A stretch of 64,000 bases of DNA from Gillisia hiemivivida. GTDB lineage: Bacteria > Bacteroidota > Bacteroidia > Flavobacteriales > Flavobacteriaceae. Location of the stretch: assembly GCF_007997295.1 (NCBI RefSeq), contig NZ_VORY01000005.1, positions 124,001-188,000 of the forward strand, read 5' to 3'. Every line of letters starts with the position of its first letter. Within the stretch, counting starts at the first letter, position 1. The position numbers were made by a program, and so were the translations under genes. The notes under the pieces are model-generated. The model was not told the origin of the DNA, searched no databases, and worked only from the letters and a program-made list of their open reading frames with translations. Positions 1 through 64,000 of this stretch are shown here, piece after piece.

Positions 1-356
1 TGCATCCCATGCACTTCTGCATATTTTAAGGTCTCATTAGTATCCAAGGTTTTCTTAACATCCTTCCCTAGCTCCTCACCCCTAATAATTCCTATCGTTT
101 TTATACCATATTTCTTACCTGCAGCAGCGGTTGCGGCAATATGGTTAGAATAAGCCCCGCCAAAGGTCAAGAGTGTTGGAGTGTTGCTTTTTAAAGCTTC
201 AGAGATATTATATTTTAATTTTCTGAATTTATTTCCTGAAACAAAAGGATCTATCAGGTCTTCTCTTTTTATATGTAACGAAATGTTGGAAGGTTTAAAA
301 TGAGCAACCAGTTGATTGGTTGAAAAAGTAAAATTAAAATCGGCTTCCTGCATCAT
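1..356 (-). CDS. PLP-dependent ACC deaminase/D-cysteine desulfhydrase family protein (partial, C-terminus off the left edge)
   Basis: The reverse strand reads an open frame of 118 codons from ATG at 356 to the window edge, so only the N-terminal part is present. It contains the segments HIKREDLIDPFVSGNKFRKL and TFGGAYSNHIAATA. These are the pyridoxal-phosphate lysine region (GNKxRKL) and the phosphate/substrate loop (GGAYSNH) of the 1-aminocyclopropane-1-carboxylate deaminase/D-cysteine desulfhydrase family, a cytoplasmic fold-type II PLP enzyme that releases ammonia from small amino acids or cysteine. An in-frame ATG at 380 follows a stop directly and would add eight residues; I prefer 354-356 because family proteins start close to this point. 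Which substrate it uses cannot be told. The gene reads away from its right-hand neighbours. Confidence 0.85.
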   Translation of the reverse strand, partial: MMQEADFNFTFSTNQLVAHFKPSNISLHIKREDLIDPFVSGNKFRKLKYNISEALKSNTPTLLTFGGAYSNHIAATAAAGKKYGIKTIGIIRGEELGKDVKKTLDTNETLKYAEVHGM

Positions 357-463
357 TCTGCAAAGATTCAAAAAATGCATTCAGAAAATATAAAAAACTA
401 GTGTCAATTTTTGAAGAGATAAAAGATATTGATTGTCCATAAATAATAATGAATTAATAAATA

Positions 464-558
464 ACGTCATTCTGTTCCGAAACTTCGGGAGATTCAGAAT
501 CTAACAACCCCTTATCTTTACAGTGAATTGAGACCCTGAAATAAATTCAGGGTGACGG
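464..558. repeat. Dispersed intergenic inverted repeat (CGTCA...TGACG type)
   Basis: The segment starts CGTCATTCTG and ends TTCAGGGTGACG, so its ends are inverted. The right part is a perfect small hairpin (ACCCTGAA, 5-base loop, TTCAGGGT, 533-553). Related copies in this window lie at 34137-34175 (partial) and 55852-55924. It fills the gap between the partial PLP gene and the HExxH protein gene and could end transcription of the latter. Confidence 0.7.
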
Positions 559-588
559 GATTACTATTAGTACAAAAAGTGGATATAC

Positions 589-915
589 CTATAAATATTT
601 CAGGAAACCCCAAAATCTTCTGTCTTTTATATAGTTCATATTCAACTCATTCCTATAAGCCTCCTTTTCAAAAGATATATTTCGGTATGCTAAAAATTTA
701 TTTTTATACTGAAGATATCTGATGCCAAATTCTATCCCGTACCACACATAGAAAAACACGATGAGCATTTCTACTTGCTGCTTTAAATGGATCTTTTCAT
801 GATTTAGTAAAACAGGATCATTTTTAAAACTTTTATTTTTCACAATAATAAATGGCCATAGGCTAATCCCATTAAAACCTTTAGCGAGTAGAAATTTGTT
901 TACCAGAACAATCAT
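589..915 (-). CDS. Small HExxH-containing conserved protein
   Basis: The 108-residue product has HEKIHLKQQ at about residues 39-47. This HExxH zinc-peptidase signature is followed by a hydrophobic segment (MLIVFFYVWYGIEF) and a distal FEKEAYRNE stretch whose Glu could be the third zinc ligand. The architecture, with HExxH in front of a short membrane-like helix and an EAY(R/A) tail, is common in small uncharacterised Bacteroidetes proteins. It is far shorter than true peptidases, so catalytic activity is uncertain. Its start codon touches the promoter of the divergent DUF5522 gene. No partner gene suggests a role. Confidence 0.65.
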   Translation of the reverse strand: MIVLVNKFLLAKGFNGISLWPFIIVKNKSFKNDPVLLNHEKIHLKQQVEMLIVFFYVWYGIEFGIRYLQYKNKFLAYRNISFEKEAYRNELNMNYIKDRRFWGFLKYL

Positions 916-935
916 TGGCGAAAGTTAAGAATTTG

Positions 936-943
936 TATTTTTG
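936..943 (+). promoter_or_regulatory. -7 promoter box for the DUF5522 gene, nearly leaderless
   Basis: TATTTTTG matches the Bacteroidetes TAnnTTTG box exactly, and a TTG lies about 18 bases upstream (915-917). The start codon used for the downstream gene begins only five bases after the box, so the transcript would have almost no leader. Confidence 0.5.
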
Positions 944-947
944 TGAT

Positions 948-1115
948 ATGAATAATTTTTCAAAAAAGATTCCTTTAGAGGAAGGTGATTTCTATATAAC
1001 ACCAGAAGGCTACAGGTGTTTTACAGAGCAATACCATTTAAAAAGAGGGTATTGCTGTGAGAGTGGTTGTAGGCATTGCCCTTACGGGTATGATAAGAAA
1101 ACAAACTCTATATAA
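948..1115 (+). CDS. DUF5522 domain protein
   Basis: This is a 55-residue Cys-rich protein ending in the hallmark segment RGYCCESGCRHCPYGY (four Cys in CC-x3-C-x2-C spacing), which identifies the DUF5522 family of small, probably metal-binding proteins. I take the start at 948 (MNNFSKK). An in-frame ATG at 915 lies upstream of the -7 box and overlaps the divergent gene's start, so it would not be transcribed from that promoter. The hutU gene follows after 61 bases in the same direction, so the two may be co-transcribed. The function of the family is unknown. Confidence 0.8.
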   Translation: MNNFSKKIPLEEGDFYITPEGYRCFTEQYHLKRGYCCESGCRHCPYGYDKKTNSI

Positions 1116-1176
1116 TTTCATGATATTTCCTTCAAAAGAAGCCTACATAAAAAAATCAATTTAAAATAGCGCATTA

Positions 1177-3216
1177 ATGAATTTTAAAGATCTTATCCTA
1201 CAGGGAATTCCTTCAACACTGCCAGAGCAACGAACTTATGATCTATCTGTAAATCATACCCCTAAGAGAAAAGAAATTTTAAATGCTGAAGAAAAAAATC
1301 TTGCTTTAAGAAATGCATTACGATATTTTGAACCAGAACATCACGCCACTTTAATAGAAGAATTCAAAGAAGAATTGGAAACCTCCGGAAGGATCTATAT
1401 GTTTAGATTTAAACCGACTTACGATATTTATGCAAGGCCGATTGAGGAATATCCGGGACCTTGTTTGCAAGCGAGAGCTATTATGCTAATGATCCAGAAT
1501 AACTTGGATCCAAAAGTTGCTCAACACCCTGAAGAATTAATCACTTATGGTGGAAATGGTGCCGTATTCCAAAACTGGGCGCAATATTTATTGGTGATGA
1601 AGTATTTGGCGCAAATGGAAGATGACCAGACCTTGGTTATTTATTCCGGACATCCAATGGGATTATTTCCTTCCAACAAAAATGCTCCACGCGTGGTAGT
1701 AACCAACGGAATGATGATTCCAAATTATTCCCAACCAGATCACTGGGAAAAATTCAATGCATTGGGTGTAACTCAATATGGCCAAATGACTGCAGGCAGC
1801 TATATGTATATTGGACCACAAGGTATTGTTCATGGAACTACTATCACCGTATTAAATGCGGGTAGAAAAATAGCCGAAAATAAGGAGGATCTAGCTGGTA
1901 AACTTTTTATCACTTCTGGTTTAGGCGGAATGAGTGGAGCGCAGCCAAAAGCGGGAAATATCGCTGGATGTATTACTGTTTGCGCTGAAATAAATCCGAA
2001 AGCGGTTCATACTCGTCATTCTCAGGGATGGGTAGATGAAGTTTTTACAGATCTTAACGAATTAACTAAAAGGGTAAATCTAGCTAAGCATAACAAAGAA
2101 GTGGTTTCCATCGCTTATCAAGGGAATATTGTAGATGTATGGGAACATTTTGATAAAGTGAATCTTTTCGTAGACTTAGGAAGTGATCAAACTTCATTAC
2201 ATAATCCATGGGCTGGTGGTTATTATCCGGTAGGGATGAGTTTGGAGGAATCTAATGATATGATGGCTAATGATCCGAAGGAATTTAAAATTAAAGTCCA
2301 GGAAAGCTTATGCAGACAAACTACTGCAATAAATAAACACACCAAGAAAGGAACTTATTTCTTTGATTATGGAAACGCATTCCTATTGGAGGCTTCTCGG
2401 GCAGGTGCTACTATTTATAAAAATAAGAATGGGGAGTTTGTAGATTCCAGCGCTTTTAAATCATCAGACCTGGAAAGTGCTCCTTTTGCATATCCTTCTT
2501 ATGTGCAAGATATTATGGGTCCGATGTGCTTCGATTATGGATTTGGACCATTTAGATGGGTTTGTGCATCTGGACTTCAGGAAGATCTAGACAAAACAGA
2601 CAAAATTGCTACAGAAGTATTAGAAAGATTAAAAAAGGATGCTCCAGAAGAGATCCAATCTCAATTATCTGATAATATAAAATGGATAAGGAATGCCAAA
2701 GCCAATAATTTGGTAGTTGGGTCTAAAGCCAGGATTCTTTATGCCGATGCTATTGGTAGAACTGAAATTGCTAAAGCCTTTAATAATGCTATTGCAGAAA
2801 ATAAAATAGGCACTGTTGTTCTAGGTAGAGATCATCATGATGTTTCAGGAACAGATTCTCCCTTTAGAGAGACCTCCAACATTTATGATGGTTCAAGGTT
2901 TACGGCAGATATGGCTATCCAGAATGTAATAGGTGATAGCTTTAGAGGAGCTACCTGGGTGAGCATCCATAATGGTGGTGGCGTTGGCTGGGGAGAGGTT
3001 ATAAATGGTGGTTTCGGTATGGTTCTTGATGGTACAATAGAAGCGGAAAACCGCTTAAAATCTATGCTGTTTTGGGATGTAAATAATGGTTTAGCAAGAC
3101 GGTCTTGGGCACGAAATAAGGAAGCAATTTTTTCTGTAAAACGTGCGATGGATCAAGAGCCAAAACTTAAGATAACTATCCCAAATCTTGTAGATGATGC
3201 GTTGTTTTCAGAATAA
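1177..3216 (+). CDS. hutU: Urocanate hydratase
   Basis: This cytoplasmic enzyme of histidine degradation adds water to urocanate, using tightly bound NAD+, to give imidazolonepropionate. The sequence shows the family segments YSGHPMGLFPS, TNGMMIPNYS, QYGQMTAGSYMYIGPQG and, near the C-terminus, GRDHHDVSGTDSPFRETS and NGGGVGWGEVINGG. At 679 residues it is about 120 longer than the gamma-proteobacterial enzyme and corresponds to the long form seen in Bacteroidetes. No other hut gene (hutH, hutI, hutG) is adjacent, so the pathway must be scattered. The DUF4136 lipoprotein gene follows after 28 bases and shares the terminator at 3796-3820. Confidence 0.95.
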   Translation: MNFKDLILQGIPSTLPEQRTYDLSVNHTPKRKEILNAEEKNLALRNALRYFEPEHHATLIEEFKEELETSGRIYMFRFKPTYDIYARPIEEYPGPCLQARAIMLMIQNNLDPKVAQHPEELITYGGNGAVFQNWAQYLLVMKYLAQMEDDQTLVIYSGHPMGLFPSNKNAPRVVVTNGMMIPNYSQPDHWEKFNALGVTQYGQMTAGSYMYIGPQGIVHGTTITVLNAGRKIAENKEDLAGKLFITSGLGGMSGAQPKAGNIAGCITVCAEINPKAVHTRHSQGWVDEVFTDLNELTKRVNLAKHNKEVVSIAYQGNIVDVWEHFDKVNLFVDLGSDQTSLHNPWAGGYYPVGMSLEESNDMMANDPKEFKIKVQESLCRQTTAINKHTKKGTYFFDYGNAFLLEASRAGATIYKNKNGEFVDSSAFKSSDLESAPFAYPSYVQDIMGPMCFDYGFGPFRWVCASGLQEDLDKTDKIATEVLERLKKDAPEEIQSQLSDNIKWIRNAKANNLVVGSKARILYADAIGRTEIAKAFNNAIAENKIGTVVLGRDHHDVSGTDSPFRETSNIYDGSRFTADMAIQNVIGDSFRGATWVSIHNGGGVGWGEVINGGFGMVLDGTIEAENRLKSMLFWDVNNGLARRSWARNKEAIFSVKRAMDQEPKLKITIPNLVDDALFSE

Positions 3217-3244
3217 AGACCACAAACCATTTAAAACTTGATTT

Positions 3245-3787
3245 ATGAAATTCTTTAAAATTACAGCCGTGCTATTGTTGTTAGCTGTGGGCATGACTTC
3301 ATGCAATACAGTTAAGGTAGCATCAGATTACGATCAGAATGTGAATTTTAGCCAGTACAAAAGTTTCGCGTTTTTTAAGCCCGGAATCGATAAAGCTGAT
3401 ATTTCAGATTTAGACAAAAAACGAATTTTGCGAGCTATAGAAGAAGAAATGATGTCGAAAGGCTTTACCAAGTCTGAAGAACCAGATCTTTTGGTTAGTA
3501 TTTTCACTAAAACTAAAGAGAATATCAATATTTATCAAAATAATAGATTTGGATATGGTTATGGTTGGGGATGGTATCCTTGGTACTGGGGAGCAGGACA
3601 GAATACTGTTAGCACAACCAGCGAAGGAACACTTTATATAGACCTTATAGATTCTGAAGGAAAAGAATTAGTATGGCAAGGAATGGGTACTGCCGCACTT
3701 GCTAAAGAAGTTAATAAAAAGCAAGAGCGAATAAGCGAGATCGTAGAGAAAATTTTTGAGAAATATCCTCCGGGACAAACAAATTAA
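3245..3787 (+). CDS. DUF4136 lipoprotein
   Basis: The 180-residue protein begins with a lipoprotein signal peptide (hydrophobic LLLLAVGMTSC, Cys at about residue 20), so it should be lipid-anchored in the envelope. The mature part has the DUF4136 pattern: a FSQYKSFAFF strand near residue 35, an RILRAIEEEMMSKGF helix, a PDLLVSIF strand, an aromatic/Gly loop (FGYGYGWGWYPWYWG) and a final TLYIDLID...LVWQG region. The function of the family is unknown. It is the second gene of the hutU unit and is followed by a clear terminator. Confidence 0.85.
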   Translation: MKFFKITAVLLLLAVGMTSCNTVKVASDYDQNVNFSQYKSFAFFKPGIDKADISDLDKKRILRAIEEEMMSKGFTKSEEPDLLVSIFTKTKENINIYQNNRFGYGYGWGWYPWYWGAGQNTVSTTSEGTLYIDLIDSEGKELVWQGMGTAALAKEVNKKQERISEIVEKIFEKYPPGQTN

Positions 3788-3795
3788 TATAACTA

Positions 3796-3820
3796 AAGCC
3801 TCCAAATTGGAGGCTTTTTT
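3796..3820 (+). terminator. Rho-independent terminator after the DUF4136 gene
   Basis: A stem AAGCCTCCAA / TTGGAGGCTT with a one-base loop is followed by a T-run. Confidence 0.9.
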
Positions 3821-3876
3821 ATTACTTGCTATTATTCAGAAATAAGCAAAGGCTTTATATTTGGGTTCCTATTTTG

Positions 3877-3884
3877 TATCTTTA
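3877..3884 (+). promoter_or_regulatory. Putative -7 box for the aromatic amino acid hydroxylase gene
   Basis: TATCTTTA resembles TAnnTTTG with one mismatch and lies 27 bases before the ATG. A TTTG lies at 3860-3863. Confidence 0.35.
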
Positions 3885-3910
3885 TACTCACATTTAATGA
3901 GTTACCAGCT

Positions 3911-5668
3911 ATGTTAGAAAAAATTGAATCTAATGAGATTTTAGAGAGGCTTCCTGCACATCTAAAGCAATTTATTAAACCTCAGGATTATGGCGAATAC
4001 AGCGCTATAAATCAAGCACTTTGGAGGTATGTGATGCGTAAAAACGTAGAATACCTAAGTAAAGTGGCTCATAAATCTTATTTAGATGGCTTAAAGCAAA
4101 CCGGGATCTCTATAGATCATATTCCCAACATGTATGGAATGAATAGGATCTTGCAAGAAATAGGATGGGCAGCAGTTGCTGTAGATGGATTTATCCCACC
4201 AGCTGCATTTATGGAATTCCAGGCTTACAATGTATTAGTAATTGCTAGCGATATTAGACAAATAGATCATATAGAATATACTCCCGCACCAGATATTATA
4301 CATGAAGGAGCAGGGCATGCCCCTATTATTGCAAATCCGGAGTATGCTGAATACCTTAGAAGATTTGGTGAGATTGGCTGCAAAGCGATCTCCAATGCTA
4401 AGGATTATGAGATGTATGAAGCCATTAGACATTTATCTATAATCAAAGAGGCAGAAGATACTCCCGAAAAAGAAATCAAAGCCGCGGAAGATAAAGTAGA
4501 TTATTTACAGAATAATATGGGAGAGCCAAGTGAAATGGCTCAAATAAGAAATCTTCATTGGTGGACCGTAGAATATGGACTTATCGGTTCATTAGAAAAG
4601 CCTAAGATCTATGGAGCAGGACTGCTCTCTTCTATTGGTGAAAGCGCTTGGTGTATGACGGATAAGGTTAAGAAAAGGCCTTATTCCATTGAAGCAGCAA
4701 AACAGGAATTTGATATTACAAAGCCACAGCCACAATTATACGTGATCCCGGATTTTGCTCACCTAAGCAGTGTTTTAGAAGAGTTTGCGAACTCAATGGC
4801 ATTAAGACGTGGAGGCTTGGAAGGGATAAATAAATTAATTAATTCTAAAATTCTAGGATCAATAGAATTGAGTACCGGCCTACAGATCTCTGGAGATTTC
4901 ACCAATGTGATAGAATCAGACAACAAACCGGTATATTTTCAAACTACAGGAAAAACAGCCTTATCCTATAGAGACAAAGAACTTGTGGGTCATGGCGTAA
5001 ATAATCATCTGGAAGGTTTTGGATCCCCAATTGGGTTACTAAAGGGGATTAATTTAGCCATAGAAGATATGAGCCCCCGCGATCTTAAAGCTTATGATAT
5101 TTATGAAGAAAAGAAAATTTCCTTTGAATTTGAAGGAAATATAAAAGTAAGCGGAAGGATTGTTACAGGAACTCGAAATTTACAAGGAAAAATTATACTT
5201 ATAAGACTTAAAGATTGTACGGTTACTCACGGTGAAGAAACCTTATTTAAACCAGAATGGGGACATTACGATATGGCGATCGGGAAGAATGTGATTTCAG
5301 CATTTGCAGGCCCTGCAGACCCTTTATCCTTCGACCTTATAACCCATACCCCATCAAGTACTACAATTAAGAGTAAAAAGAATCCAGAGAAATTGGAACT
5401 GGAATCGTTATATGAAGCAGTAAGGGATAGCAGAGAAGGTAACAATACAAAATTTTCTCTTCAGGCCGCTTTCGATCTGGTGCAAAAGCATCATCATAAC
5501 GATTGGTTGCTTTCCGTAGAAATTTATGAATTAATATTTCATCAAGATCCAAAACTCGCTAAAGAAATTAAAGAGCATCTCAATAAATTGAAAGTGCGCA
5601 GACCAGATGTGGCTCATCTTATAGATGGCGGATTGGAGTTAATTGAAAACGATCTAGTTCTGGATTAA
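3911..5668 (+). CDS. Aromatic amino acid hydroxylase (phenylalanine 4-monooxygenase-like, long form)
   Basis: This is an iron- and pterin-dependent hydroxylase that converts phenylalanine to tyrosine in classical members. The iron site is visible as HEGAGHAP, with His at residues 131 and 136, followed by NPEYAEYLRRFGEIG. Further family segments are WWTVEYGLIG and YGAGLLSSIGE, whose Glu would complete the 2-His-1-Glu facial triad. Only the first ~320 residues match the catalytic domain. The remaining ~260 residues form an extra C-terminal region found in the 580-residue Bacteroidetes version; its role is unknown. The pterin genes at 51.6-52.9 kb could supply cofactor, but that is inference. 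A perfect 17-bp terminator follows. Confidence 0.9.
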   Translation: MLEKIESNEILERLPAHLKQFIKPQDYGEYSAINQALWRYVMRKNVEYLSKVAHKSYLDGLKQTGISIDHIPNMYGMNRILQEIGWAAVAVDGFIPPAAFMEFQAYNVLVIASDIRQIDHIEYTPAPDIIHEGAGHAPIIANPEYAEYLRRFGEIGCKAISNAKDYEMYEAIRHLSIIKEAEDTPEKEIKAAEDKVDYLQNNMGEPSEMAQIRNLHWWTVEYGLIGSLEKPKIYGAGLLSSIGESAWCMTDKVKKRPYSIEAAKQEFDITKPQPQLYVIPDFAHLSSVLEEFANSMALRRGGLEGINKLINSKILGSIELSTGLQISGDFTNVIESDNKPVYFQTTGKTALSYRDKELVGHGVNNHLEGFGSPIGLLKGINLAIEDMSPRDLKAYDIYEEKKISFEFEGNIKVSGRIVTGTRNLQGKIILIRLKDCTVTHGEETLFKPEWGHYDMAIGKNVISAFAGPADPLSFDLITHTPSSTTIKSKKNPEKLELESLYEAVRDSREGNNTKFSLQAAFDLVQKHHHNDWLLSVEIYELIFHQDPKLAKEIKEHLNKLKVRRPDVAHLIDGGLELIENDLVLD

Positions 5669-5693
5669 GAATAAAAAATAACTTATTAGATTA

Positions 5694-5737
5694 AAAACCC
5701 CTATCAATTATGTCTTAAAATAATTGATAGGGGTTTT
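5694..5737. terminator. Strong bidirectional terminator
   Basis: A perfect 17-bp stem (AAAACCCCTATCAATTA) with a 10-base loop has A-tracts and T-tracts at its ends, so it can stop transcription in both directions. Confidence 0.9.
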
Positions 5738-5939
5738 GCATACTACTAATTTGGAACCGTCAAAAGCCAAGTAAAGAAGCGGCTTGAAAAAAAATAAAAG
5801 AGTATTCAAACAATAATCAATTTGCAACTTAGCCAAAAGAATAGAAGAGTGCTCAGAGAACTAGTTGGAAAATATTGAGAATAGAAATTCGATTTTTTTT
5901 TAAAATTGCAGCTGAAGTTAAAGCTTGGAGAAGATAAAA

Positions 5940-6554
5940 CTAAAACTTCAAGGATTCCATAGAATCAGAACTTTCAATCTCATTGCCATTATATTCCAAG
6001 GTCCACCCCATTGTATTTGTGAGAATATATATCTTTTGGAGCTCACTGATCAACCTGTTTTCAGCATTGGACTTGAGAGTCGACTTTTCTATTTTCGTCT
6101 TTAAGGACTTCTCTATTCTCTTCTTAATATTGTTATAATCTTCTGCTTCAAACTGATTTAGATAATCCTGAGTTACATCGTAATATTGAATATTTGGATT
6201 TATAGAGATCTCTTCTTCGGGAATAAAAGTTATGGTAACCGTTTTCGTTTTAGGATCAATTTCCGTTTTAAGCTTACTTAGATCATATGCAATAGTTACT
6301 TCTGCATTTACAATAATCAATGCTTTTTTCCTTGCAGAAAGCACATCTAAATAGAACTTTTTAGAATCTTTATATGAGAACACCTGAGCAAAGTTACCTT
6401 CTGTAACTACTAATTTTCCAACATTTTTGATCTGTTTCTCAATCAAACCCGTACTTTCAATTAGTTGATCTTTATCTTTCTGCTTATCGTCAAAATATTG
6501 ATAAGCGATAAAGCCAATTATCACTAAAACTACTAAAAGTAAAACTTTCCTCAT
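5940..6554 (-). CDS. DUF4230 domain protein
   Basis: The 204-residue product has an N-terminal membrane anchor (VLLLVVLVIIGFIAYQYF) and an outside domain with KLVVTEGNFAQVFSYKDS at residues ~47-64 and ALIIVNAEVTIAYDL at ~79-93, the usual DUF4230 layout. It ends with a conserved MGWTLEYNG segment. The function of the family is unknown. A CATATTTG -7 box at 6578-6585 (reverse strand) lies 24 bases before the start. The gene stands alone between two terminators. The stretch 5739-5939 on its 3' side holds nothing I recognise. Confidence 0.85.
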   Translation of the reverse strand: MRKVLLLVVLVIIGFIAYQYFDDKQKDKDQLIESTGLIEKQIKNVGKLVVTEGNFAQVFSYKDSKKFYLDVLSARKKALIIVNAEVTIAYDLSKLKTEIDPKTKTVTITFIPEEEISINPNIQYYDVTQDYLNQFEAEDYNNIKKRIEKSLKTKIEKSTLKSNAENRLISELQKIYILTNTMGWTLEYNGNEIESSDSMESLKF

Positions 6555-6577
6555 GTCAAAAACTTTGACGCAAGATA

Positions 6578-6585
6578 CAAATATG
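6578..6585 (-). promoter_or_regulatory. -7 box for the DUF4230 gene
   Basis: The reverse strand reads CATATTTG, one mismatch from TAnnTTTG, 24 bases upstream of the ATG. Confidence 0.4.
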
Positions 6586-6623
6586 TTTAGATGCTATTTC
6601 AATTAAAAGGAGTCGGAAAGACA

Positions 6624-6661
6624 TAAAAAAAGCTAATGGACGGCCCCACCCGTCCATTAGC
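6624..6661 (-). terminator. Strong terminator facing left; ends an AT-rich gene-free stretch
   Basis: A perfect 12-bp stem GCTAATGGACGG / CCGTCCATTAGC with a 6-base loop is followed on the reverse strand by a run of seven T. It lies 268 bases beyond the stop codon of the GSCFA gene. The 6662-6928 stretch between them is very AT-rich and has no ORF I trust; it is either a long 3' UTR or a small RNA. Confidence 0.85.
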
Positions 6662-6928
6662 AATTAATTCTAAAATCTACCCCAACAAATTTTAGAAACT
6701 TAGTTTTAAAATCAGATCAAAAATCACAAAGTGAAAAGTGATATTACTTTTAAAACTTAATTAAAATTACAAAAATTAATTCTATAATCAATACTTATAA
6801 ACTAATAAAATAAACCTATAATCTTATAAACCAAGTGTTTAATAAGAAGTTTATAATAGAGTTATTAACAAATTATGATTCCGATAACATAAATTATGTT
6901 CTTCAGAAATGTCTTCGCAAAAATTAAA

Positions 6929-7906
6929 TTATAAAGGAATATTTTTAAAAGTGGCGGTAGGTATTTTATTTTTCAAGCTAAGGATTTTATCCTCCAAATT
7001 TTTTAAAAAGAGCTGATGCTTTTCTGAGTTTTCGTTGAAAGGTTTATGTCCTAAACCACTATGAATTATTTCAATAGATTTAAATAATTCTAATGCTTTT
7101 TTCGCTATCCATCCTTCAGTAAAATGTGACCAGATATAGTCTATCGCAAGAGAATTGGGATGCAGCATATCTTCGGCATAAAACCTATAATCCCTTAGCT
7201 CATCCAGCATAATTTCATAAGCAGGAAAATAGAAACAAGAATCTGCATTAGTTGTTTTTTGTGCTGCTATAAACTGATGAATTCCTGTAAGTAAATGTGC
7301 TTTACTTTGCTGATTTTCAACAAACCCATCTTTAAGGTGACGCACTGGAGAAACAGTAAATATTATTTTAATGTCAGGATTTATTGTTAATAAACATTGA
7401 AATGTATTGTTGAAAACATCTTCAATTTCTTTAACTGAAAGCAGTTCTTTTTTAAAATTTTTTTGGTCTAATTTATGGCAATTGGCTACAGAAAGGCCTG
7501 TTTCCTCCTCTTTATAATACCATGAAGTCCCAAGAGTGAACACAATATGGGTAGCATTTTCTATAAAAGAGCGTGTTTTTTGAACCCCTTCATTTAATTG
7601 AAATAACAATTCTTTTTTATTTGAAGAATTTAAACAGGAATGAGCATCAAAACAATGCCACTGTTCGTTGTGATAGAATACATCTTTGTCTTCATAATTA
7701 TAAGAAGTAGCAACTTTTTCAATGAAATTACCAATTGCTCCGGGATGGTAAAAAATTCCAAATGGATTTCGAAGGTTCTGAAATTGATAGTAATCCAGCT
7801 TCTTTCCAATATTTTCAACAAAACAAGAACCTAAAAGTAAGATCTTAGAAGTATGATTTATTTTAGGTTCTTGTTCTATTACGGGTACAGATGTCCTGAA
7901 TTTCAT
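6929..7906 (-). CDS. GSCFA domain protein
   Basis: The 325-residue product has the defining GSCFVENIG motif near residue 26, followed by NLRNPFGIFYHPGAI. It also has HIVFTLGTSWYY at ~125-136 and a C-terminal YRFYAEDMLHPNSLAIDYIW segment. These give a GDSL/SGNH-like hydrolase fold with Ser in the first motif and an Asp-x-x-His pair (DMLHP) in the last. Substrates of this family are not established. It follows alaS in the same direction after 36 bases and is probably co-transcribed with it, a common arrangement in Flavobacteriia. I see no signal peptide, so it should be cytoplasmic. Confidence 0.9.
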   Translation of the reverse strand: MKFRTSVPVIEQEPKINHTSKILLLGSCFVENIGKKLDYYQFQNLRNPFGIFYHPGAIGNFIEKVATSYNYEDKDVFYHNEQWHCFDAHSCLNSSNKKELLFQLNEGVQKTRSFIENATHIVFTLGTSWYYKEEETGLSVANCHKLDQKNFKKELLSVKEIEDVFNNTFQCLLTINPDIKIIFTVSPVRHLKDGFVENQQSKAHLLTGIHQFIAAQKTTNADSCFYFPAYEIMLDELRDYRFYAEDMLHPNSLAIDYIWSHFTEGWIAKKALELFKSIEIIHSGLGHKPFNENSEKHQLFLKNLEDKILSLKNKIPTATFKNIPL

Positions 7907-7942
7907 TTTCTTATATCTCTGTTCCTATTTGTAAAAAGCTCT

Positions 7943-10558
7943 TTACTCTAAAAAGCTTTTGGCATTTTCCAAAGCTTCAGCAATTCCTTGCGGATTCTTG
8001 CCTCCTGCAGTTGCAAAAAATGCTTGGCCCCCACCGCCTCCTTGGATATATTTCCCTAATTCTCTAACCACTTTTCCTGCATCTAAATTCTTCTGCTTTA
8101 CCAATTCTTTAGAAATAAAGCAGGAAAGTAGAGCCTTTCCATCATTTTCTGCTCCCAGTAATAAAAATAAATTGTCATTATTTTCACCAAGCTGAAATGC
8201 AAGATCTTTTATTCCACCAGCATCTAGATCTACTTTTTTAGCTAGAAAAGAAATTCCATTGATTTCAGTTATTTCCTTTTGTAGTTCCCCTTTTAGATCT
8301 TTTGCTTTCTCTCTCAATAAAACATCTAACTGTTTCTTAAGGTTTGCATTTTCTTCCTGAATATTTTGAATCGCTTTTATAGGATTGTTAGTATTCTTCA
8401 GCTCAGCTGAGATTTCACTTAAAACTGAAGTTTGCTCTGTAAAGTACCTCTTAACAGCATCTCCAGTTATGGCTTCAATTCTTCTTATTCCTGCTGCAAC
8501 AGCACCTTCAGAAGTGATCTTAAAATACCAGATCTCTGCCGTATTATTTACATGAGTCCCACCACAAAGTTCCATAGAATTTCCAAATTTTATAGCTCTT
8601 ACAGAATCCCCATATTTTTCTCCAAATAAAGCAATCGCACCTTGACCTATAGCTTCATCGTAAGTTAAATCACGTTGCTCATTTAATTTAATTTGCTCCT
8701 GAATTCTTGAGTTAACAAAATGTTCTACTTTGGTTAATTCTTCGGAAGTAAGTTTGCTAAAATGAGAAAAATCGAATCTTAAATGATCATGATTCACCAT
8801 AGATCCTTTTTGCTCTACATGAATTCCAAGAACATGTCTTAATGCCTGATGTAGTAAATGGGTAGCAGTATGATTTGCTTCTGTTCTTCTTCTTTTAGTA
8901 GTATCTACCTTAGCCATTAATAAACCAGATAAGTCTTTAGGTAAGGTTTTAGTAAAATGGATAATTAAATTATTTTCTTTTTTAGTATCAATAACCCCAA
9001 TCTTTTCAGCATCCAGACTTAACAGAAATCCCTTATCCCCTACTTGTCCTCCACCTTCTGGGTAGAATGGTGTCTTATTTAATACTATTTGAAATAATTG
9101 ACCGTCTTTCTTACTATCAACCTTTCTATATCTGGTAATTTCTACCGGCGACTCTACAAGATCATAACCTACAAATGGGTTAACATCTTCTTTTCCACGA
9201 ACAGTCCAATCTCCAGCAGTAACTACAGATGCAGCTCTGGATCTATCTTTTTGTTGTTTTAATTCGGCATTAAATTCATTTTCATCTAGGCTATAACCAC
9301 GTTCTCTTAATATAAGGGCTGTAAGATCTATTGGGAAGCCAAAGGTGTCAAAAAGCTCGAATGCTTTTTTTCCTGAAACAACCTCACCTTCAGTTTCATC
9401 AATGATCTTTTCAAGTAAAATAAGCCCTTGATCCAAAGTTCTTAAAAAAGACTGCTCTTCTTCTCTGATTACATTTTCAATTAAAGATTTTTGAGATTTA
9501 AGCTCTGGGAAAGCTTCTCCCATTTGATTGCTTAAAGTGGCAACCAATTTATAGATAAAAGGTTCCTTAATATTAAGGAAGGTAAATCCATATCTAATTG
9601 CTCTTCTCAAAATACGTCTTATTACATATCCTGCGCCAGTATTGCTTGGTAATTGACCATCTGCAATAGAAAATGCAACTGCACGAATATGATCTGCAAC
9701 TACTCTTATCGCAATATCTGTTTTCTCAGATTCCCCATAAGTTGAGCTTGTTACCTTTTCTATGCTAGAAATTAGCGGAGTAAAGACATCGGTATCGTAA
9801 TTAGATTTCTTATCCTGAAGCACCATACATAAGCGTTCAAAGCCCATTCCTGTATCTACGTGTTGTGCTGGAAGCTTTTCAAGCGAACCATCTGCTTTTC
9901 GGTTGAATTCCATAAAAACAAGATTCCAGATCTCTACCACCTGAGGATGATCTGCATTTACAAGATCTCTTCCGGGAACCGCTGCTTTTTCTTCTTCAGT
10001 TCTAAGATCCACATGAATTTCAGAACATGGTCCACATGGTCCCTGATCTCCCATTTCCCAAAAATTATCTTTTTTATCACCGTAGATAATTCGCTCTTCA
10101 GGAACAATTTCTTTCCAAAGATCATATGCTTCTTGGTCCAATCCTAGATTATCATTGTCTGAAGATCCTTCGAAAACAGAAACATATAATAGATCCTTTT
10201 TAACTTTAAAAACCTCTGTTAACAGCTCCCAAGCAAAATGAATTGCTTCTGTCTTAAAATAATCTCCGAAACTCCAATTCCCTAGCATCTCAAACATTGT
10301 ATGATGGTAAGTATCCATCCCAACTTCCTCCAAATCGTTGTGTTTCCCGCTAACACGAAGACATTTTTGAGTATCTGTAACCCTATTATGCTTTGGCACG
10401 GTATTTCCTAGGAAATATTCCTTAAATTGGTTCATTCCTGCGTTGGTAAACATCAAGGTTGGATCGTCCTTAATGACCATTGGAGCAGAAGCTACAATTT
10501 CATGGGATTTAGATTGAAAAAATTCGAGGTATTTTGAACGTATCTCTTGAGATTTCAT
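7943..10558 (-). CDS. alaS: Alanine--tRNA ligase
   Basis: This 871-residue cytoplasmic enzyme charges tRNA-Ala. It shows the class II catalytic N-terminus ([15 protein letters not shown]), a [13 protein letters not shown] segment, and the editing domain with HTATHLLH at about residues 562-569 and CGGTH at about 666-670, which supply the zinc ligands. The C-terminal Gly-rich [14 protein letters not shown] segment is typical of the oligomerisation (C-Ala) domain. The length is normal for the family. It begins 131 bases from the divergent M23 peptidase gene and is followed by the GSCFA gene. Confidence 0.98.
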
Positions 10559-10610
10559 ATGCGGAAAAGAGTCAAATAATTAATTAATTGGAGGATGAGA
10601 AAACAATTTT

Positions 10611-10618
10611 TATATTTG
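10611..10618 (+). promoter_or_regulatory. -7 box for the M23 peptidase operon
   Basis: TATATTTG is an exact TAnnTTTG match, 72 bases before the ATG of the peptidase gene. Confidence 0.5.
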
Positions 10619-10689
10619 TTCGTTACTCATTACCCATTGCATGATTTTTGCAAGATTATATACTCGCAAAAATAGCATAATTTTAATAT

Positions 10690-11667
10690 ATGTCGAAGGT
10701 TAAATATTATTACGATAGTGAAACGCTTTCATATAAAAAAATAGCACATAAAAGTGGAAGAAAATTCGGTTTTGCTCTTATTGGAGTTGCCGGAGCTTTT
10801 CTAGCTGGTTTTATTTTATTGGTTATCTATATTAATATTCCTCAAATTGAGACGCCCAAGGAAATGGCTCTTAAACGAGAATTGCAAAACATGCAATTAC
10901 AGTATAATATAGTCAACAAAAAAATGGATCAGATCGAGAATGTCTTGGCTAATGTAGAAGACAGAGACAATAACATCTATAGATTGTATTTTGAATCTAA
11001 TCCCATTCCAGAAGAACAACGTAAAGCTGGATTTGGAGGGATTAACCGTTATAAAAATTTAGAAGGCTACGAAAACTCTAAATTAATTACAGAAACCAAT
11101 CGTAGAATGGACATTCTTTCCAAGCAAATTGTGGTACAGTCTAAATCTTTAGATGAAATTGCAGTTCTTGCTGAAGAAAAAGAAAAATTACTAGCAGCAA
11201 TTCCTGCTATCCAACCTGTGAAAAATGAAAATTTAAAACGTATTGCTTCTGGTTATGGATGGAGAAATGATCCATTTACTAAAGTTAAAAAATTCCATTA
11301 TGGAATGGACTTTTCTGCACCAAGAGGCACGCCGGTGTATGCTACCGGAGATGGTCGTATAGAACGTGCAGATAATAGATCTACAGGTTATGGAAATCAT
11401 ATTAGAATAGATCATGGGTATGGCTATACCAGTCTCTATGGGCATTTGTATAAATATAATGTTCGTAAGGGACAAAAAGTGAAGCGCGGGGATGTCATTG
11501 GATTTGTGGGAAGCACAGGACGATCAGAAGCCCCTCACCTACACTATGAGATCTTCATGAATGAAGATCGAATAAATCCTATAAACTTTTACTACGGAAA
11601 TCTTTCTCCCGAGGAATTTGATCAGGTCCTAATCAAGGCGCAACAAGAAAACCAATCTCTGGATTAA
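10690..11667 (+). CDS. M23 family metallopeptidase (membrane-anchored)
   Basis: The 325-residue protein has one N-terminal membrane segment (FALIGVAGAFLAGFILLVIYI, about residues 29-49, quoted in part), then a coiled-coil-like region, then an M23 peptidase domain. The zinc site is visible as HYGMDFSAPRGTPV near residue 204 (HxxxD) and HLHYEIF near residue 284 (HxH). M23 enzymes cut peptide cross-links of peptidoglycan in the periplasm. The gene heads a tight unit: it overlaps the MerR gene by one base, and LemA and two TPM genes follow. Confidence 0.93.
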   Translation: MSKVKYYYDSETLSYKKIAHKSGRKFGFALIGVAGAFLAGFILLVIYINIPQIETPKEMALKRELQNMQLQYNIVNKKMDQIENVLANVEDRDNNIYRLYFESNPIPEEQRKAGFGGINRYKNLEGYENSKLITETNRRMDILSKQIVVQSKSLDEIAVLAEEKEKLLAAIPAIQPVKNENLKRIASGYGWRNDPFTKVKKFHYGMDFSAPRGTPVYATGDGRIERADNRSTGYGNHIRIDHGYGYTSLYGHLYKYNVRKGQKVKRGDVIGFVGSTGRSEAPHLHYEIFMNEDRINPINFYYGNLSPEEFDQVLIKAQQENQSLD

Positions 11668-11996
11668 TGCATATAAACCTACCGGAAAAAAGATACTATG
11701 CCATTGGCGAAGTTGCCGAAGCTTTTGGAGTTAACACCTCGCTTATTAGATTTTGGGAAAAAGAGTTCGATGCTCTAAAACCAAAAAAGAATGCGAAAGG
11801 CAATAGGCTATTTACGCCTCAGGATATTAAAAATCTTGAACTTATCTATCATCTTGTAAAAGAGCGTGGTTTTACTTTAGAAGGCGCAAAAATTCATTTA
11901 AAAGAAGAAAAGAAAAAAACTCTTAGTAACTTTGAAATTATACGTAAACTACAGACCGTAAAATCTGAATTAACAAAAATCAAAAATCAACTATAA
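11667..11996 (+). CDS. MerR family transcriptional regulator
   Basis: This 109-residue protein is essentially a MerR winged-helix domain. It begins KRYYAIGEVAEAFGVNTSLI (helix-turn-helix, residues ~7-26) followed by RFWEKEFDAL and the RLFTPQDIKNLELI wing region. It lacks the long effector-binding domain; only a short helix remains after residue 80. It starts within the stop codon of the peptidase gene, which implies translational coupling. The effector is unknown. Confidence 0.9.
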   Translation: MHINLPEKRYYAIGEVAEAFGVNTSLIRFWEKEFDALKPKKNAKGNRLFTPQDIKNLELIYHLVKERGFTLEGAKIHLKEEKKKTLSNFEIIRKLQTVKSELTKIKNQL

Positions 11997-11997
11997 C

Positions 11998-12597
11998 ATG
12001 AAAAAATGGCTTATCCCGACAATTGCGATTATTGTCTTAGGTATTATAATTTACAGTACCACTGTAGGATTTAACAACACAGCAATTGTAAAACAGGAAG
12101 ATGCTAGAGAGACTTGGTCCAATGTGGAAAGTTCCTATCAACGTAGAAACGACCTTATTGGGAACTTGGTAAATACTGTAAAAGGGGCAGCAGATTTCGA
12201 AAGAGGAACACTTACAGATGTTATTGAGGCCAGATCTAAGGCTACGGGAGTAACAATAGATCCAACCAATATTACTCCCGAGCAAATGGCTCAATTCCAA
12301 CAAGCACAAGGTGGCGTTTCTTCAGCTTTATCAAGGCTTTTAGTTACAGTAGAACGTTATCCTGAGTTAAAAGCAAATCAAAACTTTCTTCAGTTACAAT
12401 CTCAATTAGAAGGAACAGAGAATAGAATTAATGTAGCAAGAGATCGCTACAATGCAGCTGTTACTGAATTCAATAAGTACATTAGACAATTCCCGAATAC
12501 TATTTTTGCAGGTTGGTTTGGATTTGACCAGATGGTGAGATACGAAGCCGATTTAGGATCTGAGGATGCTCCGGATGTAGAATTCGATTTTAAATAG
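11998..12597 (+). CDS. LemA family protein
   Basis: The 199-residue product has an N-terminal membrane anchor (IPTIAIIVLGIIIYSTTVGF) and the LemA core: ARETWSNVESSYQRRNDLI, NLVNTVKGAADFE, then VTVERYPELKANQNFLQLQ and a final RYNAAVTEFNKYIRQFPN. The second half is helical. LemA proteins sit in the inner membrane with a helical outside domain; their biochemical role is unsettled. The tight neighbourhood with two TPM proteins is the standard lemA-TPM arrangement. Confidence 0.95.
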   Translation: MKKWLIPTIAIIVLGIIIYSTTVGFNNTAIVKQEDARETWSNVESSYQRRNDLIGNLVNTVKGAADFERGTLTDVIEARSKATGVTIDPTNITPEQMAQFQQAQGGVSSALSRLLVTVERYPELKANQNFLQLQSQLEGTENRINVARDRYNAAVTEFNKYIRQFPNTIFAGWFGFDQMVRYEADLGSEDAPDVEFDFK

Positions 12598-12605
12598 ATC
12601 TTAAT

Positions 12606-13046
12606 ATGAGTAAAGTAGAAGATTTTTTGACCAAACAAGATGAAGGAGAAATTGTTGAGGCGATAAGGAAGGCAGAAAAAGCTACTTCCGGAGAGATCCG
12701 CGTACATATAGAAAAAACCCATGGAGCTACAGATATTTTCGAACGCTCCATGGAAGTTTTTCATCTCTTAAAAATGGATAACACCAAGGAGGAGAATGGA
12801 GTTCTTATCTACGTTGCGGTTGAAGATCGGGATTTTGTAATTTATGGTGATAGCGGGATTAACAAAGTAGTTCCAACAGATTTTTGGGAGAGCACTAAAG
12901 ACGCTATTGTTGCCCAATTTAAATCCGGTAATTTCAAACAAGGTCTTATAGATGGAATCTTAAAAGCCGGAAAAGAATTACAAACACATTTTCCCTGGAA
13001 CGAAGATGGCACAAATGAACTCTCCAACACTATATCTAAAGGATAA
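12606..13046 (+). CDS. TPM domain protein (soluble)
   Basis: The 146-residue protein has the TPM (TLP18.3/Psb32/MOLO-1) pattern: EIVEAIRKAEKATSGEIRVH at the start, ENGVLIYVAVEDRDFVIYGD in the middle, and a helical end. It has no signal peptide or membrane segment. It sits between lemA (8-base gap) and a second, membrane-bound TPM gene (directly adjacent). The function of the family in bacteria is poorly defined. Confidence 0.9.
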   Translation: MSKVEDFLTKQDEGEIVEAIRKAEKATSGEIRVHIEKTHGATDIFERSMEVFHLLKMDNTKEENGVLIYVAVEDRDFVIYGDSGINKVVPTDFWESTKDAIVAQFKSGNFKQGLIDGILKAGKELQTHFPWNEDGTNELSNTISKG

Positions 13047-13856
13047 ATGCTGAATTCCAAATTTTCATTTCTAATAACTTTTTTATTTTTACTTTCATTT
13101 TCAATTGATGCGGTCGCACAATTGGACGTTCCACCCAAACCTAAAAAGGAAACCAGTGTTTATGACTCTGCAGATATGCTAACTCCTTCTGAAGAGCAGT
13201 TACTGGAGCAAAAACTAATTAATTACGCAGATACCACTTCCACACAAATTGTAATTGCCACAATAGAATCCCTAAATGGAGAATATATTGGTTTATATGC
13301 TCCAAAATGGGCGCAAGAATGGGGAATAGGGCAAGCTAAAGAAGATAATGGATTACTGATCTTGCTTTCTAAAGTAGATAGAAAAATATGGATCACCACT
13401 GGGTATGGCTTAGAAGAGTATCTAACCGATTATAACACAAAAGACATTATAGAAAACATCATTCTGCCTGAATTTAAAAATGGTTCCTTTTATGGTGGAT
13501 TGGATCAAGGAACTACTGCAATATTTCAAGTTTTAGACGGAAGTTTTGAAGGTTCTCCGGTAAGGGAGAATAAACCTTCAGGGATCCCTATCAATTTAAT
13601 TGTGATGGGAATTTTCTTCGTGATTTTTCTTATTTCCTTGGCGAAAAAGAACCGAAACAATAAAGGCGGACCGGGAAGCAGAGGCGGAATGGGAAGCACA
13701 ATATTAGATGCTATTATTTTAAGTAGTCTTGGAAGAGGTGCTTTTGGTGGCGGTAGCTCTGGTGGTGGCGGTGGCTTTGGTGGCGGCGGAGGCGGCTTTG
13801 GTGGTGGCTTCGGCGGCGGTGGCTTTGGTGGTGGTGGTGCCGGCGGAAGTTGGTAA
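13047..13856 (+). CDS. TPM domain protein with signal peptide, membrane segment and Gly-rich tail
   Basis: The 269-residue product has a signal peptide (FLFLLSFSIDAVAQ), then a TPM domain at about residues 30-165 (VYDSADMLTPSEEQLLEQKL, QIVIATIESLNGEY, KEDNGLLILLSKVDRKIWI). A membrane helix (INLIVMGIFFVIFLISLA) follows near residue 185, and the tail is almost pure Gly/Ser/Phe ending GGAGGSW. The YgcG-like architecture is an outside TPM domain anchored by a C-terminal helix, with the Gly tail in the cytoplasm. It is the last gene of the operon and shares a bidirectional terminator with der. Confidence 0.92.
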   Translation: MLNSKFSFLITFLFLLSFSIDAVAQLDVPPKPKKETSVYDSADMLTPSEEQLLEQKLINYADTTSTQIVIATIESLNGEYIGLYAPKWAQEWGIGQAKEDNGLLILLSKVDRKIWITTGYGLEEYLTDYNTKDIIENIILPEFKNGSFYGGLDQGTTAIFQVLDGSFEGSPVRENKPSGIPINLIVMGIFFVIFLISLAKKNRNNKGGPGSRGGMGSTILDAIILSSLGRGAFGGGSSGGGGGFGGGGGGFGGGFGGGGFGGGGAGGSW

Positions 13857-13878
13857 TTACTCAGTTAACAATAAATAA

Positions 13879-13920
13879 TTAGCAGTTAGCAGTTAGCAGT
13901 TAGCAGTTAGCAGTTAGCAG
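13879..13920. repeat. Heptanucleotide tandem array (TTAGCAG) x6
   Basis: Six perfect 7-base units TTAGCAG stand between the TPM gene and the terminator. This is one of four 7-base arrays in the window. Confidence 0.95.
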
Positions 13921-14011
13921 AATTTAAATATTCTGAATCTCAGTTAAAAGACTTATTAGATTTAATTTTTAAAACAGAAACCTAAGTCTAAAACGAAAAC
14001 ATTATAAATAG

Positions 14012-14048
14012 AAAAAATCCCAAAAGATTAATATCTTTTGGGATTTTT
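14012..14048. terminator. Bidirectional terminator between TPM operon and der
   Basis: A 17-bp stem (AAAAAATCCCAAAAGAT and complement) with a TAAT loop has A/T tracts on both sides, placed between convergent genes. Confidence 0.9.
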
Positions 14049-14074
14049 TTATTGAATTTAGATTTTAGAAAAAG

Positions 14075-15382
14075 TTACTTCTTTCTAAAATATACAGATA
14101 CCGGTACTCCTTTAAAGTCGTACTCTTCTCTTAGTTTATTTTCTAAATAACGCTTATATGGGTCTCTTACATACTGTGGAAGATTACAGAAAAATGCAAA
14201 CTGAGGCTGTGGAGTAGGCAATTGCATACAGAACTTGATCTTTACATATTTCCCTTTCCAAGCCGGAGGAGGATAACTTTCTATAATTGGCAACATGCGC
14301 TCGTTAAGCTCGCTAGTTTTAATTTTCTTGCTTCTGTTTTTAAATACTTCAACTGCAGTTTCTATCGCCTTGAAGATTCTTTGCTTAGTTAATACCGAAA
14401 TAAATACAATTGGCACATCTGTAAAAGGTTCAATTTCACTTCTAATTCTGCGCTCATATTCTTTCATAGTATTGGTTTCCTTATCTTCAACCAAATCCCA
14501 TTTATTAACCAAGATCACGATTCCTTTTCTATTACGTTGTGCAAGCCAGAAAATGTTTTGGACTTGACCATCAAAACCTCTGGTTGCATCTAAAATAATA
14601 AGACACACATCACAATTTTCTATTGCTCGAACAGATCTCATTACAGAATAAAATTCCAGATCTTCTTTTACTTTAGATTTTCTTCTAATTCCGGCAGTAT
14701 CTACCAAATTAAATTCGAATCCGTATCTATTATATTTTGTGTCAATTGCATCTCTAGTAGTTCCGGCAACATCGGTTACAATATATCTCTCTTCCCCGAT
14801 CAATGCGTTTATAAAAGAAGATTTTCCTGCATTTGGTCTTCCTACTACCGCAAAACGAGGTAATTCAGATTCTTCCTCATCTTCTAATTCTGGCAATATC
14901 TCTATTAATGCATCTAATAATTCTCCAGTTCCACTTCCACTGGTACTAGCAATTGGATATAATTCTCCTAATCCTAAAGAATAGAATTCTACTGCATTTT
15001 CCAGTCTTTTAGAATTATCTACCTTATTAACAGCTAACAATACCGGCTTATCTTGCTTTCTAAGCAAATTTGCCACATCTTCATCCATCCCAGTAACTCC
15101 AGATTCTACATCTACCATAAAGATAATAGCATCTGCTTCTTCTATAGCTAGTATTACCTGCTTATCGATCTCTGCTTCAAAAATATCATCACTACCTTTA
15201 ACGTATCCACCAGTATCAATAAGGGAGAATACTTGACCATTCCAGTCGGATTTTCCATAATGACGGTCTCGGGTTACCCCACTTACCGAATCCACAATAG
15301 CCTCACGGCGTTGAATTAATCGGTTAAAAAAAGTGGATTTACCTACGTTTGGTCTTCCCACAATGGCTACTATATTGCCCAT
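14075..15382 (-). CDS. der: Ribosome-associated GTPase Der (EngA)
   Basis: The 435-residue protein has two tandem GTPase domains, the hallmark of Der, needed for 50S ribosomal subunit assembly. Domain 1 has [11 protein letters not shown] at residues ~8-18, DTGGY, and NKVD. Domain 2 has [11 protein letters not shown] from about residue 182, [11 protein letters not shown] and NKWD. A C-terminal KH-like domain follows ([13 protein letters not shown]...FFRKK). The length is normal. It is monocistronic as far as can be seen. Confidence 0.98.
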
Positions 15383-15536
15383 ATCGACTTTAATCTTAAA
15401 TTAGGCTGCAAAATTAGGGTTTTTAGTTGAATAATAAGGTAGAAAGAAGTCCTGTGTATAAGAATGCAAAAAAGCAATTTAAACTACTTTTTAAAAATAA
15501 AATATTTTTGGTGAAATAGAATTAGTTTTCACTGAT

Positions 15537-16118
15537 TCAATCATTTAAAGAATCCAAAAAATTCACAAGTAATTCTTTTCCTTCTTCCCAGATTTCAAAT
15601 TCTTCAGCTCCGCAGATATGATTCTTTTTTCCAATATTTATAAGGGGGATGGCCAAGCGATCAGACCATTTTTCAGCAACCTCTATAGCGCACCACTCAT
15701 CGTTTTCGCTAGAGACCATGATCCCAGGAATAAATAATTTGCTTTTCGGCATGGGTACAAAACCTGAACATTCTTTTGGAAAATCATCCCGTTCTATATC
15801 TGGCAAAGCCACCATAAAAACCCCTTTTACGCCATTTAGTTTATTCAAATGATCGGCATGAATTACAGCGCCGCCACCAAGGCTATGTGAGATTAGTATA
15901 ATAGGTTTCTCGCTATACTTCTGAATATAAGATTCTAAATTTTTTACCCAAGCTTCTCTATCTGGGTTTTCCCAATCTTTCTGAACTACTCTTTTAATTT
16001 CAGGAAACAAATTTTCCCATTGGGTGTGCCAATGGTTTTCTCCAGAATCCCCAATCCCCGGGACATTAAGAAACTGGTACTTTTCTGTATACTTCCTTAA
16101 GGCATTATTAAGCGTCAT
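15537..16118 (-). CDS. RBBP9/YdeN-type alpha/beta hydrolase
   Basis: The 193-residue protein contains the nucleophile elbow SHSLGGGAVIH (Ser near residue 78) and HWHTQWENLFPE near the N-terminus. It also has a late Asp (SSENDEWCAIEVAE) and His (GKKNHICGAEEF) that complete a Ser-Asp-His triad. The WxxxW-like start and this spacing are typical of the RBBP9/YdeN serine hydrolase family. The natural substrate is unknown. It lies 22 bases downstream of the SerB-SerA fusion in the same direction and is probably in the same transcript. Confidence 0.85.
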   Translation of the reverse strand: MTLNNALRKYTEKYQFLNVPGIGDSGENHWHTQWENLFPEIKRVVQKDWENPDREAWVKNLESYIQKYSEKPIILISHSLGGGAVIHADHLNKLNGVKGVFMVALPDIERDDFPKECSGFVPMPKSKLFIPGIMVSSENDEWCAIEVAEKWSDRLAIPLINIGKKNHICGAEEFEIWEEGKELLVNFLDSLND

Positions 16119-16140
16119 TCAGAATAATTTAATATAGTCA

Positions 16141-18033
16141 TTAATAAAGCACTCTAAACTTAATTGTGTGTTCTATCTTTTTCAATTCTTTAATAACCTC
16201 TGTGTCGTAAGCCTTATCTATATCTGTAATTACATATCCAATGGTCTCATTGGTTTTAAGATATTGTCCAACAATATTAATATCATGGGCCGCAAGTATC
16301 TTATTAATTTTGGCGATGATCCCTGGTCTATTCATATGAATATGGATCAATCTATGGGCATTCTCTAAAATAGGTAATTGTAGATTAGGGAAATTCACAG
16401 AGTTGGTTGTTCCTCCTGTATTTATATAATCTATAATCTTCCCAGGAACAAAATTCCCTATATTCACCTGTGCTTCTTCTGTGCTACCTCCAATATGTGG
16501 AGTTAAGATCACGTTTGGTAAATTTCTTAAAGCTGACTCAAAAGTGTCGTTATTTGTTTTTGGTTCTTCAGGAAAAACATCTATTCCTGCTCCCCTTACT
16601 TTCCCTGATTTTATGTTTTGCTGAAGAGATTCAATCTCAACCACATGACCTCTACTTAAATTTAGTAAGATCACCCCTTCTTTCATCTGCTCAAACTGTT
16701 TTGCAGAAATAAGATCTTTATTCTCTTTTCTTCCATCTACATGTAAACTAACAATATCAGATTTCTTCAACAATTCCTCTAGACTACTACATTTTGTTGC
16801 GTTCCCTAAAGCTAATTTTTCAACCAGGTCATAATAATAAACATCGAATCCAATGGCTTCAGCAAGAATAGAAAGTTGAGAACCAATATTTCCATATCCT
16901 ACAATCCCTAGTTTTTTTCCGCGAATCTCAAAACTATTACTGGCAGACTTGTCCCAGTTCCCATCATGCATTTTGGAGATCTTATCTGGAAGATTCCGCA
17001 TTAAAAGAATAATTTCTCCTATTGCCAATTCTACTACACTTCTAGTATTGCTATAGGGCGCATTAAAAACAGCCACTCCTTTTTCCAAGCAGGCATCAAG
17101 ATCTATCTGATTAGTTCCAATACAAAAAGCTCCAACTGCAATTAATCTATTTGCATTGGCTAGAACTTTTTTGGTTAGCTGGGTTTTAGAGCGTATTCCT
17201 AAAACTGAAACATCCTTTATCTTTTCAGACAATTCCTCTTCATCCATCGCGCCGGTATATATAGTAACATTATAACCTTCGTTCTTTAATATTTTCAAAG
17301 CATCTGGATGGATGTTTTCCAAAAGCATCACCTTTATTCTGTTCTTAGGATAAGAAATAGCTTTATTCATTTTATGCATATATAAGAATTCATCTAAACT
17401 TGGTGTAATATGGTCAGCTTTTTTCAAAACGCTATCTCTTTCTACGTTTTCTGTAAAAGCATAGAATTTATTTGCTAGGCCTGCTGCTTTAATTTCATAA
17501 TCTGTATAGCCATCTCCAATTACATAAACATCTCCCTGTAGATCCATCAATTTTAGCTGTTCTACTTTGCCATTATTAGAAGAAAGAACATTATCCTTAT
17601 TAAAACTTATAATATTATCTGCGTCATCAAAAACAAAATCGTTTGCAAAAACATGATCGGCTTTAAGTCCAAGTTCTTTTACAATTGGAATTATAAACTC
17701 TTTGAAACCATTGGAAATGATATAAATATCTTCTTTATTCTCTTCAAAAAAAGATTCGTTCCTAACAAATGAGGTAGAAATTCTAGTTTTTAAGGTTTCT
17801 ATTAATGGTTCAAGATGTGCTTTTTTAGCATTCAATAATTTTAAACGCTGCACTAGAGATTCTCTAAATGACAAGCCACCCTCCATTCCGCGATCTGTAA
17901 GAGATTTTAATTCTTCCAGTTTTTCCTTTTTGTTTTTATCTCCACTTAAGGAGATCTCTCCAAGAATATCTAGGGCTTCTACTTGAGTAAAAGTGCTATC
18001 AAAATCTATCACATAATTTCTCTTAATCTCCAT
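16141..18033 (-). CDS. serA: Bifunctional phosphoserine phosphatase-like HAD / phosphoglycerate dehydrogenase fusion
   Basis: The 630-residue protein joins two steps of serine synthesis. Residues ~1-215 are a HAD phosphatase of the SerB type: DFDSTFTQVEAL (motif I), IISNGFKEF (motif II) and VIGDGYTDYEIKAAG (motif IV). Residues ~230-545 are a D-3-phosphoglycerate dehydrogenase: GIRSKTQL, GAFCIGTNQ, the NAD loop LGIVGYGNIGSQL, and the catalytic His in LTPHIGGSTEEAQ. The last ~70 residues are an ACT-like domain (IHMNRPGIIAKINKILAA), which in SerA binds serine as feedback inhibitor. Whether the phosphatase part acts on phosphoserine in vivo is inferred from motifs. A 3-phosphoserine aminotransferase gene is not adjacent. 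Confidence 0.93.
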   Translation of the reverse strand: MEIKRNYVIDFDSTFTQVEALDILGEISLSGDKNKKEKLEELKSLTDRGMEGGLSFRESLVQRLKLLNAKKAHLEPLIETLKTRISTSFVRNESFFEENKEDIYIISNGFKEFIIPIVKELGLKADHVFANDFVFDDADNIISFNKDNVLSSNNGKVEQLKLMDLQGDVYVIGDGYTDYEIKAAGLANKFYAFTENVERDSVLKKADHITPSLDEFLYMHKMNKAISYPKNRIKVMLLENIHPDALKILKNEGYNVTIYTGAMDEEELSEKIKDVSVLGIRSKTQLTKKVLANANRLIAVGAFCIGTNQIDLDACLEKGVAVFNAPYSNTRSVVELAIGEIILLMRNLPDKISKMHDGNWDKSASNSFEIRGKKLGIVGYGNIGSQLSILAEAIGFDVYYYDLVEKLALGNATKCSSLEELLKKSDIVSLHVDGRKENKDLISAKQFEQMKEGVILLNLSRGHVVEIESLQQNIKSGKVRGAGIDVFPEEPKTNNDTFESALRNLPNVILTPHIGGSTEEAQVNIGNFVPGKIIDYINTGGTTNSVNFPNLQLPILENAHRLIHIHMNRPGIIAKINKILAAHDINIVGQYLKTNETIGYVITDIDKAYDTEVIKELKKIEHTIKFRVLY

Positions 18034-18303
18034 AAATACAATATTCGAAATGTTTTTTTCAAAGGCTTAAAACTACCATTTTTAAGAGTAATTAAAGCGC
18101 TAAAGCAAATTAATTAAGTTGAAATTAACGATTAAAAAGAGATGCTGACTATAGTTATGGATTCGATAATTTACATGGATTATTTCTGAATAAAATGTAA
18201 TTTTTTTGATATCTGGTAATTAAAATATTCCATTATGTCATTTCTGAAAAAATATCAATTCAGCTGAATTAACAACTATATCCACAAAATTGAAGGTTTC
18301 AAA

Positions 18304-18482
18304 TCAAGAACCTCGGGGCAAGCCCGCCCGAACGGTACGGGCGGGCCCACGAGGTATGTCTCGATGGTTCGGGAGGAAAATACTTTTAAAAATTTGATGC
18401 AAGCCCGACTGAATGTTTCGGGCAGGCCTCGGGGAACCTGCCCAGCCGGTCAGGCGGGTTAAGCCCTCAATGAGGGATTAAA
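18304..18482 (+). repeat. Three-hairpin dispersed repeat, copy A (long form)
   Basis: It begins TCAAGAACCTCGGGGCAAGC and ends CCCTCAATGAGGGATTAAA. It has a first hairpin extended by an extra GC-rich arm (CCCGCCCGAACGGTACGGGC), a middle GGGCAGGCCTCGGGG block, and an inserted AACCTGCCCAGCCGGTCAGG arm that also occurs in copy G. It lies in a 1-kb gene-free stretch. Confidence 0.9.
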
Positions 18483-18490
18483 TTCAATAA

Positions 18491-18527
18491 AAAACCCAAG
18501 AAACTATTTTTAAAAAGTTTCTCGGGT
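18491..18527 (-). terminator. Left-facing terminator with no assigned gene
   Basis: The stem ACCCAAGAAACT / AGTTTCTCGGGT (one mismatch) with a 10-base loop is followed on the reverse strand by six T. It implies a leftward transcript starting inside 18530-19000. Confidence 0.6.
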
Positions 18528-19077
18528 CTTCCGTTAATAGTAGGGCAAATATTATTAGAGTTTTAGTTACTGGTAACTTTATGATCTCTAATCTTAAAGG
18601 GGTAAATTTTGAAATTTATTTTTTAGATTTCCATCTTCCAGTTTGATCCTTTAGATCTCATAAATATTCTATCGCTATTATATCTAGCTATATACTTATT
18701 CTGAGCCATGATCCAGCATTAGGTCGTTTATATAATTATCTACTTACATCTAAGGGAATTAAAATATCTTGAAAGGTTTGGCTGGTTTCTACTTGTTTAC
18801 ATCCTTTTTATAAACTGCCCCAATGTGTTATAACAAAATACATCTATATTAAGATCCTTATATTTTGTTAGTTCCAGCATTTTAAAAATATTACGGAAAG
18901 GCCAAAAGAACAATTAAAACCACATTAGTGCTCCTTCGTGTTTCAATTGAAAAGAGCTTTTTTATTTACAAATAATTTTAAAAAAGAATAGCTATTGAAA
19001 TTGGTACGATGCAGGAGATATTGTATTTTCAAAATTCGAAAAAGACGCACATTCTGCATTACAAAAAGAATCTCTGA
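18528..19077. other. Gene-free stretch before sbcD
   Basis: No ORF of normal length is present. The only candidate is a 28-codon reverse-strand ORF at 18623-18709 (MAQNKYIARYNSD...WKMEI), about 100 bases upstream of the left-facing terminator. I see no RNA gene I can name. Confidence 0.4.
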
Positions 19078-20304
19078 ATGAAAATACTTCATACTGCCGA
19101 TTGGCATATCGGTAAAAAGTTACATAAACATGACCTATATCCAGATTTCGATCTATTTATAAACTGGTTGTGTAATTGCATACAAGAGAATGATATAGAA
19201 TTGCTGCTGATCTCTGGTGATGTATTTGATCTTGCCAATCCATCATCTGATGCCAGAAAGCAATATTATAAAGCCTTATTGAAGTTAAGGAATCTCGATT
19301 GTAAGATCATATTAACCGGTGGAAATCACGATTCTCCTGCAATGTTGGATGCCCCAGGAGAAATTCTTCGGGAATTAGAAATGCATGTTGTTGGTAGTTT
19401 GAGGGAGAATATTGAAGAGTGTATTATTCCAATTAAAGGGAAATCTGGAGAAACAGAGATTGTGGTTGCAGCACTCCCCTATTTGCGAGATGCAGACTTG
19501 CGCTCAGCTGCCGATGGAAATACATATGAAGACCGTTTAGAGGCAATTAGAATGGGAATTCAAAACACCTTTTTCTGTGCTGCGGAAATTTGTAAAACCA
19601 AATATCCAAATATTCCAGCTTTGGCCATGGGCCATTTATATGCTGCGGGTGTTGAAACTTCAGAAAGTGAGCGCGATATTCAAATAGGAAATCAGGCTGC
19701 TTTTCAAGCTTCTCAATTTGGAGATTTTTTCAACTATATCGCTTTAGGTCACATTCATAAACCTCAAAAAGTGAACGGACTAGTTCCAACTTATTACAGT
19801 GGCTCCCCAATTCCACTTTCCTTTAGTGAACGTAAAGATGAAAAAAGGGTTCTGATACTGGATTCTGGAAAATCCTGGATTCCGGAAAGTATCCCAGTTC
19901 CCATTTTTAGGAAGCTGTTGAAGATAAGTGGGGATCTTAATGAGCTTCAAACTAAACTCTCGCAGCTGATTAATAATTCTTCTCTGAATAATTTGATAGA
20001 ATTAGAAATGATTGAAGAGCAGTATGATGCAACTAAATTATATGAACTGGATAAGCTGATCCAAAATTTTAATAGCCCGGGATTTGAAATTGTAAAAAGC
20101 CGTGTGAACTTTAAAAACAAGTTGTCTGGTGCGAGTGAATTATATGCTGGTAGACCCCAATTAGAGGATCTAAAACCTAGAGAAGTGTTTTTAGAATTAT
20201 TAGCAAAAAAACCATATGAAACAGATATAAGCAAGGAGATTTTAGGCGCTTTCGATGAACTCATGGAAGACTTACAACAACAAGAAACTCCAAACGAACT
20301 CTAA
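19078..20304 (+). CDS. sbcD: Nuclease SbcCD subunit D
   Basis: The 408-residue Mre11-type phosphoesterase is the nuclease half of SbcCD, which cuts hairpins and blocked DNA ends. The metal-site motifs appear in order: HTADWHIGKKLH at residue 4, SGDVFD near 47, GGNHDSPA near 80 and GHIHKPQ near 223. A C-terminal capping region follows, ending in a helical tail. The length is normal. sbcC follows after three bases. Confidence 0.95.
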   Translation: MKILHTADWHIGKKLHKHDLYPDFDLFINWLCNCIQENDIELLLISGDVFDLANPSSDARKQYYKALLKLRNLDCKIILTGGNHDSPAMLDAPGEILRELEMHVVGSLRENIEECIIPIKGKSGETEIVVAALPYLRDADLRSAADGNTYEDRLEAIRMGIQNTFFCAAEICKTKYPNIPALAMGHLYAAGVETSESERDIQIGNQAAFQASQFGDFFNYIALGHIHKPQKVNGLVPTYYSGSPIPLSFSERKDEKRVLILDSGKSWIPESIPVPIFRKLLKISGDLNELQTKLSQLINNSSLNNLIELEMIEEQYDATKLYELDKLIQNFNSPGFEIVKSRVNFKNKLSGASELYAGRPQLEDLKPREVFLELLAKKPYETDISKEILGAFDELMEDLQQQETPNEL

Positions 20305-20307
20305 GTA

Positions 20308-23300
20308 ATGAAGATCTTAAAAATAGAATTTCAGAATATAAATTCCCTTCGGGGAGAACATCAAATAGACTTTACCAATTCACCTTTTACAGAAAGCTCT
20401 CTTTTTGCAATAACCGGACCCACTGGAAGTGGAAAATCAACCTTATTAGATGTTATTTCTTTAGCTCTCTTTAATCAGGTTCCTAGATTAGGGAAGATCT
20501 CAAGATCTGAGATCTTGAATAAAGGTGCTATTCTTACTCGCAATCAGAAAGAAGCTTTTGCAAGAGTTACTTACGAATGTAAATATGGAATTTTTAGCTC
20601 TCAATGGAGTATTTCTACCAATAGAAATGAAAAATTACGGGAATATGAAATGGAAATTTCTTCCGTAGAAAACGGAGCTATTTTAGACCTAAAGAAATCT
20701 GATGTTCCAGGCAAAAATGAAGAATTAATTGGACTTAATTACAATCAGTTTATAAAATCTGTGGTTTTGGCTCAGGGAGATTTCGCACAATTTCTTAGGG
20801 CGAGAAAAGATGAACGAGGGGAATTATTAGAAAAGATAACCGGCACCGGTATCTATAGAAAACTAGGAATAAAAGCTTTCGAAAAATTTAGAGCCAGTAA
20901 TGCGGATATTAAAGAGCAGCTTTTAAATATTAAGCGAATTGAAGAGGAATTATTAAGTCCTGAAAATCTGGATTCCTTTAAAAAGGAGTTTCTGGAAAAA
21001 ACAAGCTTTTGTGAGCCATTAGTTAAGGAAGTCAAACTTAAGGAAGAGCAATTAAAACTAAAGAAAGAAATACTTTCTCAAACCTCAGCAGTAGAAAAAA
21101 CAAAGCTTCAGCTCGATCAAGCTTCACAAAAATTAAAATCTTTTGATACTATAAAAGGTTTGCAATTGTCCCAACATGAAAAACTTCTATCTGTTTCAGA
21201 AGATCTAAGAAATTGGAAAACATGGTCTACAGAAATAGCTTCTTTAGATAAAGAACGTGAATTGCTTCAGCAGAAAAAAGAAAAGAATACAGAGCATATT
21301 TCCACCCAGCTGACGAACATTCAGGAATTCATTAAAAAGCCAATAATAGCTAATGAAGTTGCCTCAAGCTTAGAGCAATTTAGTTCTCAAGTGAGCAGCC
21401 TGCTTGAGGAACGGAATAAAAAAGGAGCGGAATGGAAAAACTTACAACAACTACTACAAGTGGAGCTGAAAGAAGTTTCATTGGTGATTACAGATTCTCC
21501 GGAAGAAGACCTTCAAAAACTTGATAGTTTAAAACAAAATTCGACACAAATAATTGAAGATCTCAAGTCTAATCTGAAAGATTTTCAACTTCAAGACATT
21601 CCAAAGGAAAGGACTCATATTAGAAAAAATCTGGAAGAAACCCGTGAAGCCAAAAATTTCAAAATAGAATTGCAGCAACTGCTTTTTTCCCATGCCGATA
21701 AATTAAAAGAAAAAGCGCAACTTCTTCCTATTACTAACGACTTGCCTAACAAAATAGCGCTATTATATTCTAGAACCACTATTGAAAGTAAGAATCTTGA
21801 TAATTTAGAATTACAAAAAGAGAATTTGTTGATGCGCGCTCAATTGGAAGATTACCGTAATAAACTGATAAACAACGAGCCCTGTCCGCTTTGTGGAGCA
21901 GTACATCATCCTTATACAGAACATCTCCCTAAAGAAGATGATCAACTTCAGCTGCAGATTACAGCAGCTAAAAATAGTTTAATGACCTCTACCAAGGAAA
22001 TGGCAACATTAAATTCTGAGTTAAAATTAGCTACTTCAAGCTTAGCTGTTTTAGAGGTTGAGATAAAAGAACTGGACGAGAAATTAGAGTCGAAAAAGGA
22101 GTTATTTACTGCCACTTTCAAAAACTATAAAGTAGAAGAAAAAGTAGATTGGGATACTAAGATCTCATATTTTGAAGAGCAACTTGATAATCTGGAGACT
22201 TACGAAAAGGAACTTTCCAATTACCAAAAGATAGAAAGAGGTATTCCAATCCTGAAAGAAATGCAGGAAATTCTAAATGATGGCAGTAAAATAAAACAGC
22301 AATTGACCAAACTTTATACAGGTGCGAATATTCATGCAGATTGTCGGGAATTAGAGGCCAAATGGATCCAATTGAACCAACAAAAAGAGCATCTAGCTGA
22401 AGTGTTTAAAGTAAGCGAGGCTAAAAGAAGCGGTTTTAAAGGCAAGATTACAGAATTAGAACCACAACTTTTAAAAGAGCTACTAGAAAAAGGTTTTTCC
22501 ACTATTTCTGAGGCAATTGCAGCCTTATTAAGTGATACGCTATTTAACGACCTTAGAACAGAACGGGATTCCTTACGTACAGAAATAGCATCGGCTACCA
22601 CTACCTTAAAGGTGATATCTACACAATTAGAGCAGTTAAAGACTAAAGATGTATTAGCAAATACAGATCTGCTTCAGCAAGAGTTAAACACAAAACAGGA
22701 GCAGTTAAAGTCACTTCAGGACGAAAGCAAGGAATTGGAACGTGTTTTAAAGAACCATGAAGAGTCTTTAGCAAAATTACAATCTATAAAACTTGACATT
22801 GCCGAAAAAGAGAAAAAAACCAAGCGCTGGACTCTATTAAATGAGTTGATAGGTGATGCAACAGGGAAGAAATTCAACGATTTTGCGCAAGACCTTACCT
22901 TATCTCAATTGCTACATTTAGCAAATATTAGACTGAAAGATCTTAGTGATAGATATCTTATAGACAAGCCTACCACAGATGAAGACGACGGATTAGTAGC
23001 TATAGACCAGCATATGGGTGGGCAACGCCGCTCTGTAAAAACACTTTCTGGCGGAGAAACCTTTATTTTAAGTCTTTCCCTCGCTTTGGCTTTAAGTGAT
23101 CTGGCTTCCAAAAATGTGGAAATAAACAGTCTGTTTATAGATGAAGGCTTTGGGACGCTGGATCCTGAAACACTGGATCAGACATTAGACACTTTGGAAA
23201 GATTACAGGCAGAATCTTCTAAAACTATAGGCATTATAAGCCACGTAGATTCTCTAAAAGAACGAATAGCAACTCAGATAAAACTCACCAGAAACGGACA

Positions 23301-23331
23301 AGGATATAGCAGTTTGGAGGTTGTTGGTTAA
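20308..23331 (+). CDS. sbcC: Nuclease SbcCD subunit C (Rad50-like ATPase)
   Basis: This 1007-residue SMC-like protein has Walker A GPTGSGKST at residues 37-45 and a Q-loop region (VLAQGDFAQFLRA). It also has two long coiled-coil arms, a zinc hook CPLC at about residues 526-529, the ABC signature LSGGETF near 913 and Walker B LFIDEGFGTLDPET near 940. It pairs with SbcD to process hairpins and protein-blocked ends. Translation is probably coupled to sbcD. The reading frame looks intact. Confidence 0.96.
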   Translation: MKILKIEFQNINSLRGEHQIDFTNSPFTESSLFAITGPTGSGKSTLLDVISLALFNQVPRLGKISRSEILNKGAILTRNQKEAFARVTYECKYGIFSSQWSISTNRNEKLREYEMEISSVENGAILDLKKSDVPGKNEELIGLNYNQFIKSVVLAQGDFAQFLRARKDERGELLEKITGTGIYRKLGIKAFEKFRASNADIKEQLLNIKRIEEELLSPENLDSFKKEFLEKTSFCEPLVKEVKLKEEQLKLKKEILSQTSAVEKTKLQLDQASQKLKSFDTIKGLQLSQHEKLLSVSEDLRNWKTWSTEIASLDKERELLQQKKEKNTEHISTQLTNIQEFIKKPIIANEVASSLEQFSSQVSSLLEERNKKGAEWKNLQQLLQVELKEVSLVITDSPEEDLQKLDSLKQNSTQIIEDLKSNLKDFQLQDIPKERTHIRKNLEETREAKNFKIELQQLLFSHADKLKEKAQLLPITNDLPNKIALLYSRTTIESKNLDNLELQKENLLMRAQLEDYRNKLINNEPCPLCGAVHHPYTEHLPKEDDQLQLQITAAKNSLMTSTKEMATLNSELKLATSSLAVLEVEIKELDEKLESKKELFTATFKNYKVEEKVDWDTKISYFEEQLDNLETYEKELSNYQKIERGIPILKEMQEILNDGSKIKQQLTKLYTGANIHADCRELEAKWIQLNQQKEHLAEVFKVSEAKRSGFKGKITELEPQLLKELLEKGFSTISEAIAALLSDTLFNDLRTERDSLRTEIASATTTLKVISTQLEQLKTKDVLANTDLLQQELNTKQEQLKSLQDESKELERVLKNHEESLAKLQSIKLDIAEKEKKTKRWTLLNELIGDATGKKFNDFAQDLTLSQLLHLANIRLKDLSDRYLIDKPTTDEDDGLVAIDQHMGGQRRSVKTLSGGETFILSLSLALALSDLASKNVEINSLFIDEGFGTLDPETLDQTLDTLERLQAESSKTIGIISHVDSLKERIATQIKLTRNGQGYSSLEVVG

Positions 23332-23350
23332 TGTTTCAGTTTTCAGGATT

Positions 23351-23399
23351 GAGGTTTGAGGTCTGAGGTTTGAGGTCTGAGGTTTCAGGTTTGTGGTTT
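23351..23399. repeat. Heptanucleotide tandem array (GAGGTTT/GAGGTCT)
   Basis: Seven units in perfect 7-base register: GAGGTTT and GAGGTCT alternate, and the last two degenerate to CAGGTTT and GTGGTTT. It lies between sbcC and a small basic protein gene. Confidence 0.9.
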
Positions 23400-23450
23400 G
23401 AAAATAAAAAAAGTTATAGGTATATTTATCCTTTTCAATTTATTGCAGAA

Positions 23451-23618
23451 ATGGCCAAAAAAGGAGCTCAAAAGAACACTCAGAATAAAGCAAAACACAC
23501 CAAGCTTATAAATCGAAAGAAGAATAAGCTTCGTAAAGAAAAAGAGGCACATAAAGAACGCCTAAAAGCTATAGTGAATAAAGCAAAAGAGCAGAAAAAT
23601 AATGACATCAATATATAA
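23451..23618 (+). CDS. Small very basic protein
   Basis: A 55-residue product begins MAKKGAQKNTQNKAKHT and is rich in Lys, Asn and Glu with no Cys or hydrophobic core. It reads as a single charged helix (RKKNKLRKEKEAHKERLK). I choose ATG 23451; the frame is open further upstream, but there it runs through the heptad array, which is unlikely to be coding. Small basic proteins of this kind are common in Flavobacteriia and might bind nucleic acid or ribosomes, but nothing here shows it. Confidence 0.6.
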   Translation: MAKKGAQKNTQNKAKHTKLINRKKNKLRKEKEAHKERLKAIVNKAKEQKNNDINI

Positions 23619-23641
23619 TCACCCTATATAAGTTTTGGATA

Positions 23642-23718
23642 ATTGCTTATTGTTAATTGCTCATTGTTTATTGTTTATTGTTTATTGTTTATTGCTAATT
23701 GTTAATTGTTAATTGTCA
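23642..23718. repeat. Heptanucleotide tandem array (ATTGTTT/ATTGTTA) x11, overlapping a stop codon
   Basis: Eleven consecutive 7-base units share the ATTG core. The final units contain the last two sense codons and the TAA stop (23709-23711) of the esterase gene on the reverse strand. Confidence 0.95.
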
Positions 23719-24536
23719 CTCATAAACCTAATCATTTCCTGATATCTATTGTTCCACGGCCAGATAAATTGAGTCATCATTGGGATATGCTTCTTATCTA
23801 AAAGTATTGGTTCCAGATCTGGTTGAAATGGTTTTATAGCTTCCAAAAACCTTTTGTTTGCTACCTCAATAGAAGAATAGGTTTTCTCACCAACATACAT
23901 CATGATCTCTGGAGTGTTTTCAGACACATAAAAGATTGGTGAAGCTTTTTTCCATACTTCTGGATCATCACTCCAAGTGCTGAGATAGTTATCTGTAGTT
24001 GTTGGTGGATATTGTTGTAGATAGTGATGCATATCCAGACCAGCTGCATCATTTAAGATTATTCCAGAAATAGAAGATGGTTCAATTCCATATTCCTCAT
24101 TCATTGTAGCTAAAGCAATCAGATGTCCTCCAGCGGAATGACCTGTTAGAAATAGTTTTTTAGGATCTCCTTTATATTCAGTAATGTTTTCTTGAGTCCA
24201 TTTTATGGCTTCAGCTACTTGAGTGGTCATCACTTTATAATCTGCTTCAGGACTTAAGGTGTATCCTACCACAACCGTGGTAATCCCTTTCTTCGCGAAA
24301 TTTTTTCCGTAGAAATCATACAATTCCTTTTTCCCACTATTCCAATTTCCGCCATGAACAAAAAGTAATACCGGAGTATTTTGGTATTTAGACTTTTTGG
24401 GACTGAAAACATTTAAACTTGGCGTGTTTTCTGAATTTGCCTGGACTTTCTGAAGATATTCTATATCTGCCGACTTTCTAACTCCGCAAGAAGTTATAAT
24501 GAGACATAGTATTATTCCTAAAATTGGGTTTCGCAT
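23709..24536 (-). CDS. Alpha/beta hydrolase lipoprotein (carboxylesterase-like)
   Basis: The 275-residue protein starts with a lipoprotein signal peptide (ILGIILCLIITSCG, Cys near residue 17). The hydrolase part has the oxyanion motif FVHGGNW near residue 59, the nucleophile elbow GHSAGGHLIAL (Ser near 133) and a late DKKHIPMM segment that could supply the His. HGG plus GxSxG is the hormone-sensitive-lipase/BD-FAE type of carboxylesterase. It would act in the envelope; the substrate is unknown. Its 3' end lies inside a heptad repeat, so repeat expansion could alter the last codons. Confidence 0.85.
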   Translation of the reverse strand: MRNPILGIILCLIITSCGVRKSADIEYLQKVQANSENTPSLNVFSPKKSKYQNTPVLLFVHGGNWNSGKKELYDFYGKNFAKKGITTVVVGYTLSPEADYKVMTTQVAEAIKWTQENITEYKGDPKKLFLTGHSAGGHLIALATMNEEYGIEPSSISGIILNDAAGLDMHHYLQQYPPTTTDNYLSTWSDDPEVWKKASPIFYVSENTPEIMMYVGEKTYSSIEVANKRFLEAIKPFQPDLEPILLDKKHIPMMTQFIWPWNNRYQEMIRFMSDN

Positions 24537-24762
24537 TTTTTTTTGCTGAAGATACTAGAATAATTTCTTCGGAATAAAAAAAGTGCACTTTAACCACGCG
24601 CTTTCACAAAAGTTTATGCTTTAAAATATTTCTTACTAGCTTAGCTTTTTTCCGGCTTCCATAAGTATTTGTCATTTTAGGTCCTGATATGAATCAGATA
24701 ACTATCTTAACATGAGGATCTAGATAATTCAATTGATTTTTTTTTAAATATGAACCAATTAA

Positions 24763-24774
24763 GTAAGTACTTAC
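24763..24774. promoter_or_regulatory. Palindromic operator candidate before the SDR gene
   Basis: GTAAGTACTTAC is a perfect 12-base palindrome ending 18 bases before the SDR start codon. TetR-type repressors often bind sites of this form. No regulator gene is adjacent. Confidence 0.4.
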
Positions 24775-24792
24775 ATTTAAATTATAAATAAT

Positions 24793-25710
24793 ATGTCTAC
24801 TCTAAAACTTGATGACATTCCAAATCAAAAAGAAAAAATAGCGATTGTTACCGGCGCTAATGCCGGACTAGGTTTTGAAACTACATTGGAACTTGTAAAA
24901 AAAGAGATTAAAGTAATAATGGCATGCCGTAATTTGAATAAGGGACAAAGCGCCAAAAATGAAATTTTGAAACAAGTTCCAAAAGCCAAGTTGGAGATTA
25001 TAGAAATAGACCTTAGTGAATTAGATTCTGTTCGAGAATTTGTGAAGTCTTTTCTTGCTAAATATAATAGTTTGGATTTATTAATTAACAATGCCGGGGT
25101 GATGATGCCACCTTATCAAAAAACTAAAGATGGGTTCGAGTTGCAAATGGCTGCAAACTATTTTGGGCATTTCCTATTAACAGGACTATTAATTGATATA
25201 ATCACAAAAACTGAAAATTCACGAATTATATCTCTTAGTTCCATTGCACATAAAAATGCTTCAATCAACTTCGAAGATTTGCAAAGTGAACAGAAATATT
25301 CCAAATTTGGTGCTTATGCACAGAGTAAATTGGCTTGTTTAATTTTTTCAAAAGAATTACAACGAAGATTAGAGGCTAATAAAAAAACAAATACCATTTC
25401 TATAGCAGCCCATCCTGGTGCCTCTAATACAGAATTGGCTAGACATTTACCAAAACTGGCCTCCATACTTCTAACTCCTTTGCTATTATTAGTTACACAT
25501 TCTCCAAGAAATGCAGCTAAACCAACCTTATTGGCAAGTTTAAGTAAGAACGTAGACGGAGCCGATTATTACGGGCCACAAGGATTTATGGAAATGAATG
25601 GTAATCCTGGATTGGCAAAAGCTGAATCTCAGGCTTATGATGTCCTAGTTGCAAAACGTTTGTGGGAAGAGTCTGAAAAACTCACAGGTATTAATTTTTT
25701 GAGTTATTAG
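24793..25710 (+). CDS. SDR family oxidoreductase
   Basis: The 305-residue short-chain dehydrogenase has the cofactor loop TGANAGLG at residues 20-27, NNAGVM near 98, the catalytic Ser in ISLSSIAH, and YAQSK near 174-178. The closest recognisable architecture is the retinol dehydrogenase/WWOX-like group (GFELQMAANYFGHFLLT). The substrate cannot be predicted. It stands alone; the palindrome directly upstream suggests repressor control. The 202 bases after it hold no feature I recognise. Confidence 0.9.
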   Translation: MSTLKLDDIPNQKEKIAIVTGANAGLGFETTLELVKKEIKVIMACRNLNKGQSAKNEILKQVPKAKLEIIEIDLSELDSVREFVKSFLAKYNSLDLLINNAGVMMPPYQKTKDGFELQMAANYFGHFLLTGLLIDIITKTENSRIISLSSIAHKNASINFEDLQSEQKYSKFGAYAQSKLACLIFSKELQRRLEANKKTNTISIAAHPGASNTELARHLPKLASILLTPLLLLVTHSPRNAAKPTLLASLSKNVDGADYYGPQGFMEMNGNPGLAKAESQAYDVLVAKRLWEESEKLTGINFLSY

Positions 25711-25912
25711 TTACATTTCCAAAAAAAAAATTCGAAGATAATTTTGATGCAAACTTTCTTAAAAATTTTCAATTTTATAGCACCTATAGTGCGCGTTACT
25801 AAAAATAGCTACACATCTACATCTAATAATATTTGCGGCACGTCATGACTCAAGTCTATAATATTTTGGACCCAATGAATTGACCAAAAAAAATTAACTC
25901 AGAAATACTTTT

Positions 25913-27310
25913 TTAAGCATACTCCAACTGATCAAAATAAAACACGTTTTTCTCTCCATGCTTCCGCAAATAACTATTTAATACTTTGTGGGTATGAAAA
26001 GTGGATTCTTGAAGATTTAGAAAAGGTTCATAATCCTCAATCGACTCTATTTGAACTTCAGAATCCAAATAACCATAACCTTTATATCTTCCCTCTTTCA
26101 CCAGAATAAAAGCCTCTTCCTCAAAATGCCTTCCTTTTTCACGGATCACATACGTAGGTTTTTCTTCGCCTAAACTATTTATAGCCTCTGTCACTTTCAA
26201 ATTATAATCTGAAACAGATTCAGAGTCGTCACAAACACCTTCACAATTCTTCAGTTTATAATGTGAGCATTTTTCCATACTGCTCTGTAAAGTGCAATAT
26301 CGGGGGCATAGCTTAAAATTTTCACATATGAGCTCCAGCTTTTCAGTCGCTAAAGACCGATTATAAAAGGTGCCAACAGAATCTTGTATTCTCTTTGTCT
26401 TGCCGATTCCAAGCTGAATTATTCCACGCTGATTAATATAACTAATGATTTGATAAGTTATCCCTGGACGCTTTTGCGCACTATTGAATTTTGGATAGTG
26501 TTTCCTAATATATTCTGCTTCCAAGAGTAAGGCTATTAACTCATTACCTGTGCTTTCATGATCTACATAGTAAGTCTCCTGCCCCAAGAGGTATTCTTTG
26601 GACATCTTATCGTAAAAATGTGATAAGACACGTTTTTTAATGTTGATTGCTTTTCCCGCGTATATTACCTTATGTTGTTTATCCTTAAATAAATAAATCC
26701 CTGGTTCTTCTGGCAACTCATGAATTTCTTCAGCGGAAAGATGTGGTGGTAAAGTCGCTTGCTTGGAATGTGCATGTAAAAAAGAATTAAAAATCTGTCC
26801 ATCTGTATCTAAAGATAATAAGCGCTGAAATAAGATAACTGTAGCATCTGTATCTCCTTCTGCCCTATGCCTATTTGTAAGTGGAATATTAATAGAATCA
26901 CACAATCTCCCTAAACTATAAGATAATAATCCCGGGATCAGTTTTCTGGAGAGACGAACTGTACACAATTTTTTTCGATTAAAATCGAAGCCCAATTGCT
27001 TGAATTCATTGCGAAGCACATTATAATCGAAATTCACATTATGAGCTACAAAAATAGCATCCCGCATAAACTCCTCGATCTCTTTGGCAACTTCATCAAA
27101 CTTTGGAGCATTCTCCACCAATTCATTATCGATCCCCGTTAGTGCGGTTATCTGGGCAGGAATGTGCTTTTCAGGATTTATAAGCGTGGTATATTTATCT
27201 TGAATTTCTCCACCTTTAAGAAGCACAATACAAACTTCGGTAAGTCTATTTCCATTAATCCCACCACCAGTGGTTTCCACATCTATAACTGCAAATAATT
27301 TATCTTTCAT
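25913..27310 (-). CDS. DnaQ-like exonuclease / GIY-YIG endonuclease fusion
   Basis: The 465-residue protein joins two nuclease folds. Residues ~5-170 are a DEDD 3'-5' exonuclease (VIDVETTGG with Asp10/Glu12, HNVNFDYNVL, HRAEGDTDAT). Residues ~198-275 are a GIY-YIG domain like the UvrC N-terminus (PGIYLFKDKQHKVIYAGKA, then NIKKRV). It is followed by a Cys-rich stretch with spacing C-x3-C-x8-C-x7-C-x3-C, then a C-terminal region without known motifs. Similar DnaQ-UvrC/Cho fusions are known in several phyla and are thought to act in DNA repair. The Cys cluster may hold metal, as in UvrC. Confidence 0.9.
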   Translation of the reverse strand: MKDKLFAVIDVETTGGGINGNRLTEVCIVLLKGGEIQDKYTTLINPEKHIPAQITALTGIDNELVENAPKFDEVAKEIEEFMRDAIFVAHNVNFDYNVLRNEFKQLGFDFNRKKLCTVRLSRKLIPGLLSYSLGRLCDSINIPLTNRHRAEGDTDATVILFQRLLSLDTDGQIFNSFLHAHSKQATLPPHLSAEEIHELPEEPGIYLFKDKQHKVIYAGKAINIKKRVLSHFYDKMSKEYLLGQETYYVDHESTGNELIALLLEAEYIRKHYPKFNSAQKRPGITYQIISYINQRGIIQLGIGKTKRIQDSVGTFYNRSLATEKLELICENFKLCPRYCTLQSSMEKCSHYKLKNCEGVCDDSESVSDYNLKVTEAINSLGEEKPTYVIREKGRHFEEEAFILVKEGRYKGYGYLDSEVQIESIEDYEPFLNLQESTFHTHKVLNSYLRKHGEKNVFYFDQLEYA

Positions 27311-27432
27311 TTCATAAATTCTGAAGCTATAAAAGTAAGCATTATTTATGATAAATAGGATTATCTCCTAAATTTAGGATTTAATCCAACAACAGGATCT
27401 ATAGCAACAATTAGCTAGAACCTGAAAACACA

Positions 27433-27464
27433 AAAAACACCTCTTAAAATCAAGAGGTGTTTTT
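27433..27464. terminator. Terminator between the fusion nuclease and DUF4494 genes
   Basis: A 13-bp stem AAAAACACCTCTT with a 6-base loop carries A/T tracts on both sides. Because both neighbouring genes read left, it ends the DUF4494 transcript. Confidence 0.85.
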
Positions 27465-27473
27465 TATATTAAA

Positions 27474-27570
27474 TCAAGAACCTCGGAGCAAGCCCACGAG
27501 ATGACTTGGAAAACACTTTTAAATATTCGAGGCAGGCCTCGGGGAATTAAACCCTCAATGAGGGATTAAA
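27474..27570 (+). repeat. Three-hairpin dispersed repeat, copy B (short form)
   Basis: It starts TCAAGAACCTCGGAGCAAGC and ends CCCTCAATGAGGGATTAAA. The middle arm is collapsed to CGAGGCAGGCCTCGGGG. Confidence 0.9.
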
Positions 27571-27586
27571 ATGCTATGATAGAAAA

Positions 27587-28105
27587 TTATTTAAGTTCTG
27601 TCTCTTCCACGAGGCTTTCTTCCTTATTTTCAGATTTTTCTGTAGCATTAAATTTTTCTAACTTTTCTTCATCTCCAGAGAAGTATGGAAACACATCTAG
27701 AATTGGAGATTCTGTGATAGCAGGAATGGAATACTCTCCCATGGTATTATCCATTGCCTGAGAAGTATTCTCAAAAGCCTCTTTTACATCATTAGCCTGC
27801 ACCAGCATATAAATATTAGTTTTTTTCTCCTTTCCGCTATTTTCATCTAATGCAATTAGAGAAACTTTAGATTTGAACCATCTATCGGAATTTTCAAAAG
27901 GATGAACCTCAGATAAATTAGCCACTTTTATATTTGTAATTAGAAACTCTTCACTAGTATAAGCAGCCATCTCCTCATTAATTCTGGCTTCTGCTTCTGT
28001 AAACGAAATTGCATCTAATAAATAGGTTTCTGTAGTTACTTTTTGTTCTCCAGAATCATGTGTTTTTCTGTATTTTACTTTACACTCATACCAAGTTGCG
28101 CTCAT
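27587..28105 (-). CDS. DUF4494 domain protein
   Basis: This 172-residue cytoplasmic protein starts ATWYECKVKYRKTHDSGEQK and contains YLLDAISFTEAEARI, the typical DUF4494 N-terminus. It also has FKSKVSLIALDENSGKEKK and a QANDVKEAF repeat of the same strand-helix idea. The C-terminal 30 residues are Glu/Lys-rich and disordered. No function is known for the family, although it is widespread in Bacteroidetes. A TATATTTG box lies 19 bases upstream. Confidence 0.88.
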   Translation of the reverse strand: MSATWYECKVKYRKTHDSGEQKVTTETYLLDAISFTEAEARINEEMAAYTSEEFLITNIKVANLSEVHPFENSDRWFKSKVSLIALDENSGKEKKTNIYMLVQANDVKEAFENTSQAMDNTMGEYSIPAITESPILDVFPYFSGDEEKLEKFNATEKSENKEESLVEETELK

Positions 28106-28124
28106 ATCTTTATTTTTTGGATGC

Positions 28125-28132
28125 CAAATATA
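28125..28132 (-). promoter_or_regulatory. -7 box for the DUF4494 gene
   Basis: The reverse strand reads TATATTTG, an exact TAnnTTTG match, 19 bases before the ATG. Confidence 0.5.
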
Positions 28133-28319
28133 AATTTTAAAATAAGCATTGACGATAATCCTGATAATAGATATTCACAATCTGTTTTTTATTCAGTTTT
28201 TAATATAATGGAAATAGATATTGAAAATAAACCTCTATATAAAACCGCTAAAATTTACAGATAAAGAGTTAAATTCTGGCATCTCCATAAAATGAACTAT
28301 ATCTGAGTTAAATTAGAAT

Positions 28320-28448
28320 TCAAGAACCTCGGGGCAACCCCATGAGGTATGACTTGGAAAATACTTTTAAAAATTCGAGGCAAGCCCGCCTGAATTAAAT
28401 TCTTTTCGGGCAGGCCTCGAGGAATTAAACCCTCAATGAGGGATTCAA
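28320..28448 (+). repeat. Three-hairpin dispersed repeat, copy C
   Basis: It runs from TCAAGAACCTCGGGGCAACC to CCCTCAATGAGGGATTCAA. It ends 12 bases before the FNR-like site of hemN. Confidence 0.9.
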
Positions 28449-28459
28449 CTTTAGCATAC

Positions 28460-28503
28460 CTGACAATCCTCATATTATCTAACATACTACCTTATTATTT
28501 TTG
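28460..28503 (+). promoter_or_regulatory. FNR-like site plus -7 box of hemN
   Basis: The site CTGACAATCCTCAT (28460-28473) has one weak position. An exact TATTTTTG box starts 36 bases after the first base of the site (28496-28503), and the ATG of hemN is 22 bases further. It has the geometry shared by all island promoters. Confidence 0.6.
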
Positions 28504-28524
28504 AAACTCTAAATAGGAATAATT

Positions 28525-29889
28525 ATGAGTTCAAATTTAATTTCTAAATACAATATTGCGGGTCCTAGATACACTAGTTATCCAACTGTCCCTTACTGGG
28601 ATAATAAAAAATTCTCATTAAGGTCCTATAAAGAAACTTTAATCAGAAGTTTTAAAGAAAGTAATACCTCTGAAGGAATTAGCATATATATCCATCTTCC
28701 TTTTTGCGAAAGCCTCTGCACTTTTTGTGGGTGTAATAAAAGAATTACTAAAAATCATTCCGTAGAAATACCTTATCTCAAATCTGTAATCAAAGAGTGG
28801 GAAATGTATTGTGATCTTTTGGGTGAAAGGCCGGTTATAAAAGAGCTACACTTGGGTGGAGGCACACCAACTTTTTTTTCTATCGACAATTTAAACTTAC
28901 TATTAGATGGCATTTTTAGAATTGCAAATAAAGCAGAAAATACAGAATTAAGTTTTGAAGGACATCCCAATAATACTACTAAAGAGCACTTATCTTTATT
29001 TTCTAAATTAGGATTCCAACGGGTTAGTTATGGCGTTCAGGATTATAATGAAAAGGTGCAAAAATCTATTCATAGGGTACAACCTTTCGAAAATGTAAAG
29101 AAAGTTACACAAGACGCTCGGGAAGCTGGATTTACTTCTGTTGGTCATGATATTATTTTTGGTCTGCCTTTTCAAACTAAAGAACATGTTATTCATACCA
29201 TAGAACGTACAAAAGAATTATTACCAGACAGAATTGCGTTTTATAGTTATGCTCATGTACCATGGATAAAAGGGAATGGCCAGCGCGGTTATAAAGACGA
29301 AGATCTTCCAACTGCAGAGGAAAAGCGTGAACAATACGAAATTGGTAAAAAGATGTTGCTAGAAGCTGGCTATTTTGAGATCGGAATGGATCATTTTGCG
29401 CTTTGCACAGATAGTCTTTACCAAGCTATTGAAAACAAAACATTGCACCGAAATTTCATGGGCTATACCACCTCCAAAACCCGAGTAATGATTGGACTTG
29501 GAGTGTCGGCCATAAGTGACAGCTGGTACGGATTTGCTCAAAATGTAAAAGGAGTGGAGGAATATCAGAATTTGATTGAAAATAACATTTCCGCGATATA
29601 TAGAGGTCATATTCTTACAAAGGAGGATCTGGTAATTAGAAAACACATCCTTAACCTTATGTGTAACTTTAAAACAACTTGGGTCACGAGGGAAGATTAT
29701 TTTGAGGATCTGCCAGAGGTTATTCATTCTTTAAATGAGATGTATGACGATGGATTGGTGGAATTCGATACTAATTTTTTAAAAATCACAGAACGCGGAA
29801 AACCATTTGTGAGAAATATATGTATGGCTTTTGATATGCGATTACAAAGAAATAAGCCGGAAACCCAACTATTCTCTATGACAGTTTAG
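28525..29889 (+). CDS. hemN: Oxygen-independent coproporphyrinogen III oxidase
   Basis: This 454-residue radical-SAM enzyme makes protoporphyrinogen IX in heme synthesis without oxygen. The [4Fe-4S]/SAM site is C61-x3-C65-x2-C68 with C70 next to it (PFCESLCTFCGC), preceded by IYIHLPF. HLGGGTPTF, SFEGHPNNTT and SVGHDIIFGLPFQT follow, all typical of true HemN rather than HemW. A HemN-type C-terminal domain ends the protein. An FNR-like site upstream fits its need under low oxygen, when heme must be made for the cbb3 oxidase and cytochromes encoded further on. Confidence 0.96.
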   Translation: MSSNLISKYNIAGPRYTSYPTVPYWDNKKFSLRSYKETLIRSFKESNTSEGISIYIHLPFCESLCTFCGCNKRITKNHSVEIPYLKSVIKEWEMYCDLLGERPVIKELHLGGGTPTFFSIDNLNLLLDGIFRIANKAENTELSFEGHPNNTTKEHLSLFSKLGFQRVSYGVQDYNEKVQKSIHRVQPFENVKKVTQDAREAGFTSVGHDIIFGLPFQTKEHVIHTIERTKELLPDRIAFYSYAHVPWIKGNGQRGYKDEDLPTAEEKREQYEIGKKMLLEAGYFEIGMDHFALCTDSLYQAIENKTLHRNFMGYTTSKTRVMIGLGVSAISDSWYGFAQNVKGVEEYQNLIENNISAIYRGHILTKEDLVIRKHILNLMCNFKTTWVTREDYFEDLPEVIHSLNEMYDDGLVEFDTNFLKITERGKPFVRNICMAFDMRLQRNKPETQLFSMTV

Positions 29890-30013
29890 TTTGAATTATA
29901 AAATACATAAAAAGCCAGAGAAGGCGTATTGAGTTGAAACATATACCCTAAAAGTAAAACAGAAATTGAAGTACTTAAAAAAATAAAATAATTGATTAAA
30001 ATTCTTAGAAGTA

Positions 30014-30712
30014 ATGAGTTTACATATTGAAGCTAAAAAAGAAGAAATAGCTGAAACGGTATTGTTACCGGGAGATCCATTGCGAGCAAAATGGATTGCT
30101 GAAACCTTTCTTGAAGATGGAATCTGTTATAATAATGTTAGAGGGATGCTTGGTTATACAGGTTTTTACGAAGGGAAACGCGTTTCTGTTCAGGGTACAG
30201 GAATGGGTATCCCTTCAGCAATGATATATGCTCATGAACTGGTAAATGAATATGCTGTAAAAAACCTTATTCGGGTAGGAAGCGCAGGAGCTTTTCAGCC
30301 AGATATGAAATTACTCGATCTTGTTATTGCGATGTCGGCTTCAACCACTTCATCCTTGAACCGGTCCAGGTTTGATGGTGGAGATTATGCGCCAACAGCG
30401 AGTTTTAATCTTTTTATGAAAGCAGTGAACCATGTTAAAGGGAAAGGAATAGCTTTTAAAGCTGGGAATGTTTTGTCTTCAGATATTTTTTATGATGAAG
30501 ATCCTGAATACTATAAAAAATGGGCAAACTATGGAGTACTTTGCGTAGAAATGGAAACAGCAGGTCTCTATACCCTCGCTGCAAAATATGGAGTAAATGC
30601 CTTATCTATTCTCACAATTTCAGACTCCCTTGTAAACGGGGATAAGATTTCCCCTGAGATGCGAGAAAAAAAACTGGGTGAAATGGTAGAAATAGCACTT
30701 AATTCCTATTAG
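30014..30712 (+). CDS. deoD: Purine-nucleoside phosphorylase, DeoD type
   Basis: This 232-residue cytoplasmic enzyme splits purine (deoxy)nucleosides with phosphate. It shows [17 protein letters not shown] at the N-terminus (phosphate site), the GSAGAFQPD loop, [13 protein letters not shown] (nucleoside binding) and ILTISDSLV with the catalytic Asp. The length is normal for the hexameric DeoD family. It starts 124 bases after hemN with no FNR-like site in that gap and is probably separately transcribed. Confidence 0.95.
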
Positions 30713-31117
30713 TTAATCTTATATTCCTTCGGTATCCATCCTATTTTGCATACTTAAAGTTTCTAGGAGTTAATGCTAGATACCATGGTCATAACTAGGC
30801 AAATTATATCCATAATAATATTTGTAAATCCCTACAGGGACGAAGAATTAAAATTCTCATCACATCTTGGAGTTGCTATCATTGGATTGCAATTTAATTA
30901 GCTAGAATTTTCGTTGAACTCACGAATCGCGGAATAAGATAATTTCGATTTCAAACAAGTATAGCCACAATATTTTGATTTTTCTCAAACCTATTATTTG
31001 GCCTAATAAAAAAGTACAAAACCAACGAGCTGAAAGCGATATTTATAATTTTTAGATAATTTTTTAGCGAAACCTTAAGAATATAATGTTAGAGATATTC
31101 TTAACTTCATAATAAAA
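30713..31117. other. Gene-free stretch
   Basis: I find no ORF, RNA or complete repeat here. A short CCCTACAGGG hairpin (about 30832-30841) sits inside degenerate-looking sequence and could be repeat debris. Confidence 0.4.
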
Positions 31118-31342
31118 ATGAAAAGCTCTGGTATTTTCTTTTTAGTCCTAACCAGTATTGTGCTAGTATTGGTAGCAATTTTTTCAGTTTTAAACTTTCC
31201 TTTTCCTCTTGTTTTTTATCTGGTTTGTTTTGGGCAACTATTATTAATAATTACAGTGTATAAGGTTCTTAAAGAAGATTATAAACCTGATAGTACCTTT
31301 GACGAGTTCTATGAAAAAGAAACTGGAGATACTAAGGAGTGA
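31118..31342 (+). CDS. Small two-helix membrane protein
   Basis: The 74-residue protein has two predicted membrane helices (FFLVLTSIVLVLVAIFSVLN and LVFYLVCFGQLLLIITVY, about residues 7-26 and 34-51) and an acidic cytoplasmic tail (DEFYEKETGDTKE). I do not recognise a family. It lies upstream of the sensor kinase but 428 bases away, so an operon is unlikely. Confidence 0.6.
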   Translation: MKSSGIFFLVLTSIVLVLVAIFSVLNFPFPLVFYLVCFGQLLLIITVYKVLKEDYKPDSTFDEFYEKETGDTKE

Positions 31343-31392
31343 TTATTCTTAAATATTGCAACTTGTTTTTTAAATCAGTAATATCTGGTTAA

Positions 31393-31432
31393 AGTCAAAA
31401 GACCGCTGCGCTTTAAGAAACAAGACTTGACT
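31393..31432. repeat. Short dispersed repeat (CGCTGCGCT type), copy 1
   Basis: It shares the pattern CAAAAGA-n-CGCTGCGCT-n-CAAGACTT with 35349-35400. It lies in the 31343-31770 gap, which otherwise holds no gene I can support. Confidence 0.6.
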
Positions 31433-31770
31433 TGCTATTAATTTACTGATAAACAGTATAAATTTCGACACTATTTATAGATAACTTGTTTTAAGCATAA
31501 ATTTTAAAATGCAAAAAATAAGAGCTAAACTATTTATAAAGGGCTTACTTCGTGCTTAAAAAGTTCTACTAGAAACGAGTGCTTTTAACATATATCGAAG
31601 GCGTAATTAACCTCTTTTAAGTAGCTTAAAAATTTTAATAGTTACCTGTAAAAAACATCTCTATTCTTATACTTTTTATACTTCTGCAATCATAAAAAAT
31701 TACAGCTAGCGGATTTTTTCAATCCTGCTTTAAATCTTTACCTTTACTCCAAATTATAATATTCAAATCT

Positions 31771-33033
31771 TTGCAGAAAACATTTCAGGATAAAGGTCAA
31801 ATTTTCAATATCTTATTCGAGGCTGCCTCCGAAGGGATTATTGTGGTTGATAGTACCCAACACATAGTTGCGGTAAATGTAGCTGCAGAAAATATGTTTG
31901 GATATGAAAAAGGGGAGTTGAACGAACAACACTTGAATTTATTAATTCCACCTAAATACCATACGAATCATCATCACCATTTCGAGGGTTTTCTAGAACA
32001 CAGCGAGAAACGGCAAATGGGTCATGGTAGAGTCCTTCATGGAATTAAAAAAGATGGTTCCTTATTTCCAGTTGAAGCAGGCCTAAACCCATTTAAGAAG
32101 GATGGACAGGAATTTGTGATGTCTCTAATAATAGACATTAGCGTACGAATGGAAACCGAGCGCCAAATACATGACCTCAACTCTCATCTAGAGGAAAAAA
32201 TAAAAATCAGAACGGGAGAACTTAGTGAAAGCATTAATAAATTAGAAGAACTGAATCAAAATCTTCAAGCTGAGGCGAAGAGAAGAAAAGCTGCAGAAGA
32301 AAAAATTAAAGATGCCCTACAGAAAGAGATAGAGCTTAGTGAATTAAAGACAAAATTCCTCTCCTTGGTTTCTCATGAATTTAAAACTTCATTAAGCGGT
32401 ATACTGACCTCTGCGACACTGGCTGAAAAATACACTGAGAATGAACAGCAAGATAAGCGGGAGAAACATTTAGGCACCATTCGTAATAAAGTGCATTATC
32501 TTAATAACATCCTGAACGACTTCCTATCTATAGAAAGGCTAGACAGTGGGAAAGGCCAATATAAATATGCTTCTTTTAGCCTCAAAAGGCTCATAAATGA
32601 AGTAGTTTATAACGCAAATGTTACCTTGAAGGATGGGCAGGAAATTTTATATCCAAAAGATATTAAAGATGAAGAACTTTATCAGGATGAAAAGATCCTG
32701 GAGTTGGTACTCTCAAATATTTTAGGAAATGCTATTAAGTATTCCCCAGAAAACACTACCATTAAGCTTGACGTCTTACTAAAAGACAATAAAATTATTT
32801 TTAGCATTAAAGATCAAGGAAGAGGTATACCTAAAGAAGATCAAAAACATATTTTTGAGAGATATTTTCGAGCAGAAAATGCTTTGCTGGATCAGGGAAC
32901 TGGTATAGGCTTAAATATTTCTAAAACCCATTTGGTAAATATGGGTGGACAAATAAGTTTTTTAAGTGAAGAAAATAAAGGAACCCTATTTAAAATAGAA
33001 GTTCCAATATTAAACCCCGGAAATAGCATTTAG
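31771..33033 (+). CDS. Soluble PAS sensor histidine kinase, FixL-like (candidate heme oxygen sensor)
   Basis: The 420-residue protein has no membrane segment. Residues ~8-125 are a PAS domain, ~130-190 a coiled coil, then HisKA (SHEFKTSL, phospho-His202) and HATPase (NILGNAIKYSP, DQGRGIP, GTGIGLNISK). The PAS loop aligns without gaps to rhizobial FixL as I recall it: the heme-binding His200 falls on His67 (in the HHHH run) and the oxygen-gating Arg220 on Arg87 (in GHGR), with the same 20-residue distance, then KDGSLFP. This makes heme binding plausible but unproven, because many PAS domains share GxGR-KDG. The start is TTG; no ATG occurs upstream in the open frame and the next Met is within PAS. 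The response regulator starts directly after the stop codon. Confidence 0.85.
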   Translation: MQKTFQDKGQIFNILFEAASEGIIVVDSTQHIVAVNVAAENMFGYEKGELNEQHLNLLIPPKYHTNHHHHFEGFLEHSEKRQMGHGRVLHGIKKDGSLFPVEAGLNPFKKDGQEFVMSLIIDISVRMETERQIHDLNSHLEEKIKIRTGELSESINKLEELNQNLQAEAKRRKAAEEKIKDALQKEIELSELKTKFLSLVSHEFKTSLSGILTSATLAEKYTENEQQDKREKHLGTIRNKVHYLNNILNDFLSIERLDSGKGQYKYASFSLKRLINEVVYNANVTLKDGQEILYPKDIKDEELYQDEKILELVLSNILGNAIKYSPENTTIKLDVLLKDNKIIFSIKDQGRGIPKEDQKHIFERYFRAENALLDQGTGIGLNISKTHLVNMGGQISFLSEENKGTLFKIEVPILNPGNSI

Positions 33034-34077
33034 ATGAAAAAAATATTGCTGATAGAAGACGATGTCACTGTTCGTGAAAATACGGCAGAACTACTTGAGC
33101 TTTCGGAGTATGAAGTCGTGACCTCCAACGATGGGCGTCAGGGTTGTATCAAAGCACAAGCAGAACTGCCAGATATTATCATTTGCGATATTATGATGCC
33201 AGAAATGGATGGTTATGGGGTGCTTCAGGAACTTAGTGAGAACCCTAAAACAGCCAATATCCCATTTATTTTTCTTTCAGCTAAAACAGAGCATAAAGAT
33301 ATTCGGAGGGGAATGGATCTTGGTGCAGATGATTATCTTACTAAGCCATTTGAAGAGGTAGATCTATTAAGTGCCATAGAAAGCAGATTAGCGAAAGTTG
33401 CAATATTAAATTCTTTTCAAAAAAATCAAAATTCCCCAGAAGAGCCTGGGAAATTAAAAAATATTTCGGAGTTCCGTGAACATTTTGAGTCTAATCCAAT
33501 ATTGAATTTTAAAAAAGGAGAATTTGTATACGAAAAAGGAAAACACTCAAATTTCTTTTATCTAGTTAAAAGTGGGGTTGTAAAAACGCACCATAATGAT
33601 GATAAAGGGAAAGAACTTATTACCTATTTATACAAATCTGGCGATTTCCTCGGAAATGCTAGTGAAGATCCTCAAGCTTCAAATTCCGATTATGCCACGG
33701 CAATGGAAAACACCGAGCTATATGCCATCTCGCGAGAACATTTTTATGAAATATTGTTGCAAAACCCACATATCAGCATCAAACTAGTAGAGATTCTGAA
33801 TAACAATCTCGTTGGGCTTAAAAAACAATTAGTGAATATGGCATATGGTTCTGTTAGAAAAAAAACAGCAAATACAATTCTGCTTTTTGCTGAAAAAATA
33901 GAAAAACATCCTTTACAATCTATTCGGATATCCCGCTCCGATCTTGCTAGTGTAGCTGGCATGGCCGCAGAAAGTTTGATAAGAACTCTGTCTGAATTTA
34001 AAAAAGAGGGTCTAATAGAGATTGAAGGAAGAAACATTAAATTACTAAACTCACAAGCTTTAAGAACTATTGATTAA
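33034..34077 (+). CDS. Response regulator fused to a Crp/Fnr regulator (REC-cNMP-HTH)
   Basis: The 347-residue protein begins with a complete receiver domain: acidic EDD at 8-10, phospho-Asp52 in ICDIMMPEMDG, and Lys104 in LTKPF. A cyclic-nucleotide-binding-like beta-barrel follows at about 150-265 (FKKGEFVYEKGKHSNFFYL), then a Crp-type winged helix at about 280-340. No FNR iron-sulfur cysteines are present, so sensing should come from phosphorylation by the kinase encoded just upstream. The recognition helix reads GMAAESLIRTL. Against FNR (E-x-x-S-R) it keeps Glu313 and Arg317 but has Ile316 for Ser. That fits a site keeping TGA but changing the outermost T, as seen in the island promoters. 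Confidence 0.9.
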   Translation: MKKILLIEDDVTVRENTAELLELSEYEVVTSNDGRQGCIKAQAELPDIIICDIMMPEMDGYGVLQELSENPKTANIPFIFLSAKTEHKDIRRGMDLGADDYLTKPFEEVDLLSAIESRLAKVAILNSFQKNQNSPEEPGKLKNISEFREHFESNPILNFKKGEFVYEKGKHSNFFYLVKSGVVKTHHNDDKGKELITYLYKSGDFLGNASEDPQASNSDYATAMENTELYAISREHFYEILLQNPHISIKLVEILNNNLVGLKKQLVNMAYGSVRKKTANTILLFAEKIEKHPLQSIRISRSDLASVAGMAAESLIRTLSEFKKEGLIEIEGRNIKLLNSQALRTID

Positions 34078-34136
34078 TAATTTACTGAATCAGTTTTGCT
34101 TCCAATATTAAACACTTATTCTCTTTGAAATGGCCA

Positions 34137-34175
34137 CGTCACCCTGTCCCGAAGCCTCGGGAGTTTCATGGTCTC
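34137..34175. repeat. Partial CGTCA-type dispersed repeat
   Basis: CGTCACCCTGTCCCGAAGCC and the following CTCGGGAG resemble the left half of the repeat at 464-558. Confidence 0.5.
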
Positions 34176-34287
34176 AAACCCTTATAAGTAGGTTGCTGAA
34201 ACAAAACCGGTACTTATCGACAACATTACACAAAAATTGGGTACTGTTAGTTGAAAATTACTCGGTGGAACAAAAGCGGACTATCAA

Positions 34288-34429
34288 TCAAGAACCTCGG
34301 GGCTAGCCCACGAGGTATGTCCCGAGGGTTCGGGAGGAAAAACACCTTTTAAATTCGAGGCAAGACCGCCTGAATGAAATTCTTTTCGGGCAGGCCTCGG
34401 GGGAATTAAACCCTCAATGAGGGATTAAA
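34288..34429 (+). repeat. Three-hairpin dispersed repeat, copy D
   Basis: It runs from TCAAGAACCTCGGGGCTAGC to CCCTCAATGAGGGATTAAA. It ends 12 bases before the FNR-like site of the universal stress gene, the same distance as for copy C and hemN. Confidence 0.9.
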
Positions 34430-34440
34430 TAAGCCCGTAA

Positions 34441-34484
34441 CTGATTTTCATCATTTTTAAGCGTGAGCACTTGTTCTAATTTTG
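34441..34484 (+). promoter_or_regulatory. FNR-like site plus -7 box of the universal stress gene
   Basis: The site CTGATTTTCATCAT (34441-34454) is followed at an offset of exactly 36 by a perfect TAATTTTG box (34477-34484), 25 bases before the ATG. Confidence 0.75.
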
Positions 34485-34509
34485 AGTAAATTAATTAGAA
34501 CCAGCACGA

Positions 34510-35316
34510 ATGAATGTCTTAATTCTGACAGATTTTTCAGAAGTATCGGAGAACGCCAGCAGGTATGCAATAGATTTTCTAAGAGAAACTCCCTCTACAA
34601 TTTCACTACTTAATATTCAGGATATTAATTTTAATATGGAGTCTAGCGAAAAGCTAGGCAAGAAAATGCTTTTAATATCTGAAAAAATGCATGCTGCCAT
34701 AGAAAATTTAGAAATTTATAGTACAAATCCCGAACATAAATTTCATCTCAATCTATCACTGGACAATTTAATTACGGCGGTTAGACGTTGTGTTGAAGAA
34801 AAAAATATAGATCTTATTTTCATTGGTGCGGCTAGTCAAAAAGAACATAAGCATCCTTTACTTGGTAATCATGCATATGAAATAATTCAAAAAATAAAGT
34901 GCAATATTTTGGCGGTACCTGGTAAGGTCCAATTTGTTAATCCTAAACGTATGATCTTACCAATAGATTACTCTGTACTTTCAGAAAGAAAATCGTTTCA
35001 AGTTCTAAGAAATCGAAACTATGTGAAAAGTGAGAGTTTCACCATAGTAAATGTTAACGAGAATGAAAATTACTGTTTGAAGGAGAAAATGATCCAAGAG
35101 TTATGGGAAAGTGATTCTGAAGAGAATATTGACTTTAGATTTTTAAATAAAAACGCGTTTTTCAACTCAGACTTTTTACTGGAAATTCAAGATAAATTTG
35201 ATGTTATTGTTATTCTTGGTAAGAATCTGAGTATTTCTGATAAGCTTCTAAATAGCCGTTATGGGTTGTTTTCCAAGATAAGTAACAAATTACCGATCTT
35301 GATTCTACATGAATAA
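34510..35316 (+). CDS. Universal stress protein (two UspA halves)
   Basis: The 268-residue cytoplasmic protein has two tandem Usp-like folds. The first half is clear: MNVLILTDFSEVSENAS at the start and IDLIFIGAASQKEHKHPLLG with the adjacent CNILAVPG strand. The second half (RMILPIDYSVLS to LPILILHE) is more degenerate and lacks an obvious G-2x-G-9x-G ATP loop. Usp proteins help cells endure growth arrest and low energy. The upstream FNR-like site puts it under the same control as respiration genes, as for several Usp proteins in other bacteria. A weak terminator-like hairpin lies at 35497-35539. Confidence 0.85.
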   Translation: MNVLILTDFSEVSENASRYAIDFLRETPSTISLLNIQDINFNMESSEKLGKKMLLISEKMHAAIENLEIYSTNPEHKFHLNLSLDNLITAVRRCVEEKNIDLIFIGAASQKEHKHPLLGNHAYEIIQKIKCNILAVPGKVQFVNPKRMILPIDYSVLSERKSFQVLRNRNYVKSESFTIVNVNENENYCLKEKMIQELWESDSEENIDFRFLNKNAFFNSDFLLEIQDKFDVIVILGKNLSISDKLLNSRYGLFSKISNKLPILILHE

Positions 35317-35348
35317 TAATGGAAGTTTATATTCTTTATCATTGTCGT

Positions 35349-35400
35349 CAGACAAAAGATATGATCGCTGCGCTGATAGATTCAAGACGCAAGACTTCAT
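35349..35400. repeat. Short dispersed repeat (CGCTGCGCT type), copy 2
   Basis: It shares CAAAAGA, CGCTGCGCT and CAAGACTT in the same order with 31393-31432, with different spacers. The rest of 35317-35603 has no supported gene. Confidence 0.6.
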
Positions 35401-35603
35401 TTTAACTAATTGAAAATCAATATTTTAATCTGTATAAATTTTTCAAAAAGGAAAAAACAATTCTGTGTTCCAATAGCAAGCATTGAAAACGGTCTTAATT
35501 CAGGTTAATTCTAGCCTCACCTAAATCCTGAATTTTTTTACCAGACAATTCTAATTCTTTTTCAAAAGCAGTAGTAAAAAAGCCAAATATTAGAAGAGGA
35601 AAT

Positions 35604-35987
35604 TTAAGAAGTTCTGCTTTGGTAGATTCTTAAAAAAAGATGTGTAGACATTTTTCTGGCATTATCTTTAAGGCGCTGAGCCATTTCGCCTTCAAAAAGC
35701 TCATCTATAGTTTGGAACCAGAGGTTCATCCAGATTCCAAAATGATATTCTTTAATACTATTATTGTGCTCCTTATCTACCTTAGCATGAGCTATTGCGG
35801 GATTTCCACGAAACCCACCAGTATAAAAAAGGTTCGTTTCCCAAAAATCTGTAAGCCTTTCCAGATGCTCATCCCAATTTTGAATGTTATTAAAAAAATA
35901 ACCTATTTCTTCATTTTTCCGGACTTTACTGTAAAAGCTTAATACAAGTTTATTTACATCTGCTCGGTTCTTTAGATCCTCTTTCAT
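35604..35987 (-). CDS. Group III truncated hemoglobin
   Basis: The 127-residue globin begins with LVLSFYSKVRKNEEIGYFF and continues with the family segment HLERLTDFWETNLFYTGGF. IAHAKVDKEH carries the proximal His and FGIWMNLWFQTIDELFEG forms the G helix. The length is typical of trHb group III (trHbP/Ctb type), whose members handle oxygen or nitric oxide at low oxygen. It follows a small membrane protein gene by three bases and would be transcribed from the FNR-like promoter at 36297-36340. NO detoxification during denitrification is a reasonable but untested role. Confidence 0.92.
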   Translation of the reverse strand: MKEDLKNRADVNKLVLSFYSKVRKNEEIGYFFNNIQNWDEHLERLTDFWETNLFYTGGFRGNPAIAHAKVDKEHNNSIKEYHFGIWMNLWFQTIDELFEGEMAQRLKDNARKMSTHLFLRIYQSRTS

Positions 35988-35990
35988 GTA

Positions 35991-36272
35991 TTATAATATA
36001 TTCAGAAGTATAAATGAAGTACTAACCAAGATACTCGCAATTAAAGAATTAAAAACAAATTTGGCTTTTAATTGTGCAAGAACAGAGGCATTATACCACA
36101 TACAAACTACTACAACAATCCCTAGCTGGATCATATCTATTACAGTATGGCCATTCATTAAGATAAGCATAGCTGCGATTGAACCTATACAACTGGAAAC
36201 AAGAATTCCCGTTGTTGCTCCTGCAAAATAATCCTGTTTAAATTCTGATAGTTGTTTTTGATAAATTGTCAT
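35991..36272 (-). CDS. Small membrane protein co-transcribed with the truncated hemoglobin
   Basis: The 93-residue protein has a short polar N-terminus (MTIYQKQLSEFKQDY) and three hydrophobic helices at about residues 17-38, 46-67 and 74-92 (for example LIASILVSTSFILLNIL). I do not recognise a family. It directly precedes the hemoglobin gene and has its own FNR-like promoter, so a role in low-oxygen or NO physiology is likely by context only. Confidence 0.7.
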   Translation of the reverse strand: MTIYQKQLSEFKQDYFAGATTGILVSSCIGSIAAMLILMNGHTVIDMIQLGIVVVVCMWYNASVLAQLKAKFVFNSLIASILVSTSFILLNIL

Positions 36273-36296
36273 GATTTTAGCATTTTAAATTATAGG

Positions 36297-36340
36297 TAAA
36301 TTTAAATTTTAGTTGGCTCAAGAAATATGACAGAGATCAG
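36297..36340 (-). promoter_or_regulatory. FNR-like site plus -7 box of the membrane protein-trHb unit
   Basis: On the reverse strand the site reads CTGATCTCTGTCAT (36340-36327) and a TAAATTTA box begins 36 bases later (36304-36297), 24 bases before the ATG. Confidence 0.65.
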
Positions 36341-36399
36341 TTAGGGCTAAAAAAAGTTGAATCATTCCGGTTAAGGAAAGTTCAACTTGGTATTGATAA

Positions 36400-36528
36400 T
36401 CAAGAACCTCGGGGCAAGTCTGCGAGGTATGGTTTGGAAAATACTTAAAAAAAATCGAGGCAAGCCCGTCTGAATGAAATTCTTTTCGGCCAGGCCTCGG
36501 GGAATTAAACCCTCAATGAGGGATTAAA
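36400..36528 (+). repeat. Three-hairpin dispersed repeat, copy E
   Basis: It runs from TCAAGAACCTCGGGGCAAGT to CCCTCAATGAGGGATTAAA. It sits between two left-reading genes but keeps the same orientation as the other copies. Confidence 0.9.
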
Positions 36529-36549
36529 ATAAAATTTTATTGACCCTTA

Positions 36550-37824
36550 CTATTTTATCAACTCAAAAGAGGTTTTTTCGAGTTCCTCTCTATAATTTGG
36601 ATGGGCGATACTTATTAAAGCTTTGGCGCGTTGCTTTAAATTTTTTCCGAAGAGATCTACTACGCCGTATTCTGTTACAATATAATGCACATGAGCCCTT
36701 GTGGTAGTCACACCTGCTCCTTCCTTGAGATAAGGTACAATTTTACTGAATCCTTTATTGGTAATAGATGGCAATGCGATAATCGCTTTTCCGCCTTCAG
36801 ATAAGGATGCTCCACGCATAAAATCCATTTGACCTCCAACACCTGAAAATTGATATTTACCAATGGTATCTGCACACACCTGGCCAGTAAGATCTATTTC
36901 TATCGCCGAATTAATTGCTGTTACTTTTGGATTTTTCCTTATAATAGCGGTATCATTAGTATAAGCAGCTTCCTTAAAATGGACAATAGGATTATCGTCT
37001 ATAAAATCATATAGTTTTTGAGATCCTATAGCAAAGCAAGTCACCAATTTACCTGTTTTTACAGTTTTTTCTTCTCCTGTTATCACTCCGTTTTCAATTA
37101 GAGGAAGTATCCCATCAGAAAACATTTCGGTATGAATTCCCAGCCTTTTGTGGTTGGTGAGGTTGTTTAAAACAACATTGGGTATTCCTCCAATTCCCAT
37201 TTGTAAAGTAGCGCCATCCTCCACTAATTCCGCTACATACCTTCCAATTTTCAATTCGGTTTCAGAAGGAGCCAGAATATGGTAAGTATGAATCGGTTGA
37301 TCAACCTCTACCGCAATATCTATCTGGCTTATATGTATTATACCATCCCCGTGAGTTCTTGGCACTTGTCGGTTTACCTGAGCAATAACTTTTTTAGCAG
37401 TTTGAATGGCAGCCAAGGTAATGTCTACTGAAACTCCTAACGAGCAGTATCCATGTGCATCTGGTGGGGAAACCTGAATAAATGCTACATCTAAGGCTAA
37501 GATATTTCTTTTGAAGAGTAAATGTATCTCGCTTAAAAAAATAGGAATATAAGATCCAGAATTTGAATTTACTGCTCCCCGTACATTGCTGCCAACAAAA
37601 CAGGAGTTGGTTTTAAATGTTTTATTGTAAGGTTCTTTAGTATACCAAGCCTCCCCTTCCGTATGCATATGAAAGATCTCAATATCTTGTAAATCATTAT
37701 ATCTTTCACAAAGAGTATCTATCAATAAATTTGGCGTCATTGCAGCGCCCTGAACAAAAACTCTTTGCTTAGATTTCACTTCTTTAACAGCTCCTTGAGG
37801 AGAAACAATTTTCAAACTTTTCAT
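36550..37824 (-). CDS. Acetyl-CoA hydrolase/transferase family protein (4-hydroxybutyrate CoA-transferase-like)
   Basis: The 424-residue enzyme belongs to the family I/Cat1-type CoA transferases. It shows QGAAMTPNLLIDTLCERY near the N-terminus and VQVSPPDAHGYCSLG-like sequence (FIQVSPPDAHGYCSLGVSVD) near 137. The catalytic Glu is in GIHTEMFSDGILPL near 233, and GGQMDFMRGASLSEGGKAI is near 333. These features fit 4-hydroxybutyrate or acetate CoA-transferases best, but the acyl group cannot be fixed. No FNR-like site lies upstream. It ends 22 bases from repeat E. Confidence 0.88.
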   Translation of the reverse strand: MKSLKIVSPQGAVKEVKSKQRVFVQGAAMTPNLLIDTLCERYNDLQDIEIFHMHTEGEAWYTKEPYNKTFKTNSCFVGSNVRGAVNSNSGSYIPIFLSEIHLLFKRNILALDVAFIQVSPPDAHGYCSLGVSVDITLAAIQTAKKVIAQVNRQVPRTHGDGIIHISQIDIAVEVDQPIHTYHILAPSETELKIGRYVAELVEDGATLQMGIGGIPNVVLNNLTNHKRLGIHTEMFSDGILPLIENGVITGEEKTVKTGKLVTCFAIGSQKLYDFIDDNPIVHFKEAAYTNDTAIIRKNPKVTAINSAIEIDLTGQVCADTIGKYQFSGVGGQMDFMRGASLSEGGKAIIALPSITNKGFSKIVPYLKEGAGVTTTRAHVHYIVTEYGVVDLFGKNLKQRAKALISIAHPNYREELEKTSFELIK

Positions 37825-37890
37825 GTTTTTTTTATTTTTATAACTGGGGTTTCAAACGTGATAGAATATTATGAAAAATCTAAAATTTTT

Positions 37891-38457
37891 CTAGTCTGAA
37901 ATCTTCAAATCAAATTGAACTTCAATCATCTCGTCTACTACTATAAGTCCGAGAGCCTTTTTAGGTGGTTCAAGACCAAAATCACGAATATTCATTTTGA
38001 ACTTTCCTTTGAACCGACTGTTTCCGGTTTGAACTGGTAATTCGTAGTTGTTTTCTTTTCCGGCAATCTGAACTGTGATAAATGCTTTAAGATATTCTGC
38101 TGAAATAAACTCAACCTTATCTACCGAGATCATAATTTCGGGATAGTCTTCTGCTACCAACAAGTCTTGAAAATCTGAATTCATTCTTTTATTTCCGCAG
38201 TCGAAACCTTCGGTAAGGAATTGAAGCTTGAAATCATTGAAAATAAAACATTCTTCCTGCTGAGCAAATCTTACAATCATATATTTATTAATATGATCGA
38301 TATTGAAACGGCAATCAAATTTATTCACATTTGTACTACCTCCTATGATTAATTCACTCTCTGGGAGTATTTCGATACTTACCTTTTCAAAATCTTTCTG
38401 AGCATTTAGTGTCATTGCAGAAAGCAAAAAAACCATGTATAATAATAATCGTTTCAT
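37891..38457 (-). CDS. YceI-like periplasmic protein (second copy)
   Basis: The 188-residue product has a signal peptide (LLLYMVFLLSAMTLNAQ, cut near residue 19) and a lipocalin-like beta-barrel of the YceI type: LIIGGSTNVNKFDCRFN at the front and FKGKFKMNIRDFGLEPP at the end. YceI proteins bind isoprenoid-type lipids in the periplasm. It is weakly similar to the other YceI protein encoded at 39849-40427 and lies behind the porin gene. A terminator-like hairpin separates it from the porin, so it may be expressed at a lower level. Confidence 0.8.
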   Translation of the reverse strand: MKRLLLYMVFLLSAMTLNAQKDFEKVSIEILPESELIIGGSTNVNKFDCRFNIDHINKYMIVRFAQQEECFIFNDFKLQFLTEGFDCGNKRMNSDFQDLLVAEDYPEIMISVDKVEFISAEYLKAFITVQIAGKENNYELPVQTGNSRFKGKFKMNIRDFGLEPPKKALGLIVVDEMIEVQFDLKISD

Positions 38458-38487
38458 GATTAATAGATTTGAAATTATCAGAAAAAA

Positions 38488-38537
38488 TTTCGGGCAGAAC
38501 TACTTAAAATATAAGGATTAAGTAACTCTACCCGAAA
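38488..38537 (-). terminator. Attenuator-like hairpin between porin and second YceI gene
   Basis: TTTCGGGCAGA pairs with TCTACCCGAAA (one mismatch) over a 28-base loop. On the reverse strand the stem is followed by a T-run. Confidence 0.6.
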
Positions 38538-38552
38538 ATTATCATTCAAACT

Positions 38553-39824
38553 TTAGAAGCTAATTACAGCTTCAAAAACAATTCCGTCAAATTGTCCATT
38601 GCTATGAATATCGGCTGCAGGATAGTCGTTATAATTTTGGTTAACGTACTCCAATTTAGTCAGGATATTCTTGGTCATAAACCAACCAGCTCCAAGATTA
38701 AAACGGTCTACGCTCACATCTTGTCCGCTAGCCAATTCTCCATCTACAACATTATAGCGACCTCCAACATATAATTGTTCTTTTGTGCCAAATCTATAGA
38801 TAAGTTCTCCTGCATATTGGTTCCAAACTCTTTCGTCGGTTTCGTTGACAGATTTCCCTGAGGCTCTTTCATAAATCCCGAAGAATTCAAGTCCACCATA
38901 CTTCAAGAATGGATTAATCATAATAGAAGTCAGTTCGTTTCTTAGTCCTGGATTAACTCTTCCGGCTCTAAAGCCATCTCCACCACCATCTACATCTGTA
39001 AACACATTGTAGTAACGTGATCCTGCACGGTCACCGCTGTATAAGTAAGCGCTACCTGTTTGAGCAGTATGATAAACAGATCCTGTTAATCTAAATCTAA
39101 AATCCTCACTAATTAAATTATCATAACCAACTTTTGCAAGCAAAGATGGGCTGGTAGACTTTGGATTTGTAACAGATTGGTTTAATTTACCATTGGTAGC
39201 ACCTACCATGGCTAAAAAACCATTATTGAAATAATAAACTTCTGCACCAACTTCAGTTGTAAAACTGTCCATTAGATAATTTCCAACAAACGGATTATAT
39301 AAAGCCATGGCATTATCTGTTCTTCTAAAGTGAGCATCACCATAGTTACTTTCCATATGACCAATTTTGATTCTCATGTTTTTCATAAGACCTTCAGCAA
39401 AACCTTCACTTATAAAGTCCAGTTTATCTATTTGTAGATAACCACCCTTTACCCAGGTTTCTTCGTGGTGTTGAGAAGATAAGTAAGTTCTAAGATGAAG
39501 TTGCACTCCATCGTAAAGCATAACATCAAAATCTAAATTTGCAGTTGCCAGGTTGAAGTTTCCTCCTATTTCCTGTAGCACGGGAGTATCTAGATTCCCG
39601 GAATTTTCGTGATCTATATCTTGAAACTGAAGCGCAAATGCACCACCAACTCTCACATAAAGACCGTCAAAATTAGTTACACTGTCTTTTGGCGCTTCAA
39701 ATTGGCTAATCCCTCTTTGATCTGGATTTCTGAAGTTATCAAAATCTCTCTGGCTCTGGGCCATTGTTGGCATAGCCAATAAGACCATAAGCGCTAAACT
39801 GAAGTATTGAATAATGTTTTTCAT
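38553..39824 (-). CDS. Outer-membrane porin-like beta-barrel protein
   Basis: The 423-residue protein has a signal peptide (YFSLALMVLLAMPTMAQ) and then alternating polar/hydrophobic strands throughout. It starts with FDGLYVRVGGAFALQFQ and ends with the outer-membrane C-terminal pattern FDGIVFEAVISF (terminal Phe). Internal segments such as LYVGGRYNVVDGEL and FNLGAGWFMTKNILTKLEY are classic barrel strands. The substrate is unknown. It lies 24 bases downstream of the first YceI gene and is under the same FNR-like promoter. I cannot assign it to a named porin family with certainty. Confidence 0.8.
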   Translation of the reverse strand: MKNIIQYFSLALMVLLAMPTMAQSQRDFDNFRNPDQRGISQFEAPKDSVTNFDGLYVRVGGAFALQFQDIDHENSGNLDTPVLQEIGGNFNLATANLDFDVMLYDGVQLHLRTYLSSQHHEETWVKGGYLQIDKLDFISEGFAEGLMKNMRIKIGHMESNYGDAHFRRTDNAMALYNPFVGNYLMDSFTTEVGAEVYYFNNGFLAMVGATNGKLNQSVTNPKSTSPSLLAKVGYDNLISEDFRFRLTGSVYHTAQTGSAYLYSGDRAGSRYYNVFTDVDGGGDGFRAGRVNPGLRNELTSIMINPFLKYGGLEFFGIYERASGKSVNETDERVWNQYAGELIYRFGTKEQLYVGGRYNVVDGELASGQDVSVDRFNLGAGWFMTKNILTKLEYVNQNYNDYPAADIHSNGQFDGIVFEAVISF

Positions 39825-39848
39825 CTTTATTTAATTTTGAGGTTTGGT

Positions 39849-40427
39849 TTATTTATTAAAATGTGTTTCAAATTTTATTAGTACTTCTTCTCCGGTTTTA
39901 ATGGTTCCGAACATAGCTGTTGGAGGGTCGATTTTAAAATCGGTCATATTGAGTTTATATTGACCTTTGAGAACAAGTTGATCAGAATTACAATTGAGAT
40001 TAAAATTGAGGTTGATGTCTTTCTTCACCCCTGCTATCATAAGACTTCCCGTTGTTTTTACTTTATAATCGTTACCGGAAAGTTTTTCGATACCATTCAC
40101 TTTATTTAAAGTGTAAGTGATATTCTTATATTTATCTGTATTTAGAGCTTTATAAGTGTTCTTATCCATTCCACTTTTCCCACTCACTAAACTTTCTGCT
40201 ACCGCGGTAAATTCAAGTTTCTCGATCTCTTCGAGTTCTCCTTCATCAAAACCTACGCTTAGCAAACCGCCGGTGTTTTCCGCTTCAATTGTCCAGTCAT
40301 GAATGTTGGAAGTACCATCTATCAAAAGACTGGAAGTTTTATTATTTAGATTATAAGATTGAGCATTTACTCCAAAGCTAAAAAGAAGTACTGCTGATAA
40401 CATTATTAATGTGCTGTAAGCTTTCAT
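39849..40427 (-). CDS. YceI family protein (first copy)
   Basis: The 192-residue product has a signal peptide (STLIMLSAVLLFSFGVNAQ) and a YceI barrel: LLIDGTSNIHDWTIEAENTG, GLLSVGFDEGEL and a C-terminal KLNMTDFKIDPPTAMFG. I start at 40427 rather than an in-frame ATG at 40454, because the -7 box at 40459-40452 puts the transcript start downstream of 40454. It is the first gene of a YceI-porin-YceI unit. Isoprenoid or quinone-like ligands are known for some YceI proteins; the ligand here is unknown. Confidence 0.9.
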   Translation of the reverse strand: MKAYSTLIMLSAVLLFSFGVNAQSYNLNNKTSSLLIDGTSNIHDWTIEAENTGGLLSVGFDEGELEEIEKLEFTAVAESLVSGKSGMDKNTYKALNTDKYKNITYTLNKVNGIEKLSGNDYKVKTTGSLMIAGVKKDINLNFNLNCNSDQLVLKGQYKLNMTDFKIDPPTAMFGTIKTGEEVLIKFETHFNK

Positions 40428-40451
40428 ATAGATTCTGTTTTTAAGTCTATA

Positions 40452-40495
40452 CAAAGTTGGGGTAGTAGTAATTGCTAAATAATGATGAATGTCAC
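40452..40495 (-). promoter_or_regulatory. FNR-like site plus -7 box of the YceI-porin unit
   Basis: On the reverse strand GTGACATTCATCAT (40495-40482) is followed at offset 36 by CAACTTTG (40459-40452), one mismatch from TAnnTTTG. Confidence 0.65.
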
Positions 40496-40545
40496 ATTAC
40501 ACGATATTTCACAAGATCTCCTTTACCAGCATTATTCAATATAAT

Positions 40546-40589
40546 ATGACAGCCGTCATTTTTTAAAGTCTGCAAATCCATAAAATTCG
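40546..40589 (+). promoter_or_regulatory. FNR-like site plus weak -7 box of ccoI
   Basis: The site ATGACAGCCGTCAT (40546-40559) is a perfect palindrome. The box at offset 36, AAAATTCG, is only a 4 of 6 match. The ATG of ccoI is 22 bases beyond it. Confidence 0.6.
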
Positions 40590-40610
40590 CATTTCTAACT
40601 TATAGAGAAT

Positions 40611-43013
40611 ATGGTGACTTGTTATCATTGTGGAGAAAACTGTATAGATGATATTATACATTATGATGAAAAGTCGTTTTGTTGTTCAGGCTGTAAAACT
40701 GTCTTTGATATTCTCAATTCAAATGATCTCAGTTATTATTACGACTTGGAGAGATCTCCTGGCACAAGTCCTAAAAGTCTGGAAGGGAAATATGATTACT
40801 TGGAAAATGCAGATATCGTAGAAAAATTATTAGAGTTTAACGATCTCGATACTCAGGTTATTTCCTTTGTTATCCCAAGCATTCATTGTAGTTCCTGTAT
40901 CTGGATCTTGGAAAATCTGAATAAATTAAATAATGCCATCAAGAGCTCTCAGGTAGATTTCCCAAAAAGATCTATTCGGGTAAGTTATAATTCCGATAGC
41001 ATTTCCTTAAAGGAATTGGTGATATTATTAAATAGAATTGGGTACGAACCTTCTATTTCGCTGGAGAATTACAATAAAAAAGCTAGTGTAATAGACCGAA
41101 GCCTGATATACAAACTAGGAGTTGCGGGTTTTGCATTTGGCAATATTATGTTTCTGTCTTTTCCTGAATATTTTGAGGTAGAGGAATTTTGGCTGGATCA
41201 ATTTAAAGTTTTGTTCCGCTGGCTGATGTTTGGCTTTTCTATACCTGTAGTCTTCTATTCGGGTTCAGATTATTTTGTTTCAGCATATAAAGGATTGCGG
41301 GCTAGAATACTGAATATAGATGTTCCTATTGCATTAGGGATCGCTGTATTGTTTTTAAGAAGTTCTGCGGAAATTATTCTGAATTTGGGTACCGGTTTTT
41401 TCGATAGCCTAAGTGGATTGGTTTTCTTTTTACTTCTCGGAAGATATTTTCAGCAGAAAACTTATGCCTTCCTTTCTTTTGACAGAGATTACAAATCCTA
41501 TTTTCCAATTGCGGTCACTCGCTTAATTAATTCAATAGAAGAACAGGTCCAAGTTTATAAAATAAAAAAAGGAGACCGTATCTTAATTAGAAACGAAGAA
41601 TTGCTCCCTATGGATGCTGTTCTTATAAAAGGAAAGGCTTCTATAGATTATAGTTTTGTGACAGGCGAAGCCGAGCCTGTAGTCAAAAAAAGTGGAGATA
41701 AACTTTTCGCCGGAGGACGTCAACAAGGCGGTATAATAGAAATTGAAGCCTTAAAAGCAGTGCAGCAAAGTTATCTTACCCAACTTTGGAGTAATGAGAT
41801 CTTTAGTAAAAATAAGCCAAGTAGCTTTCAAAGCCTTACTAATCAAATAAGCAAACGTTTTACCATTGCGGTTTTAAGCATCGCAATACTTTCGGGCATA
41901 TTCTGGCTTATTTATGATCCTTCAAAAGCCCTGAATGTTTTTACAGCAGTGCTAATTATTGCCTGTCCTTGCGCTATTGCATTAGCAGCCCCATTTACCC
42001 TGGGAAATCTTCTTCGCATTTATGGCAGGGAGAAATTTTACTTGAAAGAAGCATCGGTAATCGAGCAAATGGCGAAAATTGACACAATCGTGTTCGATAA
42101 AACCGGAACCATAACTACCAACAAACGAAATAGCATTTCCTATGAAGGTATAGAACTAACCAGATCTGAAGAGGAAATACTAGGTGGTAGTCTAAGGGCT
42201 TCCAATCATCCACTGAGTCGTTCTTTATATCAGCTTCTGAAAAAGAACAATATTGTTACACCCGATGAATTTCTGGAACACACTGGAAAAGGTATTGAAA
42301 CGACCTATAAGGATACCAGTTTTAAAATTGGATCTGCCGATTTTGTAAAGATCAAATCAATTTCCAATAATTCAGTTGAGCTGAAGAAACCTGAGAAAAC
42401 TTCTGTCCATATTAGCAGTAACAATATTTATAAAGGCTGTTTTACATTCAGCAATGCCTATCGTGAAGGGCTTTCAAAATTATTCGAAGATCTAAAAACT
42501 AAAAAAGACCTCATCATCCTTTCTGGAGATAATGATGGTGAGCGTGAAAATTTAGAGCTCATGCTGCCAAGGGATACTAAAATGTTTTTCAATCAGCAAC
42601 CAGGACATAAACTTGAATTTATAAAAAAACTTCAGCAAAACGGCAAAACTGTAATGATGGTTGGCGACGGACTGAATGATGCCGGAGCCTTAGCACAAAG
42701 TGATGTTGGAATTGTTGTTTCTGAAGATATAAATGTCTTCTCCCCTGCTTGTGATGGAATTTTGGATGCTTCGGTATTTAAAAACTTGGAGGATTATATA
42801 GATCTTTCTCAAAATGGGATCAAGATCATCAAATGGGCATTTTTGCTTTCACTTTTGTACAATCTAATTGGTCTTTCCTTTGCCGTGACAGGACATTTAA
42901 GACCAGTGGTTGCAGCTATTTTGATGCCGTTGAGCAGTATAAGTATCGTAGTCTTTACTAGTGTTGCCACACACCTATTCAGTAGGAAAATATCAAGGGA
43001 TCTAAAATATTAA
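40611..43013 (+). CDS. ccoI: Copper-transporting P-type ATPase CcoI (cbb3 oxidase assembly)
   Basis: The 800-residue P1B-ATPase delivers copper for cbb3 oxidase assembly. It starts with a Cys-rich metal-binding domain (CYHCGENC and FCCSGCKTVF). A HMA-like domain with HCSSCIWILENL near residue 97 is next, then membrane helices, TGEAEPV, and the ion-path motif CPCAIALAAP near 451. The phosphorylation site DKTGT is at about 496 and the hinge GDGLNDAGAL near 686. The N-terminal layout and its place directly before the cco genes identify CcoI/FixI rather than a detoxifying CopA. The FNR-like palindrome upstream matches its role. Confidence 0.95.
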   Translation: MVTCYHCGENCIDDIIHYDEKSFCCSGCKTVFDILNSNDLSYYYDLERSPGTSPKSLEGKYDYLENADIVEKLLEFNDLDTQVISFVIPSIHCSSCIWILENLNKLNNAIKSSQVDFPKRSIRVSYNSDSISLKELVILLNRIGYEPSISLENYNKKASVIDRSLIYKLGVAGFAFGNIMFLSFPEYFEVEEFWLDQFKVLFRWLMFGFSIPVVFYSGSDYFVSAYKGLRARILNIDVPIALGIAVLFLRSSAEIILNLGTGFFDSLSGLVFFLLLGRYFQQKTYAFLSFDRDYKSYFPIAVTRLINSIEEQVQVYKIKKGDRILIRNEELLPMDAVLIKGKASIDYSFVTGEAEPVVKKSGDKLFAGGRQQGGIIEIEALKAVQQSYLTQLWSNEIFSKNKPSSFQSLTNQISKRFTIAVLSIAILSGIFWLIYDPSKALNVFTAVLIIACPCAIALAAPFTLGNLLRIYGREKFYLKEASVIEQMAKIDTIVFDKTGTITTNKRNSISYEGIELTRSEEEILGGSLRASNHPLSRSLYQLLKKNNIVTPDEFLEHTGKGIETTYKDTSFKIGSADFVKIKSISNNSVELKKPEKTSVHISSNNIYKGCFTFSNAYREGLSKLFEDLKTKKDLIILSGDNDGERENLELMLPRDTKMFFNQQPGHKLEFIKKLQQNGKTVMMVGDGLNDAGALAQSDVGIVVSEDINVFSPACDGILDASVFKNLEDYIDLSQNGIKIIKWAFLLSLLYNLIGLSFAVTGHLRPVVAAILMPLSSISIVVFTSVATHLFSRKISRDLKY

Positions 43014-43017
43014 AAAT

Positions 43018-43389
43018 ATGAAGCATCATAATTATACTTACAACCTATTCCTGGAAAAGGACTATACGGCAATCGAAATAGTGAATTTCTTATATAGAGA
43101 TTTAGAAACAAACGACCCTAAAACCAAGTCTCTGGCTGTAATTGAAATATTGGAAGTATTTGTTAATAGACTCAGGAGTGAGATCTACACCATAAGGATT
43201 GAATTAGAAAATGAAGCCGGGAATCATTTTAAAACTCTTACAAATCAACTTGCAGCAGCAGTTACCTACTTAGAAAAGATCATTAATAAAACGATCGCTC
43301 ACTATAAAAATGGAATAAATTATAAGCTAAGAAAATTGCAACAAATGAGACAAGAAATAGCTGTGATAGGACTGTATCTAGAGGTTTAA
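43018..43389 (+). CDS. Unknown helical protein between ccoI and ccoS
   Basis: The 123-residue cytoplasmic protein is almost all helix, with heptad-like leucines and charged residues (AVIEILEVFVNRLRSEIYTI, AAAVTYLEKIINKTIAHYKN). It has no Cys, signal peptide or membrane segment. It follows ccoI by four bases, so it is co-transcribed with it. I do not recognise a family. Context alone hints at a link with low-oxygen respiration or its regulation. Confidence 0.7.
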   Translation: MKHHNYTYNLFLEKDYTAIEIVNFLYRDLETNDPKTKSLAVIEILEVFVNRLRSEIYTIRIELENEAGNHFKTLTNQLAAAVTYLEKIINKTIAHYKNGINYKLRKLQQMRQEIAVIGLYLEV

Positions 43390-43424
43390 CAGCATTAAAT
43401 TTTTTTGCATATATAACTCAAAAC

Positions 43425-43468
43425 ATGATTTTGGTCATTTTTTGAAGTAGCCTAGCCAAATACTTTTA
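43425..43468 (+). promoter_or_regulatory. FNR-like site plus -7 box of the ccoS-ccoNO-ccoQ-ccoP operon
   Basis: The site ATGATTTTGGTCAT (43425-43438) is followed at offset 36 by TACTTTTA (43461-43468), 18 bases before the ATG of ccoS. Confidence 0.75.
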
Positions 43469-43485
43469 CAGCAGATTAAAAAACT

Positions 43486-43680
43486 ATGAATATTATTTAC
43501 ATGTTGCTAGGAGTAAGCGTAGTTGTAGCTCTAATTTTCTTCGTTGCATTTATTGTTTCAGTCAAAAAAGGGCAGTATGACGATGTCTATACTCCTTCAG
43601 TTCGTATGCTTTTTGAAGACGAACTAGTTAAACCTAACCCAGATAAAAATCAATCTGATTCTAAAGAGAAATCCAACTAA
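43486..43680 (+). CDS. ccoS: cbb3-type cytochrome oxidase assembly protein CcoS
   Basis: The 64-residue protein has one N-terminal membrane helix (IIYMLLGVSVVVALIFFVAF) followed by the conserved juxtamembrane KKGQYDDVYTPSVRMLFED segment of CcoS, needed for cofactor insertion into the oxidase. It is the first gene behind the FNR-like promoter and ends two bases before ccoNO. Confidence 0.93.
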   Translation: MNIIYMLLGVSVVVALIFFVAFIVSVKKGQYDDVYTPSVRMLFEDELVKPNPDKNQSDSKEKSN

Positions 43681-43682
43681 CT

Positions 43683-45878
43683 ATGGAATTACAGCAGTTT
43701 TATTACGATAATAAGGTCGTAAAGAAGTTTATTATCGCCACTATGTTTTGGGGTTTAATAGGTATGAGTATAGGTCTATTATTAGCCCTTATGTTCTTAT
43801 TTCCAAACATTACCGATGGAATTCCATGGTTGAGTTTTGGTCGTTTAAGACCCTTACATACCAATGCAGTGATATTTGCCTTTGTAGGAAATGCCATTTT
43901 TGCAGGGGTTTATTATTCCAGTCAGCGATTGTTAAAAGCAAGGATGTGGAGCGATGCTCTTAGTAATTTTAACTTCTGGGGGTGGCAGGCAATTATTGTT
44001 GCTGCTGCTATTACACTCCCAATGGGTTTTACCTCATCTAAAGAATATGCAGAGCTAGAATGGCCTATAGATATTGCTATAACATTGGTATGGGTTGCTT
44101 TTGGAGCAAACCTTATAGGAACCATGATCAAAAGGCGACAACGACACTTGTATGTAGCAATTTGGTTTTACCTCGCAACTTTTGTTACCGTTGCCGTGCT
44201 TCATATAATTAATAATATTGAAATCCCTGTAAGTGCTTTCAAAAGTTATTCTGTGTATTCAGGAGTTCAAGATGCGCTTGTACAATGGTGGTACGGGCAT
44301 AACGCGGTGGCATTTTTTCTTACTACTCCGTTTCTTGGGTTAATGTATTATTTTGTGCCAAAAGCGGCAAATCGTCCCGTTTATTCTTATAGGCTTTCCA
44401 TTATCCATTTTTGGTCGCTCATCTTCATCTATATATGGGCTGGTCCTCATCACTTATTATATACTTCTTTACCAGATTGGGCACAAAACCTTGGAGTTGC
44501 CTTTTCAATAATGCTACTTTTTCCATCTTGGGGAGGGATGATCAATGGATTGCTAACCTTGCGTGGAGCTTGGGATAAAGTTAGAGTAGATCCGGTTTTA
44601 AAATTTATGGTGGTTGCAATTACTGGTTATGGGATGGCCACTTTTGAAGGCCCTTTGCTTTCACTCAAAAATGTAAACGCCATTGCGCACTATAGCGATT
44701 GGATTATTGCACACGTTCACGTTGGCGCCTTAGCCTGGAATGGATTTTTGACTTTTGGTATGCTATACTGGATGGTACCAAGATTATTCAAAACTAAATT
44801 ATGGTCTGTAAAATTAGCCAATGTCCATTTTTGGATAGGAACGCTGGGTATAATTATGTATGCATTACCAATGTATGTCGCTGGCTTCCTTCAAGCTTCT
44901 ATGTGGAAACAATTTAATCCTGATGGAACCTTAACTTACGGAAACTTTTTGGAAACAGTTACAGAAATTATACCGATGTACTGGATGCGTGCCATTGGAG
45001 GTAGTCTTTACATCGTGGGAGCGATCGTAATGTTGTATAACATCATCAAAACCGCAAAACAAGGTAGCGCAGTAGAAGATGAACTAGCTGAAGCCGCAGC
45101 TCTTACCCGTGTAACCATTAAGCGTGTTAAAGGTGAAGCTTACCATAGCTGGTTAGAAAGAAGACCTGTTAAATTGACCATTTTCGCCACTATTGCTATC
45201 CTTATTGGAGGGGCAGCTCAAATTATTCCTTCTTTATTGGTAGATGACTACGTGCCAATAATTTCCAGCGTAAAACCGTATACACCATTAGAACTGGAGG
45301 GCCGCGATATTTATATCCGCGAAGGTTGTGTGGGTTGTCATTCACAAATGGTGAGACCTTTTAGAAGTGAGGTAGAGCGCTACGGTGAATATTCCAAAGC
45401 TGGAGAATACCGTTATGACTTTCCTTTTCTATGGGGAAGTAAACGTACCGGCCCAGATTTGCATAGGATTGGTCAAAAATATTCCGATAACTGGCACTTA
45501 AATCACATGTACGATCCGCAAAGTACTTCAGCAGGTTCAATTATGCCATCATACCAATGGATTATTAAAGATGAGTTAGATAAGAGCGACACCCAAACTA
45601 AAATGAGAGCTATGCAAACGCTAGGCGTGCCTTACTCTGATGAAGAAGTTGCCAATGCCGAAAAATGGATGTTAGAGCAGGGGACTAAAATAGAAGAGAA
45701 TCTATATTCCGATCCAGATTTTGCTTCTACTTATGAAGCCGATAAAAAGTACGCTTCAGAAAATGATCTGGAATTTACCGAAATGCGTAATAGAGAGATC
45801 GTTGCGCTCATCGCATACCTTCAACGCTTAGGTACCGATATTAAAGCGAAAGACTTACAGGAAATTTCTAATAATTAA
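43683..45878 (+). CDS. ccoNO: cbb3-type cytochrome c oxidase, fused subunits I and II (CcoNO)
   Basis: This 731-residue fusion is typical of Bacteroidetes. Residues ~1-480 are the twelve-helix CcoN core with heme/CuB His ligands in segments such as PLHTNAVIFAFVGN, WWYGHNAVAFFLT, GPHHLLY and IAHVHVGALAWNG. After a linker, a membrane helix near 495-515 and a CcoO part follow, with GCVGCHSQMVRPF near residue 546 (CxxCH heme c), KRTGPDLHRIG and MPSYQW (Met ligand). The complex reduces oxygen with high affinity and pumps protons in the inner membrane. Confidence 0.97.
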   Translation: MELQQFYYDNKVVKKFIIATMFWGLIGMSIGLLLALMFLFPNITDGIPWLSFGRLRPLHTNAVIFAFVGNAIFAGVYYSSQRLLKARMWSDALSNFNFWGWQAIIVAAAITLPMGFTSSKEYAELEWPIDIAITLVWVAFGANLIGTMIKRRQRHLYVAIWFYLATFVTVAVLHIINNIEIPVSAFKSYSVYSGVQDALVQWWYGHNAVAFFLTTPFLGLMYYFVPKAANRPVYSYRLSIIHFWSLIFIYIWAGPHHLLYTSLPDWAQNLGVAFSIMLLFPSWGGMINGLLTLRGAWDKVRVDPVLKFMVVAITGYGMATFEGPLLSLKNVNAIAHYSDWIIAHVHVGALAWNGFLTFGMLYWMVPRLFKTKLWSVKLANVHFWIGTLGIIMYALPMYVAGFLQASMWKQFNPDGTLTYGNFLETVTEIIPMYWMRAIGGSLYIVGAIVMLYNIIKTAKQGSAVEDELAEAAALTRVTIKRVKGEAYHSWLERRPVKLTIFATIAILIGGAAQIIPSLLVDDYVPIISSVKPYTPLELEGRDIYIREGCVGCHSQMVRPFRSEVERYGEYSKAGEYRYDFPFLWGSKRTGPDLHRIGQKYSDNWHLNHMYDPQSTSAGSIMPSYQWIIKDELDKSDTQTKMRAMQTLGVPYSDEEVANAEKWMLEQGTKIEENLYSDPDFASTYEADKKYASENDLEFTEMRNREIVALIAYLQRLGTDIKAKDLQEISNN

Positions 45879-45890
45879 AAAAATAAGGCA

Positions 45891-46097
45891 ATGTTTAAAT
45901 TTGTAAAAGGCCATATGGAAAGTATAGATGGTGTAGGGATCTATCCTCTTGTTTCCCTACTAATTTTCTTCATTTTTTTTGTAGTCCTATTCTGGTGGGT
46001 AATCACCGCGAAAAAAGATTATATAAATAAAGTAAGTAATCTTCCACTGGAAAAAGATGATGAACTAGATAATTCTAAACCACTTCAAAATAATTAA
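45891..46097 (+). CDS. ccoQ: CcoQ/FixQ-like cbb3 oxidase subunit
   Basis: The 68-residue protein has one membrane helix (LVSLLIFFIFFVVLFWWVIT, about residues 20-39) and a short charged cytoplasmic tail with KKDYINKVSNLPLEKDDE. Its size, topology and place between ccoNO and ccoP identify the small subunit that stabilises the oxidase. Confidence 0.88.
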   Translation: MFKFVKGHMESIDGVGIYPLVSLLIFFIFFVVLFWWVITAKKDYINKVSNLPLEKDDELDNSKPLQNN

Positions 46098-46099
46098 TA

Positions 46100-47056
46100 A
46101 TGAAACTAGTTTATTCCATATTAAGAGTAGTTGGCCTTGTTGCATTGGCCATTGTTTTGGCAGAAATAAGTCTCGAAAACAATGATAAATACGCGTTTGA
46201 AGTCTATCCATTTCTTTGGTTAATAATTGGGGTGGTCTTTCTTATTGCTATCGCTATAGAAATATCTGCAGGTGCACTACATAGTGTCTTATATAAAAGT
46301 TTAACACCAGAAGCTAGAGCACAATTCGATCTAACAGAAAATTCTAAAAAAGAAGCGAAACTGGAATGGTGGAGAAAAGCCTATAAAAACTTATTGGATA
46401 AAAAGCCTGTTGAAAATGAAGGCGAAATAATACTTGACCATGACTATGATGGAATCAGGGAATTGGACAATAATCTGCCCCCCTGGTGGCTCTATGGGTT
46501 TTATGCCACCATAATTTTTGCATTTGTATATATGTTTAAATATCATGTTTTTGATGGCACCACCCAACGTGAAGAATATTTAATAGAAGTTGCTGAAGCG
46601 CAGGAAGCAGTGGATGAGTACAAGAAAAATGCGAAAGGATTATTAACTGCAAATACGGTGGAACTCCTAACAGGAGAAACCGATATTAAAGCTGGGAATG
46701 CAATTTTCACAGCTAATTGTGTGGCTTGTCATAAAGTTGATGCCGGTGGAGGTATTGGTCCCAACCTTGTGGATTCATATTGGATACTTGGCGGTGGAGT
46801 CAAAAATGTGTTCAATACGATTACTGAAGGCGGACGCCCCGGTAAAGGAATGGTAGCCTGGAAGACCAATTTGAAGCCAGATGAAATCGCTCAAGTAACC
46901 AGTTATGTCCTAAGCCTGCATGGTACTACACCCTTAGATCCTAAAGAACCGGAAGGGGAATTGTATGTGGACCCAGATGCGCATGTAGAGCAAGTAGAAG
47001 TGGAGATGAAAGATTCTACTTCTGTAGAAATTAAGATGGGGTATGATGGGGAATAA
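46100..47056 (+). CDS. ccoP: cbb3 oxidase subunit III, CcoP (single heme c)
   Basis: The 318-residue protein has two N-terminal helices (VGLVALAIVLAEISL and PFLWLIIGVVFLIAIAIEIS), a linker, a further helix (WWLYGFYATIIFAFVYMFKY near 132) and one cytochrome c domain. That domain has NCVACHKVDAGGGIGPNL near residue 206 and a GKGMVAW Met-ligand loop. The DNNLPPWWLYGFY motif is the CcoP hallmark. Only one CxxCH is present; the proteobacterial protein has two. It donates electrons to CcoO. Confidence 0.95.
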   Translation: MKLVYSILRVVGLVALAIVLAEISLENNDKYAFEVYPFLWLIIGVVFLIAIAIEISAGALHSVLYKSLTPEARAQFDLTENSKKEAKLEWWRKAYKNLLDKKPVENEGEIILDHDYDGIRELDNNLPPWWLYGFYATIIFAFVYMFKYHVFDGTTQREEYLIEVAEAQEAVDEYKKNAKGLLTANTVELLTGETDIKAGNAIFTANCVACHKVDAGGGIGPNLVDSYWILGGGVKNVFNTITEGGRPGKGMVAWKTNLKPDEIAQVTSYVLSLHGTTPLDPKEPEGELYVDPDAHVEQVEVEMKDSTSVEIKMGYDGE

Positions 47057-47146
47057 AAAAACCTTTCCTGGACTTTAAAAATGAGCCCATTGGGAAATGT
47101 TTTGCCTTTTGGATCTCCCCGGAGCGGAAAATAATAAGATTAGAAA

Positions 47147-47292
47147 TCAAGAACCTCGAGCCAAGCCCGCCCGAAGGGTACGGGCAGGCCCAAGAGGTAT
47201 ATCCTGAGTGTTCGGGAGGAAAATAATTTTAAGATCGAAGCCTCCCGATAGCTTTCGGGACGGAGAATTAAACCCATAATGAGGGATTTAAA
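47147..47292 (+). repeat. Three-hairpin dispersed repeat, copy F (variant)
   Basis: It begins TCAAGAACCTCGAGCCAAGC and ends with a variant tail CCCATAATGAGGGATTTAAA. The middle arm is replaced by CCCGATAGCTTTCGGGACGG. It ends 14 bases before the TTG start of ccoG. Confidence 0.85.
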
Positions 47293-47306
47293 ATAAGGAT
47301 AATATT

Positions 47307-48725
47307 TTGGAAAAGCAGGAGAACGAAAGATTTAGGGATAGTATTGGCACGTTGACCGAAGAAGGAAAGCGATCCTGGGTGTACCCCAAGAAACCTTCGG
47401 GAGTCCTATACGAATATCGTAAATATGTAAGCTATATTTTACTGGCTTTTTTGGTGTCCGCACCTTTTATTAAAATTAATGGCAACCAGTTTCTAATGTT
47501 CAATGTGCTAGAACGCCGGTTTAATATTTTTGGTTTTCCATTCTGGCCTCAAGATTTCTACCTGTTCGTGATCATTATGTTGATTGGCGTAATTTTTATC
47601 GCCTTATTTACCGTGGCCTTCGGAAGAATATTTTGTGGATGGATCTGTCCGCAGACCATTTTTATGGAAATGGTTTTTAGAAGGATAGAATACTGGATAG
47701 AAGGTGATCGTGGGAAACAGATCCGGTTGGAGAAACAAGAATGGAATGCAGATAAGATCAGGAAAAAAGGAATAAAATGGAGTATTTTCTTTGTGATTTC
47801 TTTTTTGATCGCCAATGTATTTCTAGCTTATTTAATAGGGAGTGACCGACTGATGCTTTATGTAATGGATGGTCCGGAAGCACATCTTAGCACTCTACTG
47901 TCCTTGGTGATCTTTACCGGTGTTTTTTATTTTGTTTTTGCTTGGTTTAGGGAGCAGGTATGTATAATTGCTTGTCCTTATGGTAGATTACAAGGAGTCT
48001 TATTAGATAACAAATCTATCGTTGTGGCTTATGACCATAAACGTGGAGAAAAAGAAAAAGGTCGGGCAAAATTCAAGAAGAATGAAGATAGGGAAGCTAG
48101 TGGGAAAGGTGATTGTATAGATTGCTTTCAGTGCGTAAATGTTTGTCCTACCGGAATAGATATAAGAAACGGTACTCAGTTGGAATGTGTGAATTGTACG
48201 GCATGTATTGATTCCTGTAATGACATCATGGAAGCAGTAGACTTGCCAAAAGGATTAATACGTTTTACAAGTGAAGAAAATATTGAAAAAAAGACCAAAT
48301 TCAAATTTACTGCCAGGCTAAAAGGCTACACCGCAGTCCTATTTATACTCGTTTCCCTCTTAACGGGAATGTTGTTTTTAAGAAGTGATATAGAAGCCAA
48401 TATTTTTAGGTTACCAGGGCAATTATATGAACACAAAGAAGGAACTATAATTAGCAATGTGTACACTTATAAATTGCTTAACAAAACTTCCAAAGCTTTT
48501 GATAAAATACATTTTGAGCTGGTTTCTCATAAAGGAACTATCGAACCGGTTAAAACCGATCTTATTGTTCCTGCACGCGGGATGGCAGAAGGCACCTTAT
48601 TTATCGAGATAGACCAAAGTGCCCTTAAGAACGAAAAAGATAAAATAAAGATAGAAGTGTATAGTGGCGATATTTTAATTGAAACCACTAAAACTAATTT
48701 TCTGGGGCCAAGAAGTTATAGATAG
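47307..48725 (+). CDS. ccoG: Cytochrome c oxidase accessory protein CcoG (ferredoxin-type)
   Basis: The 472-residue inner-membrane protein has helices at about 40-55, 85-110, 160-180, 200-220 and 340-360. It also has the CGWICPQTIFME segment, CIIACPYGRLQG, and two 4Fe-4S motifs: CIDCFQCVNVCPTGID near 271 and CVNCTACIDSC near 293. It ends with an Ig-like outside domain. CcoG/RdxA reduces copper for the oxidase. The start is TTG (MEKQENERFRDSIGT); a stop codon lies six codons upstream, inside the tail of repeat F, and no ATG is available. Confidence 0.95.
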   Translation: MEKQENERFRDSIGTLTEEGKRSWVYPKKPSGVLYEYRKYVSYILLAFLVSAPFIKINGNQFLMFNVLERRFNIFGFPFWPQDFYLFVIIMLIGVIFIALFTVAFGRIFCGWICPQTIFMEMVFRRIEYWIEGDRGKQIRLEKQEWNADKIRKKGIKWSIFFVISFLIANVFLAYLIGSDRLMLYVMDGPEAHLSTLLSLVIFTGVFYFVFAWFREQVCIIACPYGRLQGVLLDNKSIVVAYDHKRGEKEKGRAKFKKNEDREASGKGDCIDCFQCVNVCPTGIDIRNGTQLECVNCTACIDSCNDIMEAVDLPKGLIRFTSEENIEKKTKFKFTARLKGYTAVLFILVSLLTGMLFLRSDIEANIFRLPGQLYEHKEGTIISNVYTYKLLNKTSKAFDKIHFELVSHKGTIEPVKTDLIVPARGMAEGTLFIEIDQSALKNEKDKIKIEVYSGDILIETTKTNFLGPRSYR

Positions 48726-48727
48726 AT

Positions 48728-48809
48728 GTGAGGTGTGAGAGGTGAGGTGTGAGGAGTGAGGAGTTTGTGGTTTGTGGTTTGTGGTTTGTGGTTTGTGGTT
48801 TGTGGTTTG
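48728..48809. repeat. Heptanucleotide tandem array (GTGAGGN then GTTTGTG)
   Basis: Five units of the GTGAGGT/GTGAGGA type continue in the same 7-base register into six full units plus a part of GTTTGTG. The array lies two bases after the ccoG stop codon, between ccoG and ccoH. Confidence 0.9.
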
Positions 48810-48856
48810 AAATAAACTTTAAAAAGGGCTTGAAACAATTAATAAAAATAAAGATT

Positions 48857-49306
48857 ATGAAAATGAACTGGGGAACAGGAATGGTATTGGTTTTGGCTGC
48901 ATTTATAAGCTTCATTATGTATTTTGTGGTGACCATGCTAACAAACAAAGATTACACTCAAGATCTGGTTGTTGAGGACTATTATAAGGCCGAGTTGCAT
49001 TATCAAGAGGAAATAGATGCCGAAGAAAATGCACTGGCGTTAAAGGATAATGTTTCCGTTTTAAACACAAATGGTACTTGGAGTGTGGTATTACCAAAAG
49101 CTATTGATTTAACTGAAATTGAAGGTGCAATTCATTTATATCGTACTTCTAACAAAGTACTTGATTTTGAGATTCCGCTAACTGGTTTAAAAACAAATGA
49201 GGTAATAATTCCTAATGAAAAAATGATAGATGGCCGCTGGAATATTATGGTCAACTGGACTTATAAGAACGTAGAGTATTTATTCAAAAAAGAGATCAAT
49301 TATTAG
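48857..49306 (+). CDS. ccoH: FixH/CcoH family protein
   Basis: The 149-residue protein has one N-terminal helix (GTGMVLVLAAFISFIMYFVV) followed by KDYTQDLVVEDYYKAELHYQ, the conserved FixH signature, and a small beta domain. CcoH/FixH helps assemble the cbb3 oxidase in the inner membrane. I start at 48857 (MKMNWGT). The frame is open to 48749, but that extension runs through the heptad array and would add repeats of VVCGLWF, which is not credible. Confidence 0.9.
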   Translation: MKMNWGTGMVLVLAAFISFIMYFVVTMLTNKDYTQDLVVEDYYKAELHYQEEIDAEENALALKDNVSVLNTNGTWSVVLPKAIDLTEIEGAIHLYRTSNKVLDFEIPLTGLKTNEVIIPNEKMIDGRWNIMVNWTYKNVEYLFKKEINY

Positions 49307-49309
49307 AAT

Positions 49310-50026
49310 ATGCTATTATCTGCCTTCATATTTGGTCTATTAGGAAGTTTACATTGCGTGGGAATGTGCGGTCCTATTGCTTTTTTATTACCTGTAGATA
49401 GGGATAATAATTTACGAAAACTCTTTCAGATCTTTCTATATCACTTCGGAAGGCTTTTCGCATATAGCATTATTGGTTTAGCATTTGGACTTGTTGGAAA
49501 AAGTCTTTCGCTTTTTGGGATGCAGCAGCAACTTTCTATTTTTATAGGAGTACTAATGTTGCTTGTTATATTTCTTCCAACCAAAATATTTAATAAATAT
49601 AATTTCTCAAAACCTCTTTTTGGGTTGATTGGCAAAGTTAAAAATAGCCTGGGAAAAGAGCTTAAAAAGAAAAATCCGGATACGTTCTTTACTGTAGGCT
49701 TCTTAAACGGGTTTTTACCTTGTGGTTTGGTTTATATGGCTGTATTTGGTGCAATAGCCGGAGGCAGCGCATTGCAGGGAAGCCTTTATATGTTGCTATT
49801 TGGTTTGGGTACTATTCCATTAATGACCACTGCCATCTGGGTTGGAAATTTTTTATCTGGAAAAGTCCGACAGCACGTAAGAAGATCGATACCTGTGTTT
49901 TTAAGTATTATAGCCATTCTATTTATCTTAAGAGGACTTGGTCTTGGAATTCCTTATGTATCACCAAAACAGATGACTGAAAATGTTGGTGCTAATTACG
50001 AATGTCAACCAATTACAAATAATTAA
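49310..50026 (+). CDS. TauE/SafE family membrane protein of the cco locus
   Basis: The 238-residue protein has six hydrophobic segments and an N-terminal GSLHCVGMCGPIAF motif whose two Cys and His suggest metal handling. The second conserved half has GFLNGFLPCGLVYMAVFGA near 139 and LFGLGTIPLMT near 165. This small DsbD/SafE-like family accompanies cbb3 assembly genes in many bacteria, probably for copper or thiol transfer. It follows ccoH by three bases. A degraded internal copy lies at 55634-55791. Confidence 0.9.
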   Translation: MLLSAFIFGLLGSLHCVGMCGPIAFLLPVDRDNNLRKLFQIFLYHFGRLFAYSIIGLAFGLVGKSLSLFGMQQQLSIFIGVLMLLVIFLPTKIFNKYNFSKPLFGLIGKVKNSLGKELKKKNPDTFFTVGFLNGFLPCGLVYMAVFGAIAGGSALQGSLYMLLFGLGTIPLMTTAIWVGNFLSGKVRQHVRRSIPVFLSIIAILFILRGLGLGIPYVSPKQMTENVGANYECQPITNN

Positions 50027-50044
50027 TCTTTAATAATTGAAATT

Positions 50045-50185
50045 ATGATTCTACAAACTATTATTCCCCTCGTTAATTGGGGCATGGGAACTGCACTAAT
50101 TATTGTTTTTGGAGTTGTTTGTGTTGCATTGGTTATACTCGTAGTGAATATGATTAATAGTGATAAGAAGAAAAAGAAGGATTAA
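50045..50185 (+). CDS. Very small membrane protein after TauE/SafE
   Basis: A 46-residue ORF begins ATG 50045 (MILQTIIPLVNWGMGT) with one long hydrophobic helix (ALIIVFGVVCVALVILVVNM, about residues 17-36) and ends in five Lys and an Asp. It follows the TauE/SafE gene by 18 bases. One-helix proteins of this type often belong to membrane complexes; I do not recognise the family. Confidence 0.65.
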   Translation: MILQTIIPLVNWGMGTALIIVFGVVCVALVILVVNMINSDKKKKKD

Positions 50186-50205
50186 GGAATTATTAATTCT
50201 CTTGT

Positions 50206-51486
50206 TTAGCGATATTCAGAGGTAATACTTTCCGAAGAAATAGTACTTGATAAGGTTTCTATGACTCCAAGTGCAGCTCTTTCTCCAGAAATCATAGCGG
50301 CATTTAGAGAACCATTTAATTGGGTGTCCCCTGCTAAAAATATACTCGTCGTTAAACGCGTCTCAGATGCTAACATTTCATATCGTATATCCTTTAATTT
50401 CGGTAAGGCCATTGGTATATCATATTGCTTTATAAACTTACAAGAATGAATATTACAATGTTCTTTTAATTCTGTTTTCACCCGTTCAATAAGTATTTCA
50501 TCAGATAGGTTTTGATTATCTACTACAGTTACCGAAAGCAATTCTTTATTTGCTGTTGTATAGGTGCCTATACTTGTGTGGTAAAAAATATTATTTATTA
50601 GTGTTCCAGCTTCAGGAATAAGACCGATTATTGGTTTGATCATAACTCTCCCTTCAGTTTCAAAATATAAGGTATGGCAGGACTTCCATTTGGTTGATTG
50701 ATTTTTTAAATTGGAAATCAAGCTACTTGCCTCCGTAGCAATTATAGTAAAATGACTTTCTAATTTTGTGTTATCGTCAAGAGTTATTTCCCCATCTTTT
50801 ATTGATGTTACTTTCGTATTAAATTTGAAAGTAGTATTATTTAGGTTTTGTAAAAGTTGCTTAGGAATCGCTTCAATTCCAGCTTTCGGTAAACTTGCAT
50901 ATCCTTCTCCAAACATTTTATAAACAAACTCGAACATTCTACTAGATGTTTCAAGTTTTGTCTCTAGAAATATCCCACTGAAAAAAGGTTTGAAGAATTT
51001 AGAGATCATTTCTTCAGAAAAACCGAAATCTAATAAATATTGAAGCGTTGTTTTTTCCGATTTCACGAAAATTTCTGACAGAGATGTTTTCTTAAGAAGT
51101 TGATTTAGCTTGAGTACTTTTAATTTATCTGAAATAGTTCCTATGCCTGAAGTCAATGTTGGAATGAGTAAGGATAGGTCTCTTAAAGGGTCTCCAATTG
51201 TTTTAGTATTTCCATTATTAAAAATAGTTGCTCCAGGAAGAAATTTCTGTAATTCTAAGGCTTCAAAATTCAAATATTTCTTTGCAGCCGGATATGCCGT
51301 GAGCAATACTTGAAATCCGTGATCCAATTGATAACCATCTATAATATCGGTTTTTACTCTTCCACCAACGCGATCTGTTGCTTCAATAATAACCGGACTA
51401 AAACCATTATCTTCTAAAACTCTGGCAGCAATAAGTCCGCTTACTCCAGCGCCAATGATGTGTATTTTAAAATCTAGTTTATTCAT
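50206..51486 (-). CDS. FAD-dependent amine oxidase/phytoene desaturase-like oxidoreductase
   Basis: The 426-residue protein begins with the FAD-binding fold IHIIGAGVSGLIAARVLED followed by the GG motif RVGGRVKTD. It contains LDHGFQVLLTAYPAA, and near the C-terminus IFLAGDTQLNGSLNAAMISG, the second FAD contact. The overall layout is that of the flavin amine oxidase/carotenoid desaturase superfamily; the substrate is unknown. It reads away from a pterin synthase gene. The shared 152-base region between them has a perfect palindrome overlapping its -7 box. Confidence 0.87.
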   Translation of the reverse strand: MNKLDFKIHIIGAGVSGLIAARVLEDNGFSPVIIEATDRVGGRVKTDIIDGYQLDHGFQVLLTAYPAAKKYLNFEALELQKFLPGATIFNNGNTKTIGDPLRDLSLLIPTLTSGIGTISDKLKVLKLNQLLKKTSLSEIFVKSEKTTLQYLLDFGFSEEMISKFFKPFFSGIFLETKLETSSRMFEFVYKMFGEGYASLPKAGIEAIPKQLLQNLNNTTFKFNTKVTSIKDGEITLDDNTKLESHFTIIATEASSLISNLKNQSTKWKSCHTLYFETEGRVMIKPIIGLIPEAGTLINNIFYHTSIGTYTTANKELLSVTVVDNQNLSDEILIERVKTELKEHCNIHSCKFIKQYDIPMALPKLKDIRYEMLASETRLTTSIFLAGDTQLNGSLNAAMISGERAALGVIETLSSTISSESITSEYR

Positions 51487-51559
51487 AAGTGTATTATTTA
51501 CTAAAAAACAGAAAAGTCTTCCTATTGGCTAATTTAATAGTTTAAATTTTGTTTAACTA

Positions 51560-51577
51560 TTTACTTGCAAAAGTAAA
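51560..51577. promoter_or_regulatory. Palindromic operator between the FAD oxidoreductase and PTPS genes
   Basis: TTTACTT-GCAA-AAGTAAA is a 7-bp perfect inverted repeat. It covers the reverse-strand -7 box TACTTTTG (51575-51568) and lies about 34 bases before the predicted start of the divergent transcript. Confidence 0.55.
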
Positions 51578-51589
51578 CAAATATATAGG

Positions 51590-51597
51590 TATGTTTG
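51590..51597 (+). promoter_or_regulatory. -7 box of the PTPS gene
   Basis: TATGTTTG is an exact TAnnTTTG match, 41 bases before the ATG. Confidence 0.55.
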
Positions 51598-51638
51598 CGT
51601 CAAAGTAAAATTTTAGATAGTTAATACTTATTATAAAT

Positions 51639-52052
51639 ATGAACAAAACAGCCATTATACGTTGCGAACACTTCAATGCAGCTCACAGATTACATAATAC
51701 TAACTGGAGCGATGAAAGAAATCAAGCCGTTTTTGGGAAATGTAATAATCCCAATTATCATGGACACAATTATGACTTAGAGGTGAAAATCATTGGACTC
51801 TGTGATCCTCAGACTGGTTATGTAATTGATACAAAAATTCTTTCCCGCCTTATCAAAGATAAAATACTAGATAGGTTCGATCACAAAAACCTAAACTTAG
51901 ATACAAAGGAATTTGAAAGCTTAAATCCTACTGCAGAAAATATCGCAATGGTTATATATAACCTACTTAAACCAGAATTAGATGAAAGTCTAGAGTTGAA
52001 AATAAAGTTATATGAAACACCAAGAAACTATGTTGAATATCCTTATTTGTAA
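51639..52052 (+). CDS. 6-pyruvoyl-tetrahydropterin/6-carboxytetrahydropterin synthase family protein
   Basis: The 137-residue enzyme has zinc ligands in FNAAHRLH (residues ~13-20) and NYHGHNYDLEV (His-x-His near 46), with a Cys in GKCNNPNYHGH, and a conserved Glu in KLYETPRNYVEY. These are the hallmarks of the PTPS/QueD family, which acts on dihydroneopterin triphosphate, the product of FolE. The eukaryote-like C-terminus (LYETPRN) favours the pterin branch over queuosine, but this is not decisive. folE follows in the same direction after 204 bases. Confidence 0.9.
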   Translation: MNKTAIIRCEHFNAAHRLHNTNWSDERNQAVFGKCNNPNYHGHNYDLEVKIIGLCDPQTGYVIDTKILSRLIKDKILDRFDHKNLNLDTKEFESLNPTAENIAMVIYNLLKPELDESLELKIKLYETPRNYVEYPYL

Positions 52053-52256
52053 ATAGCATAATTTATAACAGTCTATTCATGGCCGATAGGCTCATAGATA
52101 AACCCTATATAATTATGATAATTTTGTTTATTGTTTTTAATTATTTATTAAACAATGTTGTAAATTTGATTAATCGGTGAAGAAATATATCAAGTGGATA
52201 ATTAAACTTCGAAAATATTTTAGCCGAACATAATATATTCTTATATAATAAAATAG

Positions 52257-52955
52257 ATGGAATTCAAAACAGCAGATTTCGCACCTACCAATGGTAACAG
52301 AATTAGTAATTTTTCCTTTGATGAGATAGGAGATGACCATTTTTATACTGGCTTAGAAACTCCCATGAGATCGGATGCATTTGAAATGTCTGATCTAGAA
52401 AAAAAAGAAAAAATCTCCGATTTGTTTGCACAGATAATGGATGTTATGGGACTGGATCTTACAGATGATTCGCTAAGAGGGACGCCAAATAGGGTTGCTA
52501 AAATGTATATTGAAGAAATCTTCTCTGGACTTAATCCTGCTAATAAGCCTAAGATCGCACTTTTTGAAAATAAATATCAGTATAATCAAATGTTGGTTGA
52601 AAAGAATATTACATTTTATTCTAATTGCGAACATCACTTCGTTCCAATAATTGGTCAAGCTCACATAGCTTACGTGTCTTCTGGTAAAGTTATTGGGCTT
52701 TCTAAGCTCAATAGAATTGTACAGTATTATGCAAAACGCCCACAAGTACAAGAGCGATTAACAAATCAAATAGCAATGGAGCTAAAGGCTATATTAAATA
52801 CAGAGGATATTGCCGTTATCATTGACGCAAAGCATTTATGTGTTTCGTCTCGTGGAGTTAAAGATGATACCTCTGCTACCGTTACCACTTATTATGGTGG
52901 CGTATTTGAAAAACCACACAAAATTGCTGAATTACAAAACTATTTAAACCAATAA
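52257..52955 (+). CDS. folE: GTP cyclohydrolase I
   Basis: The 232-residue cytoplasmic enzyme converts GTP to dihydroneopterin triphosphate. It shows DSLRGTPNRVAKMYIEEIFSG-like sequence at residues ~77-97 and the zinc/catalytic segment NCEHHFVPIIGQAHIAY near 123. It also has GLSKLNRIVQYYAKRPQVQE near 142 and a final HLCVSSRGVKDD with the third zinc Cys. The first ~40 residues are a variable tail. A partial copy lies at 54906-55485. With the PTPS gene it could supply a reduced pterin, for instance for the aromatic amino acid hydroxylase at 3911-5668. Confidence 0.95.
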   Translation: MEFKTADFAPTNGNRISNFSFDEIGDDHFYTGLETPMRSDAFEMSDLEKKEKISDLFAQIMDVMGLDLTDDSLRGTPNRVAKMYIEEIFSGLNPANKPKIALFENKYQYNQMLVEKNITFYSNCEHHFVPIIGQAHIAYVSSGKVIGLSKLNRIVQYYAKRPQVQERLTNQIAMELKAILNTEDIAVIIDAKHLCVSSRGVKDDTSATVTTYYGGVFEKPHKIAELQNYLNQ

Positions 52956-53347
52956 ATTGGTTAGATAGTTAAAAATCATAAGATGAAGAAAAAATTTAGA
53001 CATTCCATCTTTTGATCTTAGACCAACGGCTATCGCAAATAATCGGTAAAATTCTAAAGGAGAATCGGTTTATCCCTAGAAATTGAATATTTCGGCACTT
53101 TTGGGATATACAATTATTAAAAATTATCGGATAATAAGGAAGCTTTAAAACAAAGGAAGCTTTAATAATATTGAAAATGCGGAGTATTAAGAAACTCTTA
53201 TTCTTTAATAGATGCTTACATATTGAACTTATTAGGTATTTAATTTAGTATTCAATAAGAATCATGGGATTCCAGTTTCTTAAGTTCGTTTAATTAGTGC
53301 TTATATCCTTAAGCGAATATGTTTTCTTTTGAATATAAAAAGCAAAC
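52956..53347. other. Gene-free stretch behind folE
   Basis: The first ~105 bases are repeated, with gaps, behind the folE copy at 55485-55620, so the duplication includes this 3' flank. The rest holds no ORF or repeat I recognise. Confidence 0.6.
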
Positions 53348-53391
53348 CTGATTACAGTCATATTTTACCAGCTTATCTTCTTTTATCTTTA
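53348..53391 (+). promoter_or_regulatory. FNR-like site plus -7 box of the alcohol dehydrogenase gene
   Basis: The site CTGATTACAGTCAT (53348-53361) is followed at offset 36 by TATCTTTA (53384-53391), 35 bases before the ATG at 53427. Confidence 0.7.
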
Positions 53392-53426
53392 GTATAGAAA
53401 AAAAGTTTCACTTAAATTCTATAAAG

Positions 53427-54530
53427 ATGTCAAGTAAAAACGTATCAAATAAAGAGGTTCATTCAAATGCGGCTTCTTCCAACACTAATAGTACCATGAA
53501 GGGGCTTGTTTATGATGGGCCAGGGAAAATAGGATTCAAAAATGTTCCAAAACCAGAAATTAAAAATGCGACAGATGCCATTGTGAAAATGGTTAAAACC
53601 ACCATTTGTGGGACAGATTTAGGCATATTGCATGGCAAAACGCCTTCTGTAAAACCAGGAACTACCTTAGGTCATGAAGGTGTTGGAGTGATTGAAGAAG
53701 TTGGTAGTGGTGTGAGTAATTTTAAGAAAGGTGATCGTGTAATTATTTCATGCATTACCGCATGTGGAAGTTGTGAGTATTGTAAAAAGCAAATGTATAG
53801 CCATTGCAAAGATGGAGGTTGGATCTTGGGGCATATTATTAATGGAACCCAAGCAGAGTATGTTCGTATTCCGCATGCAAATAATAGTCTTTATATTGCT
53901 CCTGAAGGGGTAGATGATGAAGCCTTGGTAATGTTGAGTGATATTTTGCCTACAGGCCTTGAGATTGGCGTGATCAATGGTTGTGTAAAACCAGGTAATA
54001 CTATTGCGATTGTTGGTGCCGGCCCAATTGGTATGTCTGCCCTTCTTACCGCACAATTTTATTCTCCTGCCAAAATTTACATGATAGATATAGATGAAAA
54101 TCGGTTGAAACTAGCAAAAAAATGGGGAGCTACAGACACCATTAATTCTGGAACTGAGGATGCCATTAAAAAAATACTTTCTGAAACAGCTGATGGTGTA
54201 GATGTAGCTATTGAAGCCGTAGGAGCTCCTGTAACATTTGATATCTGTCAACAGATCGTACGTCCTGGTGGGAATATTGCCAATATAGGAGTACATGGAA
54301 AAAGTGTAGATCTTAAAATTCAAGATCTGTGGATTAAAAATATTACTATCACCATGGGATTAGTGAACACCAACACAACACCTATGCTTCTTAAAACAGT
54401 GACCTCTAAAAAAATCCAGCCAGAAAAATTAATCACACATCACTTTAAATTGGACGAGATTATGAGAGCTTATGAAGTTTTTGGTAATGCATCTGAAGAA
54501 AAAGCGTTAAAAATAATTCTGACTAACTAA
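53427..54530 (+). CDS. Zinc-dependent alcohol dehydrogenase family protein
   Basis: The 367-residue medium-chain dehydrogenase has the catalytic zinc Cys in KTTICGTDLGI, GHEGVGVIEEVGSG near 90, and structural zinc ligands in CGSCEYCKKQMYSHC near 112-126. The NAD(P) loop VGAGPIGMSA lies near 192 and is followed by YMIDIDENRL, whose Asp suggests NAD. The first 23 residues are an extra Ser/Asn-rich tail; an in-frame ATG at 53496 would remove it. I keep 53427 because the mapped -7 box gives a 33-base leader to it. An FNR-like site upstream suggests a fermentative or redox-balancing role under low oxygen. Confidence 0.9.
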   Translation: MSSKNVSNKEVHSNAASSNTNSTMKGLVYDGPGKIGFKNVPKPEIKNATDAIVKMVKTTICGTDLGILHGKTPSVKPGTTLGHEGVGVIEEVGSGVSNFKKGDRVIISCITACGSCEYCKKQMYSHCKDGGWILGHIINGTQAEYVRIPHANNSLYIAPEGVDDEALVMLSDILPTGLEIGVINGCVKPGNTIAIVGAGPIGMSALLTAQFYSPAKIYMIDIDENRLKLAKKWGATDTINSGTEDAIKKILSETADGVDVAIEAVGAPVTFDICQQIVRPGGNIANIGVHGKSVDLKIQDLWIKNITITMGLVNTNTTPMLLKTVTSKKIQPEKLITHHFKLDEIMRAYEVFGNASEEKALKIILTN

Positions 54531-54588
54531 GGATATTTAAAGGGTTTAATTAAGAAATAAAGGTAAGTCCAACTAAAATTAATAAGAA

Positions 54589-54744
54589 TCAAGAACCTCG
54601 GGGCAATCCCACGAGATGTGTCCCGATGGTTCGGGAGGAAAATACTTTTAAAAATTCGAGGCAAGTCCGCCTGAATGTTTCGGGCAGGCCTCGGGGAACC
54701 TGCCCAGCCGGTCAGGCGGGTTAAACCCTCAATGAGGGATTCAA
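54589..54744 (+). repeat. Three-hairpin dispersed repeat, copy G (long form)
   Basis: It starts TCAAGAACCTCGGGGCAATC and ends CCCTCAATGAGGGATTCAA. It carries the same inserted GGGGAACCTGCCCAGCCGGT arm as copy A. Confidence 0.9.
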
Positions 54745-54766
54745 TAACCTAATAAATATATAAATA

Positions 54767-54913
54767 ATGGATGCACACTATTATAATGTAGATGTAAACT
54801 GGGAAAACACTCGTAAAGGCGTTATGTGTTCTTCTGAATTAAGTACAAAAAATGGAGTTTGTATAGAGGTAGCCACACCACCAGAATTCTCGAAAGGGAT
54901 CGAAGGCATTTGA
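54767..54913 (+). pseudogene. OsmC family protein, truncated N-terminal fragment
   Basis: A 48-codon frame starts ATG 54767 (MDAHYYNVDVNWENTRKG...) and contains LSTKNGVCIEVATPPEFSKG, which matches the start of OsmC-type peroxiredoxins (about 140 residues normally). It stops at TGA 54911, exactly where the sequence switches to the internal folE copy (junction around 54906). The remaining two thirds, including both catalytic Cys, are missing, so the protein cannot be active. Confidence 0.75.
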
Positions 54914-55485
54914 AATGTCTGATCTAGAAAAAAAAGAAAAAATCTCCGATTTGTTTGCACAGATAATGGATGTTATGGGACTGGATCTTACAGATGATTC
55001 GCTAAGAGGGACGCCAAATAGGGTTGCTAAAATGTATATTGAAGGAATCTTCTCTGGACTTAATCCTGCTAATAAGCATAAGATCGCACTTTTTGAAAAT
55101 AAATATCAGTATAATCAAATGTTGGTTGAAAAGAATATTACATTTTATTCTAATTGCGAACATCACTTCGTTCCAATAATTGGTCAAGCTCACATAGCTT
55201 TCGTGTCTTCTGGTAAAGTTATTGGGCTTTCTAAGCTCAATAGAATTGTACAGTATTATGTAAAACGCCCACAAGTACAAGAGCGATTAACAAATCAAAT
55301 AGCAATGGAGCTAAAGGCTATATTAAATACAGAGGATATCGCGGTTATCATAGACGCAAAGCATTTATGTGTTGCGTCTCGCGGAGTTAAAGATGATACC
55401 TCTGCTACCGTTACCACTTATTATGGTGGCGTATTTAAAAAAACCACACAAAATTGCTGAATTATAAAACTATTTAAACCAATAA
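54906..55485 (+). pseudogene. folE: Partial folE copy (5'-truncated, frameshifted)
   Basis: From GCATTTGAAATG onward the sequence copies the intact folE from 52377 with only scattered changes (for example Glu to Gly and Pro to His in the region after RVAKMYIE). The first ~40 codons are missing, so the frame starts at an internal ATG (54915). Near the end an A-tract has one base more than in the intact gene, which shifts the frame and ends the product at TGA 55458 with KKTTQNC instead of the normal C-terminus. The catalytic CEHH segment is preserved, so residual activity cannot be fully excluded. Position 55485 is the stop of the original frame. Confidence 0.85.
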
Positions 55486-55633
55486 ATTAGTTAGATAGTT
55501 AAAAATCATAAGATGAAGAAAATGTATAAGACATGCCATCTTTTGATTTAGGACCATTAATTGGCTTAGGAATATAAGTGCTAACAATGGCTATCGCTAA
55601 AAAGCGGTAAAATTCTAAAGAAAATAATTTAAT

Positions 55634-55791
55634 AAAACTCTTTGAAAGCTTTCTATATCCCTTTGGAAGGCTTTTCGCATATAGCATAATTAATTTAGCA
55701 TTTGGACTGTTTGGAAAAGTCTTTCGCTTTTTAGGATGCAGCAGTAACTTTCTATTTTCATAGGAGTTCTCATGTTACTGGTTATATTTTT
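55634..55791 (+). pseudogene. Internal fragment of the TauE/SafE gene
   Basis: This 158-base piece matches 49417-49574 of the intact TauE/SafE gene in the same orientation (shared runs such as GGAAGGCTTTTCGCATATAG), with point changes and small shifts that destroy the frame. It encodes nothing intact. Confidence 0.85.
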
Positions 55792-55851
55792 TACTGTATG
55801 TCCGCTTTTGTTCCAGTAAATAGTTTTTTATTAATTAATTACAGGTTGTTA

Positions 55852-55924
55852 CCGTCATGCTGAACTTGTTTCAGCATCTCAAATATGTGGTATAAGACCC
55901 TGAAACAAGTTCAGGGTGACGCGA
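55852..55924. repeat. CGTCA-type dispersed inverted repeat
   Basis: The ends read CGTCATGCTGAACTTGTTTC and, inverted, CCCTGAAACAAGTTCAGGGT then GACG; the right arm is itself a hairpin. It is related to 464-558. The stretch 55925-56331 has no other feature I recognise. Confidence 0.8.
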
Positions 55925-56331
55925 CCATTTCAGATAGGATAATTTGGTCACTGGACTCTAAACGGATATACAAATATTTTTTCAACTAAAATCTTTATTG
56001 AACACAATTTCTCGAAACTTTTTTATAATAACTAGTAAAATTAAGAAGGCGTAAAAATTCTTGATAGCCCTAATATTTGATATTCTATTGCTTGTTATCA
56101 AGACGCTTTTTATAAAATTGTTTCTTCGAATATTTACCTATTGAATTTTCTCTATATGTTATAATTGATAATCCAGCTTCAAAGTATGGGTTAATTCCAA
56201 TTTATATAATCCTATTTAAAGAGAATTAATCATTTAAGGATAAGTGATTAATATTTTCTCACAAAAACAACCTACTCTTTTAAATTATTTTCTAAGCATT
56301 CTTTGCTATAAAGGACTTTTTTGTCCTAAAT

Positions 56332-56375
56332 ATGATCAACATCATATTTTACCGTTGGCTTTACTGATATTTTTG
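56332..56375 (+). promoter_or_regulatory. FNR-like site plus -7 box of the nos cluster
   Basis: The site ATGATCAACATCAT (56332-56345) fits the consensus at every position. A perfect TATTTTTG box starts at offset 36 (56368-56375), 23 bases before the ATG of the cytochrome gene. Confidence 0.8.
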
Positions 56376-56398
56376 ATAAATAATCAATCTTTCAAACT

Positions 56399-56899
56399 AT
56401 GAGAAGTCTAACTAAAATTATTTTTTTCTTCGGAATAACGCTCCTGTTAAGTTGTGGCGGTAAAGAAGAAAAAAAGGAAAACGAAGAAGTTAAATTGGGA
56501 AACTATGAAAAAAAAGAAGTAGTAAACCAAGATAAAAAGCAGCCAGAAGTAGCGCTAATTGACATGTCTAATAAGGGAATTGGTCCGGTGAAAAATCTGG
56601 AACTTCCTAATACCATAGACCAAGGAATGGTAACTAAAGGAAAAATGAATTTTGATGCCAAATGTCTTGCTTGTCATAAAACTCATAAAAAGTTTATAGG
56701 ACCAGCTCCTGTAGGTATATTGGATAGAAGATCTCCAGAATGGGTAATGAATATGATATTAAATCCAAGTGAAATGGTTCAAAAAGATCCAATCGCTAGG
56801 CAATTGCTTATAGATCATAATGGTTCACCTATGGCAGATCAAGGCTTAACAGAAGAAGAAGCACGTCAAATCCTAGAATACTTCAGAACCCTGAAATAA
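56399..56899 (+). CDS. Cytochrome c lipoprotein at the head of the nos cluster
   Basis: The 166-residue protein has a lipoprotein signal (FFFGITLLLSCGG, Cys near 19), a Lys/Glu-rich linker and one cytochrome c domain. The heme motif CLACHKTHKKFIGPAP starts near residue 90 and the Met ligand is probably in GSPMADQGLT. It is the first gene behind the FNR-like promoter. In clade II nos clusters such small cytochromes pass electrons to NosZ, so this is a plausible electron donor. Confidence 0.88.
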   Translation: MRSLTKIIFFFGITLLLSCGGKEEKKENEEVKLGNYEKKEVVNQDKKQPEVALIDMSNKGIGPVKNLELPNTIDQGMVTKGKMNFDAKCLACHKTHKKFIGPAPVGILDRRSPEWVMNMILNPSEMVQKDPIARQLLIDHNGSPMADQGLTEEEARQILEYFRTLK

Positions 56900-56923
56900 G
56901 AATCAACCATAAAAAACACTATC

Positions 56924-57502
56924 ATGAAAATTACTTTTCAATTATATAGCTTGTTTGCTTTAATTCTGCTCTTTACAGGTTGCAAGGATAATCAGGAAGC
57001 TAAAGAAAGTGACATAAATACCACTTCAGAAATCTCCAATACAGATCCTGATGAAAGACAAGGTCAGGCATTTATAAAGGATGATGAGTCCACGCCTAAT
57101 GTACTGGATATAGCCATTGGCAGTAAAGATCATACCACACTTGTTGCTGCAGTAAAAGCAGCAGAATTGGAAAATGTACTTGTAAATGCAGGACCACTTA
57201 TGGTTTTTGCACCTACCAATGCAGCTTTCAATGAGCTTCCAGATGGTACTGTAGAAGACCTCTTGAAACCCGAAAATAAAGAGAAACTAGCACTTATACT
57301 TAAACATCATGTAACACCTGGCAACTATGATAAAGAATTTCTGAAGAAGTTCAAAAAATTGGGACAGGCCAGTGATCAAAGTATTAAAGTGGAAGTAAAA
57401 GGTGACGATGTATATGTGGGCGGCGCAAAAATTATTGCCAGTATCCCTGCCGGGAACGGAATCGTTCATGTGGTAGATAAAGTAATCTTACCTATAAAAT
57501 AA
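56924..57502 (+). CDS. Fasciclin (FAS1) domain lipoprotein
   Basis: The 192-residue protein has a lipoprotein signal (LFALILLFTGC, Cys near 20) and one FAS1 domain at about residues 60-190: LVAAVKAAELENVLVNAGPL, the H1 box VFAPTNAAFNELP, the central HHVTPG and the C-terminal GNGIVHVVDKVILP (H2 box). FAS1 proteins of this kind are often found in Bacteroidetes nos clusters; their role is not known. The gene lies 24 bases behind the cytochrome gene, and repeat H begins at its stop codon. Confidence 0.9.
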   Translation: MKITFQLYSLFALILLFTGCKDNQEAKESDINTTSEISNTDPDERQGQAFIKDDESTPNVLDIAIGSKDHTTLVAAVKAAELENVLVNAGPLMVFAPTNAAFNELPDGTVEDLLKPENKEKLALILKHHVTPGNYDKEFLKKFKKLGQASDQSIKVEVKGDDVYVGGAKIIASIPAGNGIVHVVDKVILPIK

Positions 57503-57627
57503 AGAACCTCGGGCTAAGCCCAAGAGGTATGAACAAAAAAATACTTTTAAAAATTCGAGGCAAGCCCGCCTGAATGAAATTCTTTTCGGGCAGGCCTCGG
57601 GAAATAAACCCTCAATGAGGGATTAAA
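57502..57627 (+). repeat. Three-hairpin dispersed repeat, copy H (inside the nos cluster)
   Basis: It begins AAGAACCTCGGGCTAAGCCC right at the fasciclin stop codon and ends CCCTCAATGAGGGATTAAA, 21 bases before the nosZ start. Confidence 0.9.
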
Positions 57628-57648
57628 ATTCAACCAAATTTTTATATA

Positions 57649-59610
57649 ATGAGAAAATCAATAAATATATCAATATTAGTTCTCCTAATAACCGGATTAT
57701 TTAGTTGCAATACTAATGATTCTAAAGATGGGGATAAAGGGGCTTTAGCTTCTAATGCAGCTGAAAAAGTATATGTTGCACCAGGTGAACATGATGAGTT
57801 CTACGCTTTTGTTTCTGGTGGGTACAGTGGTAACTTAACTGTATATGGATTGCCTTCAGGTAGAATGTTCAAAGAAATTCCTGTTTTTTCGCAATTCCCA
57901 ACCAGTGGATATGGTTATTCTGAAGAAACCAAACCTATGCTAAACACTTCTCATGGTTTTATTCCATGGGATGATGCTCACCATCCAGATATTTCACAAA
58001 CCAGTGGGAAGTTAGATGGACGCTGGGTTTTTATCAATGGAAACAATACTCCTAGGATTGCTAAAATAGATCTAAAGACTTTTGAAACTACAGAAATTAT
58101 TGAAGTTCCGAATTCTGCGGGTAACCATAGTTCTTCTTTTGTAACTGAAAACACAGAATATGTAGTTGCAGGTACAAGATTTTCGGTTCCAGTACCGCAA
58201 CAGGATATTGCAATCAATGAATACAAAGGAAAGTTCAAAGGAGCCCTTTCTTTTATTAGCGTAGATCCAGAAGATGGCATAATGAGCATCAAGTTTCAAC
58301 TTATGATGCCTGGATTTAATTATGACCTTTCTCACCCAGGACGTGGAAAATCTCATGGCTGGTTCTTTTTTACCACTTATAATACTGAAGAAGCGAATTC
58401 TTTGTTAGAGGTAAATGCTTCACAAAATGACAAAGATTTTATTGCAGCGGTAAACTGGAAAAAAATTGAAGAATATGTGAACAATGGTGGTGGTAAAATG
58501 ATGCCAGCGAACTATGCTCATAATGTTTATGATGATGATACGCATACCGCTACTTCTACCATGATGAAAGAGGTATTGGTAGTAGATCCTTTGGAAGTTC
58601 CAGGAGCTGTATTCTTGCTTCCTACTCCTAAATCCCCACACGGGGTTGATATAGATCCATCTGGTGAATATATTATTGGAAATGGAAAACTTTCTGCCGA
58701 TTTAACCATACACTCGTTCACAAAAATGATTAGTGCCATCGAAAACAAAAAATTTGACGGTGATGCCTATGGAATTCCGATCTTGAAATTCGAAGAAATA
58801 TTGAGAGGAACAGTAAAACAAGCTGGATTAGGCCCACTTCATACCGAATTTGATGGTAAAGGAAATGGTTATACCACATTCTTTATCTCTTCAGAACTGG
58901 TAAAATGGGATTTGGAAACCCTTGAGGTGATAGACCGTAAACCCAACTATTATTCTGTAGGACACGTGATGATCCCTGGAGGAAATTCTGCACATCCCTT
59001 TGGTAAGTATGCAGTTTCAATGAACAAAATTACAAAAGACCGTTATTTACCAACAGGGCCAGAATTAGAGCACTCGGCACAATTATTTGATATTACAGGA
59101 GAAAAAATGGAGCTTTTATTGGATTTCCCAACTCATGGGGAACCTCACTATGCTGCTGGAATTCCGGCAAGTATTATCAAAGAAAATTCTCAAAAAATCT
59201 ATAAACTTGCCGAGAACGAGCATGAATACGCCGCGATTGCCAACGGAGATGCCAGAGTGGAACGGGATGGAAACGAAGTTCATGTTTATATGACCATGAT
59301 TCGTAGCCACTTTACCCCAGATAATATTGAAGGAATTAAAGTTGGGGATAAAGTGTATTTCCACATCACAAATCACGAGCAGGATTTTGATGTACCTCAC
59401 GGTTTTGCTATGATTGGTGCTAATAGTTCAGGCTTGCTTATTATGCCCGGACAAACCAAAACAACGGTATGGGAACCTAAGGAAGTGGGAGTATGGCCTT
59501 TCTATTGTACAGATTTCTGTTCAGCACTGCACCAAGAAATGCAAGGTTATGTTAGAGTTTCTCCAAAAAGTTCCAAGCTTGAACTTAGCTGGTCACTTGG
59601 GGAAGATTAA
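57649..59610 (+). CDS. nosZ: Nitrous-oxide reductase NosZ (clade II, lipoprotein-type signal)
   Basis: The 653-residue multicopper enzyme reduces N2O to N2. It starts with a Sec lipoprotein signal (LVLLITGLFSC, no twin Arg), typical of clade II NosZ. The seven-bladed propeller carries CuZ His ligands in DDAHHPDIS, HPGRGKSHGWFFF, NYAHNVYDD, SPHGVDIDPSG, GPLHTEFDGKGN, NSAHPFGKY and HGEPHYA. The C-terminal cupredoxin domain holds CuA: FYCTDFCSALHQEMQGY near residue 622, with the preceding His in VPHGF. The FNR-like promoter at 56332 lies two genes upstream; repeats H and I flank the gene. Confidence 0.98.
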   Translation: MRKSINISILVLLITGLFSCNTNDSKDGDKGALASNAAEKVYVAPGEHDEFYAFVSGGYSGNLTVYGLPSGRMFKEIPVFSQFPTSGYGYSEETKPMLNTSHGFIPWDDAHHPDISQTSGKLDGRWVFINGNNTPRIAKIDLKTFETTEIIEVPNSAGNHSSSFVTENTEYVVAGTRFSVPVPQQDIAINEYKGKFKGALSFISVDPEDGIMSIKFQLMMPGFNYDLSHPGRGKSHGWFFFTTYNTEEANSLLEVNASQNDKDFIAAVNWKKIEEYVNNGGGKMMPANYAHNVYDDDTHTATSTMMKEVLVVDPLEVPGAVFLLPTPKSPHGVDIDPSGEYIIGNGKLSADLTIHSFTKMISAIENKKFDGDAYGIPILKFEEILRGTVKQAGLGPLHTEFDGKGNGYTTFFISSELVKWDLETLEVIDRKPNYYSVGHVMIPGGNSAHPFGKYAVSMNKITKDRYLPTGPELEHSAQLFDITGEKMELLLDFPTHGEPHYAAGIPASIIKENSQKIYKLAENEHEYAAIANGDARVERDGNEVHVYMTMIRSHFTPDNIEGIKVGDKVYFHITNHEQDFDVPHGFAMIGANSSGLLIMPGQTKTTVWEPKEVGVWPFYCTDFCSALHQEMQGYVRVSPKSSKLELSWSLGED

Positions 59611-59711
59611 TAAATACAATGTTAATTAGTTGAAAATCCAAATGAAGAACTTTAATCCCTCCATTTGGTTCCAAAGACAGGGGTTCAGTTTATTCCCCTG
59701 TCTTTTTAAAT

Positions 59712-59833
59712 TGAGAACCTCGGCGGAAGCCCATGAGGTATGTTCCATACTGTTCGGGAGGAAAACACTTTGAAAATTCTAGACATCGCGATAGTTATCG
59801 GGACTGGAAATTAAATCCTTAAAAAGGGATTAA
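59712..59833 (+). repeat. Three-hairpin dispersed repeat, copy I (most divergent)
   Basis: It begins GAGAACCTCGGCGGAAGCCC, has a middle arm of the type GATAGTTATCGGGACTGG, and ends TCCTTAAAAAGGGATTAAAA. It lies between nosZ and the NosB-like gene. Confidence 0.75.
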
Positions 59834-59882
59834 AACTTATTAAATACAATCTTCTTACCACTTAGTTTCAAAATTATAAAAC

Positions 59883-60503
59883 ATGAAAAAAGCAGGTATC
59901 ATAATGATCATCGGTTCCTTACTGTTACTGGGACTCTTTAAATTCCCTCTATGGAATATCATGCTTGGTGCGCCCCAATATCCTGAACCTATGGGTATGG
60001 ATATTTATATAACCGGAATTCAAGGTGTACAGGAGTTCGATATTCAAAATATAGACGGACTCAACCATTATATAGGAATGAAAACCATTCCAAAACCAGA
60101 AGAAATGTGGGAATTTAATGTTTTTCCAATCGTTATTGGAGGCATGGCTGCTTTGGGGGTAATTATAGGGATTTTAGGTTTCTTAGGAAAAGTGAATGCC
60201 TGGTGGTTCTTGGGCTGGTTAGTATTCATGTCTGTTTTAGGGGTATTGGGCATGTATGACTTTAATGCCTGGCTTACGGACTATGGAACCAATCTCGATC
60301 CCAACGCAATTATGAAAATGACTAATCCCGATGGTTCGCCCATGTCCTACAAACCACCTCTTTTTGGACACCAGAAAATGCTAAATTTTGATGTGGATTC
60401 TTATCCGGCAGTGGGAGCCTATCTTATGTTTGCGGGAATGTCACTTACATTAATTGCTTTTTTTATAGGAAAAAAGGAATGGAAACCCAAATATGTCAAA
60501 TAA
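59883..60503 (+). CDS. Membrane protein of clade II nos clusters (NosB-like candidate)
   Basis: The 206-residue protein has four membrane helices: near 4-21 (GIIMIIGSLLLLGLF), near 78-100 (PIVIGGMAALGVIIGILGFL), near 105-125 (WWFLGWLVFMSVLGVLGMY) and near 177-195 (VGAYLMFAGMSLTLIAFF). The two outside loops contain WNIMLGAPQYPEPMGMDIYI and PPLFGHQKMLNFDVDSYPA. Its place directly after nosZ and before nosL, and its four-helix layout, match the NosB-type membrane protein of clade II clusters. I infer this from context, not from a recognised motif. Its stop codon overlaps the nosL start by one base. Confidence 0.75.
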   Translation: MKKAGIIMIIGSLLLLGLFKFPLWNIMLGAPQYPEPMGMDIYITGIQGVQEFDIQNIDGLNHYIGMKTIPKPEEMWEFNVFPIVIGGMAALGVIIGILGFLGKVNAWWFLGWLVFMSVLGVLGMYDFNAWLTDYGTNLDPNAIMKMTNPDGSPMSYKPPLFGHQKMLNFDVDSYPAVGAYLMFAGMSLTLIAFFIGKKEWKPKYVK

Positions 60504-60931
60504 TGAAGACCTCAATTTATTTAGTGCTTATCTCACTGATTTTAGTTTCATGCGAAGTAAATCCTCAACCCATAAATTATGGGAATGAAGCCTGTGAATT
60601 CTGTAGTATGACTATAGTGGATAAACAACACGCCAGCCAACTGGTTAATTCCAATGGGAAAGCCTATAATTTTGATGCGATAGAATGCATGATTAATTAT
60701 TCTGAAGAAAATAAAGAAACTGCTTATAAACTTTACCTGATCAACGATTTTGATAATCCAGGAGCACTAATAGATGCTAAGACTGCTACTTATTTAGTAA
60801 GCCCTGAGATATCCAGCCCTATGGGAGCCAATCTCTCTGGATTTGATTCAGAAAAAGCTGCACAGCAAGTAAAAGAAAAGTTTAAAGGAGAATTATATAA
60901 TTGGGAATCTGTGAATATAAAACTTAAGTAA
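60503..60931 (+). CDS. nosL: Copper chaperone NosL
   Basis: The 142-residue lipoprotein has the signal LVLISLILVSCEVN (Cys near 17) and the copper-binding NosL motif ACEFCSMTIVDKQHASQLV near 33, followed by FDAIECMINY and a final SPEISSPMGANLSGFDS Met-rich segment. It delivers copper to NosZ. I start at 60503, where ATG overlaps the preceding stop codon, rather than at an in-frame ATG at 60479 inside the previous gene. Confidence 0.94.
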   Translation: MKTSIYLVLISLILVSCEVNPQPINYGNEACEFCSMTIVDKQHASQLVNSNGKAYNFDAIECMINYSEENKETAYKLYLINDFDNPGALIDAKTATYLVSPEISSPMGANLSGFDSEKAAQQVKEKFKGELYNWESVNIKLK

Positions 60932-61088
60932 AACTCAGCATTAAAGAAAATAGAAGTACATCCATATTATTTAGGCTCAATCTAAAAAAAGTATAACTAG
61001 AATATAGATCTACTGTCTTTATGCCTAATAAAAAATTGAGGCTTCTTTTTCAAAACCAATCTAAGAATTTCAAATTAGCCATCTCAGA

Positions 61089-62333
61089 ATGAAACACCTT
61101 TCTTATTTTTCAATCATTTTGCTGCTCTTATTAAGCACTTCAAGTTATGGAAATGATTTGGAAGTTTGTAAATCTTGTACGTATAAATCCATAAAAGAGG
61201 CAGTAGAAAAAGCAGCTCCTTTCGATACGATATATGTTAAAGAAGGAACTTATTATGAATTTAATATTGAGATCACCAAACCACTCACAATAATTGGAGA
61301 AAACAATCCAATAATAGATGGTAAAAATAAAGGTGAGATCATTACTATTCAGGCAGATAATGTAACAATAGACGGACTGACAATTGTGAATGTGGGAACC
61401 AGTTATACCACAGATTTTGCTGCAGTACGAGTGGTAAAAAGTGAGAATTTCTTACTTCAAAATTTGAAACTTCAGAAATTGTTCTTTGGTATCTACTTGG
61501 AGAAATCCAATAATGGGAAAGTTTTAAACAATACGATTACTGGAGATGCAGTTCACGAATATAGTTCTGGGAACGGCATTCAGCTTTGGTATTGCAGGAA
61601 TGTAGAAGTTCGTGGAAATACTATAAAAAAAGTTAGAGATGGAATTTATCTAGAATTTTCAGACGAAATATTAATAAGTGATAATAATAGTTCCGGAAAC
61701 CTTCGATATGGGTTACACTTTATGTTTTCTAACCATGACACCTATATAAATAACGTTTTTGCAAATAATGGTGCGGGCGTGGCGGTAATGTTTTCCAAAT
61801 TTATAATAATGAAAAACAACACTTTCAAAAAAAATTGGGGTTCGGCTTCTTTCGGATTGTTGCTGAAAGAAATAAACGATTCAGAAATTTCACATAATAC
61901 TTTTGAAGAAAATACGGTGGGGATTAATGTGGAAGGCTCCAACCGAGTGACCTATACTCACAATGATTTCAAAAATAACGGATGGGCGATTAAAGTACGT
62001 GGTGCATGTTATTTTAATGTTTTTGAAAAGAATAATTTTCTATATAATTCATTCGATATTTCCTACAATAGCCGAATTAATGACAATAAATTCCATGGGA
62101 ATTATTGGAGTAATTATACGGGATATGACCTGGATAAAGATGGGATTGGTGATATCCCCTACCGTCCTGTGAAACTGTTTTCTTATATCGTGAACCGCAC
62201 TCCAGAAACTATTATTCTTTTAAGAAGCCTGTTTATAGATATCATAGATTTTTCTGAAAAAGTTTCTCCCGTGTTTACGCCAGATAATTTATTGGATGAG
62301 AATCCATTATTAAAACCAATTCGTCATGATTGA
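61089..62333 (+). CDS. nosD: NosD periplasmic copper-processing protein
   Basis: The 414-residue protein has a signal peptide (LSYFSIILLLLLSTSSYG) and a right-handed parallel beta-helix made of repeated short strands (NNTITG, GNTIKKVRDGIYLE, NNTFKKN, HNTFEEN and so on). It ends in a C-terminal LDKDGIGDIPYRPV segment that is diagnostic for NosD. It works with NosF and NosY in CuZ maturation. A 157-base gap without an FNR-like site separates it from nosL. The last eight bases overlap nosF. Confidence 0.95.
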   Translation: MKHLSYFSIILLLLLSTSSYGNDLEVCKSCTYKSIKEAVEKAAPFDTIYVKEGTYYEFNIEITKPLTIIGENNPIIDGKNKGEIITIQADNVTIDGLTIVNVGTSYTTDFAAVRVVKSENFLLQNLKLQKLFFGIYLEKSNNGKVLNNTITGDAVHEYSSGNGIQLWYCRNVEVRGNTIKKVRDGIYLEFSDEILISDNNSSGNLRYGLHFMFSNHDTYINNVFANNGAGVAVMFSKFIIMKNNTFKKNWGSASFGLLLKEINDSEISHNTFEENTVGINVEGSNRVTYTHNDFKNNGWAIKVRGACYFNVFEKNNFLYNSFDISYNSRINDNKFHGNYWSNYTGYDLDKDGIGDIPYRPVKLFSYIVNRTPETIILLRSLFIDIIDFSEKVSPVFTPDNLLDENPLLKPIRHD

Positions 62334-63036
62334 GATTGAACATTTACATAAAAAATTTGGCAGCAACCAAGTTTTAAAAGGCATCGATCTGGAAATCGAG
62401 AAAGGCGGCATATTTGCCGTTTTAGGTCCAAATGGTTCTGGGAAGACAACCCTTATTAAAAGTATCTTGGGGATGGTTATTCCAGATTCAGGAATTATTA
62501 AGCTGGATGGCAAAAAAGTTAAAGGGCAGTGGAAATACCGTAATGAAATTAATTACTTACCTCAAATTGCCAACTTTCCTGGTAATTTGAAAGTAAAGGA
62601 ATTAATTAATATGATTAAAGATTTGCGCTCAGGAACAAATGCCGAAGATCAACATTTGATAGAACTTTTTCGGCTTCAGCCATTTTTAGACAAAAAATTG
62701 AGTAATCTTTCTGGAGGTACTAAACAAAAGGTAAATCTCGTACTTACTTTTATGTTCGATAGTCCTTTAATCATCTTGGATGAACCTACTACAGGATTAG
62801 ATCCTATCTCGCATTTACGCTTAAAAGATCTTATTTTAACTGAAAAAGCCAAGGGAAAAACCATTCTAATTACCTCCCATATCATGAGTTTTGTGGAAGA
62901 AATGGCCGATGAAATTGTCTTTCTTTTAGAGGGAAAAATCTATTTCAAGGGCAGCATAAATGAATTAAAGACCAAAACTCAGCAACCAGATTTTGAACAT
63001 GCCATTGCTAACATTTTAACTACAAGTGATGCTTAA
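62326..63036 (+). CDS. nosF: NosF ABC transporter ATPase
   Basis: The 236-residue ATPase has Walker A GPNGSGKTTL near residue 36, the signature LSGGTKQKVNL near 127, Walker B LIILDEPTTGLDP near 148 and the switch His in ILITSHIM near 182. It powers the NosDFY system that supplies sulfur or a maturation step for CuZ. It starts inside nosD and its end overlaps nosY by eleven bases, so the three are translationally linked. Confidence 0.95.
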   Translation: MIEIEHLHKKFGSNQVLKGIDLEIEKGGIFAVLGPNGSGKTTLIKSILGMVIPDSGIIKLDGKKVKGQWKYRNEINYLPQIANFPGNLKVKELINMIKDLRSGTNAEDQHLIELFRLQPFLDKKLSNLSGGTKQKVNLVLTFMFDSPLIILDEPTTGLDPISHLRLKDLILTEKAKGKTILITSHIMSFVEEMADEIVFLLEGKIYFKGSINELKTKTQQPDFEHAIANILTTSDA

Positions 63037-63811
63037 AATATTAAAATATAGTTTTTTCGATTTAATGCGTAGCCGTTGGAGCTATGTGTATTTTTTATTC
63101 TATTTACTTTTGGGTGTCGTACTATTATTTTTAAACAACGATCTTTCCAAAGCTGTAATTACGCTCATGAATGTAATTATCATTCTTGTACCTCTAATTG
63201 GGACAATTTTTGGAGTGATGTATTATTATAATTCCAGGGAATTTACAGAATTACTGTTAGCACAGCCTGTAAAACGTAGTTCTATCTTCTTAGGACAATA
63301 TCTTGGTGTGTCATTTTCTTTAGCTATGAGCTTAGTAATTGGGCTTGGAATACCTTTCATTTTCTATGGAATCTTCAATAGTAGCGCAATCTGGGACTTT
63401 TCTCTGTTGTTAATAACAGGAGCTTTTCTCACATTTATTTTTACAGCCTTAGCATTTGTAATAGCCTTAGCTAACGAGAATAAGATCAAAGGTTTTGGAT
63501 ATGCTATTTTACTATGGTTATTTATGGCTGTAATATATGATGGTCTTTTTCTAATGTCTTTGATGTATTTTGAAAACTATCCGCTGGACAAATTTTCTCT
63601 GATTGCAACCATGCTGAATCCTGTAGATCTATCTCGAGTTCTCATCTTACTAAAACTGGACATCTCGGCTTTACTTGGATATACGGGAGCAGTTTTCCAG
63701 AAGTTTTTCGGAACTAATTTTGGATTAATAATTTCTTTAGCAATGTTGATATTGTGGGTATTAATCCCAACTGGAATTATCTACAGAATGGCAAAAACAA
63801 AGGATTTCTAA
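63026..63811 (+). CDS. nosY: NosY ABC transporter permease
   Basis: The 261-residue protein has six membrane helices and the ABC-2 type pattern. It begins LKILKYSFFDLMRSRWSYVY, with helices near 16-36, 44-64, 95-115, 124-145, 158-180 and 234-255, and NSREFTELLLAQPVKRSSIF in the cytoplasmic loop. It forms the channel of the NosDFY complex. It is the last gene of the cluster and is followed by a perfect 18-bp terminator. Confidence 0.93.
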   Translation: MMLKILKYSFFDLMRSRWSYVYFLFYLLLGVVLLFLNNDLSKAVITLMNVIIILVPLIGTIFGVMYYYNSREFTELLLAQPVKRSSIFLGQYLGVSFSLAMSLVIGLGIPFIFYGIFNSSAIWDFSLLLITGAFLTFIFTALAFVIALANENKIKGFGYAILLWLFMAVIYDGLFLMSLMYFENYPLDKFSLIATMLNPVDLSRVLILLKLDISALLGYTGAVFQKFFGTNFGLIISLAMLILWVLIPTGIIYRMAKTKDF

Positions 63812-63842
63812 AACTTAAAAATTTTTCTGAAGAAATCTCTAA

Positions 63843-63882
63843 AACACTAAAACCTCATAACATTTTATGAGGTTTTAGTGTT
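63843..63882. terminator. Strong terminator at the end of the nos cluster
   Basis: A perfect 18-bp stem (AACACTAAAACCTCATAA) with a CATT loop; A and T tracts allow action in both directions. Confidence 0.93.
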
Positions 63883-63946
63883 CTTCAAATTTGATTGTAA
63901 TTAGCTAGGCCAAAAATCTAAAGGTTTATTTGAAATTTATTAAAAG

Positions 63947-63990
63947 CTGACCAGCGTCATATATCTAATTGTAAAAGTTAGTCACCTTTA
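63947..63990 (+). promoter_or_regulatory. FNR-like site at the right edge, facing out of the window
   Basis: The site CTGACCAGCGTCAT (63947-63960) fits the consensus at every position. CACCTTTA at offset 36 (63983-63990) resembles the boxes of the alcohol dehydrogenase and ccoS genes. It predicts a low-oxygen-regulated gene starting just beyond 64000. Confidence 0.55.
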
Positions 63991-64000
63991 TCAATTAAAC

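Follow-up and report, generated by a model that had tools for sequence, protein, structure and literature searches.

The E. coli regulator FNR, which has Fe-S cysteines, acts at class II promoters, where the activator sits at about -41.5, and recognizes a TGA-N6-TCA core with the Glu and Arg of its recognition helix. In Crp/Fnr proteins these two residues read TGA; the contacts of FNR itself to TGA and to the outer T are made by Glu209, Ser212 and Arg213. FixJ is a receiver with a LuxR/NarL-type HTH. As described in the portions of the source drawn on here, the rhizobial FixL-FixJ-FixK cascade comprises a heme kinase, a phospho-receiver and a Crp/Fnr module, with respiratory targets that include cco (PMC4999443). 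A figure legend in the same source gives FnrN loss together with fixLJ-fixK gain, and its text names the Caulobacteriales as the group without FnrN (PMC4999443).

The window analyzed here, a 64,000-nt stretch (contig positions 124,001-188,000) of the Gillisia hiemivivida genome (G000; 3.73 Mb, 99.92% complete), carries what its sequence marks as a candidate for a real, conserved, one-step low-oxygen switch: a soluble PAS histidine kinase followed by a regulator, RRCRP, in which a receiver is joined to a cNMP fold and a Crp-type HTH (Table 1). Both ORFs were found where an earlier note on this DNA had placed them, with the regulator ATG (33034) directly after the kinase TAG (33031-33033); the putative start codon of the kinase is TTG. 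Pfam matches, all above cut-offs, assign residues 15-120 of the kinase to PAS (21-124 to PAS_9), 193-260 to HisKA and 306-413 to HATPase_c, and residues 4-116 of RRCRP to Response_reg, 158-244 to cNMP_binding and 281-345 to HTH_Crp_2, which bears out the claim that the three regulator modules reside in one protein. The closest named relatives of RRCRP are Gillisia proteins (90-92% identity). Downstream of RRCRP in the window are usp, a heavy-metal P-type ATPase gene, a small ccoS-like ORF, a fused ccoNO, a ccoP-like gene and ccoG, with a Sec-type nosZ farther downstream.

Table 1. The kinase-RRCRP pair and the predicted sites and targets in the window; +29 is counted from the box centre.
Feature	Position	Strand	Remarks
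Box CTGACAATCCTCAT, differing from the strict form by one base; TATTTTTG at +29	28460-28473	+	Ahead of radical-SAM hemN-like gene 28525-29889, which we take to be hemN
Soluble PAS sensor histidine kinase	31771-33033	+	PAS of FixL/DosP type (His67, Arg87), HisKA phospho-acceptor His202, HATPase_c
RRCRP: receiver, cNMP fold, Crp-type HTH	33034-34077	+	Recognition helix AESLIR
Box CTGATTTTCATCAT; TAATTTTG at +29	34441-34454	+	62 bp ahead of usp
Usp-family protein, predicted direct target	34510-35316	+	usp-like gene follows RRCRP in most related loci
Composite: box CTGATCTCTGTCAT and TAAATTT	36298-36340	-	Ahead of 93-aa ORF 35991-36272 and ORF 35604-35987 (presumably globin-like; no Pfam match)
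Box ATGACAGCCGTCAT; TAnnTTT-form -7 absent at +29	40546-40559	+	58 bp ahead of heavy-metal P-type ATPase 40611-43013, presumably FixI-like
Box ATGATTTTGGTCAT; TACTTTTA at +29	43425-43438	+	Ahead of small ORF at 43486, presumably ccoS, then fused ccoNO (43683-45878)
Box CTGATTACAGTCAT; TATCTTTA at +29	53348-53361	+	Ahead of alcohol-dehydrogenase-like gene 53427-54530
Box ATGATCAACATCAT; TATTTTTG at +29	56332-56345	+	Ahead of cytochrome c-type gene 56399-56899 and nosZ (57649-59610)

Relative to the rhizobial cascade, in which FixJ and FixK are separate, RRCRP carries the receiver and the Crp/Fnr module on a single polypeptide chain, which leaves no place for a transcriptional step between them. 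Its output is of the Crp type whereas that of FixJ is LuxR-type, and in the searches made neither its receiver nor its Crp part was of FixJ/FixK type. The flavobacterial box is MTGA, as against TTGANCNNGATCAANG in the rhizobial cascade (PMC4999443, in part). The hFixL-FxkR-FixKf system of R. etli and R. leguminosarum is likewise an alternative hFixL-driven route with a predicted cco target (parts of PMC4999443 and PMC7888657); unlike RRCRP, however, it consists of separate proteins, and the FxkR site is GTTACA-N4-GTTACA (PMC4999443, in part). Myxococcus NmpRSTU, according to passages of PMC11841059, also controls cbb3 and hemN genes through a system that starts with a heme-binding kinase, and differs in its protoglobin sensor, multi-component relay and NtrC-like regulator; universal stress proteins are mentioned 12 times in that paper (PMC11841059). 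Among the open-access papers listed in our searches, we found none on a receiver-Crp/Fnr regulator and none on this regulon in Flavobacteriaceae, a negative of little weight.

When the kinase PAS was compared with all PDB sequences, FixL was the top match (1d06, 1.6e-14). Thirteen of the 18 matches at E<=0.01 were FixL (7), DosP (4), a heme PAS sensor or yddU. Of the other five, 10jx is a multi-sensor kinase (8.9e-10), and four are weak matches to sensory box or PAS/PAC entries (0.002-0.01). The bias of the PDB to solved heme sensors counts against this evidence. The heme His (His67) and oxygen-gating Arg (Arg87) that had been proposed at FixL spacing do lie 20 apart and align, in the PDB alignments, with the His and Arg of FixL and DosP. 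EcDOS/DosP, a heme-PAS phosphodiesterase, shares these residues and is unlike the kinase in its output, c-di-GMP hydrolysis; its Met95 is an axial ligand (both from excerpts of PMC4263535). His85 of the kinase falls on the position of Met95 in the PDB alignment and could cap the heme; as a conserved sixth ligand it was rejected, being present in just 38 of 71 kinase rows. Gln82, five residues before the Arg, is polar where FixL has a distal-side Ile in the alignment, which counts against our best reading. Among the 71 kinase rows, the window's included, 67 have His67 and 53 have both His67 and Arg87. The earlier note had named homologues lacking His67/Arg87 in a kept neighborhood as evidence against its proposal, and these were found in part: 18 of the 71 rows lack Arg87 with RRCRP still adjacent, 14 of them retaining His67 and four lacking it too. 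A rough alignment of the 28 other PAS matches of G000 (26 with letters at both positions) revealed no His at the His67 position. With the predicted kinase model (pLDDT 78.7), Foldseek returned kinase cores and LOV kinases, with no FixL among the best 50 matches, an outcome without bearing on heme. Collectively, the PDB matches, the His67/Arg87 alignment, the absence of the His from the other PAS matches and the conservation over kinase rows suggest that the kinase PAS likely binds heme. Because some kinases are without the heme His, heme would not be universal among kinases beside RRCRP.

In RRCRP, the acidic pair, phospho-Asp and Lys of a response regulator (Asp9, Asp10, Asp52 and Lys104) are invariant in 41 rows, and the first matches of the receiver are PleD and PhoB/OmpR-type receivers. 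The output, HTH_Crp_2 with a cNMP fold, is not the LuxR/NarL-type HTH of FixJ. As had been claimed for the recognition helix, the Glu and Arg of FNR are kept (Glu313 and Arg317, invariant in 81 RRCRP rows), a pair shared with FixK. Ile replaces the FNR Ser in 81/81 RRCRP rows and in 36/36 rows of FnrB, a stand-alone Crp/Fnr protein with an identical recognition helix; the Ile is in step with the outer A/C of the boxes, by correlation only. E. coli FNR, FnrB and RRCRP have in common the TGA-N6-TCA core, the Glu/Arg pair and, as predicted for FnrB and RRCRP, class II promoters, but RRCRP has a receiver and not the cysteines: FnrB carries Cys at 4, 7, 53 and 106 in 36/36 rows and RRCRP has none of the four. 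No Fe-S cysteine set was found in RRCRP, in which Cys51 of the receiver is the sole conserved Cys (81/81; others in at most 22/81). Control by cAMP was rejected, since the column of the phosphate-binding-cassette Arg, which we set by eye against CRP, is Glu or Asp in 81/81 rows. With neither the FNR-type cysteines nor the cAMP-pocket Arg, phosphorylation is the plain input. The predicted RRCRP model (pLDDT 80.4) matched CRP, FNR and FixK2 folds in Foldseek.

The density of TGA-N6-TCA in 80 related loci is 2.76 per kb in intergenic and 0.36 in intragenic DNA, and the pairs flanking the intergenic sites are mostly C-T, A-T, A-G and T-T, not T-A. The form ATGA[TC]N4[AG]TCAT is found at 0.58 per kb intergenic versus 0.013 per kb intragenic in these loci, while the FNR-standard TTGA[CT]N4[AG]TCAA is not enriched (0.006 versus 0.010). 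In most cco boxes the outer bases are a distal A or C and a proximal T, not the TTGA half-site of FixK/FNR. FNR-type boxes with an altered outer base, as proposed in the earlier note, are therefore real and stand ahead of cco, nos and other genes; the two it had listed begin exactly at 43425 and 56332 (ATGATTTTGGTCAT and ATGATCAACATCAT). A TGA-N4-TCA spacing (13 found, 22.6 expected) was dropped in favor of TGA-N6-TCA. The commonest distance from MTGAYnnnnRTCAK to a TAnnTTT -7 element is exactly 29 bp: 179 of 303 distinct gene-upstream boxes have TAnnTTTn starting exactly +29 from the box centre, and 85 of the 303 have TAnnTTTG, the Bacteroidetes -7 element. This spacing puts the box at about -41.5, the class II activator position. 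Searching G000 for the composite (box, 22 bp, TAnnTTT), we found 11, compared to none for the same pattern read backwards, and all 11 stand 54-87 bp ahead of an ORF. Their targets, most of them named from reading the sequence, are four usp-like genes, the 93-aa/globin-like pair, ccoS-ccoNO, cytochrome c/nos, alcohol-dehydrogenase-like and aldehyde-dehydrogenase-like genes, a P-type ATPase and an outer-membrane-like protein. Of 78 loci, 63 have a strict box in the 350 bp that follow RRCRP, compared to 51 of 767 control ORF ends. Autoregulation was considered and set aside: a strict box stands ahead of the kinase in 36 of 71 loci, yet the window has none within 300 bp before the kinase gene, which counts against our best reading.

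The pairing itself is conserved. RRCRP loci were taken as the best 80 matches among named bacterial genomes, whose titles are Flavobacteriaceae or related Bacteroidetes; 77 of these have a homologous kinase gene upstream, the other three beginning at a contig end, and by reading the listing the next labelled gene after RRCRP is usp-like in 76. Many of the 80, not all, have cco, FixI-like, hemN-like or nos genes inside a 20-kb stretch. Conservation of the pair with cco/nos genes in other Flavobacteriia, which had been suggested as a check, thus held for the pair, with cco/nos often nearby and not always. We sampled the window's family with 149 genomes from 148 genera, each at least 95% complete. 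RRCRP was detected in 77, and in all 77 the best RRCRP has a homologous kinase beside it. No RRCRP was seen in 23 genomes of other families of the same order (G037-G059), as the best match there was 2.5e-26, compared to 1.1e-48 or better for RRCRPs.

Family genomes without RRCRP often carry FnrB some 5 kb from ccoNO. At E<=1e-35, 99 of the 149 genomes have FnrB, and at E<=1e-150, 123 have ccoNO. Of these 123, 45 have both regulators, 28 RRCRP only, 50 FnrB only and none neither; the corresponding counts for the 26 genomes without cco are 1, 3, 3 and 19 (Fisher p 1.4e-18 for either regulator with cco, relatedness of genomes ignored). A strict box stands within 400 bp ahead of ccoNO in 25 of 28 RRCRP-only genomes, 23 of 24 examined FnrB-only genomes and 22 of 25 examined genomes with both. 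In total, 70 of 77 examined cco promoters have one, and the other 63 trinucleotides put in place of TGA average 0.48 of 77. Among the RRCRP-only genomes, G076 has no cco box and G064 and G085 a loose one only, which counts against our best reading. In 12 of the 28 RRCRP-only cco genomes (G000, G009, G076, G087, G096, G101, G111, G118, G121, G125, G132 and G136), no other Crp/Fnr HTH match has the Glu/Arg pair; 11 of these, all except G076, keep the strict cco box. These 12 genomes have 187 composites, 6-36 each, with a backward control of zero. Fourteen FnrB-only genomes have 132 (backward control 4) and 14 genomes with neither regulator 11 (backward control 3); six of those 11 are in G154, which also counts against our reading. 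The counts indicate that the boxes accompany one regulator or the other. RRCRP on its own appears to be enough for them, and the comparative case for RRCRP as their reader is strong.

We weighed three other explanations. The most substantial, which we nevertheless regard as unlikely, is that RRCRP binds the boxes while its kinase responds to a signal that is not oxygen (redox, NO, a flavin or no cofactor), the His and Arg being structural in this PAS subfamily. It would account for the rows without Arg87, most of which keep His67, for the polar Gln82 and for the kinases beside RRCRP that lack His67 (16 of 77, made up of 14 from the 44 FnrB-bearing genomes and two gapped rows). However, the nearest solved relatives are heme O2 sensors, the heme His is found in none of the other 28 PAS matches of G000, and the losses are not spread evenly. 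If HK-RRCRP is the sole oxygen input where FnrB is absent, the heme site is expected to be kept there, and it is: His67 is present in 31/31 FnrB-less and 30/44 FnrB-bearing genomes (nominal p 0.0002), and His67 with Arg87 in 29/31 and 26/44 (nominal p 0.001). A quick tree of the kinases has about five changes of the His67 label, three of them forced, with all rows without His67 from FnrB-bearing genomes; with about five loss events, the contrast is weaker than its p-value. That FnrB-less genomes keep the heme His is thus support, not proof, for the oxygen reading.

The other two explanations concern the boxes. A different Crp/Fnr protein might truly read them, with RRCRP controlling something else; the identical helix of FnrB, the 50 cco genomes in which it occurs without RRCRP and the other Glu/Arg types in 16 of 28 RRCRP-only cco genomes could all be taken this way. 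We consider this very improbable, as FnrB is absent from 28 of 123 cco genomes, 25 of which retain the boxes, and from G000, where the FnrB query has just two matches, RRCRP itself (2.8e-28) and a remote Crp/Fnr protein (9.1e-12). Moreover, none of the three further Crp/Fnr proteins of G000 has the Glu, which is replaced by Ala, Gln or Val, and the 187 composites come from genomes in which no Glu/Arg type besides RRCRP was found. There is hardly any room for the idea that the boxes of RRCRP-only genomes are unused relics of a lost FnrB regulon. Loss or gain of FnrB does seem recurrent (about twelve label changes, five forced, on the kinase tree), but 6-36 full composites per genome with backward controls of zero, and differing box sequences retained at the same promoter place, point to selection.

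The earlier note had read RRCRP as FixJ and FixK condensed into one polypeptide. Its FixL-type PAS, the receiver-Crp/Fnr joint, the boxes and the conservation of the pair stood up; the condensation by descent did not. A literal FixJ-FixK fusion was rejected on the receiver type, nearest to PleD and PhoB/OmpR, on the tree and on the FixL model of NCBIfam, with which the kinase scores 92.8 bits, below the cut-off of 850 (best stretch residues 12-169). In a tree of a subset of rows, the Crp parts of RRCRPs make up a single clade (99/94). FnrB and other Glu/Arg types form a neighboring group with weaker support (93/79), and the other three Crp/Fnr proteins of G000 fall outside both. Read most simply, these sequences point to a single event in which an Fnr-like module of the Flavobacteriaceae acquired a receiver, converging on FixL-FixJ-FixK logic.

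Taken together, the data make it probable that the pair is a one-step low-oxygen switch, an analogue of FixL-FixJ-FixK that shares promoters with FnrB, with RRCRP as a class II activator. We infer the heme, oxygen as the signal and the direction of the response, as well as phosphotransfer, binding to DNA and activation. The soluble kinase would be kept off by oxygen (or another gas) on PAS-bound heme; as oxygen falls, the kinase would phosphorylate Asp52 of RRCRP, whose Crp/Fnr part would then occupy MTGAYnnnnRTCAK boxes at about -41.5 as a dimer and activate genes for the cbb3 oxidase, nos, usp, dehydrogenases and related functions. FnrB may serve these boxes as well, or in place of RRCRP, in many Flavobacteriaceae; where it is absent, as in G000, HK-RRCRP would carry the regulon alone. 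For the family as a whole we lean towards a single regulon of the class II Fnr type that is run by two oxygen sensors of different chemistry, FnrB (presumably Fe-S) and the heme kinase with RRCRP, at least one of them in every cbb3 genome. FnrB would have been lost repeatedly, leaving HK-RRCRP as the sole oxygen input; in genomes with both, the kinase could afford to give up its heme and respond to other signals. The relation parallels that of FnrN and fixLJ-fixK in Alphaproteobacteria, as far as the cited part of that study goes (PMC4999443).

If this is true, the pair would be the predicted low-oxygen master switch of a large bacterial family that includes carriers of Sec-dependent nosZ (N2O sinks), and the Flavobacteriaceae low-oxygen regulon would have a defined binding site and promoter geometry. 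FixL-FixJ-FixK logic would be achieved with one step fewer, via a receiver put onto an Fnr-like module. The family would also offer a natural experiment, in which a single regulon is placed, depending on the species, under a Cys-bearing Fnr-like regulator or a heme-kinase phosphorelay.

Among the related loci (L035-L114) of RRCRP, the regulator that joins a receiver, a cNMP-fold and a Crp/Fnr-HTH, recurrent types of unnamed protein were found downstream of composite boxes, predicted regulator sites with a -7 element 29 bp from the box centre. One type, of 138 aa, forms a cluster of 23; a second, of 108 aa and with 20 members, is presumably ribosome-hibernation-factor-like, and a third, with 3 members, presumably Hsp20-like. 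Six composite boxes were detected in genome G154, where searches for RRCRP, ccoNO and the stand-alone Fnr-like regulator FnrB found none of the three; another Fnr type is perhaps the reader of these boxes. The -7 element was also looked for at 29 bp from three palindromes in the window (see table), and was absent from all three.

Coordinates of additional features in the window
Feature	Position	Sequence	Remark
TGA-N6-TCA palindrome	24685	CTGATATGAATCAG	near gene
TGA-N6-TCA palindrome	40483	ATGATGAATGTCAC	near gene
TGA-N6-TCA palindrome	63948	CTGACCAGCGTCAT	near gene
ORF	52257-52955	MSDLEKKEKISDLFAQI	presumably folE-like
ORF	54915-55460	MSDLEKKEKISDLFAQI	presumably folE-like
RRCRP-usp box stretch	34130-34400		intergenic, GC-rich, repeat-like

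The box-bearing dehydrogenase gene sits between the two ORFs with MSDLEKKEKISDLFAQI in common, and the pair is a putative duplication around this predicted target. CCTCGGG/CCCGAGG words are numerous between RRCRP and the usp box, the surroundings being AT-rich by contrast.

RRCRP is present as one copy in the genome holding the window, and several relatives carry a second, 43-55% identical (e.g. G006:C38:67654-68679). The window ccoNO is a single fused gene; the match in relatives G003, G010 and G013 (L160-L162, L165-L167) is broken into pieces with stops. Eleven RRCRP-adjoining kinases (G071, G106, G114, G133, G142 and others) have Phe in the column of the putative heme His67 together with a gap at that of His85; their PAS domains may sense something else.
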